NCBI GenBank assembly: GCA_009784975.1
Contig: WQXG01000012.1
Span: 1 to 54,913, forward strand
Length of the DNA stretch: 54,913 nucleotides
Source: Treponema sp.
GTDB taxonomy: Bacteria > Spirochaetota > Spirochaetia > Treponematales > Breznakiellaceae
Direction of reading: 5' to 3'
Shown: positions 1-54,913 of the stretch, in pieces
How positions within the stretch are numbered: position 1 is the stretch's first letter
Layout of the letters: the number at the start of each line of letters is the position of its first letter
The notes under the pieces: generated by a model
Told to the model about the DNA's origin: nothing
What the model saw: only the letters and a program-made list of their open reading frames with translations
The model's database searches: none
Program-made: the position numbers and the translations under genes

Positions 1-27
1 AGCCAAGTGTTAAGATTAGGTTTTTTT

Positions 28-198
28 CTCGCGGAGACGCGGAGGCGCAGTGAACGCGGAGGGGAAGAAAGGGAGTTGTTGTTTGAATTCTTTCCTTTTA
101 TTCCGAGAAATCTATGATTGCTGGCATGTTTTTCCAGAGATTAAGTGAAGATTTCGAGCCGCGGCTCTGCGATCTCTGCGCCTCTGCGCCTCTGCGAG
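28..198. repeat. Inverted G/A-rich repeat copies in the left intergenic region
   Basis: A GC-rich tract at 28-50 (ctcgcggagacgcggaggcg and on) recurs in inverted, diverged form at 174-198 (ctctgcgcctctgcgcctct and on). The two could pair across about 120 bases. I see no gene in 1-262 apart from this. Tracts of this gcgcctctg type recur in the repeat-rich spacers around 5.1-5.3 kb, so this looks like a dispersed family. Function unknown. Confidence 0.5.
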
Positions 199-262
199 AG
201 CTTCTTCTGGAATTTCCTTAAATGCTGGAAATGTTAATAGATACTTGATCTTTTGTATCAAA

Positions 263-532
263 ATGACATATACATATTATATGTGTACATTTGTTGATTG
301 GGAAAAAACCGACTTGGCAAGAAAAATTCAAATAAACAAAACCCCGGGAAAAATCCTTCAGGCTTACAGGGAAAGAGCGGAACTATCCATTGTAAAATTA
401 GCAGAAAAAACAGGTATAAAATATACCAATATTTCCGCCATGGAAAATGATAATCGGGTTATTGGTTTATCTGTTGCTAAAAAACTGGCTTCTGCTTTGA
501 ATTGCGATTATGCTAAATTTTTAAGTTCATAG
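263..532 (+). CDS. XRE-family helix-turn-helix regulator
   Basis: Small DNA-binding protein of about 89 residues. The C-terminal two thirds is a Cro/C1-type HTH: RERAELSIVKLAEKTGIKY followed by the recognition helix around NISAMENDNR, then GLSVAKKLASALN. This is the form seen in solitary XRE regulators and HigA-like antitoxins. I prefer the ATG at 263 to the upstream TTG at 245; an ATG at 281 is also possible. No clear ribosome binding site precedes any of them. No toxin-like gene lies next to it, so partner and target are unknown. The gene stands alone between repeats and a convergent surface lipoprotein. Confidence 0.75.
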   Translation: MTYTYYMCTFVDWEKTDLARKIQINKTPGKILQAYRERAELSIVKLAEKTGIKYTNISAMENDNRVIGLSVAKKLASALNCDYAKFLSS

Positions 533-538
533 CTCTGC

Positions 539-627
539 AGAAATGTATGCCTAAAAACTTACTTGTTGTCTTGTCAGGAAAAAACACAGCGCGAAAGCGG
601 CATTTTTTTTCTCTGCCATACATTTCT
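539..627. repeat. Dispersed hairpin element, copy 1 (agaaatgtatg ends)
   Basis: Ends in the 11-base inverted repeat agaaatgtatg (539-549) and catacatttct (617-627), with a poorly paired GC-rich centre. The same ends and the adjoining gcctaaaaa and gaaacc recur at 51713-51834, so this is one family with at least two copies in the window. It lies between convergent genes and could act as a two-way transcription stop. No coding content is evident. Confidence 0.6.
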
Positions 628-691
628 GAAACCATGATATGAGGAAAAAGCGGTGTCGGATACGTGACTGGCACTATTCCATGACCGATGT

Positions 692-3600
692 TCACTGACC
701 TCCCATCCTTGACCCGTTTTTGCTTGCACGAAGAAAAGGGTATCTTTGTGTTGTCACAAGAGTAAAATCCCAGTCGTCATTACTGAAACCAAGTCCTGTT
801 GTTGCATTTTCCCAAAACGCTCTGCTGCGTAATAAATTGTCGCCGGTATCTGCGCCATGCTGACTTGTAGCGAGCGGGTTCTCAGGTACGTCAACACGAA
901 CAGGATCGCGAGGGTCAAATCTTGTATCGCTGAACAAACTCATGCCAGAAAAAGCGCGGTTATTGAGCTTGTTTTCGTCAGTACGGGCGGAGCCGTAAAT
1001 TCGTCCGATATTTCTCAAATCCTCAGAAATTGATCCGCCTACAGTTATGATAACGCTTGAACCAAAAGCAACACTGTTATGTACATCACGACCAATGTTG
1101 ATATTTACAGTATCTGTGTTGTCTCCTGCGCGTCCGATAAGACCACCGGCAAATATAGGCGATCCCCCTCCTGTTCTATGCGCATTAACATTGCCTCTGG
1201 AAAAACATCGGTTTATATTGCCGGTGGAATTAAACCATCCAACAAAACCTCCTGCAGCAATGATACCTGTATAGAAAAAACCAGTAGAAAAAGCATCGTA
1301 AGCAAAAACATTTCCTAAAGCATAACTGTTAGAAATTGAAGCGGTTTCCATAATACTGCCGGCAAAACCTCCGACTGTATGTCCCAATGGTCTACCAATT
1401 AGATTTACAATTGATGCAACATACAACCGAGTCGCTATTACATCACCTGTTGCATAACAAAATGAAGCATTTGCTGACAATTCTCCGACAAAACCGCCTG
1501 CTGCTACAATGTTACGTAGAATGCCTACGCTTACATTTCCTTTTGCAAAACAATATGAAATATCAGCGTCCAGCCGACCTGCAAAACCTCCAGCATATCC
1601 GGATCCTGCAGTTGACGGAATCGTTATAGGACCTTCTGAATAACAGTTAATTATTGTACCGTTAGCCTCTAGAAAGCCAATGAACCCTCCGATGGTCATC
1701 GAACCAACAGTGTTGTTCTTGTTAATATTTATTACGGTTGGTTTTGCAAAACAATTAGAAATATTAGCATATTCAATAACTTTTCCTACTGCTCCGCCTA
1801 TCGCTGCAGATCCGTTGCCGTCCATTACAATTATGCTGCCTTGCTGATAACCTGAATTGTGTATTTTAACTCTTTGAACATCTGTATTATCTGCACCGTG
1901 TGCTTGTCCTGCTAACCCACCAATAAATAACCCCAAGGTTCTACTACTCCAACCTGTGTTAAAATTTCTGGCACTTCCTACAGTGATATTACCGACAGAA
2001 TTGACACCTTCTATTGTTACAGCAGCTCCGTTTATTCCACCCATACTTCCTGCAATGCCGCCAATATAAGTGTAAATGCCTTGAACTTGAGTACTATTAG
2101 TAAATTTATTTACTGTGAGGTTAAGTTCGCCATAAGCATTTTTTATACTAGAAGTGTCTATCATTTGTCCAACCAAACCTCCAACCATTGCTGAATAATC
2201 AGATTGTATATTATAATTAACCGAGCCTTTTACAAGCACATTGATCAATTGTGTGCTGCCTGTTGTTGTTCCGGCAATGCCGCCGAATTGGGCATTTTCG
2301 TTGGTACTTATGGTTACTGCCGTTCTTTTTGCTGTTTCATATTCAACCGTTACATCGCTGATAAGGGCATTGCCACCTGTCACACCGAACAATCCTATAT
2401 CTGTTACAGTTGCAACATCATCAATATTTTCCGGTGGTGCCCAACTCCAGCTATTTATCGTAACCTTATGCCCGTTGCCGTAAAAGCTGCCTGTGAATGG
2501 AAAATCGCTATCACCAATCGGAACATGATTTGTTATAACAATATCTCTTGTTAGCACAAAAGTCTTTCCTAACTGCTCGCTGCTCACTGTTAACTGTTCG
2601 TTAACTTCTATTGCTTCCGTATACTCTGGCGCTGTCCCTGTCCTCATGCCAGAATTCTCTACATCCGGCGTACCAAAGTTCCATATTTTGAAAGACACAG
2701 CCTCCCTTGAATCAACCACGCTGTGTGTTCTCATGAAAATCTCGTATTGATGAGTATTGCTTACGGGTATACCGTCCCACACTCCCGATGTTACAAGACG
2801 AGGTACACTGGAAATAATAAAGCCGTTCGCTTTTGGGTTATATGCGGTTGAAGTAGAATCAAAGACAGGAGGAATAACGATGTTCATATCATTGACTCTA
2901 TACCAGACTTCTACACGATCAAAGTCCGATCCTACCGGGTTAGTCCAGTTTACAGTTATCGTATCAGCATCAGGATCGTAGATCGCGCTGTAGGCGCTAA
3001 CATTTCCATAATTAGCCTCAAAGTATATAAGACGTGAGCTTGTTTCAATCCAGTTGCTCTCTTGATTTAGTTTGTTACGATAACGCAGTTCAATTCTGCG
3101 AATATCCAAGCTTGAACCTAAAACATCTTTCAAGTTTACATCAGTTATGCTTCTTGTATCAGTGGAAAGCCACACATTTGGTGAGTGAACCACAATGCCA
3201 TTTGAACCTACAATTCGCCATTGCCATTCAATCTCGTTAAAAAGATCGATTGTCCAGGGTCTTTCAGTATCCGCTCGATCCCTTAAAATCCCTGAGTTTG
3301 TCCATGTGTCCACAACATTGTTAAAGTTTACATCAAAATTTAACAACTGATTATTTGCTCCGTAATTGTATATCCCTGTACCTGACACTGTTGTGTTTAA
3401 ACTTAAAACTGCGTTCCCTGCAGGCAAAGTTTCATTCAACACAACCGTCGAATAACAACCTTGCGTGTGGGCATTCCCCCATGTGTCAAGCCCGATTCGG
3501 TCAGAGCCTTGATGTCGATAAGGTGTCAGTACAAGCCGCCATATCCCCATTGGAGCTTCACCTGTTTGCAGTTCGTGAGTTATCCTGTATGCCCTGACAT

Positions 3601-4852
3601 TATCGTTTGCAGTTCTATATGTATTTGCCGCTGGGTCATCTATATTTGTTGTAATGGGTGTTATGGAGTATGTTTTGGTTTCTCCTACATTAGCGGTATT
3701 GTTTCCTGTAAGACTAAAAGCGCGGTATTCTTGTATGACACAATGAGTTGGCTCACCCATCTCATCATTGTTTGCGGTTATGCTAAAATATAGAGTTATT
3801 TCATAATTACCCAATGCGTTTTTTCTTAGACGTGCGTCCCGATAATTACTGGCAATATTGGGCATGGCTCTTAAGTAAAAAAAGTTTGCCTCAGATGCTG
3901 CGGTATCAGGATTGTGAATTCCCCAAATGTTTTCAGCAGTGAATCTGTCCCTAATAGTCTCGGTATTTGTTATCCACGAAAAACTTACAGGGCTTGACAT
4001 TATATTGCCGTTCTTGCTTTCTATATTTGGTCCCACAGTTACTGTAATAATTAATTCTTCAAGCGGCAAATCTTCAGGGCGTATTGTTATAGTTCTTAAA
4101 TTGTCGTTGTAAGACGGCGTACTAAAAAACTCACTAAGGTCATCATAAAATTTATTGCCGCTAATTGTCTGACCAATTATCTGTATTAAGCCTTCTGCAA
4201 AGAAATCGGAAAGTTCACCAGTTTGATAGTTAAGCCCGGGTTCTGAAAAATAGATGGTTATAGTCTGTCCCAAATTGTAGGAAACCCCTGTATTAACCAA
4301 AGGCGGATTAGTTTGAACTATACGCGGTCTTGTATCACTGTAAGGCAATAGTGTTACATCGATAGATTCATTTATGGTAATTGTTTGTATCCAAGCCCCA
4401 GTGTGGGTTAATTCTTTGGGTAAAGTTTCAACACTGGTTCTGTTTAAAGCAAACTCTGTTACCGCATCTTCGTAATCAACACCGCTTGATAAAGCGAAAA
4501 ATAAACCCGCGGCTTTTTCTGTGTAAGTTTCGCTTTCAAAGGCAAGCCATTCAACAAACCCAAAGTCGCTATTTGGTGTAAACTCAACATTAAATGGATA
4601 ACCCTTACGCGGTTTTTCATTTTGTCTTTTGTTGTCACGGCTTCCTTCTCCGTTCTGAGGACTGGAGCCCCAAGCTTCGTTTCCAGCTCCCTGAACAACC
4701 GTAACCGTCAGCTTCGCAGCATTAGACCACGCAATCTCTTCGTCAATTTTTTGCATAAATTCCGGATCACCTTCACAGGAAAAAAGAAATAATGCAAAAA
4801 AAAGAAAAAATACTGATTTTTTATACTTCTCATTTTTACGTGTTTTACTCAT
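692..4852 (-). CDS. Large GLUG-repeat surface lipoprotein
   Basis: A 1386-residue predicted lipoprotein. Residues 1-26 are a basic start, a Phe/Leu-rich membrane segment and a relaxed spirochaete lipobox ending FLFSC (Cys26). An Ig-like segment near residue 176 has the TNPP...ITIYFSEP pattern of SbsA-type domains. A fibronectin-III-like stretch follows around 620-720 (TVNWTNPVGSDFDRVEVWY). From about 780 to 1300 there are many GLUG-type units, recognisable by recurring GGFVG, GGLAGQ and GGFAGR cores followed by N/S-x-YA-x-G. GLUG repeats occur in secreted and surface proteins of host-associated bacteria and probably form an extended beta structure. An adhesin or binding role is inference. It is not in an obvious operon. 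Confidence 0.8.
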   Translation of the reverse strand: MSKTRKNEKYKKSVFFLFFALFLFSCEGDPEFMQKIDEEIAWSNAAKLTVTVVQGAGNEAWGSSPQNGEGSRDNKRQNEKPRKGYPFNVEFTPNSDFGFVEWLAFESETYTEKAAGLFFALSSGVDYEDAVTEFALNRTSVETLPKELTHTGAWIQTITINESIDVTLLPYSDTRPRIVQTNPPLVNTGVSYNLGQTITIYFSEPGLNYQTGELSDFFAEGLIQIIGQTISGNKFYDDLSEFFSTPSYNDNLRTITIRPEDLPLEELIITVTVGPNIESKNGNIMSSPVSFSWITNTETIRDRFTAENIWGIHNPDTAASEANFFYLRAMPNIASNYRDARLRKNALGNYEITLYFSITANNDEMGEPTHCVIQEYRAFSLTGNNTANVGETKTYSITPITTNIDDPAANTYRTANDNVRAYRITHELQTGEAPMGIWRLVLTPYRHQGSDRIGLDTWGNAHTQGCYSTVVLNETLPAGNAVLSLNTTVSGTGIYNYGANNQLLNFDVNFNNVVDTWTNSGILRDRADTERPWTIDLFNEIEWQWRIVGSNGIVVHSPNVWLSTDTRSITDVNLKDVLGSSLDIRRIELRYRNKLNQESNWIETSSRLIYFEANYGNVSAYSAIYDPDADTITVNWTNPVGSDFDRVEVWYRVNDMNIVIPPVFDSTSTAYNPKANGFIISSVPRLVTSGVWDGIPVSNTHQYEIFMRTHSVVDSREAVSFKIWNFGTPDVENSGMRTGTAPEYTEAIEVNEQLTVSSEQLGKTFVLTRDIVITNHVPIGDSDFPFTGSFYGNGHKVTINSWSWAPPENIDDVATVTDIGLFGVTGGNALISDVTVEYETAKRTAVTISTNENAQFGGIAGTTTGSTQLINVLVKGSVNYNIQSDYSAMVGGLVGQMIDTSSIKNAYGELNLTVNKFTNSTQVQGIYTYIGGIAGSMGGINGAAVTIEGVNSVGNITVGSARNFNTGWSSRTLGLFIGGLAGQAHGADNTDVQRVKIHNSGYQQGSIIVMDGNGSAAIGGAVGKVIEYANISNCFAKPTVININKNNTVGSMTIGGFIGFLEANGTIINCYSEGPITIPSTAGSGYAGGFAGRLDADISYCFAKGNVSVGILRNIVAAGGFVGELSANASFCYATGDVIATRLYVASIVNLIGRPLGHTVGGFAGSIMETASISNSYALGNVFAYDAFSTGFFYTGIIAAGGFVGWFNSTGNINRCFSRGNVNAHRTGGGSPIFAGGLIGRAGDNTDTVNINIGRDVHNSVAFGSSVIITVGGSISEDLRNIGRIYGSARTDENKLNNRAFSGMSLFSDTRFDPRDPVRVDVPENPLATSQHGADTGDNLLRSRAFWENATTGLGFSNDDWDFTLVTTQRYPFLRASKNGSRMGGQ

Positions 4853-4882
4853 AAATACCCCTATTATAAATTCTGTAAAATT

Positions 4883-4910
4883 GGGAATTTAAAGGACCGT
4901 TTAAATTCCC
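4883..4910. repeat. Palindrome gggaatttaaa / tttaaattccc, copy 1
   Basis: Perfect 11-base arms (4883-4893 and 4900-4910) around a 6-base loop, just upstream of the minus-strand lipoprotein gene. The same palindrome recurs at 5073-5100. The stem is AT-rich with a GGG/CCC base. It may be a repeat unit or a structured leader element; no function is assigned. Confidence 0.65.
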
Positions 4911-5072
4911 GATTTTCTGTTGTTTTCTTGAAGAGAGGTTATGGATATAAAGCCGTTGTTTTGTGCATTAAAATCAAGATTTATTATGGGAACTTGACTA
5001 TTTTTATTAAAATAATGCTATAATGTTGTAGAATTAATTCCGCTGGCTGCGGGAAGATTTCAGTCCAAAGTT

Positions 5073-5100
5073 GGGAATTTAAAGGGTCGTTTAAATTCCC
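5073..5100. repeat. Palindrome gggaatttaaa / tttaaattccc, copy 2
   Basis: Second copy of the 11-base-arm palindrome, about 190 bases after the first and extended by two more pairs (ttggg.../...cccaa, 5071-5102). Upstream, ttgact (4994-4999) and tataat (5019-5024) form a promoter-like pair with a 19-base spacer reading rightwards. A short transcript containing this hairpin is possible but unproven. Confidence 0.6.
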
Positions 5101-5114
5101 AACCCCTCTTCCCC

Positions 5115-5319
5115 TCCGTGTCTTTGTGTGAGTCCAAGCAATTTAAAAACTTCTCTCCCCGTTCGTGTCCGTTAGTGTTTTGCCAACGAAGTTTCTAGGC
5201 GGTTCGTGGTAAAAAAACTCTCCGTGTCTTTGTGCCCTTTGCGCCTTTGTGTGAGTCCATGCAAGTTAAAACCCTCTCCCCTCGTTCGTGTCCGTTCGTG
5301 ATGGTTCGTGGTAAAAAAT
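5115..5319 (+). repeat. Two tandem units of a dispersed 'ttcgtgtccgttcgtg' repeat
   Basis: Two adjacent diverged units, 5115-5216 and 5221-5319. Each runs from tccgtgtctttgtg through gtgagtcca, cgttcgtgtccgtt and ends ggttcgtggtaaaaaa. Unit 1 contains tgccaacgaagtttctaggc, which is repeated at 6249-6304, and the ggttcgtggtaaaa end also occurs inside lnt near 42.1 kb. This is a dispersed repeat family of this genome. No gene is credible here. Confidence 0.65.
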
Positions 5320-5420
5320 ATGAAGCCCGCAACGTTATCCGATGGCTGGACAGCCTCACCTCCGAACAATGCAAAGCAATCCACAATATGATTTCAGTCT
5401 TCATCGAAAAAAAATTATAA
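5301..5420 (+). pseudogene. Short reading frame fused to repeat, probable gene remnant
   Basis: An ATG at 5301 lies inside the end of the repeat and runs into a plausible protein tail containing RNVIRWLDSLTSEQCKAIH, total 39 residues. The tail has a normal amino-acid mix, unlike the repeat-coded part before it. I do not recognise the family. It is most simply the 3' end of a lost gene, less likely a real small protein. There is no ribosome binding site at 5301. Confidence 0.25.
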
Positions 5421-5494
5421 TTTGATTTGTATAAAAATAATTTTTTACTTGTTTATTCTGATAGAAAATGCTATATTTAAAAAAGAGGAACCCA

Positions 5495-5653
5495 ATGGCA
5501 GCGGCTAAAGTAAAACCCGTTCAACCGACGGAAATAAAGAGTAAAAAAATCGCTCTTCAAGTGATCCAACAGATCCGTAAACCCACCCCAGCCTCAGTAT
5601 ATGAACGACACGAAAAACTAGCCGAGTGTATTGATAAGATGTTCAAAAAATGA
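5495..5653 (+). CDS. Antitoxin-like small protein upstream of GNAT toxin
   Basis: A 52-residue basic protein. The ATG at 5495 is chosen because AGAGG lies 6 bases upstream; an earlier ATG at 5468 has no such site. Its C-terminal half has a short amphipathic helix (ASVYERHEKLAECIDKMF). Its stop codon overlaps the start of the GNAT gene (ATGA at 5650-5653), the usual coupling of type II toxin-antitoxin pairs. The order, size and overlap support an antitoxin role; I cannot assign a known DNA-binding fold. Confidence 0.6.
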   Translation: MAAAKVKPVQPTEIKSKKIALQVIQQIRKPTPASVYERHEKLAECIDKMFKK

Positions 5654-6207
5654 GCCAAAAAATACTGATAACCTACAAAAACGCAGATAACTATTTCTAT
5701 TTTCAACCGCTTGTGTCAACAACAGATTGTAAAAATTTCAACTGCGGAATTTCCGAATATAACGAATATCTATTTTGTGATGCCTTACGTTCAATGAATG
5801 ACCATATTGCTCTTACTTGGCTGCTTACCGAGCGAACAACCGAAAAAATTGTAGCCTATATGTCTCTTATAATGGATGCTATAAAACTATCTTTTTCTGA
5901 GAAAGAGCTCCACAAACTCAACTACCCATTTAAGACCATACCATCTATGAAAATTGCAAAGCTTGCGGCTGACAGAGAATTTTCGAAAAAGTATAAAGGT
6001 ATTGGAACATTTATGATAGATACTGCAGAACGGCTTGCCTTAATATGCAATAAAGATTATTGTGCTGCCCGCTTTCTGACCGTAGATGCAGATATTGAAC
6101 ACGATGAGGGTGTTTTAGCATTTTATGAAAAAAACGGCTTTATTCCAAATACGGAGTCATTTAATAAGAACCGAAAGACTATCAGCATGAGGAAAGATAT
6201 TTATTAA
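5650..6207 (+). CDS. GNAT-family acetyltransferase, probable toxin
   Basis: A 185-residue GNAT protein. The N-terminal part has a CGISEYNEYLF-type segment seen in TacT/AtaT-like toxins (where it reads F.c....l..fL). The core strand MKIAKLAADREFSKKYKGIG carries the acetyl-CoA loop (Q/R-x-x-G-x-G/A, here KKYKGIG) at about residue 115, followed by helix TFMIDTAERLAL. The C-terminal GVLAFYEKNGFIP is the typical last GNAT strand-helix. Known relatives acetylate the aminoacyl group of charged tRNA and stop translation, neutralised by the co-encoded antitoxin. That role here is inferred from gene pairing. It could instead be an ordinary acetyltransferase. Confidence 0.75.
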   Translation: MSQKILITYKNADNYFYFQPLVSTTDCKNFNCGISEYNEYLFCDALRSMNDHIALTWLLTERTTEKIVAYMSLIMDAIKLSFSEKELHKLNYPFKTIPSMKIAKLAADREFSKKYKGIGTFMIDTAERLALICNKDYCAARFLTVDADIEHDEGVLAFYEKNGFIPNTESFNKNRKTISMRKDIY

Positions 6208-6248
6208 TATTATCTGCTAAATAACATCATCTCTCCCTCCTTTCTCCA

Positions 6249-6304
6249 CCCCGTTCATGTCCGTTCGTGTTTTGCCAACGAAGTTTCTAGGCGGCTCGTG
6301 GTAA
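6249..6304. repeat. Third copy of the dispersed 'ttcgtgtccgttcgtg' repeat
   Basis: ccccgttcatgtccgttcgt, then tgccaacgaagtttctaggc, then ggctcgtggtaaa: a close match to the first unit at about 5158-5213. It follows the GNAT gene with no gene of its own. Confidence 0.65.
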
Positions 6305-6322
6305 ATGTCGCTATATACATTA

Positions 6323-6517
6323 TTTTTGTTAAGCAAATATTAAACCCCAGTGTACAGGCACCCGCAGACAGCGGGATCAGGAAAAACATCTTCCGAAATT
6401 CTTCGCTGAAGAGACTTCGAAGAAGGCTCGTAAGCGAGCTTCTGAGGGGTTTTTCCTGAGCCCGATGCCTGCGGGTGCATGTACAGAGAGCAATTAACTT
6501 TTTGTGCTTAACAAAAA
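6323..6517. repeat. Large hairpin element A
   Basis: A long imperfect palindrome. The core is 6351-6493, starting tgtacaggcacccgcagaca and ending in the partner tgcgggtgcatgtaca. Inside are gggatcaggaaaaacatctt and its partner ctgaggggtttttcctga. The outside has a perfect 13-base inverted repeat, tttttgttaagca (6323-6335) and tgcttaacaaaaa (6505-6517). It belongs with elements B and C below. It lies between convergent genes (GNAT and pyrH), so a two-way terminator is plausible. The outer inverted repeat resembles a mobile-element end. Confidence 0.75.
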
Positions 6518-7201
6518 CTAAAAAATCTCCGTCCCAACAAATTCCTCACCGCGAAGAATATTAGCAAGATTATCAAGATTTCTTCCGCCGGCGCAAATTA
6601 CTTTCATTCCGATTTTGTGCGCGTGGCGGCTGGCGATTGGGTCAAAGGGGACGTTTTTTCCCGGTACCCATTCGTCACCGACAATGGCGCGGAAATCTGC
6701 CCATGAAATTTTATCTATGGGGCGGGCGTTCGGATCAATTTTGGGATCCGCAGTAAAAACTTTTTCTATATTGGAAAGATTAATAACCATGTCTGCGCCG
6801 AAACGTTCTGCCAGAAGGACGGCATCGTAATCTGTGGAAAACCCGGGTTTCCAGCCGGCTGCTACCAGCACATGACCTGTGAGCGGATCAACTTCCAGCG
6901 GGTTTGTGACAACTTCCTGACTGCACCATTCGCTCATCACAGCTCTTACAAGCTGCGCATTCAGGCGGGTTGCCATTATTCCTACCCAGTCAGCTTCGTC
7001 ATCTTTAATGTTACCGGCAGAAATTTCACGGTATGCGCTCTGATAACGGCGCGCGGGAGAACCGCCGCCTACCACAAAAATAAAATGCCTGTTATCTTTT
7101 TCGATAAATGTGCGGATTAAACCAACAAATTTTTTTAAAAACTCAACATCAACATTATCCGGCGCTACAATCGAGCCGCCCAATGAAATAACCGTTACCA
7201 T
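6518..7201 (-). CDS. pyrH: UMP kinase, archaeal-type
   Basis: A 227-residue amino-acid kinase that phosphorylates UMP to UDP using ATP, in the cytoplasm. Visible features are the N-terminal SLGGSI phosphate loop, FVVGGGSPARRYQ at residues 43-55, the acceptor-binding middle, and a C-terminal FDPIASRHAHKIGMKVICAGG. The length and the WADFRAIVGDEWVPG segment fit the archaeal-type (TIGR02076) form, which spirochaetes use in place of the usual bacterial PyrH. It is the last gene of the cysS-sigma-lipoprotein cluster, 17 bases after the transglutaminase-fold lipoprotein, and stops right at hairpin element A. Confidence 0.85.
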   Translation of the reverse strand: MVTVISLGGSIVAPDNVDVEFLKKFVGLIRTFIEKDNRHFIFVVGGGSPARRYQSAYREISAGNIKDDEADWVGIMATRLNAQLVRAVMSEWCSQEVVTNPLEVDPLTGHVLVAAGWKPGFSTDYDAVLLAERFGADMVINLSNIEKVFTADPKIDPNARPIDKISWADFRAIVGDEWVPGKNVPFDPIASRHAHKIGMKVICAGGRNLDNLANILRGEEFVGTEIF

Positions 7202-7218
7202 ATTTTACCTCTTCTTTG

Positions 7219-8865
7219 CTATTGTATATAAATACCGCTGATTATTATATCACCCCAAAGGCTGGAATACGACTCAAGACCGCCTGATGCTTCTTCCCAA
7301 ATGTTCTGTATCGAATACGACTGCGGATGAGAGACAAGTCTGCCGCGGTTTTCCATTTGAGAAAGAACAAGTTCACCGCGCGAAAAAGCAATACGCATAT
7401 TATCTGTATTGCCAAAATAAAAGTTTGCCCGCTGCTGTGCGGTTTGTGTTTGCCCGGATACGGTTTCTATTGTTACGGATCCCGAGCCCATTGCAGGGTC
7501 AACGGGCAGCCAGCCGAAATTGTTTATCCATAATTCTGTCCAGTAATGACGGAATGTATTGCTGTTACGATCAATAAGTACGCCGGCAAGCGGAACGCAC
7601 GGTATACCTGCATTACGCGCCATTGCAGTGTAGAGCAGCGCGGCGGTGTAGGAGTCTGCTTTTCTTTCTTCCAGTGCGGTTATAACATTTGCAGAAGAAG
7701 GAGCTTCAGTTATTTCTATATTGTTTAAAAACCAGTCGTATAACAATCTTGCCCTTAAATACGGATTTTGTTCTCTGCCGATAATTGAACTGACTGCCGA
7801 CCTGATCCTTTGATTATTGGCAGGGATAAGATCTGTGCTTTGCGTATGCATTGCAGATAACGCAGATGTTTCCTGTCTTACAGACGCGGGTCTTATCCCT
7901 GTTTCTACAGAATAAACTTCAACGCGGTAAGATAAAGATATTGATTGATTGGCGCCTGAACCAAGATTGTCCAGTTTAAAAAGACTTACACCCCTGTGAT
8001 TTTCGATAAAAGGTTCTGCGCTGCGGGAAACAAGACTGACGTTTCTCTGCGAAGAAGAGGTAATTGGCTTGGGTATCCACAGATACAATGTATTGGGTCT
8101 TGATGCATCAAGAACTCTGATATCAACAGAATAATTTATGGTATAACTGCGTTTATCTTTAAAGTTTTTATGACCGGGTTTGCCGCTGATATCGAAAAAT
8201 ACAGGTCTTGATCTGCCGTGCGGTGTTCTTACTTCCAGATTGCCGCTTACAGCTCCGTCCGGCAGACGAATGCGTATTTCCCGCGCGCTCCAGGAATCAT
8301 ATCCCGCTTCCATTTCTGAAACTTCGATAAATTCCGGCTCTCTTACCACATACGGATTAAAAGTTCCTGATTCATAATCCCAGGAAAAGAAAACTCCGCC
8401 AATTGACTGCAGCGAGCTTTCGCGCGAAATGCCGAAGTTATTTCCGCTTATTGTTATAAGTGTTCCCGGCGCGCCGGCTTGCGGATTTATGGAAGTAATT
8501 CTTGGCTGTAAACCCAGTTCCTCGCCTTCAACAGGGCGCGGTACAACTGCTGAATTTGAAAAAAGCACAGCGTTGCTTCTTCTTCCGTTTGAATGTACAT
8601 AGACAAGCCCTGATTCTCCGAGCTCGGGAACTCTAACCATGATAAGTTCATCCTGCCAGACATAGTACGATGAACTGGTCGGCGCGATTCCTGCGATTGT
8701 CACATACGATTCGTTGCGGGCGGAACCGAAATTGCTTCCGTTAAGAGTGATAACCTCTCCCATTCTGCCTATTTTGGGATCGATTGAAGTTATAACCGGA
8801 GTTTTTGCACTGCATGAAAAAAATAAAAGAGGAACAATCAGCCACAGTAATTTTTTAATCATCAT
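7219..8865 (-). CDS. IPT/TIG and transglutaminase-fold lipoprotein with Ser in place of the catalytic Cys
   Basis: A 548-residue lipoprotein: hydrophobic leader ending LLFFSC (Cys18). Two IPT/TIG immunoglobulin-like domains follow (ITSIDPKIGRMGEVITLNGS near 25 and ITSINPQAGAPGTLITISGN near 125). After a central beta region comes a transglutaminase-like core at about 355-460. In that core, NAGIPC, FRHYWTELW (His440) and LPVDPAMG (Asp456) are in place, but the position of the nucleophilic Cys, 15 residues before the Gly of GIP, reads ADSYTAAL: Ser405, codon TCC at 7651-7653. So it may be a non-catalytic or altered enzyme. Its start overlaps the end of the preceding gene by 11 bases, so the two are probably translated together. 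Location: outer face of a membrane. Confidence 0.8.
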   Translation of the reverse strand: MMIKKLLWLIVPLLFFSCSAKTPVITSIDPKIGRMGEVITLNGSNFGSARNESYVTIAGIAPTSSSYYVWQDELIMVRVPELGESGLVYVHSNGRRSNAVLFSNSAVVPRPVEGEELGLQPRITSINPQAGAPGTLITISGNNFGISRESSLQSIGGVFFSWDYESGTFNPYVVREPEFIEVSEMEAGYDSWSAREIRIRLPDGAVSGNLEVRTPHGRSRPVFFDISGKPGHKNFKDKRSYTINYSVDIRVLDASRPNTLYLWIPKPITSSSQRNVSLVSRSAEPFIENHRGVSLFKLDNLGSGANQSISLSYRVEVYSVETGIRPASVRQETSALSAMHTQSTDLIPANNQRIRSAVSSIIGREQNPYLRARLLYDWFLNNIEITEAPSSANVITALEERKADSYTAALLYTAMARNAGIPCVPLAGVLIDRNSNTFRHYWTELWINNFGWLPVDPAMGSGSVTIETVSGQTQTAQQRANFYFGNTDNMRIAFSRGELVLSQMENRGRLVSHPQSYSIQNIWEEASGGLESYSSLWGDIIISGIYIQ

Positions 8866-9340
8866 TATTAATATTAATTCTGTGCGGATTTACCGTCAGT
8901 GTAATTTCGATAGATGATGCGTTTGATGTTGTTCCCTGTCCAAGCGGGAAGAAAAGAATCGGCTCGTTAAATTCCATAGGGATAGTTTGAATCGATGTAA
9001 AATAACTTACGCTATGATCGGGATTGTTAATCCCAATTTGCATTTGGGCGACAAGTACATTTCCGTTGCGGCGGATAAAAGGAGTAAATTGCACCGCTAC
9101 CACTAAATTTGAGCCTACAAGCTGGATGCTTACAGGAGTGCCCGGTATGGTTATTTTCCGCTGCGTATCGTAGCTGGCAACAACCTGATCGTTTTCCAAT
9201 ACTCTTGCATCGATATCCAAAACCAGTGCTCGTCTTCTTGGTATCATTCCTTCGTTGCCGGCTGTTTGATGTTCCTGGGCATTCAGGATAGTTGTTGCAA
9301 AAATGCAAATAAAACTAACAAGGTATATGGAACGGTTCAT
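8855..9340 (-). CDS. Secreted hypothetical protein of the sigma-factor operon
   Basis: 161 residues with a clear signal peptide (NRSIYLVSFICIFATTILNA, cleavage likely after NAQ). The mature part is beta-rich (LVLDIDARVLEN, ITIPGTPVSIQLVGSNLVVAVQF). I do not recognise a family. It begins 1 base after the anti-sigma factor stop region and its end overlaps the transglutaminase-fold lipoprotein start, so it is part of the same transcript. A periplasmic partner of the lipoprotein or a target of the sigma factor is inference only. Confidence 0.7.
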   Translation of the reverse strand: MNRSIYLVSFICIFATTILNAQEHQTAGNEGMIPRRRALVLDIDARVLENDQVVASYDTQRKITIPGTPVSIQLVGSNLVVAVQFTPFIRRNGNVLVAQMQIGINNPDHSVSYFTSIQTIPMEFNEPILFFPLGQGTTSNASSIEITLTVNPHRININNDD

Positions 9341-9341
9341 T

Positions 9342-9974
9342 TTATGGTCGTCTCCTGCCGTTTGGTTGCTGCCTGGAAAAGTCGGCTGCCCTGATTATTG
9401 CAGGTTCGCCCGCTCTTGAAAAGTTTTGGCTTTCCGGTAATTGCAGAATAATTATATTTGTCCCGACATTTGGAGTTAGGTACTGAAGCAATCCGCCCAT
9501 ATCGGCAACAGGTATAATGCCGGGAATTTCTTCTATGTAGTCCATATCTGCCGCGAGAGCAAAGTTAGATCTTTCGGCAGATTCGACCTGAGCCATCATG
9601 CTGCCGCTGTTATTATTGCCGGTTCCGCGTGTCCAGAACATTGCAAGCAATGCGATTAAAACTGCCGCTGCAGCCGCTGCCGGTAATGGTATGGAAATTC
9701 TGCGATGCATCAGATTATAGCTGCGCGGACGGGACGGGCGTTCCATGAAATTGCGTTTTTTATCGAAACTTTGCCAAACTCTGTCTTTTGCTTCGTTAAT
9801 GCCGGCAGCTTCATCTTTTTTAAATGTTTCCTTTAACATTTTAAATTTATTAAGCTTTTCCATGCAGGCGGAACACTGCTCAAAATGAGTTTGTATTTTT
9901 TCCTTCCAGGGAGAGGGTAATTCCCCATCCAAATAAATTGAAAGTAGTTGCGGATCAGGACACATTTTTTTCAC
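9342..9974 (-). CDS. Anti-sigma factor with zinc-finger (zf-HC2) domain
   Basis: 210 residues. The N-terminal domain has CPDPQLLSIYLDGELPSPW and then HFEQCSACMEKL, the His-x3-Cys-x2-Cys zinc site of ZAS anti-sigma domains. One membrane segment (PLPAAAAAAVLIALLAMFW) is near residue 100, so the C-terminal half is outside. The gene overlaps the sigma factor by 20 bases. By family it holds the ECF sigma factor inactive at the membrane until a signal releases it. The outer part has no recognised sensor domain. Confidence 0.85.
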   Translation of the reverse strand: MKKMCPDPQLLSIYLDGELPSPWKEKIQTHFEQCSACMEKLNKFKMLKETFKKDEAAGINEAKDRVWQSFDKKRNFMERPSRPRSYNLMHRRISIPLPAAAAAAVLIALLAMFWTRGTGNNNSGSMMAQVESAERSNFALAADMDYIEEIPGIIPVADMGGLLQYLTPNVGTNIIILQLPESQNFSRAGEPAIIRAADFSRQQPNGRRRP

Positions 9975-10557
9975 CTCTATCTTGTTCTGGTGTTAGCAAG
10001 CTTGTGCCAAGCAAACCTGCTAACCGCTCACGGGCTCTGAATACCCGGACTTTTACATTTCCTTCGCTGATGCCAAGTGTTTTGCCAATCTCCTTGTAGT
10101 TCATATCAGCATACTCTTTTAAAATCAATACCATGCGTAAATTCTCCGGCAGTTTTTCAAGGGCGCTTTGCACTTCTTCGCTTGTTTCTTTTTTAACAAG
10201 TATTCCTTCCCCTGTTTCTACCTGCCTGTAGTCTTCTTTAAATGCCTTCTGGTACGCCTTGCGTTCTCTTTCCTTGCGTTTAGCGTAATTTAACGCGGCA
10301 TTTTTAACTACACGAATCAGCCAGTATTTTGCCTCCTCCGGATTTGGGAAAACCATGTTTTTCTCGTATAAACGAAAAAAACTTTCCTGGCAGAGATCTT
10401 CCGCCGCTTCTGCACTCCTGGTGACCCGGAAAGCCACCCTGTACAGAATTTGAAAAGTTGAGTCGTAGAGCCGCCGGAAATTCCGATCAAACTCGATTGA
10501 AGCAAGCCTGCTGTCCTCAACCTTTTCTTCTGATTTATCCTCTATATTCTTAAACAA
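9955..10557 (-). CDS. ECF-type RNA polymerase sigma factor
   Basis: 200 residues with sigma-70 region 2 (YRVAFRVTRSAEAAEDLCQESFFRLY around 35-65, followed by YWLIRVVKNAALNYAKRK) and region 4 (LPENLRMVLILKEYADMNYKEIGKTLGISEGNVKVRVFRARERL, about 135-180). The start is a TTG, supported by GAGGG 6 bases upstream. It is followed by its cognate anti-sigma gene, overlapping 20 bases, and two exported proteins, 21 bases after cysS. By family it directs RNA polymerase to a small regulon, usually including its own operon; the promoter it reads cannot be named from the sequence. Confidence 0.9.
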   Translation of the reverse strand: MFKNIEDKSEEKVEDSRLASIEFDRNFRRLYDSTFQILYRVAFRVTRSAEAAEDLCQESFFRLYEKNMVFPNPEEAKYWLIRVVKNAALNYAKRKERERKAYQKAFKEDYRQVETGEGILVKKETSEEVQSALEKLPENLRMVLILKEYADMNYKEIGKTLGISEGNVKVRVFRARERLAGLLGTSLLTPEQDRGEKNVS

Positions 10558-10578
10558 GTTTTTCCCTCAATTGTTACA

Positions 10579-11967
10579 TTATTGACGTTTCCAGATTGTT
10601 CCGGCTGGTCCGTCTTCCAATATTATACCGCGATTTTTAAGATTTTGCCTTATATTATCTGCGGTTGCAAAATCTTTGGATTTTTTCGCCTCTGCGCGTT
10701 TCGCGATAAGTTCCTCGATTTCCTTCGCAAACGCCTCATTTACCTCATTATTACCGTTTTTTACAGCTTCCTCAAGCCCCAGCCCCAGAATCCTGTCCAT
10801 ATCAAAGATAGCCGGAAGCGCCGGTTTGTCCTTTAAAAGCCCCCATAATTCCGCCAAAGCCCGGGGTGTATTCAGGTCATCCTCAATTGCCTTATTAAAA
10901 GCCTGAGTATATTTTGATGTGCCGTCCCCGGATGCCCCGCTGTCCACTGCCAGTACCTTTTCAAGCAGTGATTTTCGCGCATTTCTGGCACCTTTCAGGC
11001 TTTCAAAAGAAAACTGAAGCTGACTGCGGTAATGTCCGCCAAGCAGGAAATAACGGTAATCGAGAGGGTCGAAACCTTCGTCTATAAGGCTTTGCAAAGT
11101 GAGGAAACCGCCTGCCGATTTGGACATTTTGCCTTTATCCAGCACGAGAAATTCGTTGTGCAGCCAGCAGGATACCCACGGTTTTTTCCCTGTAGCGGCT
11201 TCGCTTTGTGCAATTTCGTTAGTGTGATGGATAGGGATATGATCGATACCCCCCGCATGAATATCGAAATTTTCACCCAGATATTTCATGCTCATTGCGG
11301 AACATTCGATATGCCAGCCGGGATAACCTTTTCCCCAGGGGCTGTCCCACACAAGAGCCTGATTCGCAAATTTGCTTTTTGTAAACCAAAGTACAAAATC
11401 GCAGGCATTGCGTTTATTTTCATCCTGCTCGATCCGGGCACCCGCTTTTAAATCATCCAGCCGCAGCATGGCAAGTTCCCCGTAAGAAGGAAATTTAGAA
11501 ATATCAAAATAAAGGTTCCCTCCTGCAAAATAGGTAAACCCGTTTTTTTCTATCTGTTGGATAAGCGCTATCATTTCGCTGATATGTTCTGTCGCTTTGC
11601 AAACTACAGTTGGACGGACAATATTCATTCTGTCAGTATCTTTAAAAAACGCCTGCGTATAATAATCCGCGATTTCCAGAACACTCTTGCCCCGTTCTTC
11701 CGCGCTTTTTACCATTTTATCATCGCCGTCATCCGCATCATCGGAAAGATGCCCCACATCGGTAATATTCATAACATGATTAACGTCATACCCAAAACGG
11801 CGCAAAGAGCGAACCAAAATATCATGAAGCACATAAGCGCGCAAATTCCCGATATGCGCATAGTTATAAACAGTCGGGCCGCATCCGTAAAAGCCGATTG
11901 CCCCTTCTTTTAAGGGTTTAAAAAGCTGTTTGCTGCGGCCTAGGGTGTTGTAGAAAGAGAAAGACAT
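10579..11967 (-). CDS. cysS: Cysteinyl-tRNA synthetase
   Basis: A 462-residue class I aminoacyl-tRNA synthetase. GCGPTVYNYAHIGNLRAYV holds the zinc-ligand Cys and the HIGH-type motif. ITDVGH follows near residue 66, WHIECSAMS and HAGGIDHIPIHHTNEIAQ supply the other zinc ligands, and KGKMSKSAG is the KMSKS loop near residue 280. Length is normal for the family. It charges tRNA-Cys in the cytoplasm. It heads the minus-strand cluster leading into the ECF sigma factor. Confidence 0.95.
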   Translation of the reverse strand: MSFSFYNTLGRSKQLFKPLKEGAIGFYGCGPTVYNYAHIGNLRAYVLHDILVRSLRRFGYDVNHVMNITDVGHLSDDADDGDDKMVKSAEERGKSVLEIADYYTQAFFKDTDRMNIVRPTVVCKATEHISEMIALIQQIEKNGFTYFAGGNLYFDISKFPSYGELAMLRLDDLKAGARIEQDENKRNACDFVLWFTKSKFANQALVWDSPWGKGYPGWHIECSAMSMKYLGENFDIHAGGIDHIPIHHTNEIAQSEAATGKKPWVSCWLHNEFLVLDKGKMSKSAGGFLTLQSLIDEGFDPLDYRYFLLGGHYRSQLQFSFESLKGARNARKSLLEKVLAVDSGASGDGTSKYTQAFNKAIEDDLNTPRALAELWGLLKDKPALPAIFDMDRILGLGLEEAVKNGNNEVNEAFAKEIEELIAKRAEAKKSKDFATADNIRQNLKNRGIILEDGPAGTIWKRQ

Positions 11968-12024
11968 ATCTTTACCTTATCTGAAAATATGGAAATAATC
12001 AAGGTCTATTAGAATTATATTTAA

Positions 12025-12191
12025 AGTGTTGGATTTGCTTGCTCTCCGTACAGGCGCTCACGGCAGCGGGATCAGAAAAAACCCCTCAGGAGCCCGGTTA
12101 CGAGCCTCTCGCTGCGCTCGGTCTCTTCACCGGAGAACTTCGGAAGATGTTTTTTCTGATCCCGCTGCCGTGAGCGCCTGTACGAATAGGA
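12025..12191. repeat. Large hairpin element B (inverted relative to C)
   Basis: A 167-base palindromic element. Its ends are ctctccgtacaggcgctcac (12042 on) and the partner cgtgagcgcctgtacg (ending near 12184). The inner stem pairs cagcgggatcagaaaaaac with gttttttctgatcccgctg. The reverse complement matches element C nearly end to end, including about 10-16 flanking bases on each side (agtgttggattt outside, cgaatagga inside). It lies between divergent genes cysS and the island methyltransferase. Confidence 0.85.
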
Positions 12192-12258
12192 TGTATAGCT
12201 AACAATATGTATAAGTAACATTATTGACAAATATTGTAGTGAAAAGGTAAGTTTAATT

Positions 12259-13038
12259 ATGGAAAATATTACTTTAGAAGAAAGCATAATTAAGGCAATG
12301 GATGGGGATGATTTGGAGCTTGTAAAATATTTGCCTTTTATTTTGCAGGATTTTTGGCATATTGGGACTCCTCCGGGAGAAATAATAAAAGTTATTAAAA
12401 AATATAAAACAGATTATTCTAAATTAAATTTATTGGATTTGGGTTCCGGTAAAGGAGCAGTTTCTATTAATATTGCCTTAGAATTAAAATGCAAATGTTT
12501 TGGAATAGATGGGATAGATGAATTTGTAGTTTTTTCCAATAATAAATCTAAAGAATATTCTGTACATGATATTTGCACATTTGAAACAGGCGATATACGT
12601 ACAAAAATAAAAACGCTGGGAAAATATGATATTATTATATTGGGGGCAATAGGAGCGGTTTTTGGAAATTATTATGAAACTTTGTCACAATTAAAAAGCA
12701 ATTTGGAAAAAGATGGGCTAATAATCATAAATGACGCTTATGTTGAAGATGATTGCAGTAAAAATCATACAAACGTATTAATAAAAAGCGAACTAATAAA
12801 ACAAATAAATAATGCCGGAATGAAACTAATTGACATAATTACAGATTATGATATTCAGGATATGGATACTGAATATGAAACTCAATTAAACAACATTCAA
12901 AAACGGTGTTTGGAATTAATGGAAAAACACCCGGAAAATAAAGAACTATTTGAAGAATATATAGAAAAACAAAAAAGAGAATACGAAATATTAAGCAATG
13001 AAATAATACCTGCAATATTTGTTATAAGTAAAACATAG
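12259..13038 (+). CDS. Class I SAM-dependent methyltransferase (small-molecule type)
   Basis: 259 residues. Motif I is clear at about 55-72 (LNLLDLGSGKGAVSINIALE), followed by an acidic strand end (CFGIDGIDEF), GDIRTKIKTLGKYDIIILG and a motif-IV-like LIIINDAYV. No (D/N)PPY is present, so it is not a typical adenine or cytosine DNA methylase; a metabolite or unknown substrate is more likely. The C-terminal 60 residues are a charged helical tail. The gene is much richer in A/T than cysS or the exchanger next to the island, suggesting acquisition. It precedes the nuclease-like pair by 37 bases, in the same direction. Confidence 0.75.
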   Translation: MENITLEESIIKAMDGDDLELVKYLPFILQDFWHIGTPPGEIIKVIKKYKTDYSKLNLLDLGSGKGAVSINIALELKCKCFGIDGIDEFVVFSNNKSKEYSVHDICTFETGDIRTKIKTLGKYDIIILGAIGAVFGNYYETLSQLKSNLEKDGLIIINDAYVEDDCSKNHTNVLIKSELIKQINNAGMKLIDIITDYDIQDMDTEYETQLNNIQKRCLELMEKHPENKELFEEYIEKQKREYEILSNEIIPAIFVISKT

Positions 13039-13075
13039 ACATTGACATAATATTTAAAATATTGTAAAAATAAAT

Positions 13076-13918
13076 ATGATTTTTGAATTGCGGAATAAAA
13101 TACCTCAAAATTCCAGTTTTATTTATTCAGAAGATGTTTTAACAGGTACAATATTCGGCAATTTAAGATATTTTAAAAACCAGCATTTATTAATACATTT
13201 TTTAAATGAGGCTGTTGATCTTCAAGGCAGTAAATTATTGTTAAATAAAGATTTTCTGTACGAAATACTTTTTTGGAAAAAATACCGTTCATCTTATGAT
13301 AATGATAGTTACAACGAACCGGATTTGGTTCTGCATAATAAAAATGACGCAATAATAATTGAGTGTAAATATTTTTCGTCATTAAGCGAAGATACCATAG
13401 AAGTGGATGGGAAAGAAGAATACAGGAATCAATTAATCCGGTATGCTTCAGTTATAAATGATTATTATTTCAATAAAGAGCATAAAGCAATTGTATTCTT
13501 AACAAATGAAAAAACTATGCCTAAAGATATATTAAAAGAAACAAAAATACATCTGGATAAAAAATATAAAAACATTAAATTATACTGGTTATCATGGAAT
13601 TCCCTGTATACCGTAATACAGAACAATTATTCAGATATTTCTGCAGACAATAAAATTTTATTATCTGATTTAACAGAGTTTTTAATAAAAAGGAAGTTAT
13701 ATAATTTTGATGGTTTTAATGTAAAGAAAATAAAATATGACAGATTCTATAAAAAAGATTATTTTATTATCAGCAAACATTTATTTGAATGGAGATATAT
13801 ACCAAAAATAAAATATTATTTTAATATTATACATCCTGTTGACAAAATCAATTTTTATAAATATTATTATTTTAGCCATATAAAAAAAGACAATATAAAC
13901 TGGAGGTACAAAAAATGA
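13076..13918 (+). CDS. PD-(D/E)XK nuclease-superfamily protein
   Basis: 280 residues, very A/T-rich. Residues 82-98 read PDLVLHNKNDAIIIECK: Asp83, then Glu96-x-Lys98 on the next strand, the metal-binding signature of PD-(D/E)XK nucleases. Upstream, SEDVLTGTIFGNLRYF (Glu19) resembles the conserved N-terminal helix of one restriction-endonuclease-like subgroup. The following EYRNQLIRYASVINDYY is a helix that usually packs on that core. The rest is Lys/Tyr-rich without a known domain. Its stop overlaps the next gene (ATGA), so the two are coupled. DNA cleavage or defence is inference from fold and context; the methyltransferase upstream does not look like its DNA-modifying partner. Confidence 0.65.
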   Translation: MIFELRNKIPQNSSFIYSEDVLTGTIFGNLRYFKNQHLLIHFLNEAVDLQGSKLLLNKDFLYEILFWKKYRSSYDNDSYNEPDLVLHNKNDAIIIECKYFSSLSEDTIEVDGKEEYRNQLIRYASVINDYYFNKEHKAIVFLTNEKTMPKDILKETKIHLDKKYKNIKLYWLSWNSLYTVIQNNYSDISADNKILLSDLTEFLIKRKLYNFDGFNVKKIKYDRFYKKDYFIISKHLFEWRYIPKIKYYFNIIHPVDKINFYKYYYFSHIKKDNINWRYKK

Positions 13919-14442
13919 ATGATATTGGAAATCTTGTAAAACAATACAATAGATTTATTGACGATTTGAGAATGATGTTGGATGATATAAATGAAATATT
14001 GACAGATGAATTTAAGATGGAATGGGTTTATGAACTTTGGCATCCTCGTGAAAGAACTGCATGGCCGTCAAAAGAACGTTTTTCAAAATGGTATAATAAG
14101 GATAAAAGTATAATATATATTTGTATTCAGCTAATGGATGAAACCCCGTATTTATTAATATTTTACACAAATATAGATAATAAAAAAAAGAAATTAACAG
14201 AATTTGGAGAACATACACCATTTGAATCAATCGAAAAAAATGATATCGAAAAAAGAAAAGAAACAAATATAATAACTTCCTTAAAAGAAGATTGGGGAGA
14301 TTGTTATTACTGCAAAATAGATTTAGAAACAATAAACTCCAATCAAGTAATAAACACAGACTTAAAAAATACAATAAAAAACATTCTAAACATGGAGTTT
14401 AACAAAATAAGCGTCACCAAGATCAAGTTTATTGAAAGCTGA
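13915..14442 (+). CDS. Unknown protein coupled to the PD-(D/E)XK gene
   Basis: 175 residues, A/T-rich, start ATG overlapping the previous stop by 4 bases and preceded by GGAGG. The N-terminal half is helical (NLVKQYNRFIDDLRMMLDDI), then a beta-rich centre with aromatic residues (WVYELWHPRERTAWPS, SIIYICIQLMDETPYLLIFY). No catalytic motif or membrane segment is visible, and I do not recognise the family. The tight overlap suggests it acts with the nuclease-like protein, for example as a partner, inhibitor or specificity subunit. Confidence 0.6.
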   Translation: MNDIGNLVKQYNRFIDDLRMMLDDINEILTDEFKMEWVYELWHPRERTAWPSKERFSKWYNKDKSIIYICIQLMDETPYLLIFYTNIDNKKKKLTEFGEHTPFESIEKNDIEKRKETNIITSLKEDWGDCYYCKIDLETINSNQVINTDLKNTIKNILNMEFNKISVTKIKFIES

Positions 14443-14474
14443 GTGATGTGGTATATTCAAATTATTGGAATACT

Positions 14475-14635
14475 TCCTATTCGTACAGGCACTCACGGCA
14501 GCGGGATCAGAAAAAACATCTTCCGAAGTTCCTCGCTGTAGAGACCGCTTGCGGGCTCGGAAGCGAATTCCTGAGGGGTTTTTTCTGAGCCCGCTGCCGT
14601 GAGCGCCTGTACGGAGAGCAAGTAAATCCAACACT
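14475..14635. repeat. Large hairpin element C (inverted relative to B)
   Basis: A 161-base palindromic element. tcctattcgtacaggcactc (14475 on) pairs with ccgtgagcgcctgtacg (near 14612). The inner stem is cagcgggatcagaaaaaaca with ttttttctgagcccgctg. It matches the reverse complement of B including flanks, and shares its core with A (aaaaaacatcttccgaag and cctgaggggtttttt). It closes the A/T-rich island on the right. Confidence 0.85.
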
Positions 14636-14693
14636 AACAATAAAATAAAGACTTTACATCATTACCCAATAAAGATATAATCAAAGAGTAGAC

Positions 14694-15653
14694 ATGCTAA
14701 TAAACATAATCCTAATCACAGCCGGAATGGCTCTATTATTAAAAGGCGGCGACATATTAGTAAACGGCGCATCGTCTCTTGCCCGCCGCAAAAAAATATC
14801 GGAACTGGCAATCGGGCTTACAATCGTCGCTTTTGGAACATCTGCTCCGGAGTTTATCATAAGTTTTGTTGCAAGCCTCGATTCGCATCCGGAAATTGCT
14901 TTGGGAAATGTAATAGGAAGCAATTTATTTAACCTGCTTTTTATTCTGGGATTAACCGGATTATTAATGCCTGTTGCTGTTCAAAAAAACACCGTTCGTT
15001 TTGAAATACCGTTTTCTTTGCTTGCGGCAGTTGTTTTATTTTTATTGGCAAATTTTGGTTTTATTTACGGAAGCAAATATATAATAGGCCGAATAGACGG
15101 CGCAATTTTTCTTGTGCTTTTTGGATTATTTATATTCTATGTGTTTAAAACCATGAAATCAGGCGAAACAAGCGATAGCGAAGCGCCTTCTAAATATCTT
15201 TCTTTGCCTAAATCAATAATATTTATAATTCTGGGATTGGTTATGCTTATTGTTGGAGGAAGATTAGTCGTTAAATCTGCGGTAGAATTGGCGCTTGCGT
15301 TAAATGTAAGCGAAAAAATCATAAGCCTTACTATCGTGGCAATAGGAACATCATTGCCGGAGCTGATAATTTCCATAACAGCCATGATTAAAAAGAAAAG
15401 CGACCTTGCCATAGGAAACATAGTTGGCTCCAATATTTTTAATATTCTTTTTATTTTAGGCGCAAGCGCAGTAGCGCGCCCGCTGGAATATTCGCCTGTA
15501 TTTAATCACGACCTTTACCTGTTAATGTTCGGCACATTGCTTTTATTCATTGCAATGTTTACAGGCAAAAAGAGGATGCTTGACCGCTGGGAAGGCGCGG
15601 TATTTTTATTACTCTATATTGGATACGTGGTTTTCCTGATAATCAGGCATTAA
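14694..15653 (+). CDS. Sodium/calcium exchanger family membrane protein (YrbG-like)
   Basis: 319 residues with about ten membrane segments and the two inverted alpha-repeats of the CaCA family: GLTIVAFGTSAPEFIISFVA with GNVIGSNLFNLLFILG, and LTIVAIGTSLPELIISITA with GNIVGSNIFNILFILG. Both GTSxPE motifs with ion-binding Glu are intact. It exchanges Na+ or H+ for Ca2+ (or another cation) across the inner membrane; ion choice cannot be read from the sequence. No operon partner is apparent. Confidence 0.9.
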   Translation: MLINIILITAGMALLLKGGDILVNGASSLARRKKISELAIGLTIVAFGTSAPEFIISFVASLDSHPEIALGNVIGSNLFNLLFILGLTGLLMPVAVQKNTVRFEIPFSLLAAVVLFLLANFGFIYGSKYIIGRIDGAIFLVLFGLFIFYVFKTMKSGETSDSEAPSKYLSLPKSIIFIILGLVMLIVGGRLVVKSAVELALALNVSEKIISLTIVAIGTSLPELIISITAMIKKKSDLAIGNIVGSNIFNILFILGASAVARPLEYSPVFNHDLYLLMFGTLLLFIAMFTGKKRMLDRWEGAVFLLLYIGYVVFLIIRH

Positions 15654-15674
15654 TAGTTGGGTGTTCTAATATTA

Positions 15675-16136
15675 CTATGCTTTTGTAAAATCGATATGCT
15701 CATTTGCTGGCGGTATTCTGAATGAAAAGACAGATTTGCCTTTGGCATTTGTTAGCGCCATGTCACCCATGCGGAGTATATTCATCCCGATTATAAAGTC
15801 AAAATCGTTGTTGCCAAAGAATTCGGCTACTTCCATATTTGTAAATAATATTCCATTTGGCAATAAGACATCTAACCGGTAGACTGGAACAATGGCAATA
15901 CCGTGAGCACCGATTACTGTTCCCATTTTAAAGGGTTTTAATTGTGTGTCTGCAGCAAAACGGCGGCTTATACAAGAACCTGTTGCGCCGGTATCAACTA
16001 AAGCGATTGAGTTCATGCTTATTCGACTTTCTTGCGGATAGCCGTCTATGGGTACAGGAACTCCTAATTGAATTTGAAATAATATTGATTGTTTCTGCTT
16101 GTCCGGCAGGTGAACGGTAATTGCATTAAATTTCAT
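15675..16136 (-). CDS. Retropepsin-like single-domain aspartic protease
   Basis: 153 residues with the clan AA active-site motif IALVDTGATGSCIS (Asp48) and the later flap/strand segments IGAHGIAIVPVYRLDVLLPN and DFIIGMNILRMGD, matching the psi-loop end of retropepsins. At this length it must dimerise to form the two-Asp site. No signal peptide or membrane segment is present, so it is cytoplasmic. It lies 54 bases after a small conserved partner gene on the same strand. The substrate is unknown. Confidence 0.75.
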   Translation of the reverse strand: MKFNAITVHLPDKQKQSILFQIQLGVPVPIDGYPQESRISMNSIALVDTGATGSCISRRFAADTQLKPFKMGTVIGAHGIAIVPVYRLDVLLPNGILFTNMEVAEFFGNNDFDFIIGMNILRMGDMALTNAKGKSVFSFRIPPANEHIDFTKA

Positions 16137-16190
16137 TTAATGTCCGATTTATAAATGCGGCTATGCAGCCGCACAAGATCATGGTTAGCA

Positions 16191-16439
16191 TTAGACACCA
16201 AAGCAGACCGCCTGATTAAAATATGTCATAGCCTCATCGTTAGCTGTAATGCAATCTTGAATTAGGAATTCTCCCATTAAGAAGCCGTTTTTATGTGCCG
16301 CTGAAAGGGCGGCATCGGTATTGGGAAAATAACCTATTACAGCATTGTTTTTTAAGAGAACGCATTCATTTAGATGATTAGCGATTATTGTATCACGGTT
16401 TTTATCGAACCATTTGTATAATTCTTTTAAATATTCCAT
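16191..16439 (-). CDS. Small DUF5678-like protein paired with the aspartic protease
   Basis: 82 residues from the ATG at 16439, which has a CAGGG-type site upstream; a longer frame from 16487 lacks one. The pattern NECVLLKNNAVIGYFPNTDAALSAAHKNG, an exposed strand pair with 'gk.va..G.' spacing and a following helix, resembles the DUF5678 family often encoded just upstream of retropepsin-like proteins. A substrate or regulator of the protease is a reasonable guess from pairing only. Confidence 0.55.
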   Translation of the reverse strand: MEYLKELYKWFDKNRDTIIANHLNECVLLKNNAVIGYFPNTDAALSAAHKNGFLMGEFLIQDCITANDEAMTYFNQAVCFGV

Positions 16440-16514
16440 AATAATTACCCTGTCTTTGATTATCGCTTGTTTATACTGATTTATCAAGTAGATAAATAGA
16501 TTTTTTATTATTCA

Positions 16515-16558
16515 ATAAAAAAGTCCGCGAAAATGTGTGTTTTCTGTTTCCGCGGACT
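16515..16558 (-). terminator. Terminator after the pectate lyase gene
   Basis: On the minus strand, agtccgcggaaa pairs with ttttcgcggact (16522-16529 with 16551-16558) and is followed directly by TTTTTTATT. It lies 8 bases after the lyase stop codon. Confidence 0.75.
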
Positions 16559-16565
16559 GGTTTTA

Positions 16566-19346
16566 TTAGTGATAATCGATCTTTATTAAAAAAATGCGTG
16601 CGGAACCTGCAGCTTTCAGTACAATAGAATGTGCTCCTGTGGTTGTACTGGTATAAGTCGGCGTTCCAAGCGCAGCATTATTCCACGCCGGCAGAGGCAT
16701 AGAACCTATGTTCACGGTACTTGCTACAGTGCTGGTTATATTTATGCTTGTTGCAGAATTGTTGTTGGAGCCTCCAAAAACAGTAATGGTTGCGGGTCCT
16801 TCCAGAGGAAGTACAATGTACCGCTGCGTTGCGCTTGCTGTGCCGTTTGTTCTTATGCAGTGAGTAAAACTCTGCCCGCCTGTGCTGGCGCTTTGCGCAA
16901 AACGGTTTGATCCGCTTCCAAAAGTTAATCCCCCTGCTGTAACTTCACTTGCAAAGTTTGATGAAGACAAAGTATCAAATGGAGCGAGTGAGAAATTGTG
17001 AATAACTGTGTTGCCTCCGCCGCCGGGATTACCGCCGCCGGGATTATCGCCTCCTCCAGGATTGTCCCCGCCACCGGGATTATCTCCGCCGCCAGGTTCG
17101 TCCCCGCCGCCGGAACTGCCGCCGCTTTGAATCGCTACCAGCTTGCTTGTGTAAGTTTGCAGTTTAAGAAGCAGATCCGGCATCGGATCATCAACGTGAG
17201 TGTTGGCGTTAGCGGCAAACGTGTGCCTGAAATCTCCTCCCCAATAGCGTCCTGCGTATTTTATAACATTGGCTCTTGCAGCAGCGGGCTCATCTGCACT
17301 GTACGTGTAAGTGATAAAGCCGTTGTTGTATGTGCTGCGGGCACTTCCTGCTGTTTCTTTCTTTTTGGTTGTTACCGTTTCCGGAACAGGATCGCCGGGG
17401 TTAGACACTTCGTAATAATCAAATTCAATCGTATTTGTTAAACTCCACGGTCTAAGGTCTCCTGCAGGTACGTTTTCCATGAAGTTGTTAAACGCCTTGA
17501 TAATGCCGCCGGCTTCACCGCTGAAAGTTCCGCCGCCGCCTGCAATGTCCGTTCCCTGCTGGGAAATAAGCATTGGCTTTCTTGAGTTGCGGAAATAATT
17601 TCTGTCTGCAAAGATAGACGCTCCCCGCGTTGCGCCGATGCCGTATTTGCCGATACCGTCAAAGTAATTATTGTAAACATGAACATTATGGAAACGCACT
17701 CTTGGATGCCTGCTGTCGGAATGATCATACCAGTTGTGATGATATGTCAGGTTACCCGGAGTTTCTACGCCGTTGCCAAGTAGATTTGATTTTCCTGAAT
17801 CCCAGAAATGGTTAAAAGAAATAGTTATAAAATCGCCGGTCTTTACATCCAGTGAACCGTCGCCTTTTTTCTGATCACTTGCGCTTCCCGGCATACAGTA
17901 GAAGAAGTCGTTGTGGTGCACCCACATATATACACTGCTGGTGTTTAATTCAACTGCGTCTTTTTGGTCTGTATTGCCCAGCATAAAGCCAAGGTTTCGT
18001 ATTTCTACGCCGTTTGCCCTGCTGGTTCTGATTCCCCATCCGTAAGCGGTTGCGTCATCGCCCACGCCTTCCAGAGTCAGGTTCATTCCGTTTACATTAA
18101 CAGGTCTCGATGCGGTTGAATTACCCTTAATCATAACAGAACCTTCTTTGTCGGAGAACGGCGAATTTTTCTTTTCATTTATTCTGCCGATAAAACGTAT
18201 AATTGTGGGACGTGATTCATAGCCGCCTTCATAAGCGGTTAGAATTTCCTGAAGACCTGTAAACTGCGTTTCTGTTGCGGCGTTCTGCCTGCGCATTGCA
18301 AGCGTAACGGTTTCTTTATTTTGCTCGGTAACATAAATAATGCGCGCGCCGGTTTTCGGCGTGCCGTCCATGTTGTATCCGCCGGGAATTTTGTTATTTG
18401 CAAATGCAAAACCGGAGCGGATATGCGCCTCAACATTGATGCCTGCAACGCTGCCGAAGTTTCCAAACTCGGTGCCTTCATCATTAGCAGCTCTTACTTC
18501 AACTTCATAAGTACCTGCTTTTAAACCGAGAATATCTGCGCGGTAATAGTCCTGGTATTCGCGAATTAGCGGATCGTCAATTTTAATCCAGTTATTGATA
18601 CCATTACCTTTGTAATACACATTATATCTTTCAACGCCGCCGAGTTTTTCCCATTTAACAAAAAGAGTTTCCCGCCAGCCGCTTTGATCAATTATATTAA
18701 CGGTATCTCCGCCGGTAATTTCATCTGCGGGTTCTACCGTAACAGAACAGGTTTTGGAAAAATTGCCGTCAGCAGTTCTTACGGTGATTGTAGCGGTTCC
18801 TTCGCTTACTGCGCTGACCAATCCGTTTACGCTGACTGCCGCGACAGAAGCATTACTGGTTTCCCATATTACACTGCGGTTTGTTGCTTCCGGCGGCTGG
18901 ACTTCTGCGTTTAGCTGACCGCTGACTGTTTTTCTTAATTTAAGATTGAGGGTTGGCGGCGTAAGGTTCACGCCTGTTACCGGCGTATAATCTTCTTCGT
19001 TTATAACAGAAACATAACATACATCGAAAATTTCCGGGTTTTCACTTGATTTAACGGTAATCCTAACTTCATCTTCTTCGGTTAAATCCACTGCCGTAAT
19101 CACGCCGTTTTGATTAACGCTGACCTTTAGCGGATCATCAGATTCCCAAACAAGAGTATCTGTCGCATCTTCCGGCTCTTTGTTAATTTGAAGTGTTAGG
19201 GGGCTTCCTCCCATTACAAGGTGTACATTTGACAAAACTATATCCACATTTTGCAGAGGAATAGTTTCGCCGCCGTTTCCCGGCTCAATGCAGCCGAAAA
19301 CCGCAATTGTTACAACCGCTGATAATAAAAGTAAAAACCGTTTCAT
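16566..19346 (-). CDS. Ig-domain lipoprotein with pectate lyase (PL1-like) domain
   Basis: 926 residues. Lipobox AVFGC (Cys19). Two Big_2-type Ig domains lie at about 30-115 and 120-205 (GVNLTPPTLNLKLRKTVSGQ, SVAAVSVNGLVSAVSEGTAT), a fibronectin-III-like domain at about 215-305, then a parallel beta-helix at about 310-680. The helix has family 1 pectate lyase signatures: MWVHHNDFFYC, DGSLDVKTGDFITISFNHF, NLTYHHNWYDHSDSRHPRVR with the catalytic-type Arg, and NVHVYNNYFDGIGKYG. A run of GGGDNP repeats links it to a C-terminal beta-sandwich shared with the neighbouring lipoprotein. It would cut polygalacturonate by beta-elimination at the cell surface, fitting a gut organism on plant matter. Confidence 0.85.
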   Translation of the reverse strand: MKRFLLLLSAVVTIAVFGCIEPGNGGETIPLQNVDIVLSNVHLVMGGSPLTLQINKEPEDATDTLVWESDDPLKVSVNQNGVITAVDLTEEDEVRITVKSSENPEIFDVCYVSVINEEDYTPVTGVNLTPPTLNLKLRKTVSGQLNAEVQPPEATNRSVIWETSNASVAAVSVNGLVSAVSEGTATITVRTADGNFSKTCSVTVEPADEITGGDTVNIIDQSGWRETLFVKWEKLGGVERYNVYYKGNGINNWIKIDDPLIREYQDYYRADILGLKAGTYEVEVRAANDEGTEFGNFGSVAGINVEAHIRSGFAFANNKIPGGYNMDGTPKTGARIIYVTEQNKETVTLAMRRQNAATETQFTGLQEILTAYEGGYESRPTIIRFIGRINEKKNSPFSDKEGSVMIKGNSTASRPVNVNGMNLTLEGVGDDATAYGWGIRTSRANGVEIRNLGFMLGNTDQKDAVELNTSSVYMWVHHNDFFYCMPGSASDQKKGDGSLDVKTGDFITISFNHFWDSGKSNLLGNGVETPGNLTYHHNWYDHSDSRHPRVRFHNVHVYNNYFDGIGKYGIGATRGASIFADRNYFRNSRKPMLISQQGTDIAGGGGTFSGEAGGIIKAFNNFMENVPAGDLRPWSLTNTIEFDYYEVSNPGDPVPETVTTKKKETAGSARSTYNNGFITYTYSADEPAAARANVIKYAGRYWGGDFRHTFAANANTHVDDPMPDLLLKLQTYTSKLVAIQSGGSSGGGDEPGGGDNPGGGDNPGGGDNPGGGNPGGGGNTVIHNFSLAPFDTLSSSNFASEVTAGGLTFGSGSNRFAQSASTGGQSFTHCIRTNGTASATQRYIVLPLEGPATITVFGGSNNNSATSINITSTVASTVNIGSMPLPAWNNAALGTPTYTSTTTGAHSIVLKAAGSARIFLIKIDYH

Positions 19347-19397
19347 ATCGTTTTCCCCCAGTTACTGTCCGCAGATTGCGAACCCGCGGTTCGGCGT

Positions 19398-19454
19398 GAA
19401 TAAACGCGGATTAAGCTTAGCTTTAAAGCTCTGCGTTAATCCGCGTTAATTCGC
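19398..19454. repeat. Inverted repeat between the two Ig-domain lipoprotein genes
   Basis: gaataaacgcggattaagc (19398-19416) pairs, with few mismatches, with gcgttaatccgcgttaattc (19433-19452) around ctttaaagct. It fills most of the 121-base gap upstream of the lyase gene. It may be a structured leader or a partial terminator for the upstream lipoprotein gene. Confidence 0.5.
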
Positions 19455-19467
19455 AGACTATTCTTTC

Positions 19468-22400
19468 TTAATCGTAATGAACTTCTATTCTGAAAATACG
19501 TACATTACTTGGCGCCCATAATACTGCCAAACCTCCCGCTGCTTGTGCTGCCGTGACTTTAAATGAGGGCAAGGTTGGGTATGTAACACTGGAAGCTTGT
19601 CCTATGAGCTCAAAATTAGTCCAAGAACCACCGTTATTAATTTTTGAGCCGTTAACAACAACAGTAACAGCAGTAGAATTGTTTGATGTACCAAATACAG
19701 TGATCGTTGCAGCACCTGAAACAGGAATACCTAAGAATCGTGCTCCTGCGCTATAATTTCCGCCTGATCTATAAGATCTAGTGTATTGTGTGCCATTTAT
19801 AGTTCCGTTTCCTGTCACAATCGTTGCATTAGTTCCAAAAGTTAACCCTCTCCTAATTGTTTCTGCACTAAAAGTTTCTACATCAAAGTCTGAAAAGGTA
19901 TAAATCTCTGGCGGCGGTGGTGGTGCCCACTTAGTAATTGTAACCTTAGCCCCTTTAGCAGATATATGCTCGCCTGCTTCCGCAAAAACATAGACATCCA
20001 CTGAATCTGCAACAAGATCAAGCCCGGCGGTTAAAAGTCCGGCTTGATTTATATTTGCAATAGCAGTGCCTAATTGGGTGGATTCAAAAGAGGGACCGGT
20101 TCTTAAGTGCCATGTTACAGTTTCGGTAACATTGCTGCCGTCTTGAATCGCTGTAATTTGCGCTGTTTGTGGCGCGGCTCCGCTTGTTACGCCTGCTTTA
20201 ATGCTTGCTTTGTCAGATGAAACAAAAACGTCAGTAGCAGAAGGCAAGAAAAGATAAACATCCTGCACCCTAACGCCGCCGACAATTTGACGAAAACCAA
20301 TATCAAGTTTATTCGGACCTGTATATTCATATCTGATCATGTTTGGTCCTAGACCAAAAGGTGATCCAAATTCTGATGTATCTTGGACAGTCCCGTTGGT
20401 AGCATCCATTGTTCCGCCTGGAGCAGTTGCAATATTCAGGCTTCTTCCTGTGGTAGTTTCACCGCCGCCATTATAGAAAACAATAAGTGTAAAGGGACCT
20501 TGTACGTTATCAATTACAACATAATTATTATTTGTAGAGCCCTGTCCGTTTAAAGATCCAGTTGTAAGCAGGCGGGAATCTCCGGCTGACTGACCTGTAG
20601 CCAATGTCATGCCATTTCTTCTTGCGCCATAAATTGTCAAACCGTCGTAACTTATAACGGCAGTATTGCCTATGGAATGAGAACCTGTTATACCTGGTAA
20701 TCTTACAGCGTCAACGCCAAAATCCCAGTGTTTAGGGGGCGCGGAAAACTCGGCGCAAATTGCGGCAAAGTTAATTACTTCAACATCAACTGTGCCGAAG
20801 ATGCCGGAACCGTCATTGGCGGTAGCTCTTATTTTTGTTGTACCTAAACCTGTTGCTGTAACCAGTCTATTTGTATTGTTGATTGTAACTACATTTGTGT
20901 CTTCGCTTGACCATGTCACTGTAAGATCATTGGCGGTAGCGGGTAATACGGTTAATAAATCCGAGTTTATTGTTATTGTTCCGCCTGTGGTGCCGTCAAA
21001 ATTGAGCCAGAATTTACAGGTGCTTGTGCCTATTGCGATGCTCGTAACATATTGTTTTACCGTAACTGTTACAGAATCAGATTGATTGCTTCCGTCATTG
21101 GCTTTTGCAGTAATGATAGCAGAGCCTTTTGCCACTGCTGTTACTAGCCCTGTTGATGAAACTGTCGCCACCCCAGGCGTATCGCTTGTCCATGTTAACG
21201 ATTTGTCTTCTGCATCTATCGGCAATACATCTGCATTAAGCTGTTTTGTTGTTGTTGCACTGCCTAAGAAAAGTTCAAAATTATTGCTGTCTATCGTAAC
21301 AGATTCAACAAATTTTTCATTGCCGGTTAAGGTGTTTACAGTAATACTGACCGTGTTGTTAATAGAATGGTTGTTTTTTGCCCGAATCATTACTGGTTTT
21401 GCACCGCCTGTTGGCTGTAAACCCTCGAGCTTGGCTGTGCCGTTTCCGTAATCTGTAAGTTCAAAATAATCTTCGTCATAAACCCACTCAAGTTCACCTG
21501 CCGCGCCTAATGGATTTCTTGTATATGTAAGCGTGGTATCCAGACCTTCATAGAATGTGTTTTTTTCAGCCGAAAGCGAAAGCGATATTAACGCCGGGCT
21601 TTCCAGGATAGAAATCTTTATTTCAAAAATACGGATATTTTCCTTAATACCAAGGAATATATCTGTACCAGTGCTTGTTACTTCTATATTAGCTGTTGCT
21701 ACAGTAGCCTGACCTTGAACATGTACGGTACCGTCTCTAATTTGTGTTGGAACGGCTCCAGTTGTTGGAGGGGCGCCAATAGTTATTATTGGATAACGAT
21801 CAGTTCCTCTATCTGCCAAAGTTTGTTCGGCTGTAGGATTACCAGAATCGGTAAATTTAAATTCAACCCCGATTTTAACATTGGCTGGTACCCCTGTTAT
21901 TTTCCCCCAAGCAACGTTATTTCCGCCGCTTGGCTGCATGGCACCGCCTGAAACACCGGCTGTAGTACCCGGACGTATCTGTAAAATATTGCTTCCGGTA
22001 GTTATTGGTACTAAAGATACTCCTACATTGATACCGCCGGTCATCGTTTTTGGTTCAAGGGCTCTCTCTGTTAAAAGATCGTAACGATCCGTGTTTGTTG
22101 AGTTTTTCGGCAACCCAAGGCTTTCCGCAAGAGCGACATCAAAGCGCCAGCTAGCTGACGGTATCGGTTCTGCGGGCGGGGCATTTACAGTAATATTTCT
22201 ATGTGCGGGGAAATTTGTCGGTACGCCGGTGTCCGGATGAGTAGTAGTTGCCGTAGCGGTAATTTGAACACTTGTATTAACAGCAACCAATTTTCCCCTG
22301 ATTGTAACAGTAGTGCCTGTCGCTGTATTTGCCTCATTACCGTTGACAATGAATTTAATCGCATTATTGTTATTATTTGTCCATTCAATCGTTAAACTGC

Positions 22401-22608
22401 TGTGCGCATTGGAGTTTGCATTTGCGGTAAGTGTTTGTTCTGCTGTGTTGGCAATGCTGCTTGAACCGCCGCTGATATTCAGGCTGGAAACCGCGATATA
22501 TTCGCCATCGCCTCCGCCGTTGCCGCCCGGTTCGCCCGGACAACCTGAGAAACCAACAGCAATTATTGCCATGATACTCAGAATTAAAAATAATTTTGTT
22601 TTCTGCAT
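19468..22608 (-). CDS. Large Ig-like-repeat lipoprotein (Big_2 domains)
   Basis: 1046 residues, lipobox GFSGC (Cys23), then a Gly-rich linker. Ig-like modules include two clear Big_2 domains around 430-520 (VESVTIDSNNFELFLGSATT, then GVATVSSTGLVTAVAKGSAI) and 520-610 (NTNRLVTATGLGTTKIRATA). Other beta-sandwich regions have no named family. The last ~140 residues (GLTFGTNATIV, GAATITVFGTSNNSTAV, NVRIFRIEVHYD) match the end of the adjacent lyase lipoprotein (PATITVFGGSNNNSATS, ARIFLIKIDYH). AAGGAG precedes the ATG. No catalytic motif is recognised; a carbohydrate-binding surface partner of the lyase is inference. Confidence 0.8.
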   Translation of the reverse strand: MQKTKLFLILSIMAIIAVGFSGCPGEPGGNGGGDGEYIAVSSLNISGGSSSIANTAEQTLTANANSNAHSSLTIEWTNNNNNAIKFIVNGNEANTATGTTVTIRGKLVAVNTSVQITATATTTHPDTGVPTNFPAHRNITVNAPPAEPIPSASWRFDVALAESLGLPKNSTNTDRYDLLTERALEPKTMTGGINVGVSLVPITTGSNILQIRPGTTAGVSGGAMQPSGGNNVAWGKITGVPANVKIGVEFKFTDSGNPTAEQTLADRGTDRYPIITIGAPPTTGAVPTQIRDGTVHVQGQATVATANIEVTSTGTDIFLGIKENIRIFEIKISILESPALISLSLSAEKNTFYEGLDTTLTYTRNPLGAAGELEWVYDEDYFELTDYGNGTAKLEGLQPTGGAKPVMIRAKNNHSINNTVSITVNTLTGNEKFVESVTIDSNNFELFLGSATTTKQLNADVLPIDAEDKSLTWTSDTPGVATVSSTGLVTAVAKGSAIITAKANDGSNQSDSVTVTVKQYVTSIAIGTSTCKFWLNFDGTTGGTITINSDLLTVLPATANDLTVTWSSEDTNVVTINNTNRLVTATGLGTTKIRATANDGSGIFGTVDVEVINFAAICAEFSAPPKHWDFGVDAVRLPGITGSHSIGNTAVISYDGLTIYGARRNGMTLATGQSAGDSRLLTTGSLNGQGSTNNNYVVIDNVQGPFTLIVFYNGGGETTTGRSLNIATAPGGTMDATNGTVQDTSEFGSPFGLGPNMIRYEYTGPNKLDIGFRQIVGGVRVQDVYLFLPSATDVFVSSDKASIKAGVTSGAAPQTAQITAIQDGSNVTETVTWHLRTGPSFESTQLGTAIANINQAGLLTAGLDLVADSVDVYVFAEAGEHISAKGAKVTITKWAPPPPPEIYTFSDFDVETFSAETIRRGLTFGTNATIVTGNGTINGTQYTRSYRSGGNYSAGARFLGIPVSGAATITVFGTSNNSTAVTVVVNGSKINNGGSWTNFELIGQASSVTYPTLPSFKVTAAQAAGGLAVLWAPSNVRIFRIEVHYD

Positions 22609-22767
22609 TTTTTTCTCCTTAATTTTGATGGATTGACTTTATATATTGTAGATATTACAAATTTAAGGACTTGTGATGCAAAACATACCCCCCGCAAGGG
22701 GACATTTAACCGAAATATTTGTGTTTTTTAGTGGCAAGATTACGGTTTATTGTTTAAAATTATATAA

Positions 22768-24228
22768 ATGGATAATCGACAGGTTTTACTGGCGGAAAAT
22801 GAAAATAAACGGCTGAATTTCCGGCTTCCAATTTTAATATGTTTTGCCATGTTTGCCGCATGGCAGATGGGGATGGTTCATTTTTCAGCCGAAACCCTGT
22901 CCATAGACGGAAGAACGCCATTACCCGTATATATTGATGATTTTACCCTCACCGTTATCATTTCTGCAGGTTTTATACTGTCCATCCTTGTAATGATTTT
23001 TATTCCAAAAACAATCGTGCGTATAGAACGAATTACCGCTTCTGCCGCACTGTTTTCCGCCTTGGTTTTATACCTGCCGCTTTCGGCAGATTTGCTGAGT
23101 ATTGCGCTGTATTTGCAGTTTTTTTGCTGTTGTTTTATGGTAGGTTTTGAAACCGCCATTATAATCGGGCTATTCTCTGAACGTACGGCAATATTGCATC
23201 TATCGGTGGCATACGGTATTACTCAAATCTCTGTTGCTTTCCTTCATAATGACTTTTTTAAGATTGAATATCCGGTTTTCCGCCTTTTTTCCGTTATTGC
23301 TCTTGTAATGATGCTTTTTTTCTTTTTTAGGCTTCCGGACAGCGTCTGGCCGCGCACTGTAACAAAAACAGACGGGCTTCCGGTGCCAAAAGGCCTGTTT
23401 GCAGGTGTTTTATTGTGGACATGTATGACCTGCTGTTTAATTCTTTTCGCCAATGCAGTAGCCGAGGGAGTACCGCATGGCGTGTTTGTTCTATATATAA
23501 CTACAGCAATCTGCCTTATTTTGTTTTATCCACTGTGGAAAATCTTCGGCAGTACGCCTTTTAGGATGTTAACTGTATTTATCTCGATGGGGGCAATGGG
23601 GTTTGTATTGGCGATAGCCTCGTTTTATGTCCCGTCGCTTTCTCTTGTTGCGATAGTTTTTCTGGGCGCAGGCAGCGTAAGCTGTATAATGAACCCGTTT
23701 GTGGGTTTATTGCTTGCCAAATGGTACCCCTCCAGATTTATCGCCCCCGCAATTATCGGCGTTGATCTTTCCATGATACTTGTTCATTCAATACTGCTGG
23801 ATATTTTACGCAGTAATACAATCATGCTGCATATCGTCTATCTGGTAATCGCTGTGGCATTGGTGATACTTTATTTGATGCTTGAGCCGTATCTGTCGTT
23901 TTCTTTCAGAAATAAAGCTTCTGTATATAGGCCTGTCGGCGAACCTGCCGGCGAATCTGCCGGCGAAATCGCCATTCCGGTTTCACCGGAGCCGGACAAA
24001 AACTGGCGGGATATTCTGCAAACCAATGCTTTTGAGACGCTGTTGGAGGGTGAACTGGATATTGCAGGGTTAATTATGCTGGGTTACAAGAACGATGATA
24101 TTGCCAGAGAGACAAGATATACCCTAAATACAGTAAAAAGTTACCGTAAAAACCTGTATTCCAAGCTGCAAATTCACGAAACAAGGGAATTATTTGTGGT
24201 GGCTAGAAAGGTAGTAAAGGATATTTAG
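22768..24228 (+). CDS. Membrane-bound LuxR-type regulator with transporter-like N-terminus
   Basis: 486 residues. Residues 15-395 hold about twelve hydrophobic segments arranged like a major-facilitator-type membrane domain. After a linker with a VGEPAGESAGE repeat (about 390-402), the C-terminus is a LuxR/GerE HTH (IAGLIMLGYKNDDIARETRYTLNTVKSYRKNLYSKLQIH, about 428-470). It may sense a ligand or membrane state and bind DNA from the membrane. This architecture is known in several bacteria but poorly characterised. It is divergent from the Ig-domain lipoprotein gene across a 159-base gap that contains a cccc-gcaa-gggg hairpin (about 22690-22702), so it may control that gene. Confidence 0.8.
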   Translation: MDNRQVLLAENENKRLNFRLPILICFAMFAAWQMGMVHFSAETLSIDGRTPLPVYIDDFTLTVIISAGFILSILVMIFIPKTIVRIERITASAALFSALVLYLPLSADLLSIALYLQFFCCCFMVGFETAIIIGLFSERTAILHLSVAYGITQISVAFLHNDFFKIEYPVFRLFSVIALVMMLFFFFRLPDSVWPRTVTKTDGLPVPKGLFAGVLLWTCMTCCLILFANAVAEGVPHGVFVLYITTAICLILFYPLWKIFGSTPFRMLTVFISMGAMGFVLAIASFYVPSLSLVAIVFLGAGSVSCIMNPFVGLLLAKWYPSRFIAPAIIGVDLSMILVHSILLDILRSNTIMLHIVYLVIAVALVILYLMLEPYLSFSFRNKASVYRPVGEPAGESAGEIAIPVSPEPDKNWRDILQTNAFETLLEGELDIAGLIMLGYKNDDIARETRYTLNTVKSYRKNLYSKLQIHETRELFVVARKVVKDI

Positions 24229-24255
24229 ACTGACCGCAGAATATTCCGCAGTCAG
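24229..24255. terminator. Possible two-way terminator
   Basis: actgaccgcagaat pairs with attccgcagtcag with G-U pairs, in the 36-base gap between the convergent LuxR-type and DUF898 genes. Only short A/T runs follow, so it is a weak candidate. Confidence 0.4.
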
Positions 24256-24264
24256 CCGTTAAAA

Positions 24265-24897
24265 TTATTCGTTTTCCAGTGTTGTATTGAGAAGAGCAAA
24301 TTTGTTAACAGAAACAGGTAATGCAAGGAAATAGAAAGGAATGCAGAGCATGAACATCCAGCATACGATTCTTATCAAGGTTGCGCCTGCGCCTGCTTTA
24401 AAAGCTACTTTGCGGCCATTGATTGAATAAGCAGGATATACTGCAAAAAGCAACAGAGGAGCAAAGAAAAGACACATAAAGAAAATGGTAAAAAAGACAA
24501 TAATTGATTCTATTACGCCGCCGTTATAGGTAAAAGATTCAGTTTCACCTTCAATGAACAGGTTTGCGGCAAGAAACTCCTGAAACCGTCTTGGTACAAA
24601 GAATATACCATATATTCCCAGTGTAACCAAAGTTAAAAGAAACCATATAATCCATTTTTTGAAAAATGACATTCCAGTAGCCCTGAATTCAAGTCTCTTG
24701 CCATTGATAACGGATTTGGAATATATCCAGCGTAAATACCACATGGATGCCCAAAAAGCTCCTATGCCAAATGTTACCATTGAAACCAAACAAGCCAACA
24801 TCAATCTTGCTTGTTGTTCCGACCAGCGTCCTTCGAACCTGGAATTAAATGCATCACTTGAGTTGTCGAGCCCCCCAAGTATTCCTTCTTGTGCCAT
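24265..24897 (-). CDS. DUF898-family integral membrane protein
   Basis: 210 residues with about five membrane segments. The pattern matches DUF898 (YjgN-like): an early membrane helix GIGAFWASMWYLRWIYSKSVINGKRLEFRATG, then TLGIYGIFFVPRRFQEFLAAN, with a second NGRKVAFKAG later. Function is unknown across the family. It is monocistronic, with a 100-base A/T-rich gap before the helicase gene. Confidence 0.7.
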   Translation of the reverse strand: MAQEGILGGLDNSSDAFNSRFEGRWSEQQARLMLACLVSMVTFGIGAFWASMWYLRWIYSKSVINGKRLEFRATGMSFFKKWIIWFLLTLVTLGIYGIFFVPRRFQEFLAANLFIEGETESFTYNGGVIESIIVFFTIFFMCLFFAPLLLFAVYPAYSINGRKVAFKAGAGATLIRIVCWMFMLCIPFYFLALPVSVNKFALLNTTLENE

Positions 24898-24995
24898 AAT
24901 AGGCCTCCCTTAAACTATTTTCCCGCCAATAATCCGGCAGGAATAATATTATTATCTATATATTGGTTTTTTTTGTCAAGCTTTTTGAATATTTA

Positions 24996-27563
24996 CTATC
25001 CCAAATAGTCCGAAAGCCTGCGGTAACACTGATTCACAATATGTTTTTGTTCGATATCGACATCTTCATCAAGTTCGTCTATCAATGTTTCAAGACTGGA
25101 AAGGCTTTCGTTCAGGCTGGTATGAAAGCCGCGTGAAGCCCTCAGCCAAAAATTTCCTTCTCCGTCTGTGAAAAGTCCCAGAAATCCTAAATCTTTACTG
25201 TTTTTTTTCCATACCACAGGTCTTGCAAGACTGTCGAGGTGTTTTAAAAGCGAATTAAAATTTTCCTGCAGGTTAAAATTCTCTTTTCGCGGCCATCCGC
25301 GGGAAAAAGCGCCGTTTACATCCAAAGTCGGCGTTAACGAAAGTATTAGTTCGAGTTTTTCTCCTTCCAGCAGATTGTATTGATTCTTTATGATTATTTT
25401 TCCTTTTAAACCTTTATACACGGTTTCGTTGGACAGGTGTTCGCGGATACGTTCGAGCTTTTCCCAGGGCAGCAGAACAGTTTTCTTTCCTTTAACAGTT
25501 ATTATTTCGAATACTTCGCTTTCTATTTTGATATTATTGGTAAAATCGCGCGCTTTTTTTAACTTTTTAGGAGATAAATCACGTTCCTGTTTGTTTGATT
25601 TGCGGTCTGTTGGAGGTGTAAACCCTGCATGCGCGAAAAAGTCGGGATGGATTCGATGTAAAACCTGTTTTGAGACCGGAGAAACCGACATTGCATACAT
25701 TCTTGAGGTGCGGACAATTTCTCCGGCGACAATAAATGCAGGATCTGCGCGAAACATTACCGAACCGGGATGAATTATGATTTTATCTGCCGTTAAACTG
25801 CGGTATGTGCCGTTTCTTCCTTGTCCTTCCCTCACACAGACAAATTGTATCATTCCGCGCCCGATACAGCACAGATAATCATTTATTTCGTTTTTTGACA
25901 ATGGATTTGTTCTTTCGTGTACCGGAATCTTCATTGATGAGAGAATTTCTTCAAGCTGATACGTTACATTCACGATTTCTGCCATTGCGCGCTCATCAAG
26001 GTAATTTTTTTCGCAGAATCTCAGTTTATTGGCGGAATCATTGTAAGATTTAAAAAGTTTCAGGTACGAAATAAAATCGCCGTCATCATCACGGAAACGG
26101 TGATGAGCCTGGCGGGCATCGGTTTCTTCTCCCGGCGGCAGGATATACGGGCTTTGTGTTGATAAAAATGCCGCCGCAATGATTGTTTCCCGAATAACAT
26201 CGGGGTAATGCAGGATAGCTTCCACAATTATGCGTGATTGGCGGGGCGCTAAAGGGAATTCTGTCATTAATTTGCCGGTATTCGACAAACTGCGATCCGG
26301 TTTTAGCGCTTCAAGCAGATTTAATGTTTCAATTCCGCCGATAAGACCTGCTTTATCGGGAGATGCGATAAAATCAAAATCTTCAAAGTTGGTTATGCCG
26401 AGATCTGCCATTCTTAAAATTACTTCTGATAAATCTGTGCGGAAAATTTCTTCTGTGGTATAAAGATATCTGTTTTCAAAATCTTTACGTGTGTATAGTC
26501 TGTAACATGTTCCTTCCCGCGTTCTTCCTGCGCGTCCCTTGCGTTGATTCGCCGATGCTTTGGAAATAGGCTGTTCAATCAAACTTGATGTGAATGTGCG
26601 CGGATTATACCAGTTTAATTTTGCAAGTCCTGAATCAATTACAGCGGTGATTCCATCTATTGTAACGGATGTTTCGGCAATATTTGTGGATATAACTACT
26701 TTTGTTTTACCTTTTGGAGCAGCTTCAAAGACTTTTTCCTGTTCTTCTTTCCCAAGCCGTCCGTATAACGGAATAAGATGTAAAAAATTCCCAACAGAAC
26801 TGAATGTAAGCCGATTCATGCAGTCTTTAATCATTTTTTCTCCAGAAAGGAACACCAAAATATCTCCTTCACGCTTTTCTTCGATAAATCGTGTAGTAAT
26901 ACCTTCAATTTTCATCAAAATAGCCTCTGAATTGCTGTTTTCTGCGCTATTTCTCTCTCTAAATCCTCCGCTTTGCACGCTATTCACCGCATCATATATC
27001 ACTGTAACCGGAAAACGCTGCGCATCAATCTTGACAATCGGACATTCTCCGAAATATTCGGAAAAAACTTCCGCATTTATTGTCGCAGAAGAAATAATTA
27101 CCTTGAAATCACGCCGGTTTTCCATGACTCGCTTGAGTAAACCGAGTATAAAATCAATATTTAAGCTCCTTTCATGGGCTTCATCGACGATTAATACGCT
27201 GTATTTTGATAACCAGGGATCAAGTTTCATCTCCTGAAGCAGAATTCCGTCCGTCATTATTTTAATTTTGGTTTTTTGATTGGTTTGATCCGCAAAACGC
27301 ATCTTATATCCGATGAGTCCGGGTATGGAATTTTCCGTTTGACGCGCGATAAATTCGCTTACAGACACCGCCGCTATCCGTCTTGGCTGAGTCACCCCGA
27401 TGATTCCGTTCTGTGCGCCGTATCCGGCTTCGTAAAGTATAACGGGGAGCTGTGTTGTTTTGCCGGAACCTGTAGGGCTTTCCACGACAAGCGCCTGATT
27501 ATTTTCCAGCGCCGATAAAATTATTTGTTTATTTTTGTAGACAGGAAGGTCAAGATAGTTCAT
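24996..27563 (-). CDS. DEAH-box RNA helicase (HrpA/HrpB-like)
   Basis: 855 residues. Motifs in order: I, PTGSGKTTQLP near residue 35; Ia, TQPRRIAA; II, DEAHERS near 126; III, SATIN; V, TNIAETSVTIDG; VI, QRKGRAGRTREG. A winged-helix/ratchet region and an OB-like C-terminal part follow, as in DExH helicases of the HrpA group, but shorter than E. coli HrpA (1300). The final ~200 residues are family-specific. It unwinds RNA or ribonucleoprotein in the cytoplasm using ATP. It is divergent from ppdK with only 73 bases between. Confidence 0.88.
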   Translation of the reverse strand: MNYLDLPVYKNKQIILSALENNQALVVESPTGSGKTTQLPVILYEAGYGAQNGIIGVTQPRRIAAVSVSEFIARQTENSIPGLIGYKMRFADQTNQKTKIKIMTDGILLQEMKLDPWLSKYSVLIVDEAHERSLNIDFILGLLKRVMENRRDFKVIISSATINAEVFSEYFGECPIVKIDAQRFPVTVIYDAVNSVQSGGFRERNSAENSNSEAILMKIEGITTRFIEEKREGDILVFLSGEKMIKDCMNRLTFSSVGNFLHLIPLYGRLGKEEQEKVFEAAPKGKTKVVISTNIAETSVTIDGITAVIDSGLAKLNWYNPRTFTSSLIEQPISKASANQRKGRAGRTREGTCYRLYTRKDFENRYLYTTEEIFRTDLSEVILRMADLGITNFEDFDFIASPDKAGLIGGIETLNLLEALKPDRSLSNTGKLMTEFPLAPRQSRIIVEAILHYPDVIRETIIAAAFLSTQSPYILPPGEETDARQAHHRFRDDDGDFISYLKLFKSYNDSANKLRFCEKNYLDERAMAEIVNVTYQLEEILSSMKIPVHERTNPLSKNEINDYLCCIGRGMIQFVCVREGQGRNGTYRSLTADKIIIHPGSVMFRADPAFIVAGEIVRTSRMYAMSVSPVSKQVLHRIHPDFFAHAGFTPPTDRKSNKQERDLSPKKLKKARDFTNNIKIESEVFEIITVKGKKTVLLPWEKLERIREHLSNETVYKGLKGKIIIKNQYNLLEGEKLELILSLTPTLDVNGAFSRGWPRKENFNLQENFNSLLKHLDSLARPVVWKKNSKDLGFLGLFTDGEGNFWLRASRGFHTSLNESLSSLETLIDELDEDVDIEQKHIVNQCYRRLSDYLG

Positions 27564-27580
27564 AATATTATAATAACAGC

Positions 27581-27609
27581 TTGCAAAAAAAAAATAAAGT
27601 TGTTATAGT
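27581..27609 (+). promoter_or_regulatory. Promoter of ppdK
   Basis: ttgcaa (27581-27586), 17-base A-rich spacer, tatagt (27604-27609). Transcription would start near 27616, about 20 bases before the ATG at 27637, leaving room for GGAGG at 27626-27630. Confidence 0.65.
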
Positions 27610-27636
27610 GGTCATAAGAAACTATGGAGGTAGTTA

Positions 27637-30600
27637 ATGGCTAAACAGAAAAATGTTTATTTCTTCGGCAATGGCAAAGCCGAGGGAGATGCAAAGATGA
27701 AATTAGTATTGGGAGGTAAGGGCGCCAATCTTGCCGAGATGACTAATCTTGGCATACCGGTTCCGCCGGGTTTTACAATTTCTACAGACGTTTGCGCTGC
27801 TTATTATGAAAATAAAAACAAATATCCTGCCGGATTAAAAGAAGAAGTCGAAGCAAATCTTAAAAAACTTGAAGCATCAATGAAAAAGAAACTGGGCGAT
27901 CCGAGCGATCCGCTTTTGGTTTCTGTCCGTTCGGGAGCGGCAGCATCCCTGCCGGGCATGATGGATACTATCCTTAATCTTGGGATGAGCGACAAAGTTG
28001 TTAAGGGACTTGCCGATAAAACGGGAAATCCGCGGTTTGCATGGGATGCTTACAGGCGTTTTCTTCAGATGTACGGCGATGTTGTAATGGGTGTGGACCA
28101 CGATCACTTTGAAGAAGCCCTTGCAGCAATGAAAAAAGACAGAAAAGCGGAGTTAGATACCGATCTTTCAGCGTCAGATCTGGAAAAACTTGTAGATCAA
28201 TACAAAAAAATCATAAAAAAAGATACAGGCAAAGATTTCCCGCAAAACCCGATGGATCAGCTTTGGGGTTCCATAAATGCGGTTTTTGGCTCATGGATGA
28301 ACGACAGAGCCGTTAAATACCGCCAGATCGAGAATATTAAAGGGCTTAAAGGGACTGCTGTTAACATTCAATCAATGGTTTTCGGTAATTTCGGCGAAGA
28401 TTCGGGTACAGGCGTATGTTTTAGCCGCGATCCAAGCACCGGAGTCAATATTTTTTACGGCGAATATCTGATGAATGCGCAGGGCGAAGATGTTGTTGCG
28501 GGAATCAGAACTCCGGAAAGAATTTCTACACTGGAAAAAAAGAATCCTGTTATTTATAAACAGCTTGTAGGTATTAAAAATAAACTTGAAAAGCATTTTA
28601 AAGATATGCAGGATATGGAATTTACCGTACAGCAGGGAGTTCTTTATATTCTGCAAACCAGAAACGGCAAACGCGCGGGAACTGCCGCTGTAAAATGCGC
28701 CATTGATATGGTAAAAGAAGGCTTAATCGATAAAAATACCGCTATCTCCCGTGTAACACCCGGTCATCTTGATCAATTACTGCACCCGATGATCGATACA
28801 AAAGCCCAAAAAGAAGCAAAAGCCCTTACTAAAGCATTAAATGCATCCCCCGGCGCCGCTTCCGGCAGAATTGTTTACACCGCAAAAGATGCTGAAAGCT
28901 GGCACGAAAGAGGCGAAAAAGTAATGCTTGTCCGCAAGGAAACCTGCCCGGAAGATATCGGCGGAATGGTTGCATCACAGGGTATTCTTACATCAACCGG
29001 CGGTAAAACAAGTCATGCCGCTGTTGTTGCGCGCGGAATGGGTACTCCCTGTATCGTCGGCGCAAAAGGCGTTGTTTTAAACGGCGACGGCACGGTTGAA
29101 ATCGGCGGAAAACTTTTTAAAGAAGGCGACTGGATCACCATAGATGGTTCTTCCGGCGAAGTATACGAAGGCAAAATGCCGCTTGTAGCGCCTGCAATCT
29201 CCAAAGAAATGGATACTTTCCTTAAATGGTGCGATGATGTCAGGGCAAAAGCGGTTCGCGGCAAAGTAAAAGGATTTGATGTAAGAACCAACGCCGATCA
29301 GCCGGATGATGCAAAACGCGCTTTTGATTTCGGCGCTCAGGGTATTGGACTTTGCCGTACAGAGCATATGTTCTTTGAAAAAGAAAAACTTATACATTTC
29401 CGCGCTATGATTCTTTCCGAGACAGAAGAAGAAAGAAAAGCGCAATTAAAAAAGATTCTGCCATTGCAACAAAAGGATTTCTTTGGTATTTTTAAAGCTA
29501 TGGAAGGCCGTCCTGTAACAATAAGGCTTTTAGACCCGCCTCTTCACGAATTTGTTCCGCACTCAAAGGAAGAAATTGCAGAGCTTGCAGGTCACTTAAA
29601 GCTGGATGTTAACAAGTTAACTATTAAAATCGGCACTCTTGTAGAAAGCAACCCGATGCTGGGTCATCGCGGCTGCCGTTTAGCGGTTACGTATCCTGAA
29701 ATCTACGATATGCAGGTGGAAGCAATCGCTCTTGCAGCGGCAGATTGTGCAAAACAAAAGATTCCGGTAAATCCTGAAATTATGATTCCGCTTATCGTTA
29801 CTCACAGGGAACTCAAATTCCTGCGTCCGAATGCGGAAAAAATCCTTGAAAATGTGTTTAAAGCCGCCGGTGTTACAGTTCCGGTGCATATCGGCACGAT
29901 GATCGAGGTGCCCCGCGCGGCAATTCGCGCAGGCAGCATCGCAGAATATGCAGATTTCTTCAGTTTTGGAACAAATGATCTTACACAAATGACTTTCGGC
30001 TTCAGCCGCGATGATGTTGCTTCATTCCTGCCTATTTATCTCCAGAAAAACATCCTTGATGACGAACCTTTCCAGACAATTGACCAAAACGGAGTCGGCG
30101 GACTGATCGAACACGCGATTTTAGAAGGAAGATTTACAAAACCAGATCTTAAAATTGGGATCTGCGGGGAACACGGCGGCGATCCTGCCTCTATAGAATT
30201 CTTTTATAGAGCAGGGTTCAGCTACGTATCATGTTCACCCTTCCGGGTACCGTTAGCGCGTCTTGCAGGCGCACAAGCGGTTATAAAAGCCGGATTGAGT
30301 ATAAAGGGAGGGGATACAGCGAAGACTGGTAATCCCGCCACTGCCAAGGTGAAGGGCAGTAAAAAACCTATAATGGGGGAAAAGAAAATGGCAGTAACAT
30401 CTGCGAAGAAACCTGCGGCAAAGAAGGCCGCAAAGAAACCAGCCGCGAAGAAAGCCGGCGCGAAGAAGCCTGCGGCAAAGAAAGCCGCAAAGAAACCAGC
30501 CGCGAAAAAAGCTCCTGCAAAGAAAGCAGCAGCAAAAAAAGCGCCTGCAAAGAAAGCAGCAGCCAAGAAAGCTCCTGCCAAGAAGAAAGCAGCAGCCAAG

Positions 30601-30759
30601 AAAGCTCCTGCAAAGAAAAAAGCAGCAGTAAAGAAAGCTCCTGCAAAGAAAAAAGCAGCAGTTAAAAAAGCTCCTGCAAAGAAAGCAGCAGCCAAGAAAG
30701 CTCCTGCCAAGAAAAAAGCAGCAGCCAAAAAAGCTCCTGCAAAAGCACCTGTAATGTAA
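27637..30759 (+). CDS. ppdK: Pyruvate, phosphate dikinase with Lys/Ala histone-H1-like C-terminal extension
   Basis: 1040 residues, against about 870-900 normally. Residues 1-890 are a complete PPDK: ATP-grasp (KGANLAEMTNLGIPVPPGFTIS, SVRSGAAASLPGMMDTILNLG), the phosphohistidine swivelling domain TGGKTSHAAVVARGMGTPC, and a TIM-barrel with QGIGLCRTEHMFF, IGTMIEVPRAA and the active-site Cys in GICGEHGGDP. It interconverts pyruvate + ATP + phosphate and PEP + AMP + PPi, typical of fermentative anaerobes. After residue ~895 a linker leads into about 120 residues of KKPAAKKA/APAKKA repeats like bacterial histone H1-like proteins. An internal ATG with its own site could make the tail separately (see 30388). 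Start: GGAGG 7 bases upstream. Confidence 0.93.
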   Translation: MAKQKNVYFFGNGKAEGDAKMKLVLGGKGANLAEMTNLGIPVPPGFTISTDVCAAYYENKNKYPAGLKEEVEANLKKLEASMKKKLGDPSDPLLVSVRSGAAASLPGMMDTILNLGMSDKVVKGLADKTGNPRFAWDAYRRFLQMYGDVVMGVDHDHFEEALAAMKKDRKAELDTDLSASDLEKLVDQYKKIIKKDTGKDFPQNPMDQLWGSINAVFGSWMNDRAVKYRQIENIKGLKGTAVNIQSMVFGNFGEDSGTGVCFSRDPSTGVNIFYGEYLMNAQGEDVVAGIRTPERISTLEKKNPVIYKQLVGIKNKLEKHFKDMQDMEFTVQQGVLYILQTRNGKRAGTAAVKCAIDMVKEGLIDKNTAISRVTPGHLDQLLHPMIDTKAQKEAKALTKALNASPGAASGRIVYTAKDAESWHERGEKVMLVRKETCPEDIGGMVASQGILTSTGGKTSHAAVVARGMGTPCIVGAKGVVLNGDGTVEIGGKLFKEGDWITIDGSSGEVYEGKMPLVAPAISKEMDTFLKWCDDVRAKAVRGKVKGFDVRTNADQPDDAKRAFDFGAQGIGLCRTEHMFFEKEKLIHFRAMILSETEEERKAQLKKILPLQQKDFFGIFKAMEGRPVTIRLLDPPLHEFVPHSKEEIAELAGHLKLDVNKLTIKIGTLVESNPMLGHRGCRLAVTYPEIYDMQVEAIALAAADCAKQKIPVNPEIMIPLIVTHRELKFLRPNAEKILENVFKAAGVTVPVHIGTMIEVPRAAIRAGSIAEYADFFSFGTNDLTQMTFGFSRDDVASFLPIYLQKNILDDEPFQTIDQNGVGGLIEHAILEGRFTKPDLKIGICGEHGGDPASIEFFYRAGFSYVSCSPFRVPLARLAGAQAVIKAGLSIKGGDTAKTGNPATAKVKGSKKPIMGEKKMAVTSAKKPAAKKAAKKPAAKKAGAKKPAAKKAAKKPAAKKAPAKKAAAKKAPAKKAAAKKAPAKKKAAAKKAPAKKKAAVKKAPAKKKAAVKKAPAKKAAAKKAPAKKKAAAKKAPAKAPVM
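30388..30759 (+). CDS. Possible separate histone-H1-like protein from an in-frame internal start
   Basis: ATG at 30388 is residue 918 of the ppdK frame and is preceded by GGGGGA (30375-30380) at normal spacing. From here the protein reads AVTSAKKPAAKKAAKKPAAK and continues as Lys-Ala-Pro repeats to the stop, 123 residues, about the size and style of free bacterial H1-like nucleoid proteins. tataat occurs at 30369-30374, though without a convincing -35. So one reading frame may make both a long PPDK and a small DNA-binding protein, or the tail may only exist fused. The sequence alone cannot decide. Confidence 0.4.
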   Translation: MAVTSAKKPAAKKAAKKPAAKKAGAKKPAAKKAAKKPAAKKAPAKKAAAKKAPAKKAAAKKAPAKKKAAAKKAPAKKKAAVKKAPAKKKAAVKKAPAKKAAAKKAPAKKKAAAKKAPAKAPVM

Positions 30760-30773
30760 AAAAAACCGTTTTA

Positions 30774-30828
30774 TAAAAAAAGACCTGGTTTCTGGCGGCG
30801 TTGCTTCCAAACCAGGTCTTTTTTTTGC
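30774..30828 (+). terminator. Intrinsic terminator of ppdK
   Basis: Stem agacctggttt (30781-30791) and aaaccaggtct (30809-30819), followed by a run of eight or more T. Preceding A run suggests it may also work in the other direction. Confidence 0.9.
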
Positions 30829-30856
30829 CTAATTCAAATAAATATATTGGCTCTCT

Positions 30857-30999
30857 GTCCGGCAGTGGGGCGGTCTGCGTGCTGGGAAAACATTTGTAAA
30901 GAGTCTGCTCCGAAGCCCAGCATCCTTTGGATGCAGGTCTTCTACGCAGGGAACGACAAAAATTGTTTTCCCAGCCCGCAGCCCGCCCCGCTGCCGGAC
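30857..30999. repeat. Large hairpin element D, different sequence, same architecture
   Basis: gtccggcagtggggcgg (30857 on) pairs with ccgccccgctgccggac (ending 30999). Inner arms are ctgggaaaaca and tgttttcccag, with an unpaired centre of about 70 bases. Its size and plan match elements A-C (a GC-rich outer stem and an A-run/T-run inner stem) but the bases differ. It lies between convergent genes (ppdK and the radical SAM gene). Confidence 0.7.
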
Positions 31000-31031
31000 A
31001 AAAAGTTAATAGTTTGAATAACGCAGAGGCT

Positions 31032-31850
31032 TTATAGGTAGATTTCTACGGTGGTTGATATTCCGTTTTCTGCAAATTTACTGCGAAGTGACGCAGCGCG
31101 CTCTTCAAGATAATTTGCGGGTAATTCGGAGGCAGCAGGGTCTTCCGGGGCTGGGCGGGCTTTTCCGTAAATCTGCACTTTGCGGATGTTTTTTAGTTCG
31201 CAAACCAGAGCTTCCCATGCCTGCGCTTCTGTTTGCGGCGGCGGCTCGCCGTTTATCATGCAAAGCATGGTCTGTATTGTTACAGGGGTACAAGCTGTAA
31301 ATTCTTTTATCTTTTCTATTAATTTTTCGCGGGGCACAGAAGAGCGGTTCATTTTTTGATACCAGTCTGGAGTGCCGGCGTCCAATTTTAGCCAGATATT
31401 AAGCATTTTACATGATTGTGCGGTTTCCTTGAGCAGCGAAAAAACAAAAGGCTGTAAAAGACCTGTGCCGTTTGTTATAACAACCAATTCGCAGGAAGGA
31501 GCTGTTTCTTTGTGTATTTTAACTGCCAATTCCAACGCTTGCGGGAAAGCGGGGGAGAGGGTTGGTTCTCCGTTGCCGGAAAAACAAATGTCCTTAATAT
31601 CGATATTCTGTTTTTGAGCACCGGTAATTGCTTCACGCAGGTCGTTTTCCATCTGTTCAAGTGAAAATTCTGCATTGCCGGAAAAAGGAAATACTTCGCA
31701 GTAGGGGCAGTTAAACAGGCAGTTTTTTTTATCAGGATACAGATTTATTCCAATAGATAATCCTTTGGATCTCCTCGAATACACAGGATACACAATAAAA
31801 CCCTTTTCCCGTTCGCGGTGATTCGTAACCGGGGTAATGTTTAACGCCAT
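31032..31850 (-). CDS. Radical SAM protein
   Basis: 272 residues. CLFNCPYC (about residues 49-56) gives the CX3CX2C ligand set for the [4Fe-4S] cluster that cleaves SAM, preceded by GINLYPDKKN. SGNGEPTLSPAF at about 92 is the GGE-like motif typical of the COG0731 group. The C-terminal strands are normal for a partial TIM barrel, with no extra cluster domain. The substrate is unknown; relatives include proteins annotated as Fe-S oxidoreductases. The start is ATG at 31850, divergent from the methyltransferase gene. Confidence 0.8.
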   Translation of the reverse strand: MALNITPVTNHREREKGFIVYPVYSRRSKGLSIGINLYPDKKNCLFNCPYCEVFPFSGNAEFSLEQMENDLREAITGAQKQNIDIKDICFSGNGEPTLSPAFPQALELAVKIHKETAPSCELVVITNGTGLLQPFVFSLLKETAQSCKMLNIWLKLDAGTPDWYQKMNRSSVPREKLIEKIKEFTACTPVTIQTMLCMINGEPPPQTEAQAWEALVCELKNIRKVQIYGKARPAPEDPAASELPANYLEERAASLRSKFAENGISTTVEIYL

Positions 31851-31883
31851 GGTTTATTGTACTTTAGGAGCAATGTTATTACA

Positions 31884-33020
31884 ATGACACCTATGGAAGA
31901 CAAAACCGCATCGCAGGCGCAAATGCTTGCAAATCGTTTGCAAAAACGTTTTCGCCATCTTAAAAAATGGGCGCAGAGAAAAGGTGTTGGCGCTTTCAGA
32001 CTTTACGATAAAGATATTCCCGAAATACCGCTGGTTTTGGATTTTTACGGGGACTGCGCTTCCGTCTCTGATTGGGCGATTTCCGGCGCTCTTTACAAAC
32101 GTCCCTATGAAAAAGACGCAGGTGACGAAGAGCAATGGCTTTCTGTTATGAAAGAGAGTATTGCCGCCGCTTTTGGAATTTCTTTGGATTGCGTATTTTT
32201 AAAACAGCGCGAGCGGCAAAGAGGCATTTCTCAATATGAAAAAATAAGCGATGCGCATTTTGAAAAAATAGTGAGCGAAGGCGGCCCTGCCGGCGGCCCT
32301 GCCGGCGGCCCTGCCGGCGGCCCTGCCGGCGGCCTTGCCGGCGGTCCTGCCGGCGGTCCTGCCGGTCTTGCTTTTAAAGTAAATTTATCTGACTACCTTG
32401 ACACCGGCCTCTTCCTTGACCGCCGTCTTTTAAGAGACATGGTTCGCGCAGAAGCTGACGGTAAAAAAATACTGAACCTCTTTTCCTACACCGGCTCTTT
32501 TTCTGTGTACGCGGCGGCAGGAGGCGCTGTTTCCACCGACTCTGTCGATCTTTCCAATACCTATCAAAATTGGGCGCGGGAAAATTTTTCGCTGAACGGA
32601 ATGTCTGCCAGTTTATTGCAGCAGTGGGATTTTTTTGAACAAAAGGGCAGTATGGGCAGGAGCCCTGGTATTCATAGGCTTATCCGCGCTGATGTGCTGG
32701 AATTTCTGGAAAAAGCCATTGACGCAAAGATGCGCTGGGATATTATTATTCTGGATCCTCCTGCTTTTTCCAATTCCAAAAAGATGACAGATAATTTTGA
32801 CTTGCAGCGCGACTTAACAGAAATGCTTGGCAAGTGTATAAAACTGCTATCTGCGGGCGGAAAAATCTTTCTTAGCGTCAACATCCGGCGAAATACTCCA
32901 ACGGCTGCCGAATTGGAAACAATGCCTGGAGTACGCGTAACTAATCTGGAAAAAAAGATAACAGACGAAGATTTTAAAGATAAAAAAACACCAAGCAGTT
33001 TTTTAATCGAAATTCTGTAA
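31884..33020 (+). CDS. RlmI/RlmK-like 23S rRNA methyltransferase with an in-frame repeat insert
   Basis: About 378 residues from the ATG at 31884. AGGAG at 31866-31870 is rather far upstream; a TTG at 31857 is an alternative. The N-terminal half resembles the PUA-linker region of COG1092 enzymes (LYKRPYEKDAGDEE, VFLKQRERQRG). The catalytic half has motif I LNLFSYTGSFSVYAAAGG, SVDLSNTYQNWARENF, motif IV DIIILDPPAFSNSKKM and GGKIFLSVNIR. The family makes m5C or m7G in 23S rRNA. Residues encoded at 32280-32363 are a GGPA tandem repeat between the two halves, absent from ordinary family members; it fits a surface linker and keeps the frame. Confidence 0.82.
   Translation: MTPMEDKTASQAQMLANRLQKRFRHLKKWAQRKGVGAFRLYDKDIPEIPLVLDFYGDCASVSDWAISGALYKRPYEKDAGDEEQWLSVMKESIAAAFGISLDCVFLKQRERQRGISQYEKISDAHFEKIVSEGGPAGGPAGGPAGGPAGGLAGGPAGGPAGLAFKVNLSDYLDTGLFLDRRLLRDMVRAEADGKKILNLFSYTGSFSVYAAAGGAVSTDSVDLSNTYQNWARENFSLNGMSASLLQQWDFFEQKGSMGRSPGIHRLIRADVLEFLEKAIDAKMRWDIIILDPPAFSNSKKMTDNFDLQRDLTEMLGKCIKLLSAGGKIFLSVNIRRNTPTAAELETMPGVRVTNLEKKITDEDFKDKKTPSSFLIEIL
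32280..32363 (+). repeat. Seven tandem copies of a 12-base unit inside a coding region
   Basis: ggcggccctgcc repeated seven times (two units have t for c, one has ctt), coding Gly-Gly-Pro-Ala. Gains or losses would keep the frame. It contains cctgccggcg, a core also seen in the linker of the LuxR-type gene near 23940. Confidence 0.95.
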
Positions 33021-33029
33021 TACCAACTG

Positions 33030-34322
33030 TTACGCAGTAAGTGAAGTGCAAGGTAATATATAAACCCCATCGGGTGTTTTTCTGCAAAAATCGGCTTTGC
33101 CGGTTATTACAGCTAAAAAAGCCGGTTCCGGATTTCGCGCCATCGGATTAGACATTATCTTGTTTTTTAGGCGCAGCAAATTTTTAACGCCTTCTTCTGC
33201 CTTATTTTCGCTCAGTTTTATTTCGATTCCTGCCCAACGTCCGTCCCTAAGTTCAATGATCGCATCGACTTCCAGATTATCAGAGTCCCTGTAATATTTA
33301 ACCGGATCGGGCAGCGCACCTTCCATGCATGATGCATAAATTCTTAAATCGCGTAAAACTAACTCTTCGAATAATTTTCCAAATAACTGCCCATCTTGAA
33401 GCAGCCGGTCTTTGTTTGCACCAAGCAGCGCAGCAGTAAGTGATGGATCAACAAAACAGCGTTTTGGTTTAATTCGTACCCGTGATTTTGAACGTACTGG
33501 AGCGTCCCATCCGCATAAATCTTCGATAATGAATCGTTCTTTTAATACAGTAAAAAGTGATTCTATTTGCAGCTGTGAAATTAGCTCATTTTTACTGTCA
33601 ATATTGCCCTCAATAATATCACTTGCTATTGTCTGATATGTTACAGCTTGCCCGGAGTTTCTTGCCAGTGAGACAAGGAAGCGTCTTAGCCTGTACTCGT
33701 TTGCCTCTCCTTTTTTACCAACGGAAGAAATCAATGTGTCAAGATATTGATTTGGAATTAATTGCGCAGCATCCGGCTCTATATGTAAAGCCCCGGGCCA
33801 TCCTCCTTTACAGATTAAATCTGCGATTCTGCGTAAGTCTGTTTGAACTTGAGCTTTTTTAAAACGCCCTTCAAATAATCCGCCAAGCGAAACAGAACCA
33901 TTTGAATCCTCTGTCTCAAAGAGACTCATCGGTCTAAGATGAATACGGGATATACGGCCGGTTCCGCTATGCACCGTCTCTTCTTTCTTGGGTGTTGAGG
34001 AACCGGTAAGAATAAACAGCCCTCGCTTGCCAGCCGCAGCATCAACAGCAAGGCGCGTTTCGTCCCATAACGCAGGAATCTCCTGCCATTCATCAATCAC
34101 ATGAGGTTTTCCGCCGTCAAAAGCCAAGCTGAGATCTGCTTCGATTATTTCTCTGGTTTTAAAGTTTGAAAGATTGATTTTACTTTCGGCATGGGCTTCC
34201 GCCATCCACGTTTTTCCGCACCACATGCTGCCGACAATTTCAACTGCACCAAAAGCACGGAGGTGATTTTTAAGCTGTTTATCAAGCAGACGGTCTTTGT
34301 ACTCAGGGTTTCTTAATTTCAT
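33030..34322 (-). CDS. AAA_14/DUF4143-type ATPase
   Basis: 430 residues. Walker A VGSMWCGKTW at about 30-40, Walker B HVIDEWQE near 97, sensor FILTGSSTP near 124, as in the AAA_14 part of this family. The C-terminal DUF4143 region ends in NLEVDAIIELRDGRWAGIEIKLS (Asp...Glu-x-Lys), a PD-(D/E)XK-like fold. Function in bacteria is unclear; genes of this kind are scattered, mobile-looking and often species-variable. No Shine-Dalgarno site precedes the ATG. A strong promoter ends only 7 bases before it, overlapped by a 23-base repeat array (34335-34426). A related gene is at 52725. Confidence 0.82.
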   Translation of the reverse strand: MKLRNPEYKDRLLDKQLKNHLRAFGAVEIVGSMWCGKTWMAEAHAESKINLSNFKTREIIEADLSLAFDGGKPHVIDEWQEIPALWDETRLAVDAAAGKRGLFILTGSSTPKKEETVHSGTGRISRIHLRPMSLFETEDSNGSVSLGGLFEGRFKKAQVQTDLRRIADLICKGGWPGALHIEPDAAQLIPNQYLDTLISSVGKKGEANEYRLRRFLVSLARNSGQAVTYQTIASDIIEGNIDSKNELISQLQIESLFTVLKERFIIEDLCGWDAPVRSKSRVRIKPKRCFVDPSLTAALLGANKDRLLQDGQLFGKLFEELVLRDLRIYASCMEGALPDPVKYYRDSDNLEVDAIIELRDGRWAGIEIKLSENKAEEGVKNLLRLKNKIMSNPMARNPEPAFLAVITGKADFCRKTPDGVYILPCTSLTA

Positions 34323-34329
34323 ATCTTAG

Positions 34330-34358
34330 AGTATATAAAATAGAGGGTGTTTTGTCAA
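34330..34358 (-). promoter_or_regulatory. Promoter of the DUF4143 ATPase gene, predicted leaderless
   Basis: Minus strand: ttgaca (34358-34353), exactly 17 bases, tatact (34335-34330). The initiator ATG (34322) is 7 bases after the -10, where transcription itself should begin, so the message would have almost no leader. Confidence 0.75.
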
Positions 34359-34426
34359 TAAAATAGAGGCTGTTTTCCATATAAAATAGAGGAAAAAAAA
34401 CCGGTAAAATAGAGGGGGTGATGTCC
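34335..34426. repeat. Four direct repeats with exact 23-base period, likely operator
   Basis: ataaaatagagg begins at 34335, 34358 and 34381, and gtaaaatagagg at 34404. The period is 23 throughout; units 1 and 2 also share tgtttt. The first lies in the spacer of the promoter above and the second overlaps its -35, so a bound protein would block transcription. This suggests a repressor, possibly the ATPase itself or another factor. Confidence 0.8.
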
Positions 34427-34474
34427 GGCATTGTTTCTAATACCTTATCTGGTATATACTTACAAGGAGTTTTT

Positions 34475-35500
34475 ATGCAACAGACAGTATTCGGTAAAAC
34501 CGGACTTACAGTAAGCCGCACAGGATTCGGCTGCATTCCCATTCAGCGTATTCCATTCGGGGAAAGTACCGCAATGCTTAAGCATGCGTATGATCACGGC
34601 GTTACTTTATATGATACTGCAAATTCATACACAACCAGCGAAGAACGATTGGGCATTGCTCTTCATGATGTGCGTCATAATATTGTGATATGCACAAAAT
34701 CATCCCCGCTTTCTGCGGAAAAAATCACGGCAAATATCGATAACAGTTTAAAAATGCTAAAAACCGATTATATCGATATTTTTCAGGTGCATAATCCTCC
34801 GTTTGTACCGCGTCCGGATGGAGAGGACGGTATCTATAATTGTCTTTTAAAAGCAAAAGCGCAGGGAAAAATCCGGCACATCGGTATAACATCACACAGT
34901 AAAGATCGGGCTAAAGAATCGATATTATCGGGTCTTTACGATACTTTGCAGTATCCATTATCTTATCTGTCCTCCGATGACGAGCTCCTCCTTGTTGATC
35001 TTTGCCGTGAACACAATATTGGTTATCTTGCAATGAAAGGTTTATGCGGCGGCCTTATAACCAATGCAAAAGCCGCTTTTGCGTATCTCAGGCAATTTAC
35101 TAATGTAGTTCCAATTTGGGGTATGCAAAAAATGTCCGAGCTGGAAGAATTTTTATCGTACGAAAATGACCCCCCGCCGTTTGACAATGTTATGCAAAGC
35201 GCTATAGAAGCCGATAAAAAAGAACTAGGCGGTAATTTCTGCCGATGCTGCGGATACTGTCTGCCCTGTCCTGCCGGCATTCCAATCAACAATGCAGCGC
35301 GCATTACATTTTTACTTGGCAGGGCAGTAAAGGAACATTTTATCACACAGGAATGGCAGGACAATATGCGCAGCATCGACAACTGCACAAACTGCGGACA
35401 TTGCACCAAACATTGCCCTTTCCCGCTGGATGTACCGGCACTGCTAAAGCAGCAGCAGAGGGAGTATTTTAGGATAGTGGAAAATATTTTGCGCAAGTAA
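34475..35500 (+). CDS. Aldo/keto reductase with C-terminal ferredoxin-like domain
   Basis: 341 residues from the ATG at 34475, chosen because AAGGAG lies 5 bases upstream (an ATG at 34418 in the repeat array is too early). Residues 1-250 are an AKR barrel: GFGCIPIQRIP, Asp and Tyr in LYDTANSYTTSEERLG, and Lys in ICTKSS. The C-terminal 80 residues have two cluster motifs, CRCCGYCLPCPAGI and CTNCGHCTKHCPFPLDV, typical of the ferredoxin-containing AKRs of anaerobes. It probably moves electrons between NAD(P)H, ferredoxin and a carbonyl substrate; the substrate is unknown. Confidence 0.85.
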   Translation: MQQTVFGKTGLTVSRTGFGCIPIQRIPFGESTAMLKHAYDHGVTLYDTANSYTTSEERLGIALHDVRHNIVICTKSSPLSAEKITANIDNSLKMLKTDYIDIFQVHNPPFVPRPDGEDGIYNCLLKAKAQGKIRHIGITSHSKDRAKESILSGLYDTLQYPLSYLSSDDELLLVDLCREHNIGYLAMKGLCGGLITNAKAAFAYLRQFTNVVPIWGMQKMSELEEFLSYENDPPPFDNVMQSAIEADKKELGGNFCRCCGYCLPCPAGIPINNAARITFLLGRAVKEHFITQEWQDNMRSIDNCTNCGHCTKHCPFPLDVPALLKQQQREYFRIVENILRK

Positions 35501-35511
35501 CGGAGGAATAA

Positions 35512-35973
35512 ATGGAAAATATTTTATTTTTTGAGACAATGACACAGCCCAAGGGGTTCCTGAGTATAATACCGGTTATTATTTTAATAATTCTTGTAAT
35601 GGTTTTAATTGGTTTAATTATAGGATACTTATATTCTATGAAACATACAGGTATTTTAATAAAAAACAATGATGTAATAATAAAAACATTTCTTTACAGC
35701 AGAAAAATACCAATAAGCGATATTTTAATAAATGATATTCAAACAATAAATTTAAATCAAAATAATGAATATAATGTTTTAATCAGAACAAATGGAATAG
35801 GGTTACCGAATTTTTATTTAGGCTGGATGAAATTAAAAAATGGCAAAAGAGCATTGGTATATTTAACAAATAAAGAAAATGTCTTATTAATGCCAACCAG
35901 GGATTTTGTAGTACTATTCAGTATGCAAAACTCAGAAGAATTTATTAGAAAAATTAATGAATTAAAACAATAA
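35512..35973 (+). CDS. Small membrane-anchored protein of unknown function
   Basis: 153 residues, A/T-rich, start supported by GGAGGA. One or two membrane segments at about 18-44 (SIIPVIILIILVMVLIGLII), then a beta-rich domain (KHTGILIKNNDVIIKTFLYSRKIPISDI ... NFYLGWMKLKNGKRALVYL) that resembles the bacterial PH-like domain in pattern. It follows the reductase by 11 bases and precedes another A/T-rich unknown by 1 base, so it is likely in one transcript with them. Confidence 0.65.
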   Translation: MENILFFETMTQPKGFLSIIPVIILIILVMVLIGLIIGYLYSMKHTGILIKNNDVIIKTFLYSRKIPISDILINDIQTINLNQNNEYNVLIRTNGIGLPNFYLGWMKLKNGKRALVYLTNKENVLLMPTRDFVVLFSMQNSEEFIRKINELKQ

Positions 35974-35974
35974 T

Positions 35975-36334
35975 ATGAATAAATCTGAATATATAAAGCA
36001 AGATTATGTTTATTATAAATTGGGTATAAAATACTATAAAAACATTCATCCAAATTATTTTTACAAAAGAAACCCGGATACAACATTTGAAACAAAGTCT
36101 AACGAAGAATTATCAAATGTTTTTAATAAAATATATGTATCATTTAAATTATCTGAATATTATTTTAACAGGGTAATAAATGAATATCCAGAATCATTAT
36201 ATGCAGAAGATGCAAAAGAAAAAATAAAACTGCTTGAAAAATTAACTAAAAGTTATAAAAACATAATCCTGAAAGAAAATAAAATTGTAAATAACGGAAA
36301 ATTCATGAAAGAAATGGGATTAAAGCTAATGTAA
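35975..36334 (+). CDS. Small helical protein, TPR-like
   Basis: 119 residues, Lys/Tyr/Asn-rich and A/T-rich. SEYYFNRVINEYPESLYAEDAKEKIKLLEKL has the 'F..vi..yP.S.ya..A...i..l' pattern of TPR-type repeats in outer-membrane assembly and cell-division proteins (YfiO/YbgF style). No signal peptide. It starts 1 base after the previous stop with no separate ribosome site, suggesting coupling. Function unknown. Confidence 0.55.
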   Translation: MNKSEYIKQDYVYYKLGIKYYKNIHPNYFYKRNPDTTFETKSNEELSNVFNKIYVSFKLSEYYFNRVINEYPESLYAEDAKEKIKLLEKLTKSYKNIILKENKIVNNGKFMKEMGLKLM

Positions 36335-36408
36335 AAATGACCCGAAATAAACTAATATCAAAATAATTCTTCTTTACAAAACCAATTCTTTCTGATATAA
36401 TTTTAAAC

Positions 36409-37053
36409 ATGATAACCTTTGGAATTTATTGTTTTACCGGATTGGTCAATCTGGTGTGCGCCCTCTTTTTTAAAGAGACTTTGCGGATAATCACAAAATG
36501 CTGTCTTATGCCGGCATTGCTTCTTTTTTACATTGTTGCGGCAGGAGAGAATGTATTTTTCCCGGTAATTGCCGCCATCATCTTTAGCTGGGCTGGCGAT
36601 GTATTTCTTGTCAAAAAAGAAAAACCCCTCTTTTTCAGATTAGGATTAGCAGCGTTTCTGATAGGTCATATTTTTTATATTATTGCCTTTATTATCCTTG
36701 CAGGAAGCATCAATAACTTAACACTGATCATTTCCGTTGGCATCGCTATTCCCGTAACAATTATTCTCTTAAAAATGCTGAATGCTCCAAAGCCAATGAA
36801 AATTCCGGTTGCTGTCTATGCCATAGTGATAATGCTGATGAGTATATTCGCACTTCAGCTAATGCTTGCCAAACCCGGCTTTTCAGGGATTCTTGTTTTT
36901 GCATCAAGTATAGTATTTCTTTTTTCTGATTCATTCATGGCGTATCTTCTCTTTAACGGAAAACCAAAACATTTCAATTTTATTACAATGCTGCCCTATA
37001 TCATCGCCCAGGGAGGCATTATCATGGGTTTAGCTTTAGGGTTCGGAATATAA
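36409..37053 (+). CDS. YhhN/TMEM86-family membrane protein (lysoplasmalogenase-like)
   Basis: 214 residues, about eight membrane helices. Family motifs: KCCLMPALLLFY near 30, FSWAGDVFLVKKE near 60, FRLGLAAFLIGHIFYI near 80, and FLFSDSFMAYLLF near 175 with the conserved Ser-Asp. Animal relatives hydrolyse lysoplasmalogens; anaerobic bacteria also make plasmalogens, so a lipid hydrolase role is possible but not shown. It is monocistronic, ending at a palindrome-dense gap. Confidence 0.75.
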   Translation: MITFGIYCFTGLVNLVCALFFKETLRIITKCCLMPALLLFYIVAAGENVFFPVIAAIIFSWAGDVFLVKKEKPLFFRLGLAAFLIGHIFYIIAFIILAGSINNLTLIISVGIAIPVTIILLKMLNAPKPMKIPVAVYAIVIMLMSIFALQLMLAKPGFSGILVFASSIVFLFSDSFMAYLLFNGKPKHFNFITMLPYIIAQGGIIMGLALGFGI

Positions 37054-37061
37054 TTGTAGCT

Positions 37062-37397
37062 ATCCAAGCGGAAACGCCGAAGGCGAAACAGCGCCAAAGC
37101 CACCCAGGCGGTAACGCCAAAGGCGGCAACCGCCCGCAAATGGCGGTTTACGACGTCTGACCACCTTAGTGGTCAGATGTACAGGCGGTAACGCCGAAGG
37201 CGGCAACCCCTCTCTATGGCGGTTTACGACGTTTCGCCGCAGGCGAAATGTAAGAGCGGCTGGTGCCGTAAGGCGCCCATGCCGCTCCGTAAACCGCTGC
37301 GCTAGGCGATGGTTTTAAATGACCGCCTTGCGGGCATTTAAAAATGTCGCTTAGCGCGCTGATAAGCGACGTTTCACCTGCGGTGAAATGTCGTTTA
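37062..37397. repeat. Palindrome-dense repeat block of about 335 bases
   Basis: No gene. Two direct units, caggcggtaacgcc(a/g)aaggcgg at 37105 and 37182 and atggcggtttacgacgt at 37140 and 37216, are spaced 76-77 bases. After gacgt each copy carries a different perfect hairpin: ctgaccac/gtggtcag and ttcgcc/ggcgaa. A third, at 37370-37390, is ttcacc/ggtgaa inside a longer palindrome starting gataagcgacgt. Each hairpin is followed by atgt. Another palindrome is ttttaaatg/catttaaaa near 37313-37343. It lies between convergent genes. Confidence 0.75.
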
Positions 37398-37601
37398 TCA
37401 GTCCTTTATGTTATATTTCTTCCTAAACCGTTCAATCCTCCCCGCCGTATCAACAAGCTTTTGCTTGCCGGTAAAGAAGGGGTGGCAGGAAGAGCAAATT
37501 TCTACCTTTATATCCTTGGTGGTGGAGCGGGTTTCGATAATATTACCGCACGCGCAGGTGATTTTTGTCATTTCGTACTTGGGATGAATTCCGTTTCTCA
37601 T
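37398..37601 (-). CDS. rpmE: 50S ribosomal protein L31
   Basis: 67 residues, zinc-binding form: CACG and [28 protein letters not shown], the hallmark end of L31. GGAGG precedes the ATG. It is downstream of rho on the same strand, 58 bases away, with only a small hairpin (ataagcgt/acgcttat at 37631-37648) lacking a T-run between them, so it is probably co-transcribed. Confidence 0.95.
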
Positions 37602-37659
37602 ATATCCTCCAAAAATTGTCCAACTCCTAAATAAGCGTTTACGCTTATAGGTTTAAGGA

Positions 37660-39219
37660 CTAATCCATGCCGCCTGTACCGGTGTTCATGGATCTTAAGA
37701 ATGCTTCATTATTCTTGCTTTTTTTCATTTTGTCAACTAGCAGTTCAATCATGGCAACATCGTCCATATCGTTGATTGCCTTGCGCAGCAGCCAAATTCT
37801 CTGGATTTCGTCTTCGGAAAGGAGAAGTTCTTCCTTTCTGGTGCCGGATCTCTTAATATTGATAGCCGGGTATACACGGCGGTCAGAAATACGCCTGTCC
37901 AGGTTAATTTCCATATTGCCGGTACCTTTAAATTCTTCAAAAATTACTTCGTCCATACGGCTGCCGGTTTCCACGAGAGCGGTAGAAATGATGGTAAGAC
38001 TGCCGCCTTCCTCGATATTGCGGGCTGCTCCAAAGAAACGTTTAGGCTTGTGCAGGGCATTGGAATCGACGCCGCCGGAGAGGATTTTCCCTGATGTAGG
38101 GACAGTCTGATTATAAGCGCGTGCAAGACGGGTGATGGAGTCCAAAAGGATAACAACATCTCTTTTATGTTCCACAAGACGCTTGGCTTTTTCCAAAACC
38201 ATCTCGGTAACCTGAACATGGCGTGTAGCCTGTTCGTCAAAGGTGGAGGAAATTACTTCCGCGCGTACAGTGCGTTCCATATCGGTAACTTCTTCGGGGC
38301 GCTCATCAATGAGCAGGACGATAAGGTAAACTTCCGGATGATTTTTTGTGATAGCGTTTGCAATTCTCTGCATCATGATGGTTTTACCGGTTCTGGGCGG
38401 CGCTACGATAAGCGAACGCTGACCTTTGCCGATAGGGCAAAACAGATTGATGATTCTTTCGCTGACGCCTTCTGTAGCGGTTTCCAGATCGAGCTTGTGG
38501 TTTGGATACAACGGAGTAAGATTGTCAAAGGGGATACGGTTTTGAGCGACAGTAGGATCATCGTAATTGACAGTTTCTACTCTTAGCATTGCAAAAAAAC
38601 GCTCGCCTTCTTTTGGGCTGCGTATCTGGCCGTACACCGTATCGCCGGTTTTAAGCGCAAAGAGCCGGATTTGGCTGGGGCTGATATAGATATCATCGGG
38701 ACCCGGTAAATATGAATTCTGCGGGCTGCGCAGAAACCCGTAACTGTCCGGAAGGATTTCCAGAGAGCCGTAGGCATAAATGATACCGCCCCTTTCTGTA
38801 TGCGCTTTAAGAATAGCAAAAACGATTTCCTGTTTTTTAAGAACAACCATGTCATCATGGGTAATATTGTAACTTGTGGCAAGCTCGCGTAAATCTTTCA
38901 TATTAAGCCTGATCAGTTCATTGATGGTAAGACGCGGCTTGCTGTTATCCTGATCCTGACGGGGAGTAGGTTTACCGTACAGATACGGCATGGAAGGCAA
39001 TTTGGGAATAGCCGATAGATTTTCGGATATGCCTTCATCTGCCGATTCGCCGTTTGAATCCCGATCAGTTCTTTTGCCTCTTACGATAACACGGCCCTGT
39101 TTATCGCCGTTTGAGGAGTTATCTCCTTCGTTCTCGGCTGCCGGATTATCCGCGTTTTCGCTTGGGGGGATCCCCGGATCGCTTATTTCTGTTTTTTTAC
39201 TTTTTCGAATGATTGCCAT
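37660..39219 (-). CDS. rho: Transcription termination factor Rho
   Basis: 519 residues from the ATG at 39219, preferred over one 9 bases upstream because AGGTGG lies 5 bases before it. The first ~95 residues are a charged, disordered insert ([20 protein letters not shown]), common in Rho of several phyla. Then come the Rho N-domain ([23 protein letters not shown]), RNA-binding cold-shock fold ([22 protein letters not shown]) and ATPase with [23 protein letters not shown] and the Q-loop/R-loop region [22 protein letters not shown] ring helicase that ends transcription; length is above the E. coli form only by the insert. Confidence 0.96.
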
Positions 39220-39324
39220 TTTAACCACCTATTGGATTGTCTTTCCCGTACAGAAGGGTGACAGATTTTACCAGTTTTTTTATTTTAATTTGATTCATGA
39301 TACGACAGCCAGGATACTCCTACT

Positions 39325-39879
39325 CTATATATTTTTTTTATTTATGTCAAGTCCCTTGTCATAAATTGTTTTGACATAAATGTCTTGACATAATTGTCCC
39401 AGCATTTCAAGTACCGCAATTGCTGCGCTGATACGGACGGCATTTCTGGAGCCCGTAAAATGAAATTCCCTTGCAGAAATTTCCCCGTTTTGCACGGCTA
39501 TAGCAGCCCAGACAGTCCCTCCGCGTACCCTGCCGTCGCCTTCCGGTTCCGCAAGACCTGTAATGGCAGCAGAAAAATCAGCGCCGCTTTTTTGCAATGC
39601 GCTTTTAGCCATAGAAACGGCTGTTTCACGGCTTACAAGACCGTATGCCGTAAGCTCATCGTTGTCCAGTCCAAGCATTTTTATTTTTGCTTCCTGCATA
39701 TAACATACATAGGAGCCCCACAATACGCCGGAAGCGCCTTTGGTATTTGCAAGTAATCCTGATACAAGCCCTGCGGTGCAGGATTCAGATAAGGCAAGCG
39801 TAAGTGAAAGGCTTTTTAGCTTTTCCATTACTTCTTCCGCCGTTTTTTGGGCTGTAAGCTCCAGATCACATTCTAACAT
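39325..39879 (-). CDS. pncC: CinA C-terminal-type nicotinamide-nucleotide amidase
   Basis: 184 residues; only the C-terminal CinA domain: SESCTAGLVSGLLANTKGASGVLWGSYVCY, GLVSRETAVSMAKSALQKSGADFSAAITGLAEPEGDG and GTVWAAI. By family it deamidates nicotinamide mononucleotide in NAD recycling. Its start overlaps the bactofilin gene by 14 bases, so it ends the HU-lnt-regulator-bactofilin operon. The catalytic Ser in SESC is present. Confidence 0.85.
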   Translation of the reverse strand: MLECDLELTAQKTAEEVMEKLKSLSLTLALSESCTAGLVSGLLANTKGASGVLWGSYVCYMQEAKIKMLGLDNDELTAYGLVSRETAVSMAKSALQKSGADFSAAITGLAEPEGDGRVRGGTVWAAIAVQNGEISAREFHFTGSRNAVRISAAIAVLEMLGQLCQDIYVKTIYDKGLDINKKNI

Positions 39880-40294
39880 TTGTCCGCTGTAAATCCGCTT
39901 TTATTTCTTCCGTTGGACGGTGAAAAATTTCTATATCTTTTTCTATGTTGGTCATTTTGCATTTGCCTTCAAAAAGAACGCCGTCTGCAATACGCAAATG
40001 CGCGGCGCTTACGTCCCCTTGAACTTTTGCTCCGCTCATCATATCAACCTTGTTTACCGCATGTACAGTGCCGGAAATACTTCCAAAAACAGTCAGGGAA
40101 CCTACCGTTATATGATCTGCTTCTACAACGGCTTCCTTATCTACGATAAGATCTCCCCCCGCTTCTATCGTTCCCCTGAACACTCCCTGAATGCGCAATG
40201 TAGTTTCGAATTTTAGTATACCGGTGAAACTGGTAGTCTTACCCAAAACTACAACTTCATTTTTATCTTTCTTTTTTCCATCCCGTTTGGGCAT
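39866..40294 (-). CDS. Bactofilin
   Basis: 142 residues of short beta-helix repeats (TSFTGILKFETTLRIQGVFRGTIEAGGDLIVDKEAVVEADHITVG, ... GSISGTVHAVNKVDMMSGAKVQGDVSAAHLRI), the pattern of the polymer-forming cytoskeletal DUF583 family. Short charged ends. In spirochaetes bactofilins can influence cell shape and motility. It lies 14 bases after the response regulator and overlaps cinA. Confidence 0.9.
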   Translation of the reverse strand: MPKRDGKKKDKNEVVVLGKTTSFTGILKFETTLRIQGVFRGTIEAGGDLIVDKEAVVEADHITVGSLTVFGSISGTVHAVNKVDMMSGAKVQGDVSAAHLRIADGVLFEGKCKMTNIEKDIEIFHRPTEEIKADLQRTNVRM

Positions 40295-40308
40295 TACGTC
40301 CTCTTTTT

Positions 40309-41019
40309 TTATTGTTCCTGATGCAATAATTTTCGTATTTGGCTTTCCAGAACAGGAAGCCCTATCTCGTCCTTTTTAAGATTATCCCATTCATTTATGG
40401 TTTTTTCAATCCTTGCGTCAAGGGCTGCTATATGTTTACGTACCGACAGTATCTTTTCGCTTGCAGGTTTTATCTGGTTCATAAGAGATTCGCTGTGCGA
40501 GGCATTTTCGCAAATCAATGTAATTGCCTTGTCAAGATCGTCTATACTTCTTATAAAAACAGACAGATTTTCCTTTAAATCCTCGTTTAATTCTTCCGCA
40601 AGAGCAAGGCGGGTTTCCCGTACCTTTATCTGATCCAGCAATGCCCGATTGCGTAAAACCGCGTTTATTCTTGCCAGCACTTCGGTAAAATTAAAAGGTT
40701 TTGTTATATAGTCGTCGATACCTGCTTCAAAGCCCGCTACCTTGTCTTTTACATCATCAAGAGCTGACAGCATAATGATGGAAATATCGCTGTAATCCGG
40801 ATCTTTTTTTAAAACTTTTGTTATTTCGCGGCCGGTCATACCGGGCATGATATTGTCAAGAATTATAAGGTCAGGATGGAATTTTTTTACTTTTTCCAGG
40901 ACATCAGGACCATTATCGCATTTTTCTACCACAAAACCGAGCTTGGATAACATTACTTCGAAAAAATCCAGATTTACGGTTTCGTCATCGGCAATAAGTA
41001 TCTTTTTTTGGGCATTCAT
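40309..41019 (-). CDS. Response regulator with coiled-coil output region
   Basis: 236 residues from the ATG at 41019, which overlaps the lnt stop (ATGA). Receiver domain 1-125: ILIADDE with acidic pocket, phospho-Asp55 in LIILDNIMPG, the Ser of IIMLSALDD and Lys of ITKPF. The remaining ~110 residues are helical, with coiled-coil character (IKVRETRLALAEELNEDLKENLS...) and no HTH or enzyme domain, so it acts through protein contacts. No histidine kinase is adjacent. Confidence 0.85.
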   Translation of the reverse strand: MNAQKKILIADDETVNLDFFEVMLSKLGFVVEKCDNGPDVLEKVKKFHPDLIILDNIMPGMTGREITKVLKKDPDYSDISIIMLSALDDVKDKVAGFEAGIDDYITKPFNFTEVLARINAVLRNRALLDQIKVRETRLALAEELNEDLKENLSVFIRSIDDLDKAITLICENASHSESLMNQIKPASEKILSVRKHIAALDARIEKTINEWDNLKKDEIGLPVLESQIRKLLHQEQ

Positions 41020-42689
41020 TGCGTCTGTCCCCTGTTCCTTAGTTTTCTTATTGTACACCATACTGCGCAGGAAAGCAATAATGTAACAGCCGCTAAAACA
41101 AAGAAAATACCAAGATAATCGCCGTATCGCGTATAAATTGTGTCTTTTTTTACCAGAGGTATTGTAACATTTAGCCAGGTTTCCGCGAAAGGGGGCGCTT
41201 CTGCCGTTATTCTGCCCGTTGGATCAATAGCGCAGGTTTGCCCTGAAACGGTAGATCTGACCATTGGGCGGAAATTTTCCACCGCTCTAAAGACTGCCAT
41301 GGAAAGATGCTGGTACTGCGACGGCAAACTTTTTGCCCAGGCATCATTTGTAAGGTTTACGAGGACATCGGCTCCCCTGCGGACAAAGTTTCTTGACAAG
41401 TAGCCGAAGGTATCTTCAAAACAAATAGGAGCAGAGAAGGTAAATCCGGGTCCTTCAAAAACTGTCTCTTCACTGCCTTTTTCCCAAAAATGCGTATCAG
41501 CTTTTTCCAGAGCATTGTATATCCAGGGAAATTGTTTTTTATACGGGAAATGTTCGGTAAATGGAACCAGGTGCAGTTTTCTGTAAGTTGCCGTATTAAT
41601 TCCATTTTCAAAGAGCATTGCCGCATTGTAATCGACCCGGTGTTTTTCGGATGCATCGGGATTAATCGACCTGTCCATGCGTGCATCATCGTTGCCAATC
41701 AGGAAGGGGACATCCTGTGCAGAAAGATACTCCAGAAGATCCCTTACTATAGCCCATGAAACTTGATCGTCACGGTATGTAGTATGCCAGTAGATTCGCG
41801 GGATAAATGCCGTTTCCGGCCAAACTACCAATTGCGGTTTTGGGGCGGAATCCAGCGCTTCATCGGAAAGCCGAATTAAGGTTTCCATGTCTTTGCGGTA
41901 AGCTGCGGCTACCTGCCATGAAGCGGGCGCCCGGGCTGCTTCCCACGGATCGGAATTATGCTGGATAAGCGCAATCTGCGCAGTTGGATAAGAAGAAAAA
42001 TCTTTGCCGGAAACAAATCCAAAAACAAGAACCGCCGCAAAAGCCGCCGCCCAAACAACAGCAGATACTTTTTCTTTACGAAGATAATTAAAAAACCTTT
42101 TCTTCCGTTCGTGTTGGTTCGTGTTGGTTCGTGGTAAAATTTCTTCTTGTTTTAGCGCTTCCCCAATCCAAAAAGACGGAAATGTAACAAGAGCGCTTAC
42201 GCCCCAAACGCCTGTGATACTTGCGATTTGAATTAACGGTATCATCTGCCACTGTGAATAACCCGTGATTCCGTAGGGGTAGCCCAGAAATCCTTTGGTA
42301 CGCAAATATTCATAAGCAAGCCAAATTATCCATTGGACAAGATATGAACGGTTGGGAAATAAAAGGGCAGCAAGTTTTAACAGCAGGAAAACAACAGCCA
42401 TATAAAGCAGGTATATCGTATATACGATTGTTCCTGCCAAAGGATGAAAATTTCCAAGCCAATAATTAAATAAACAATAAGTGATAAAACCATAGATTGC
42501 GCCCCAGCCTGCGCAAACCGGAAGATTATATTTACTGATAACTATAAGGATTGGGATATATGCAAACCATGCGAAAAAGGGAATGCCGCGTATAAAGACG
42601 GGATTGGGAAAAGACGCGGCAAAAAGCAATGATGCTAAAACAATAAGTCCAAAGTGTAAAAAAATTGATTTATTCTTTTTTATCATCAT
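41016..42689 (-). CDS. lnt: Apolipoprotein N-acyltransferase
   Basis: 557 residues: about seven membrane helices at 10-240, then the nitrilase-like domain. Catalytic triad Glu in VWPETAFIPR, Lys in YRKLHLVPFTEHFP, Cys in FSAPICFEDTFG. It adds the third acyl chain to lipoproteins in the inner membrane. Between helices a segment EEILPRTNTNQHERKKRFF is encoded by the genome's dispersed ttcgtg repeat (42105-42139) and is not typical of Lnt. Starts 20 bases inside the HU gene end; stop overlaps the response regulator start. Confidence 0.92.
   Translation of the reverse strand: MMIKKNKSIFLHFGLIVLASLLFAASFPNPVFIRGIPFFAWFAYIPILIVISKYNLPVCAGWGAIYGFITYCLFNYWLGNFHPLAGTIVYTIYLLYMAVVFLLLKLAALLFPNRSYLVQWIIWLAYEYLRTKGFLGYPYGITGYSQWQMIPLIQIASITGVWGVSALVTFPSFWIGEALKQEEILPRTNTNQHERKKRFFNYLRKEKVSAVVWAAAFAAVLVFGFVSGKDFSSYPTAQIALIQHNSDPWEAARAPASWQVAAAYRKDMETLIRLSDEALDSAPKPQLVVWPETAFIPRIYWHTTYRDDQVSWAIVRDLLEYLSAQDVPFLIGNDDARMDRSINPDASEKHRVDYNAAMLFENGINTATYRKLHLVPFTEHFPYKKQFPWIYNALEKADTHFWEKGSEETVFEGPGFTFSAPICFEDTFGYLSRNFVRRGADVLVNLTNDAWAKSLPSQYQHLSMAVFRAVENFRPMVRSTVSGQTCAIDPTGRITAEAPPFAETWLNVTIPLVKKDTIYTRYGDYLGIFFVLAAVTLLLSCAVWCTIRKLRNRGQTQ
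42105..42139. repeat. Dispersed 'ttcgtg' repeat inside lnt
   Basis: ccgttcgtgttggttcgtgt, then tggttcgtggtaaa, the same end sequence as the intergenic repeats at 5301-5315 and 6293-6304. Here it keeps the lnt frame and codes PRTNTNQHER in a loop region. Confidence 0.75.
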
Positions 42690-42999
42690 TGATTGCCCAA
42701 ACAGCCTGTTTTAGTTCGCGGCCGGATCGGAAAACAACTATACCATGGGGATGGCTGGCGATACTTTCGCCTGTTCTTGGATTTCGCGCCCGCGCCCGCG
42801 CTTTTCGGATCTTTACGTCAAAAGAGCCAAAGCCGCGCAGTTCAATTCCCTGACGGTTCATCAGGGCTTCCTTTATTTTATCAAAAACAAGATCAATCGT
42901 ATTGCGAATCTCGCCTCGATTCATCCCGGTTTTTTCATAAAGAGCATCTATAATGTCGGCTTTTGTGATTTTTCCCGATTGACGTGAAAGGTCAGGCAT
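42670..42999 (-). CDS. HU-family DNA-binding protein
   Basis: 109 residues. KITKADIIDALYEKTGMNRGEIRNTIDLVFDKIKEAL, then GIELRGFGSFDVKIRKARARARNPRTGESI and VVFRSGRELKQAV: complete HU/IHF fold with the DNA-clasping arm RARNPRTG. It bends and compacts DNA. First gene of the lnt operon; overlaps lnt by 20 bases. Confidence 0.92.
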   Translation of the reverse strand: MPDLSRQSGKITKADIIDALYEKTGMNRGEIRNTIDLVFDKIKEALMNRQGIELRGFGSFDVKIRKARARARNPRTGESIASHPHGIVVFRSGRELKQAVWAINDDKKE

Positions 43000-43005
43000 T
43001 TTTCG

Positions 43006-43272
43006 TTATGCTTTAATACCGTTAAAATACCGTTGCATCCTCGATTTTTTTCGGGCTGCCGCATTTTTCGTTATTATTCCCTTTCCTGCGGCAGTGTCAA
43101 TTTTTTTAATCATTTCTTTTAATGCCGCTTCGGCTGCCGGGTCTTTTTTCTGTGCAAGAACAACAAATTTCTTTACGCTGGTTTTAACCGCGCTTTTTGC
43201 CGATTTGTTGCGCAGGCGGCGTTCTTCGCTTTTGCGGTGCCGTTTTTCTGCTGATTTATTTTTCTGTGCCAA
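43006..43272 (-). CDS. rpsT: 30S ribosomal protein S20
   Basis: 88 residues, very basic: [33 protein letters not shown] and [26 protein letters not shown], the full S20 pattern. GGAGG precedes the ATG. Follows a small zinc-ribbon gene by 26 bases on the same strand and is 6 bases before the HU gene. Confidence 0.95.
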
Positions 43273-43298
43273 AGGAATCCTCCATTAAATACTTATCC

Positions 43299-43469
43299 CT
43301 ACCTGAAATCGGAGGGGCGTCTTTCTATCCGTTTGCATTTATCGCATTCTGCGATATTTTTTACCTTGCCGCTCTCAAAGAGGGTTTTCATCTTTACTTC
43401 TCCCCCGCAGGAGCACATAAATTTCTGCGTTGCACTGGACGTACGGCTGTTTTTACTGGCTTGTGCCAT
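43299..43469 (-). CDS. Small zinc-ribbon protein
   Basis: 56 residues beginning MAQASKNSRTSSATQKFMCS, with two Cys pairs, CSCG and CDKC, about 22 residues apart: a zinc ribbon. AGGAG lies 7 bases before the ATG, and the codons are normal. Its order just before rpsT and a ribosomal-protein-like basic composition suggest a role near the ribosome or nucleic acid, but I cannot name a family. Confidence 0.75.
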   Translation of the reverse strand: MAQASKNSRTSSATQKFMCSCGGEVKMKTLFESGKVKNIAECDKCKRIERRPSDFR

Positions 43470-43531
43470 GGTTTTTCTCCTAAGAATTGGTATGGGGATA
43501 GGTTACTATAATTGTGATATTTAAGTCAATA

Positions 43532-43930
43532 CTACGCTGCGATATTAAACAATAACCCTGTTGCGGGCATGGCAGGGGCATAATAACCCGTAGACTGGGC
43601 GATTCTTATCTCTTTTTGGTATTGTTCAATAAGGGCATTTATGCGATTTTCGTCATTTTCTGTTAATCTGTCCAAATCTTCAACAGCCAGTTCCTGTTTA
43701 TCCTGATTTTTCATTTTTGCCAGTTGTTCAATTAAAGTGTCAAGAATTCTCAATTTATTGATATTTACACCCTCTGTGCCTTCCGGGGCAGGGGTGCCAG
43801 AAACATGTTTTAAATGCGAGTAAATTACCATACCGGGAGCAACCGGTAAGGATGCCCTGCCGCTGCTGGATGCATTTATTGCATAGCCCATGCTGGGGAA
43901 AGCTTGATGTGGTATAGCTCCTATTTCCAT
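43532..43930 (-). CDS. Conserved-looking hypothetical protein
   Basis: 132 residues. The N-terminal half is Gly/Ser/Pro-rich without a signal peptide (PSMGYAINASSSGRASLPVA), the C-terminal half helical (NINKLRILDTLIEQLAKMKNQ, then VEDLDRLTENDENRINALIEQYQKEI), possibly coiled coil. It is 62 bases before the zinc-ribbon gene and divergent from ffs. Not recognised. Confidence 0.65.
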   Translation of the reverse strand: MEIGAIPHQAFPSMGYAINASSSGRASLPVAPGMVIYSHLKHVSGTPAPEGTEGVNINKLRILDTLIEQLAKMKNQDKQELAVEDLDRLTENDENRINALIEQYQKEIRIAQSTGYYAPAMPATGLLFNIAA

Positions 43931-43980
43931 AATGGTACTCCTGCTTTAAATATCGGAAAAACATGGCTTTTTATTAAGGG

Positions 43981-44010
43981 TTGACCATAAGTCAAATAAC
44001 GTAATAACAT
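43981..44010 (+). promoter_or_regulatory. Promoter of ffs
   Basis: ttgacc (43981-43986), 18 bases, taacat (44005-44010). The start would be at about 44016-44017, the 5' base of the SRP RNA stem. Confidence 0.55.
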
Positions 44011-44012
44011 AA

Positions 44013-44132
44013 GGTGCTCTGTGCCAGGAACCGTGCGAGCAGACGCCGCCTAACCCCGCCAGGTCCGGAAGGAAGCAACGGTAAGCGATTGTTTGCTGCG
44101 CCGCGGCCTCTCCTGGTGCAGGGCACTTTCTT
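44013..44132 (+). ncRNA. ffs: Signal recognition particle RNA (small bacterial type, 4.5S)
   Basis: The conserved SRP54-binding hairpin is present as ccaggtccggaaggaagcaa (44060-44079), with GGAA tetraloop and asymmetric internal-loop sequence. The 5' end ggtgctctgtgccagga pairs with tcctggtgcagggcac (44111-44126), closing a ~115-base rod; TTTCTTTTTT then ends transcription. With Ffh it targets nascent membrane proteins. It sits directly upstream of dnaX, a common arrangement. Confidence 0.93.
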
Positions 44133-44161
44133 TTTTCCATATCTTTCTATAGACTAACCAC

Positions 44162-45592
44162 ATGGCAAACCGATACGAAGTAACTGCTACCAAATACAGG
44201 CCAAAAACCTTTGATGAATTGGCAGGGCAGGAATTTGTTGTTTCTACCATTAAAAATTCGCTGAAAAACGGACATATTGCCAATGCTTATCTTTTCTCCG
44301 GTCCCAGGGGATGCGGAAAAACCAGTGCAGCGCGTATTCTTGCACGGTCGCTTAACTGTGAAAAAGGTCCTGTAGATGGTCCCTGCGGCGTATGCGATAA
44401 TTGCCGTGCAATTAGTCAGGGAGCCAGCATGGATGTGCTGGAAATTGACGGTGCAACAAATAACAAGGTTGATCAGGCGCGGCAAATCAAGGACGAAGTG
44501 CTTTTTCCGCCGCAAGCAGGCCGTTACAAGGTTTATATAATTGACGAAGTACATATGCTTACCAAAGAGGCTTTTAACGCGCTGTTAAAAACCATAGAAG
44601 AACCGCCTCCCTACATTTGTTTTATTTTTGCTACAACGGAACTTCACAAAGTACCGGCAACAATTATAAGCCGCTGCCAGCAGTTCAATTTCAGGCTTAT
44701 GTCTGTAGAAACAATTCAGGAGATACTAAAAAAAATCTGCGCAGAAAACGGAATACAGGCCGAGGAAGACGCGCTGTTTTTGATAGCGCGGGCATCTACC
44801 GGCAGTATGCGGGAAGCTTTTAATCTGTTTGATCAGGTTATTTCTTTTTCCACAGGCAATATCCGCAGTGAGCTAATCCGCGAAAAGCTTGGCATTGCCG
44901 GTCTTGATAAACTTAATGCTTTTGCGCAGGCATGCGCAGAAAATGATGCCGCTTGCGCTTTTGCGCTTGCAGATGAAATTCTTGCAAGCGGCGTTGCCAT
45001 TGAGCAATTTGTTATAGACTTGGCTGGATACTACCGGAGTCTTTTGCTGCTTAAAAACGGCATTACAAGGGAATCCCTTTTGGGTTACCGCCCGTCGCTT
45101 TTTTCCGCAAAGGCGCTTGAAACATACGATTCGGTCAGACTTGAACAGGCACTGGAAATTTTACTGAATTGCTACCGCGATACCCGCTATTCGGTGTCGC
45201 CGAGGTTTGAACTGGAGACTGCGGTTTCAAAGCTGACATGGTTAAATAAATGGATCTCCCCCGTAGAATTAAAAAATGCAATTGATAATGCGTCTGCAAA
45301 CAGGCCGTTTCAGAAAACTGTTTCGCCTAACACAGCAAGCGCAGCGCCGCAAAACAGAGCCCAAAATTTTAGCGACAATCCGCCTCGTCATCCCGCAAGC
45401 GGCGGACTTTCCCTTGCGGAAGAATTTCAGCGAATGGTAGATGCCAAAGAAGCTGCGGCCCCAGCCGGTGCGGCAGTAGATGATGAGGATGTTCCTCTTT
45501 GGGATTCTGCAGTAAACAAAAAAGGCGCGGAAAAAGAAACCTATCCTCAAGTTGAACAGGTAAGATCAATTATTCCAGGAACAATTATTTAA
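44162..45592 (+). CDS. dnaX: DNA polymerase III gamma/tau subunit
   Basis: 476 residues. Walker A GPRGCGKTSAARILARSLNC, the four-Cys zinc module (NC...CGVCDNC), Walker B IIDEVHML, sensor 1 FATTELHKVPATIISRCQQF, then SRC-type and domain III (LDKLNAFAQACAENDAACAFAL). The C-terminal ~120 residues are Pro/Ala-rich and short compared with tau of E. coli; I see no obvious A-run frameshift site. It loads the sliding clamp. Followed by ybaB and recR, a classic trio. Confidence 0.95.
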   Translation: MANRYEVTATKYRPKTFDELAGQEFVVSTIKNSLKNGHIANAYLFSGPRGCGKTSAARILARSLNCEKGPVDGPCGVCDNCRAISQGASMDVLEIDGATNNKVDQARQIKDEVLFPPQAGRYKVYIIDEVHMLTKEAFNALLKTIEEPPPYICFIFATTELHKVPATIISRCQQFNFRLMSVETIQEILKKICAENGIQAEEDALFLIARASTGSMREAFNLFDQVISFSTGNIRSELIREKLGIAGLDKLNAFAQACAENDAACAFALADEILASGVAIEQFVIDLAGYYRSLLLLKNGITRESLLGYRPSLFSAKALETYDSVRLEQALEILLNCYRDTRYSVSPRFELETAVSKLTWLNKWISPVELKNAIDNASANRPFQKTVSPNTASAAPQNRAQNFSDNPPRHPASGGLSLAEEFQRMVDAKEAAAPAGAAVDDEDVPLWDSAVNKKGAEKETYPQVEQVRSIIPGTII

Positions 45593-45603
45593 CGGAGAAT
45601 TAT

Positions 45604-45924
45604 ATGAATATTAATCCATTGGATTTGCTTAAAAATGCGCAAAAAATGCAGGAGCAGATGAATAGTTTTCAGGAAAGACTGGCTAACATAACTGCGACAG
45701 GAGCTGCCGGCGGCGGGCTTGTAGAAATCGATCTTAACGGAAAACTTGAATTGCTTGCTGTACGAATCGCACAGCAGGCGATGGAAGGCGCTGATACAGA
45801 AATGCTGCAGGATTTAATTTTAGCGGCGTTTAACGATGGAATGACCAGGGTAAAAGAAGAGATTGGCAGTGAAGTTGGCGCAATGACCGGTCTCAATATG
45901 CCCGGTTTTCCGGGGGTTCAGTGA
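45604..45924 (+). CDS. YbaB/EbfC nucleoid-associated protein
   Basis: 106 residues: MNINPLDLLKNAQKMQEQM and the variant core AAGGGLVEIDLNGKLELLAVRI, LQDLILAAFNDGMTRVKEEI, GLNMPGFPG end. A dimeric DNA-binding protein, between dnaX (11 bases) and recR (overlap), where it usually occurs. Confidence 0.92.
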   Translation: MNINPLDLLKNAQKMQEQMNSFQERLANITATGAAGGGLVEIDLNGKLELLAVRIAQQAMEGADTEMLQDLILAAFNDGMTRVKEEIGSEVGAMTGLNMPGFPGVQ

Positions 45925-46526
45925 CTCCAAATGCTCTGGACAGACTTGTAACACTGTTTTCTAAACTTCCCGGTATTGGCAAAAAAAGCGCAGGCAGAAT
46001 CGTGTATCACATTTTGGATTCAAGTCCTGCTCTTGCTGCAAGTTTGTCCAAAGAACTTTCTTCTTTGCATCAGGCAATTATACGCTGCAGTGTTTGCGGC
46101 GGTTTTACCGAAACCAATCCTTGCTCTGTCTGCTCCGATTCAAACCGCGATCATTCGATAATTTGCGTTGTGGAACAGGCTCAGGATATGCGCATAATCG
46201 AAGAAGCGCGCGAGTTTCCCGGCGTTTATCATGTTCTGGGCGGGTTGATTGCGCCGCTGGAAGGAGTAAGCCCTGCAAACCTTACCATAGATAAATTGAT
46301 AGATCGTCTTCGCACGGGGACCCCAAAAGGCAGCGTTAAGGAACTTATTCTGGCATTAAATCCAACGGTAGAAGGAGATACAACAGCGCTGTATCTTCAG
46401 AAAATATTAAAAAGCTATCCGGTAGAAATTACCCGTCTTGCATCAGGGATGCCCGTAGGCGGTAACATCGAGTATATTGATAAACTTACCCTGTCACGAA
46501 GCTTCCGCGGCAGGGTAAAATTCTAG
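45921..46526 (+). CDS. recR: Recombination protein RecR
   Basis: 201 residues, GTG start at 45921 overlapping the ybaB TGA, with a G-rich site upstream. HhH motif LPGIGKKSAGRIVYH, zinc finger CSVCGGFTETNPCSVC, Toprim ICVVEQAQDMRIIEEA and ending GSVKELILALNPTVEGDTTALYL. Works with RecFO in gap repair. Confidence 0.95.
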   Translation: MTPNALDRLVTLFSKLPGIGKKSAGRIVYHILDSSPALAASLSKELSSLHQAIIRCSVCGGFTETNPCSVCSDSNRDHSIICVVEQAQDMRIIEEAREFPGVYHVLGGLIAPLEGVSPANLTIDKLIDRLRTGTPKGSVKELILALNPTVEGDTTALYLQKILKSYPVEITRLASGMPVGGNIEYIDKLTLSRSFRGRVKF

Positions 46527-46532
46527 TTCTTG

Positions 46533-48731
46533 CTATTCTACTTTAAAACGTGAAACTTCCTTAATCAGAACCGCAATGCCCTCGCGGTTTTTAACAGTTA
46601 TTTCGTTAACCTGATTAACCGCAACATTGATCTGTTCTGCGCCCGAAGCCATTTCATTCATGCCCGATGTAATTTCCTGCGTAACCCTTTCCAGATTATT
46701 GCTTTCCTGAATAACTTCCTTTGCGCCCTGAAGCATCTCATGGGAACCGCTTTTTACCTGACGGGTTATTTCATTTATATTTCCTACCCCGTTAAGAACC
46801 TGTTTGCTTCCTTCGCCCTGTTCTTCCATTGCATTGCGGATAGTATCTTCCTGCTGCGATACAGTTTTTATATTTGTGTCGATAGCTTCGAATTTGTTCA
46901 ATACATTGCCGGTAGAACGGGTAATTTTATCAATGGATTCTTTTATCTTTTTTAAAACAGTGCCGATGGTTTTGGATTGTTCGCTTGAACTTTCTGCCAA
47001 TTTGCGGATTTCTGCCGCTACAACGGCAAAACCTTTTCCTGACTCGCCGGCATGAGCAGCTTCGATAGCTGCGTTCATGGAAAGCAGGTTTGTCTGGCTT
47101 GCAATATTTTCCATTACGGAGTTAATCTGCAAAAGCCCTTCTGACTCGCGCGCAATCTCCTGAATGTCAGATGAAACAGCATGAAGCCCTGTGCGTCCTA
47201 CTTCGGTAGCTTCCTTCAGGTTTTTTACATTGGCAGCATTGTTAACAACTGTTGTTGTTACAGACTGAACATTTGCTACCATCTGTTCAATGGCAGATGA
47301 AGCCTGAGAAACATACATACTTTGTTCTTCTACATGGTTATTCAGTTTATTTATATTTACAGTTACCTGCTCCATGGTTGCATGCGTCTCGCTGACACTG
47401 GCGCTCTGATTCATTACGCGGGTTTTTATGCTCTGGATATTCGCCGTAATTTCATTTACAGCAGCGGCAGTTTCATTCATGTTACTCGCAAGATCGTTGC
47501 CGATATCTGATAATTTAACCGCTTCTTTTTTTATGCTTACAACAAGCTTTTTAATTTTATCAAGCGTCATGTTAAAATATTGGGCAAGTGAGCCTATTTC
47601 GTCCTTTGAATGAATGGAAATTGTCCGCGTAAGATCGCCTTCGCCTTCTGCGATGTCTTTAAGCGTTTCTGTTACTCTGACAATCGGTTTTGTAACAAAA
47701 GTAAAAACAACAAAAACAACTACCGATACCAGGACAATTACTATAACCGCCAAAATAACCGTAAACCTTGTTATTTTATGAACTTCGTTTAAAATATGCG
47801 ATTCCGTTGTTCCGATCATAACAGACCATGTTGTATCAGAATTACCTAACTTGAACGGAACCATGGTTAGATCTATATAAGTGTTAAGCCCGGGATCAAA
47901 AACCTTATCGGCATATGGTTCTCCGGCATGCACCGCCTCGCTGGCTGCCTGTCTGTTTTTTCCGTATTCAACATCTACATCAATCAGTTTTTTTCCTACA
48001 CGATCAGGAAGAAAGTGCCCAAGAATAAATCCGTTGCCGGCGTAAATTGCCATAACAGAAATTTCATCGTGTTGTTTAAGCGTATCCTGCAGTGTAGGCT
48101 GTATCTGATCAATGGACAGCATCATGCCTACAGCTCCAACCGCTTCTCTTGTGCGGGTATTAATGATAGGAACTGCTACTTCAAATACATATGAATTTCT
48201 CCCGTTTACCATCATGGTTGTGGGATGCTCTATCTTGTCTCTGCGCGCATTTGGTCCATTAAGCCATTCAATGTATGACGGAATATCAAGTTTGCTCCGT
48301 CCTCTGATTTCTCCGGTTTCTCTGGTGTAAGTCATTGCATACTGACCTGTGGGAGTGGAGCCAATTCTGCCTATATTTTGGCTGTCTCTGCCGTCAACGG
48401 CATTGGGTTTCCAGACAGTGTAAATAATCATCCAGTCCGGCTCAGATGTAAAAGTACCAAGAAGCATATTGTCAAATTGATTACGCCTGATTTCCGGGGC
48501 CATGTCTTCATAATCTGCCATAATATTTGCCAAAGTACGAAGAACACGGATATGCCCGTTTTCCCTGCCTTCCCAATAAGTAGCTTTTTCTGCCGCTAAA
48601 TAATCAATTCCCCGCAAACTTAAATCGATACTTATATCGGATGCTTCGCTTAATAGCATAATTGCAATTCCCGTAACGACAACCGTGATAATAGCTATAA
48701 CCATAAGACTGAGTTTTATATTGAGTTTCAT
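46533..48731 (-). CDS. Methyl-accepting chemotaxis protein with dCache-type sensor
   Basis: 732 residues from the ATG at 48731 (GGAGG 5 bases upstream). TM1 at 7-27; a periplasmic double-Cache region at about 30-325 ([40 protein letters not shown]); TM2 at about 333-355 ([19 protein letters not shown]); HAMP; then a coiled-coil signalling domain with tip [23 protein letters not shown]. Detects a small ligand, unknown, and signals to CheA-CheW at the flagellar motor. Convergent with recR by 6 bases. Confidence 0.93.
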
Positions 48732-48830
48732 ATTTCCTCCATGAAAATGTGCGTTATTCCACATTTATTCTTTTCATATTGTAACAGATAATTGTGCATT
48801 TGAATAGGGCTCACCACGGTGTGGTGTGCG

Positions 48831-51209
48831 TTAGTGGAAATCGCCCCAGCTGGAACCGGTTTCTGCGTTTACTCGTAACGGTATGGTTAATTCAGCCGCT
48901 TTTTCCATTTCCGTTTTAACAAGTTTTACAGTTCCTTCAGCATCTTCCTTTGGGCATTCAAGTATTAGCTCATCATGAACCTGCAGCAGGAGCCTGGCGT
49001 TTGTACCTGAAAGCTTTTTGTCCAGATTAAGCATGGCAATTTTGACAATGTCAGCCGCTGAACCCTGAATTGGAGTGTTAACTGCTATGCGTTCTGCTGC
49101 GGCTTTTTCTGTTTTGTTACGCGAATTGATGGTGGGGATATAACGGCGCCGTCCGAAAATTGTCGTAACGTAACCCTGTTGTTCTGTTTTTCTGATAACG
49201 GTTTCTATAAACTGCCGTACGCCGGAGTATGTATTAAAATACGCATTGATAAAACTTTGGGCATTTGTCCTTGAAATATTTAATTCATGCGCCAGGCGGA
49301 AAGCGCTCATGCCGTAGATTACTCCAAAATTGATGGTTTTTGCCATTCGCCGCTGTTCGCTTTTCACTTCGGTTTCATCAATGCCGAAAATCAATGATGC
49401 TGTGCGGGTATGAACATCCTGGAAACCTGAATTGTTTTTGAATGCGCTAAGAAGGTTTTCGTCCTGTGAAAGATGGGCAAGTACGACAAGTTCTATTTGA
49501 TTGTAATCGGCAGAAATGAGCAAATGCCCCGGTTTGGCAATAAATGCGCTGCGGATACGGCGGCCTTCTTCCGCGCGGATAGGGATATTCTGCAGATTGG
49601 GTTCACGGCTGGAAAGACGGCCTGTTGCGGTTCCGGTCTGCACAAAATTTGTGTGCAAACGCCCTTCGCTGTCTGCCATGTCGGCTAACGTATCCACATA
49701 AGTGGATTTTAATTTGGACAATGTGCGGTGACGCAGAATTAGCGCCGGTACAGGGTCTTCGCGCGCAAGTTCTTCCAGGGCAGATGCGTCTGTAGAGTAG
49801 CCGGTTTTTGTCTTTTTTCCCGGAGTTAGTTTGCGTTCAACAAAAAGCACATCCTGAAGCTGTTTGGTAGAAGAAAGATTAAATTCGTGCCCGACAGTTT
49901 TCCATGTTTCCGATTGAATTTTATCCAGTTCCTGCGTTAACTCCGCCCCGTAATCAATAAGCGTCTTAGGTTCAATTTTTATTCCTTCGCCTTCCATTTC
50001 TGCAAGTATTGGGAGCAGAGGCATTTCTATATTTTCAAAAAGATTGACAGCCGCCAGCATTGGTTCCAGATAGTATTTTAATCTGATGCAAAAATCAGCG
50101 TCTTCGCAGGAATAGCGGCTTGCCGTTTCCAGAGGAACAGCGTCAAAAGCCGCGCCCTTGGGCACAATATCAATGTATCTGATGGGAGTGTAATCAAAAG
50201 AGTGAGAGATAAGCGAATCCAGCGCGTAATTATTGCGTTCCGGGCTAATAAGCCATGCCGCAACCATTGTGTCCCATATCCTGCACTTCCAGCGATCAGC
50301 ACCCCAGCCGCGGGTTACCTTATAATCGAATTTTGCATTATGCGCAATTATTGTCATTTCGCTGTCTGCAAAAAGCGGCAGAAGCAGGGAACGGACTTTT
50401 TCCGGATCATTAAAAGCCGAACGGACTTCGGCGCCGTGAGGGGCAACAGGAATATAAAACGCCTCTTTTGGCTTTAACGCAAGCGATATGCCGATGGGAT
50501 GCGAATTCCAGGCATCAAGAGAATCTGTTTCAAAATCCAGCGACATATATTTTTGTTTTTTTGCCTGTTCCAGAACAGATTTTAATTCTTCAATGTCAAG
50601 GATCGTTTTATAAACCCCGTCTCCAAGCAAAGATTGTTCTGCCAGAGAGAAATTTTCCGCTCCGGTATCAGCCGCATCTGCTTCCGGTTTATTCTGCGGC
50701 ATTCCTGCTTTTGCGTCAGGATCAAGCTGTTTTGCGCTTTGACGGATTCCTTCGCGCATAAGTATACTTGCTCCCGCCTTGCGGTTCAGGTTTTCAATTG
50801 ACAAATCATCAATATTTGTTACCGGCAAATCTACATCGTTTCTCAGGCGGATAAGCTTTTGTGAAAAATACGCCATTTCCTTTCCTTCCGCCATTTTCTT
50901 TCCGGTAGACCCTTCAATTGCAGCAATGTTTTTATAAATTTCGTCCAGTGAGCCGTAACGTGCCATCAGTTTAATTGCGGTTTTTTCACCTATTCCATTT
51001 ACTCCGGGAACATTATCTGAACTGTCTCCGATAAGGGAGAGCAAATCGAGCACTTTAGACGGCTCTACGCCCCAATCGTTTTTTACTTCGTCAGGACCGA
51101 CAAGATCCCATGCAGGACCGGAACTGGATGGGGATAACCCTATATTGGCTTCGTTCCTGTTGATCTTCGCGGGACGCAGTTCAAAAATACCATCGCCGAC
51201 AAGCTGCAA
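48831..51209 (-). CDS. polA: DNA polymerase I, downstream part (3'-5' exonuclease and polymerase)
   Basis: About 792 residues from a TTG at 51209, which is preceded by AAGGA 5 bases upstream; the frame is continuous with the N-terminal piece except for one TGA at 51243-51245. It holds the end of the 5'-nuclease domain (LIGDSSDNVPGVNGIGEKTA), a 3'-5' exonuclease with DFETD, IIAHNAKFDY and YSCEDADF intact, and the polymerase: motif A SADYNQIELVVLAHLS, motif B RRMAKTINFGVIYGMS, motif C QVHDELILE. All polymerase active-site residues are present. So this part could work alone, like a Klenow fragment, if reinitiated. Confidence 0.9.
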   Translation of the reverse strand: MQLVGDGIFELRPAKINRNEANIGLSPSSSGPAWDLVGPDEVKNDWGVEPSKVLDLLSLIGDSSDNVPGVNGIGEKTAIKLMARYGSLDEIYKNIAAIEGSTGKKMAEGKEMAYFSQKLIRLRNDVDLPVTNIDDLSIENLNRKAGASILMREGIRQSAKQLDPDAKAGMPQNKPEADAADTGAENFSLAEQSLLGDGVYKTILDIEELKSVLEQAKKQKYMSLDFETDSLDAWNSHPIGISLALKPKEAFYIPVAPHGAEVRSAFNDPEKVRSLLLPLFADSEMTIIAHNAKFDYKVTRGWGADRWKCRIWDTMVAAWLISPERNNYALDSLISHSFDYTPIRYIDIVPKGAAFDAVPLETASRYSCEDADFCIRLKYYLEPMLAAVNLFENIEMPLLPILAEMEGEGIKIEPKTLIDYGAELTQELDKIQSETWKTVGHEFNLSSTKQLQDVLFVERKLTPGKKTKTGYSTDASALEELAREDPVPALILRHRTLSKLKSTYVDTLADMADSEGRLHTNFVQTGTATGRLSSREPNLQNIPIRAEEGRRIRSAFIAKPGHLLISADYNQIELVVLAHLSQDENLLSAFKNNSGFQDVHTRTASLIFGIDETEVKSEQRRMAKTINFGVIYGMSAFRLAHELNISRTNAQSFINAYFNTYSGVRQFIETVIRKTEQQGYVTTIFGRRRYIPTINSRNKTEKAAAERIAVNTPIQGSAADIVKIAMLNLDKKLSGTNARLLLQVHDELILECPKEDAEGTVKLVKTEMEKAAELTIPLRVNAETGSSWGDFH

Positions 51210-51242
51210 TAAATCCTTATCCGAAGAAAGAATATAACATTG

Positions 51243-51245
51243 TCA
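51243..51245 (-). other. In-frame TGA interrupting polA
   Basis: On the minus strand the frame reads AGA-type context GCA GAG AAA TGA CAA TGT TAT, then ILSSDKDLLQLV. Both sides are in the same frame and normal PolA sequence, so this is a single-codon stop, not a frameshift; a C-to-T change from CGA (Arg) would explain it. Confidence 0.95.
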
Positions 51246-51671
51246 TTTCTCTGCGCGGCATTTTTCGGCAAGAGTAGCGATAATATCATCTGCTTCAAAA
51301 CCGTCAGCTTTAAGGCAAGGAACGCCAAGGGCGCGTAAAAATTCCTCAACCAAAGGAACCTGCTCATGCAAATCATCCGGCGTTTTCTGCCGGTTTGCTT
51401 TATATTCTTTATACATCTGGTGCCGGAAAGTAGGGGTACGCGAATCAAAGATAGCGGCAAGCCTTAGCGGTTTGACAAGTTTATCAAGGCGTTTTCCCTG
51501 GCTGTCTGCCGCAATTGCGCCGTCATCAAGCAAAGCAACCATTGTGCGGGCAAACCCAAACAGGGCGGAAACATTCTTGCCGGCATTATTCCGAAGCGGA
51601 CGGGTCATAAATGCAAAATATGAACGGTAAATCAAACCGTATGCGTCTATTAGGTAAAGGGGAGGGTTCAT
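51243..51671 (-). CDS. polA: DNA polymerase I, N-terminal part (5'-3' nuclease, truncated)
   Basis: 142 residues from the ATG at 51671: LYLIDAYGLIYRSYFAF, AIFDSRTPTFRHQMYKEYKANR, ADGFEADDIIATLAEKC. These are the first metal-binding segments of the FEN-like domain. The TGA cuts it just before the SDKDLLQLV and GDSSDNVPG acidic residues, so the nuclease cannot be complete in this piece. A function needs readthrough or association with the downstream product. No good ribosome site precedes the ATG. Confidence 0.85.
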   Translation of the reverse strand: MNPPLYLIDAYGLIYRSYFAFMTRPLRNNAGKNVSALFGFARTMVALLDDGAIAADSQGKRLDKLVKPLRLAAIFDSRTPTFRHQMYKEYKANRQKTPDDLHEQVPLVEEFLRALGVPCLKADGFEADDIIATLAEKCRAEK

Positions 51672-51712
51672 GTTTGTATGATACCACAATTAAGGGGAGC
51701 CTGTCGCTATCC

Positions 51713-51834
51713 AGAAATGTATGCCTAAAAATTTTACTTGGGGTCCTGTCTGCGGCCAAAAAGCGCCATGCGCTCCGCACACGGCACTTTTTGCCCCTGA
51801 CACCACTCAAGTATGTTCCCAGATATACATTTCT
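51713..51834. repeat. Dispersed hairpin element, copy 2 (agaaatgtatg ends)
   Basis: agaaatgtatg (51713) and atacatttct (ending 51834), with long imperfect inner arms: acttggggtcctgtct... with ...cccctgacaccactcaagt, and aaaaagcgcc with ggcactttttg. The outer 25 bases match copy 1 at 539-627. It lies just upstream of polA. Confidence 0.7.
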
Positions 51835-51874
51835 GAAACCAGTGGGGGGCGCGATTTTCCGGTAACTGCCAGTT

Positions 51875-52405
51875 TCAAAACCCAATTCTTTTTGTCTCCT
51901 TGGGCTTTTCTATCAAGTTGTTCAAAGCGACAATTATATCATTCACCCGCTTATCGTTTTTTTCAATGTAAAGCAAAAGGAGTTTCCGCAATTCGGCAAT
52001 TTGCTCACTGGTACCGGGGCTCGTGCCGTGCTCTTGCGAAATAACAAATTGCCTCAATTGTACAAAAGCCCGCATTATGCCTATGTTTACTTCTATGGCT
52101 TTTTTGCTGTTCAAGACACTTGATAACATAAGAACACCATGCTCTGTAAAGACATAAGGGTAGTAGCGCCTCCCTCCTTTTCCCACGTTTGAGATGCCAA
52201 AATGGCATCTCAAAATATCAAATTCTTCCTCAGAAAGTTGAAACATAAAAAAATCAGGAAATCTCTCTATATTCCTTTTAACAGCCCTGTTTAGAGCTCC
52301 TGTTTCAATCTCATACAACCGGGCTAAATCGCTGTCAAGCATGACTTTCCGCCCCCGAATCTCGTAAATCAACTCCTGTACCGGAATTACCTTGTTTTCT
52401 TCCAT
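51875..52405 (-). CDS. ORF6N-domain protein
   Basis: 176 residues from the ATG at 52405; an upstream frame from 52489 is leader. The ORF6N domain fills residues 8-100: IPVQELIYEIRGRKVMLDSDLARLYEIETGALNRAVKRNIERFP, FQLSEEEFDILRCHFGISN, GGRRYYPYVFTEHGVLMLSSVL. The domain is found in phage and mobile-element proteins and is thought to bind DNA. The C-terminal 75 residues are helical. Inside codons for ILRCHFGIS is a perfect palindrome (52188-52214). A three-way-junction-like structure lies in the leader. A relic of a related gene is at 54.1-54.3 kb. Confidence 0.82.
   Translation of the reverse strand: MEENKVIPVQELIYEIRGRKVMLDSDLARLYEIETGALNRAVKRNIERFPDFFMFQLSEEEFDILRCHFGISNVGKGGRRYYPYVFTEHGVLMLSSVLNSKKAIEVNIGIMRAFVQLRQFVISQEHGTSPGTSEQIAELRKLLLLYIEKNDKRVNDIIVALNNLIEKPKETKRIGF
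52188..52214. repeat. Palindrome within ORF6N coding sequence
   Basis: tttgagatgcca (52188-52199), loop aaa, tggcatctcaaa (52203-52214). It codes LRCHFGIS on the minus strand. Two palindromes of the same plan but different inner bases lie in the relic at 54163 and 54218. Confidence 0.9.
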
Positions 52406-52421
52406 ATCTGAGCCTCTGTAA

Positions 52422-52507
52422 AATAGGTTTTCTCCCCAAAAGGGGCGAACTACTAAAAAGTAGTACCTATTAATGGCGCGCACATGCACTAGCCGCGTTT
52501 TCGCGGC
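52422..52507 (-). promoter_or_regulatory. Structured leader upstream of ORF6N gene
   Basis: Outer arms aataggt (52422-52428) and acctatt (52465-52471) enclose two perfect hairpins, cccc-aaaa-gggg (52434-52445) and actact-aaaa-agtagt (52449-52464): a three-way-junction shape. A separate GC hairpin, gccgcg-tttt-cgcggc, is at 52492-52507. The ATG follows the outer arm by about 17 bases. Confidence 0.55.
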
Positions 52508-52610
52508 GTATATAATAATTTTCCTTAAGCTCGCCGACCGGTAAGGGAGGCATGCGTGGTGCTTGACCGAAAACGAAAAAAAAGTGAAAAAATGCGTATT
52601 TTTATTTATG

Positions 52611-52709
52611 CCTTGTATTTTTTACAAAAATGGGTGTTTTTAGCCTTGTGTTTTTGACAAAAACTGCTGTTTTTAGCCTTGTATTTTTGACAGAATGCTG
52701 TTAGATTTG
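52611..52709 (+). repeat. Three direct repeats with exact 33-base period upstream of a DUF4143 gene
   Basis: ccttgt begins at 52611, 52644 and 52677; each unit continues (a/g)ttttt(g/t)aca(a/g)a and a tg(g/c)tgttttta tail. Units 2 and 3 contain ttgaca. The array ends 15 bases before the TTG start. Like the 23-base array upstream of the other DUF4143 ATPase gene, it may be an operator. Confidence 0.75.
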
Positions 52710-52724
52710 TATTGGAGGTTAAAA

Positions 52725-54053
52725 TTGGCAAAACACGCATATATTTCCAGAAAAATTGATAGTGATTTGCTCTACTGGATGCAGGAAAGTGACCGAAAGC
52801 CTCTATTGCTTAGGGGTGCCAGACAAGTGGGAAAATCCAGTGCTGTAAGGCATTTGGCTAAGCATTTTGCTCATTTTTTGGAGATAAATTTTGAGTTGGA
52901 TAAAAATGCTCAAGACCTGTTTGCGAAAGGGGATTTATCTCCTCAAAGATTATGTGAGGAACTTGCTGCAATATATGAAACTCCGATAATCCCTGGAAAA
53001 ACATTGTTATTTCTTGACGAAATTCAGGGTTCTTTGCCCGCAATCTCATCTCTTCGTTTTTTCTACGAAAAACTCAGGGAACTGCATGTAATTGCCGCAG
53101 GTTCTCTTTTGGAATTTGCTTTTCAGGAATTATCTTCTTTTGGGGTCGGGCGGGTACGTTCCATGTTTATGTATCCTATGAATTTTTCTGAATTTTTAAT
53201 TGCCTGCAATCATCAAATGTTGCTGCAAGCCATTCAAAATGCAGATTATAAAAACCCATTATCCGAACCAATACACAATAAAACGATCGAGCTTCTTAAA
53301 AAGTTTTTTATACTCGGCGGAATGCCGGAAGTTGTTTCCGCTTATGTTAATAATAATGATCTGCTTTCCTGTCAGCGGATTTTGGATGATCTGGTAATTT
53401 CGTTACGCTCGGATTTTTCTAAATACAGGGAAAAAGTACCGTCTATGCAGATATCAGCAGTGTTTAATTCTGTAGTGGCTCAAATGGGCAAAAAATTTGT
53501 TTATTCGAATGTTTCCAGAGACTATACCCATAGGCAATTAAAGGAAGGTCTTGAACTTTTAATTATGTCAGGACTGGTAATACCTGTTTTTCATTCTGCA
53601 GCTAACGGAATTCCGCTGGGGGCGGAAATTGATATTAAAAAGCAAAAATTACTTTTGCTGGATACAGGTATTTTTCAAAGATTGCTGGGACTGCCTTTAT
53701 CTGATTTATTAATCAGCGATGATTTTTCTCTGATAAACAAAGGCAGTATTGCTGAATTATTTACCGGCTTGGAGATATTAAAATCCGCTTCATGTTACGA
53801 ACAAAAAAGTCTGTATTACTGGCACCGCGAAAACAAAAGCAGTAATGCCGAAGTCGATTATGTCATACAAATAGGAAAAAACATCATCCCAATCGAAGTA
53901 AAAAGCAGCAACAAGGGAGCAATGCAAAGTATACGTTTATTCATGCAGGAAAAGCAATCTCCCTTTGGTATTCGCACATCGCTGGAAAACTTTGGGGAAT
54001 TACCGGATATTAAAATCATCCCGCTTTACGCGATTGGGGATTGCGTAAATTAA
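52725..54053 (+). CDS. AAA_14/DUF4143-type ATPase
   Basis: 442 residues. The start is a TTG at 52725 with GGAGG 6 bases upstream; an ATG at 52695 lies in the repeat array and has no site. Walker A RGARQVGKSS near 30, Walker B LFLDEIQG near 100, sensor VIAAGSLLEF. The C-terminal DUF4143 ends in SSNAEVDYVIQIGKNIIPIEVKSSNKG (Asp...Glu-x-Lys). Only distantly like the gene at 33030, in sequence style and in its PD-(D/E)XK-like tail. Function uncertain; often mobile-associated. Confidence 0.85.
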   Translation: MAKHAYISRKIDSDLLYWMQESDRKPLLLRGARQVGKSSAVRHLAKHFAHFLEINFELDKNAQDLFAKGDLSPQRLCEELAAIYETPIIPGKTLLFLDEIQGSLPAISSLRFFYEKLRELHVIAAGSLLEFAFQELSSFGVGRVRSMFMYPMNFSEFLIACNHQMLLQAIQNADYKNPLSEPIHNKTIELLKKFFILGGMPEVVSAYVNNNDLLSCQRILDDLVISLRSDFSKYREKVPSMQISAVFNSVVAQMGKKFVYSNVSRDYTHRQLKEGLELLIMSGLVIPVFHSAANGIPLGAEIDIKKQKLLLLDTGIFQRLLGLPLSDLLISDDFSLINKGSIAELFTGLEILKSASCYEQKSLYYWHRENKSSNAEVDYVIQIGKNIIPIEVKSSNKGAMQSIRLFMQEKQSPFGIRTSLENFGELPDIKIIPLYAIGDCVN

Positions 54054-54084
54054 AAAGCGCATCCTGCACCATTAATTTTCCATC

Positions 54085-54290
54085 CTATTTCCGGTGTAAT
54101 TGCAAAACCAGATTTTTCATAGTAATAATATCTGCTGGAGCAAATCGTCTGCCGCCGTGAAAACTTGAGGTCACAAATTGTGACCTCAAGTTGCCCCATT
54201 TGTCCTGAACAGGTTCTAAACTTGATATTCCAAATTGGAATCTCAAGTTTGGGAAGTGGTAGCTGTTACCAGTAGATCGGCTTTAGTTTA
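54085..54290 (-). pseudogene. ORF6N-domain gene relic
   Basis: Minus-strand frame with no start: NSYHFPNLRFQFGISSLEP, then QDKWGNLRSQFVTSSFHGGRR, then FAP, and a run to a TAG at 54085-54087. It matches the ORF6N pattern 'LR.qFgiS...GGRRy.P' twice in tandem. After FAP the expected YVFTEHG is missing. Two palindromes (54163-54191, perfect 14-base arms; 54218-54250, 16-base arms with one mismatch) fall exactly on the two LR(S/F)QF segments. Confidence 0.65.
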
Positions 54291-54496
54291 TTTTTTTAGT
54301 CCTTGAATAGTTTCCAGATCAAGACCTGTTATTTTTTTAATAACCTCAGGGGTTAAACCCTCTGCCAGTGATTTGCTGGCTGCTGTGAGTTTTTCGTGTT
54401 TGCTGCAACTTTCCAGCCTTCGGTATGACCGTCTTCCCAGCTTTCCTTGCGGGCATAAGCAAGCGTGTCTTCCATATTCCATTTTGCGTATAACAC
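54288..54496 (-). pseudogene. Frameshifted Rpn-family (PD-(D/E)XK transposase/nuclease) C-terminus
   Basis: A GTG at 54496 with AAGGAGG upstream opens VLYAKWNMEDTLAYARKESW and stops at 54353; the continuation, SLAEGLTPEVIKKITGLDLE and TIQGLKK, is in the next frame and ends at 54288. That end is the typical C-terminus of Rpn/PDDEXK_2 proteins. One frameshift separates the halves. Confidence 0.6.
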
Positions 54497-54522
54497 GCTA
54501 AGCACCTCCTTAGAATAGTAGC

Positions 54523-54913
54523 CTACCGCTTCTCCAGCTCCGCCATCAGCCTTGCGATAACCGCATCCTTGTCAGCGATAACCGCATCCTTGTTAGTGAT
54601 AGTCGCACCCATGTCGGCAATTACCGCGTCTTTGTCAGCATGCTTTGCTTCACTCTCGGCAAGCATATTTTTTACTTTTTCAAATACGCTCTTGTTATGA
54701 TACATGTCCATCTCAGCCATTTTGCGGCTGCGGAATAACGCCTTCTCGTCTTCGTTTTGGCTTATTTCCTGTAGTATTGTCGCTGCCATAGCTATCTCCT
54801 CTTTCTCCCTTATTATATCATTAATTTTACTTCTTTGCTCAAGGATCGGAGCGAATCTTAAAAATAAAAGCCATTTTTCAAACGATGTCAATTGTTCTAT
54901 GGGTTTTGCCAAT
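54523..54913 (-). CDS. Rpn-family (PDDEXK_2) protein, C-terminal part, runs off the window
   Basis: 130 residues visible: LTSFEKWLLFLRFAPILEQRSKINDIIREKEEIAMAATILQEIS matches the middle of Rpn recombination-promoting nuclease/putative transposase proteins. It ends in a degenerate repeat, DKDAVIADMGATITNKDAVIADKDAVIARL, likely coiled coil. The catalytic domain would be beyond the window. The 26-base gap to the frameshifted piece suggests both were one gene, or a duplicated end. Confidence 0.6.
   Translation of the reverse strand, partial: LAKPIEQLTSFEKWLLFLRFAPILEQRSKINDIIREKEEIAMAATILQEISQNEDEKALFRSRKMAEMDMYHNKSVFEKVKNMLAESEAKHADKDAVIADMGATITNKDAVIADKDAVIARLMAELEKR

Follow-up and report, generated by a model that had tools for sequence, protein, structure and literature searches.

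The locus analysed here raises the question of how three AT-rich genes came to lie between two inverted hairpin repeats, designated B and C. The preliminary description saw in them a mobilised unit or an invertible segment; our analysis instead favors, as the probable reading, DNA that was acquired next to a repeat prone to rearrangement and that carries a candidate pair of nuclease defence genes. All coordinates refer to the window, which is the whole 54,913-nt stretch analysed (contig WQXG01000012.1 of GCA_009784975.1, Treponema sp.). Its relevant features are as follows.

6308..6534, minus strand: third window copy of the B/C hairpin family, also at a synteny break
10579..11967, minus strand: cysS, in a conserved block
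12025..12191, plus strand: hairpin repeat B, a stem-loop (12047-12184) plus flanks common to C
12259..13038, plus strand: accessory gene for a class I SAM-dependent methyltransferase (Pfam Methyltransf_31)
13076..13918, plus strand: gene for a PD-(D/E)XK nuclease-like protein, PADLOC PDC-M15A
13915..14442, plus strand: P3 gene, 175 aa, with a 4-nt overlap with the nuclease gene
14475..14635, minus strand: hairpin repeat C, in the opposite orientation to B
24996..27563, minus strand: helicase gene, adjoining cysS in two relatives
30856..31000, strand unassigned: hairpin lying 3' of the 27637-30759 gene, with the B/C architecture but another outer stem

The hairpin repeats and their family

Aligned as reverse complements, B and C share two ungapped blocks, of 93 nt (88%) and 78 nt (92%), and also form a single alignment of 177 nt with 85% identity (E 3e-55). 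As the preliminary description reported, they share an outer flank, agtgttggattt (12025-12036), which recurs as the reverse complement at 14624-14635, as well as the inner tcctattcg/cgaatagga, which is located inside B and C. Its view that each repeat is a hairpin is likewise borne out by folding, with B reaching -91.1 kcal/mol compared with -44.9 ± 4.0 for shuffled sequences (z -11.4) and C giving a z of -10.2. The hairpin of B is 138 nt long with a 36-pair stem, and the cores of B and C differ. B is positioned between two divergent gene starts, and terminator-like sites were predicted on both of its strands; none were called in C.

The two repeats belong to a family found in at least 42 places in the genome, beside unrelated genes. 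The count comprises 40 copies of at least 75 nt plus two from a separate search, and is a lower bound because 40 of 70 candidates were scored. Among the copies scored, C is not the closest to the B stem-loop (85%), which is nearer to copies C38 (95%), C24 (93%) and C64 (91%). In the left flank (26 nt, 31 copies) B and C are mutually nearest, at 0.85 with the next at 0.69, and in the right flank (20 nt) B is equally near to C and to copy C36b (0.70 each) and the nearest to C is B (0.70, next 0.55); these flank comparisons are ungapped, and some copies, such as C64, would come nearer to B if a gap were allowed. The outer stem varies between subfamilies and the inner core is constant. Homology at the copy edges fades differently from copy to copy, with some copies sharing about 460 nt. 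Our searches found no element ends, target duplication or mobilising enzyme for the family, and no empty site alignable at the DNA level.

The distribution of the family is narrow among genomes and dispersed within this one. Three of 39 genomes of the genus, the window's own included, gave a family match. One relative, G033, carries the family at 88 to 91% identity in its two best places, above the 76% DNA identity of its cysS to that of the window genome, and a second, G008, has weak matches. Seven close pairs of copies (<3.2 kb) were observed where 2.1 were expected (P 0.003), two inverted and five direct. Genes below 36% GC make up 34% of the 58 that adjoin hairpins, compared with 14% of the 316 others.

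The stems covary. In an alignment of 30 copies, 95.5% of cells are paired, and 22 pairs have changed on both sides compared with 11.0 ± 1.9 in shuffles, none of 500 of which reached 22; the number of further pair types was not above shuffles, 107 of 500 reaching the observed number. The inner stem occurs in five versions, complementary in all 30 copies, and is flanked in all 30 by an invariant five A on one side and five T on the other. The two arms within one copy differ at 4.2% of pairs and the same arm between two copies at 24%; within the main subfamily (26 copies) the corresponding values are 4.5% and 17%.

Comparison with described repeat systems shows partial likeness. REP sequences and REPINs, associated with RAYT transposases, are described as dispersed, intergenic, palindromic hairpins, often in close pairs, non-autonomous and of several families per genome, with REPs measuring 20 to 40 bp and ending on one side in GTAG or CGTC (PMC3116915, PMC3733652). 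By that account the family here is alike in its dispersal, intergenic location, palindromic hairpins, close pairs, presumed lack of autonomy and presence in a genome with several repeat families, but differs in the 138-nt length and 36-pair stem of B and in that B and C lack a GTAG or CGTC foot; the feet, read in these two copies only, are CTCTCC-GTAC and GTAC-GAAT. RAYT mobilisation was rejected: PF01797 (Y1 transposase) has a single match in the genome, at locus L074, which is flanked by other repeats and gave no match to the profile of the B/C family. The enterobacterial repeat units RU-1 (127 bp), RU-2 (168 bp) and RU-3 (103 bp) are described as intergenic, MITE-like and present in many copies (PMC2759123). 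The family here resembles that description in length, location and copy number, and is set apart by its varying outer stem, its constant inner core and its tendency to occur at synteny breaks.

The genes between B and C

The stretch between B and C has 25.6% GC compared with 41.8% for all fetched stretches of the genome pooled, in agreement with the different composition noted in the preliminary description, and contains the three ORFs it listed (12259-13038, 13076-13918, 13915-14442), of which the second and third overlap by 4 nt. These data support the view that the stretch is foreign-looking, accessory DNA. No transposase or recombinase was found among the three genes; the ORFs encode the methyltransferase, the PD-(D/E)XK protein and P3, a content that does not match a composite transposon. 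Integron cassettes with attC sites also place AT-rich genes between folded repeats, like the island here, but this candidate was rejected, as B and C are inverted and the copies are dispersed through the genome.

The three genes do not appear to constitute one system, because methyltransferase orthologs occur in three relatives (G011, G020 and G014), all without a nuclease match. Among its Pfam and NCBIfam matches the methyltransferase has Methyltransf_31 and no DNA-methylase family. For both reasons a type II restriction-modification pair was rejected, and from its sequence and distribution the methyltransferase is best described as an independent accessory gene.

The PD-(D/E)XK gene was found in one of the 39 genus genomes, that of the window itself. 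With PADLOC-DB 2.0.0 the protein matches four PDC-M15A models over residues 14-224 of 280 (PDLC04459, 3e-15; PDLC04456, 7e-14; PDLC04455, 8.4e-14; PDLC04458, 4.1e-12). E81, D83, E96 and K98 are invariant in eight of eight aligned proteins, the shortened L154 protein being left out. In seven of eight distant relatives an overlapping partner gene lies beside the nuclease, and P3 has the position and overlap of these partners. The loci of these relatives belong to Bacillota and Bacteroidota. P3 may be homologous to the partner family; the comparison itself detected no homology (hhalign probability 0.35%), and the structure model of P3 has a pLDDT of 42. The likeness to PDC-M15A thus resides in the 13076-13918 protein, which matches the family models, whereas neither P3 nor the tested partner genes of the relatives match any PADLOC model. 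PDC-M15A is itself a candidate defence family in PADLOC, and our search for papers under that name found none. Taken from sequence, the nuclease gene and P3 are arranged like a PDC-M15A-type nuclease module of two genes, and the pair is a candidate for anti-phage defence. In such a module the nuclease would cut phage or plasmid DNA and the partner would aim or restrain it.

Gene order at B and at other hairpin copies

B lies at a change in gene order relative to both relatives checked, G033 and G008. In these the upstream neighbour of cysS is the helicase gene, which is the next gene in G033 and is separated by one ORF in G008 (200 aa, not homologous to window 24265-24897); here the helicase and cysS are 13 kb apart. 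The island is absent from the cysS locus of both relatives, and the change spans the whole 13 kb, more than B-C alone. No empty site for exactly B-C emerged from the comparison, because the antiporter has orthologs in G007, G003 and G025 that stand beside different genes, and it is the helicase that neighbours cysS in G033 and G008.

Hairpin copies tend to occur at such synteny breaks. Compared with G033 and G008, the neighbour had changed at 13 of 14 hairpin-facing gene ends and at 13 of 62 others (Fisher p 8e-7). When the controls were limited to non-hairpin gaps of at least 60 nt, 6 of 16 were broken (p 0.0024); a limit of 100 nt left 3 of 6 broken (p 0.06), and a limit of 150 nt left only two controls, each of them broken. 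Because the contrast fades with larger-gap controls, part or all of the link may reflect large gaps breaking anyway. A gene end was counted as kept if one of its next two genes had an ortholog among the next three in the relative, for either relative. The relatives had been picked for carrying the family and the 12 query regions for a matched hairpin-adjacent gene; usable matches were obtained for nine of the 12 joined gene pieces, with the ox60, g44 and g50r sites outside the count, as is C, because it offers no ortholog pair. Two short ORFs (L054:5784 and L043:4761) and all ORFs below 200 aa overlapping a hairpin were removed by hand before the final count, since their frames ran into the repeat or next to it. 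The hairpin class thereby gained two gene ends and lost one; before removal the counts were 12 of 13 hairpin ends and 16 of 65 others.

At the one exception, groEL, the neighbour is retained and a hairpin and extra DNA are added. Two of the 13 hairpin breaks are soft: the L063 ortholog lacks conserved neighbours on both sides, and L059 extends to the end of its contig. Of the non-hairpin breaks, two of 13 (window 24996 and 27637) flank the same 13-kb change or the other-subfamily hairpin. Where an ortholog was found (in both relatives for 10 ends, in G008 only for four), the family profile detected no copy at the orthologous place; the G033 genome has a completeness of 74%, and a profile derived from the window genome's copies could miss diverged ones in G008.

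Origin of the island and role of the hairpins

Collectively, these data favor the reading in which accessory DNA came to rest between B and C as members of a long-hairpin family dispersed through the genome. The repeats would be non-autonomous palindromic elements that serve as substrates for recombination or breakage, and it is proposed that new DNA was therefore joined beside them; they would then cause the breaks rather than follow them. The flank variant common to B and C, oppositely oriented in the two, suggests that the pair arose when one copy was duplicated locally in inverted form and the loop core was later exchanged.

In the mobile unit or invertible segment of the preliminary description, B and C would be the paired ends and the enzyme would be encoded elsewhere. 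Several observations speak for it: the foreign-looking composition, the nuclease gene's restriction to one genus genome, the change in gene order at B, the opposite orientation of B and C, their left-flank variant, nearer to each other than to the other copies compared, and the lack of the island at cysS in two relatives. We nevertheless consider it unlikely, as the copies beside unrelated genes are so many, five of the seven close pairs are direct, the change beside cysS is not that of B-C alone, no recombinase lies between the repeats and the sole Y1 transposase found has other repeats around it. The preliminary description named, as evidence against its proposal, flanks that are just as common beside unrelated genes and unconnected with insertions; the copies do lie beside unrelated genes, but a link to synteny breaks exists. 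Alternatively, the hairpins could be selected structured RNAs or bidirectional terminators that gather in new intergenic junctions, because such sites require or accept them, without being the cause of the breaks. The covarying stems, the invariant A and T runs and the terminator-like sites in B, though not in C, are consistent with this, and yet it appears rather doubtful: hairpins have at least one gene 3' end facing them just mildly more often (24 of the 29 that lie between two genes, out of 39 placed) than do gaps above 60 nt from these regions, a set that contains the hairpin gaps (94 of 136), B lies between divergent starts, a 36-pair stem is more than a terminator needs, and no Rfam family matched.

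That the breaks are artefacts of misjoining at repeats in a short-read bin is suggested by the 73 contigs of the genome and by 15 of 42 copies lying within 1 kb of a contig end. The longest exact matches to another copy in the fetched regions are 48 nt for B, 53 nt for C and 35 nt for the 6.3-kb copy, below the usual assembly word length, and seven of the eight gene ends in the count that face a copy with no exact match above 48 nt are still broken, making this account very improbable. A bolder proposal, which we hold to be quite improbable, is that the family is a self-maintaining junction element, whose copies, with interchangeable outer stems and a conserved folded core, act as landing places where this lineage repeatedly gains AT-rich accessory genes, defence modules among them, without a transposase or integrase of known kind.

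The covarying, interchangeable stems make it a testable question whether the arms stay alike through selection or through copying within the hairpin. With its overlapping partner, the PDC-M15A nuclease offers a two-gene candidate that could be taken directly into a phage-defence assay. Finally, if the link to breaks survives a larger control, the family would be a countable case of a palindromic repeat that lacks a known enzyme and marks sites of rearrangement and gene gain in a bacterial genome.

The hairpin repeats in the window and across the genome

Comparison of the hairpin repeats B and C shows that, as the preliminary description reported, they form an inverted pair, aligning over 177 nt (85%, E 3e-55) and, without gaps, in two blocks, one of 93 nt (88%) and one of 78 nt (92%). 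Both fold much better than shuffled sequences (z −11.4 for B and −10.2 for C). Equally borne out are the low GC content between them (25.6%, compared with 41.8% in the fetched stretches of this genome) and the filling of that stretch by three ORFs, the last two of which overlap by 4 nt.

Hairpin features and island genes (window positions unless a fetched locus or contig is named)
6308–6534: third hairpin copy
12025–12191 (+): hairpin repeat B
12259–13038: methyltransferase gene
13076–13918: PD-(D/E)XK nuclease gene
13915–14442: P3 gene (175 aa)
14475–14635 (−): hairpin repeat C
30856–31000 (in another delimitation 30845–31011): hairpin of like build with a different outer stem, directly 3′ of gene 27637–30759
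L047 536–605 and 2371–2510, L064 7146–7209, L049 5744–5821: half-hairpin units of ~58–78 nt adjoining full copies; in tandem on contig C36

B and C do not keep the special status that the same description accorded to them; it gives way to a pattern of at least 42 hairpin repeats across the genome. With B as query, the genome to which the window belongs (73 contigs, 2.60 Mb in all) gave 94 alignments representing 40 places of at least 75 nt, and a profile search of the fetched regions added two more; the count is a lower bound because 40 of the 70 first-look candidates were scored. The inner core is common to the subfamilies, while outer stems, extra mini-hairpins and flanks vary. Most copies carry the outer stem GTACAGGCGCTCACGG..., and those on contigs C13, C21, C26, C41, C50, C58 and C63 carry GGGAAGGCGGGGCAGCC... 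instead. Some copies have up to 464 nt in common, and some contain tandem half-units. A typical copy was matched in 3 of 39 genus genomes: its own, G033 (88–91% in the two best places) and, weakly, G008. Since cysS DNA is 76% identical between the window's genome and G033, similarity is higher in the best repeat pairs than in this gene. The window also holds another dispersed repeat, GTTCGTGTCCGTTCGTG, at 5112–5316, 6249–6305 and 42086–42139. The product of gene 27637–30759, which we take to be PPDK, ends in a lysine/alanine repeat tail, from about 30403.

Structure of the stems

The hairpin sequence changes while its structure is kept. When 30 copies were compared with 500 shuffles on the structure taken from B, 95.5% of cells in that structure were paired (86.5% in shuffles), 22 pairs had changed on both sides (11.0 ± 1.9 in shuffles), and the covariation score was 0.242 (0.091 in shuffles), none of which was matched by any shuffle. 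Sliding the partner by 1–3 columns lowered pairing to 42–50%, a comparison tilted toward the named structure, which was drawn from B. Further pair types were not more numerous than in shuffles (107/500 matched the count). The inner stem occurs in five versions and is complementary in all 30 copies. Across outer and inner stems, the proportion of pairs that differ is 4.2% between the two arms of a single copy and 24% for the same arm between copies (4.5% and 17%, respectively, among the 26 main-subfamily copies). This agreement is explained equally by selection on the fold and by arm-to-arm copying.

An A-run borders the core at one end and a T-run at the opposite end, and either strand could therefore read as a terminator-like hairpin. 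A terminator scan called sites on both strands of B and none in C. Placement facing a gene 3′ end rises only mildly (24/29 hairpins compared with 94/136 gaps).

Hairpins and gene order

The upstream neighbor of cysS (10579–11967, −) is a helicase gene in G033, as it is in G008, where one 200-aa ORF lies between; in the window that helicase (24996–27563, −) is 13 kb away, and B lies on the cysS side of this difference. For further hairpins, in 12 regions, the orthologous places were examined, and a gene end entered the count if G033 or G008 had its ortholog. The neighbor had changed at 13 of 14 hairpin-facing ends and at 13 of 62 ends facing hairpin-free gaps (Fisher p 8e-7; 12/13 and 16/65 before ORF clean-up). 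Ten of the 14 ends were compared with both relatives and those at L056, L054, L061 and L063 with G008 only; two of the 13 breaks are soft (L063, L059). At the sole kept end, groEL, the hairpin and extra DNA separate genes that are direct neighbors in G033 and G008 alike. With control gaps of at least 60 nt, 6/16 had changed (p 0.0024), at 100 nt or more 3/6 (p 0.06), and at 150 nt or more 2/2; large control gaps being few, the link between hairpins and breaks is not proven independent of gap size. The family profile, which was built from the window's genome and may miss diverged copies, found no copy at the tested places in G033 or G008, and its only match in those loci (L196 9873–9956, score 16) lies away from them.

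The breaks would be artefactual if the repeats were sites of assembly misjoins, and 15 of 42 copies do lie no more than 1 kb from the end of a contig. However, B has at most 48 nt, and C at most 53 nt, in an exact run in common with another copy in the fetched regions, and counted ends whose copy has an exact run of at most 48 nt still show 7/8 breaks.

Close hairpin pairs number 7, compared with 2.1 expected under random placement on one continuous genome (P 0.003), and five of the seven are in direct orientation. Other close pairs enclose DNA of 26.8% GC (C36, AT-rich), 36% (C13 and C60) or 39–44% (C10, C41 and C4). In ungapped comparison of 31 copies, B and C are mutually nearest in the left flank (0.85; next 0.69); in the right flank the copy nearest to C is B (0.70; next 0.55), and B is equally near to the copy C36b. 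Their cores differ, other copies being closer than C to the stem-loop of B. Local inverted duplication followed by core exchange would yield this pattern, of which the flanks give a modest sign. A G033 locus (L137 1995–2915 and 4198–6897) encodes a phage-integrase-family recombinase and AT-rich ORFs ~5 kb or less from a hairpin copy.

Island genes and comparison systems

The methyltransferase is a Methyltransf_31 protein with orthologs in G011 (68%), G020 (68%) and G014 (57%), genomes in which a nuclease match is absent. The nuclease matches the PADLOC candidate defense family PDC-M15A (best E 3e-15); its gene is present only in its own genome among 39 of the genus, and 296 phylum genomes gave one weak further match, with stops. 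A single pattern-based scan of 84,980 species, one genome each, confirmed seven relatives (24–34% identity) in Bacillus kwashiorkori, three Clostridium, Syntrophomonas, a Lachnospiraceae bin and Lutibacter, and a plasmid search brought the total to eight with one from Niallia. In an alignment of eight nuclease proteins, the shortened L154 protein apart, E81, D83, E96 and K98 are retained throughout. In seven of the eight relatives, a ~195-aa gene lies directly downstream, overlapping the nuclease gene; in Clostridium sp. OS1-26 the nuclease ORF is shortened and lacks this partner. The partner genes of the seven loci (L148–L153 and L077) form a clear family, and the five proteins scanned (L077, L150, L153, L152 and L148) matched no PADLOC model and no Pfam model above cut-off. 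P3 shares the place, overlap and similar length of the partners; homology to them is not detectable. A second AT-rich stretch (35500–36400, 24% GC), without hairpin flanks, holds one ORF with a bacterial PH domain and one small ORF.

Searches of the openly accessible literature yielded no paper on PDC-M15 and none on palindromic intergenic elements in Treponema; wider open-access searches showed no description of this hairpin family. Comparison systems are REP, REPIN and enterobacterial RU elements (PMC3116915, PMC3733652, PMC2759123). The only Y1 transposase found in the genome (L074 735–3038, contig C18) has flanking repeats of its own, GGTAATTGATACC and ACTCACACAAAGG, and is possibly a separate REP-like system.

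Collectively, the hairpins form a palindromic repeat family, structured and mosaic, whose distribution is narrow and whose copies tend to lie at synteny breaks; the island is one accessory stretch next to such repeats, harboring a likely nuclease defense pair.
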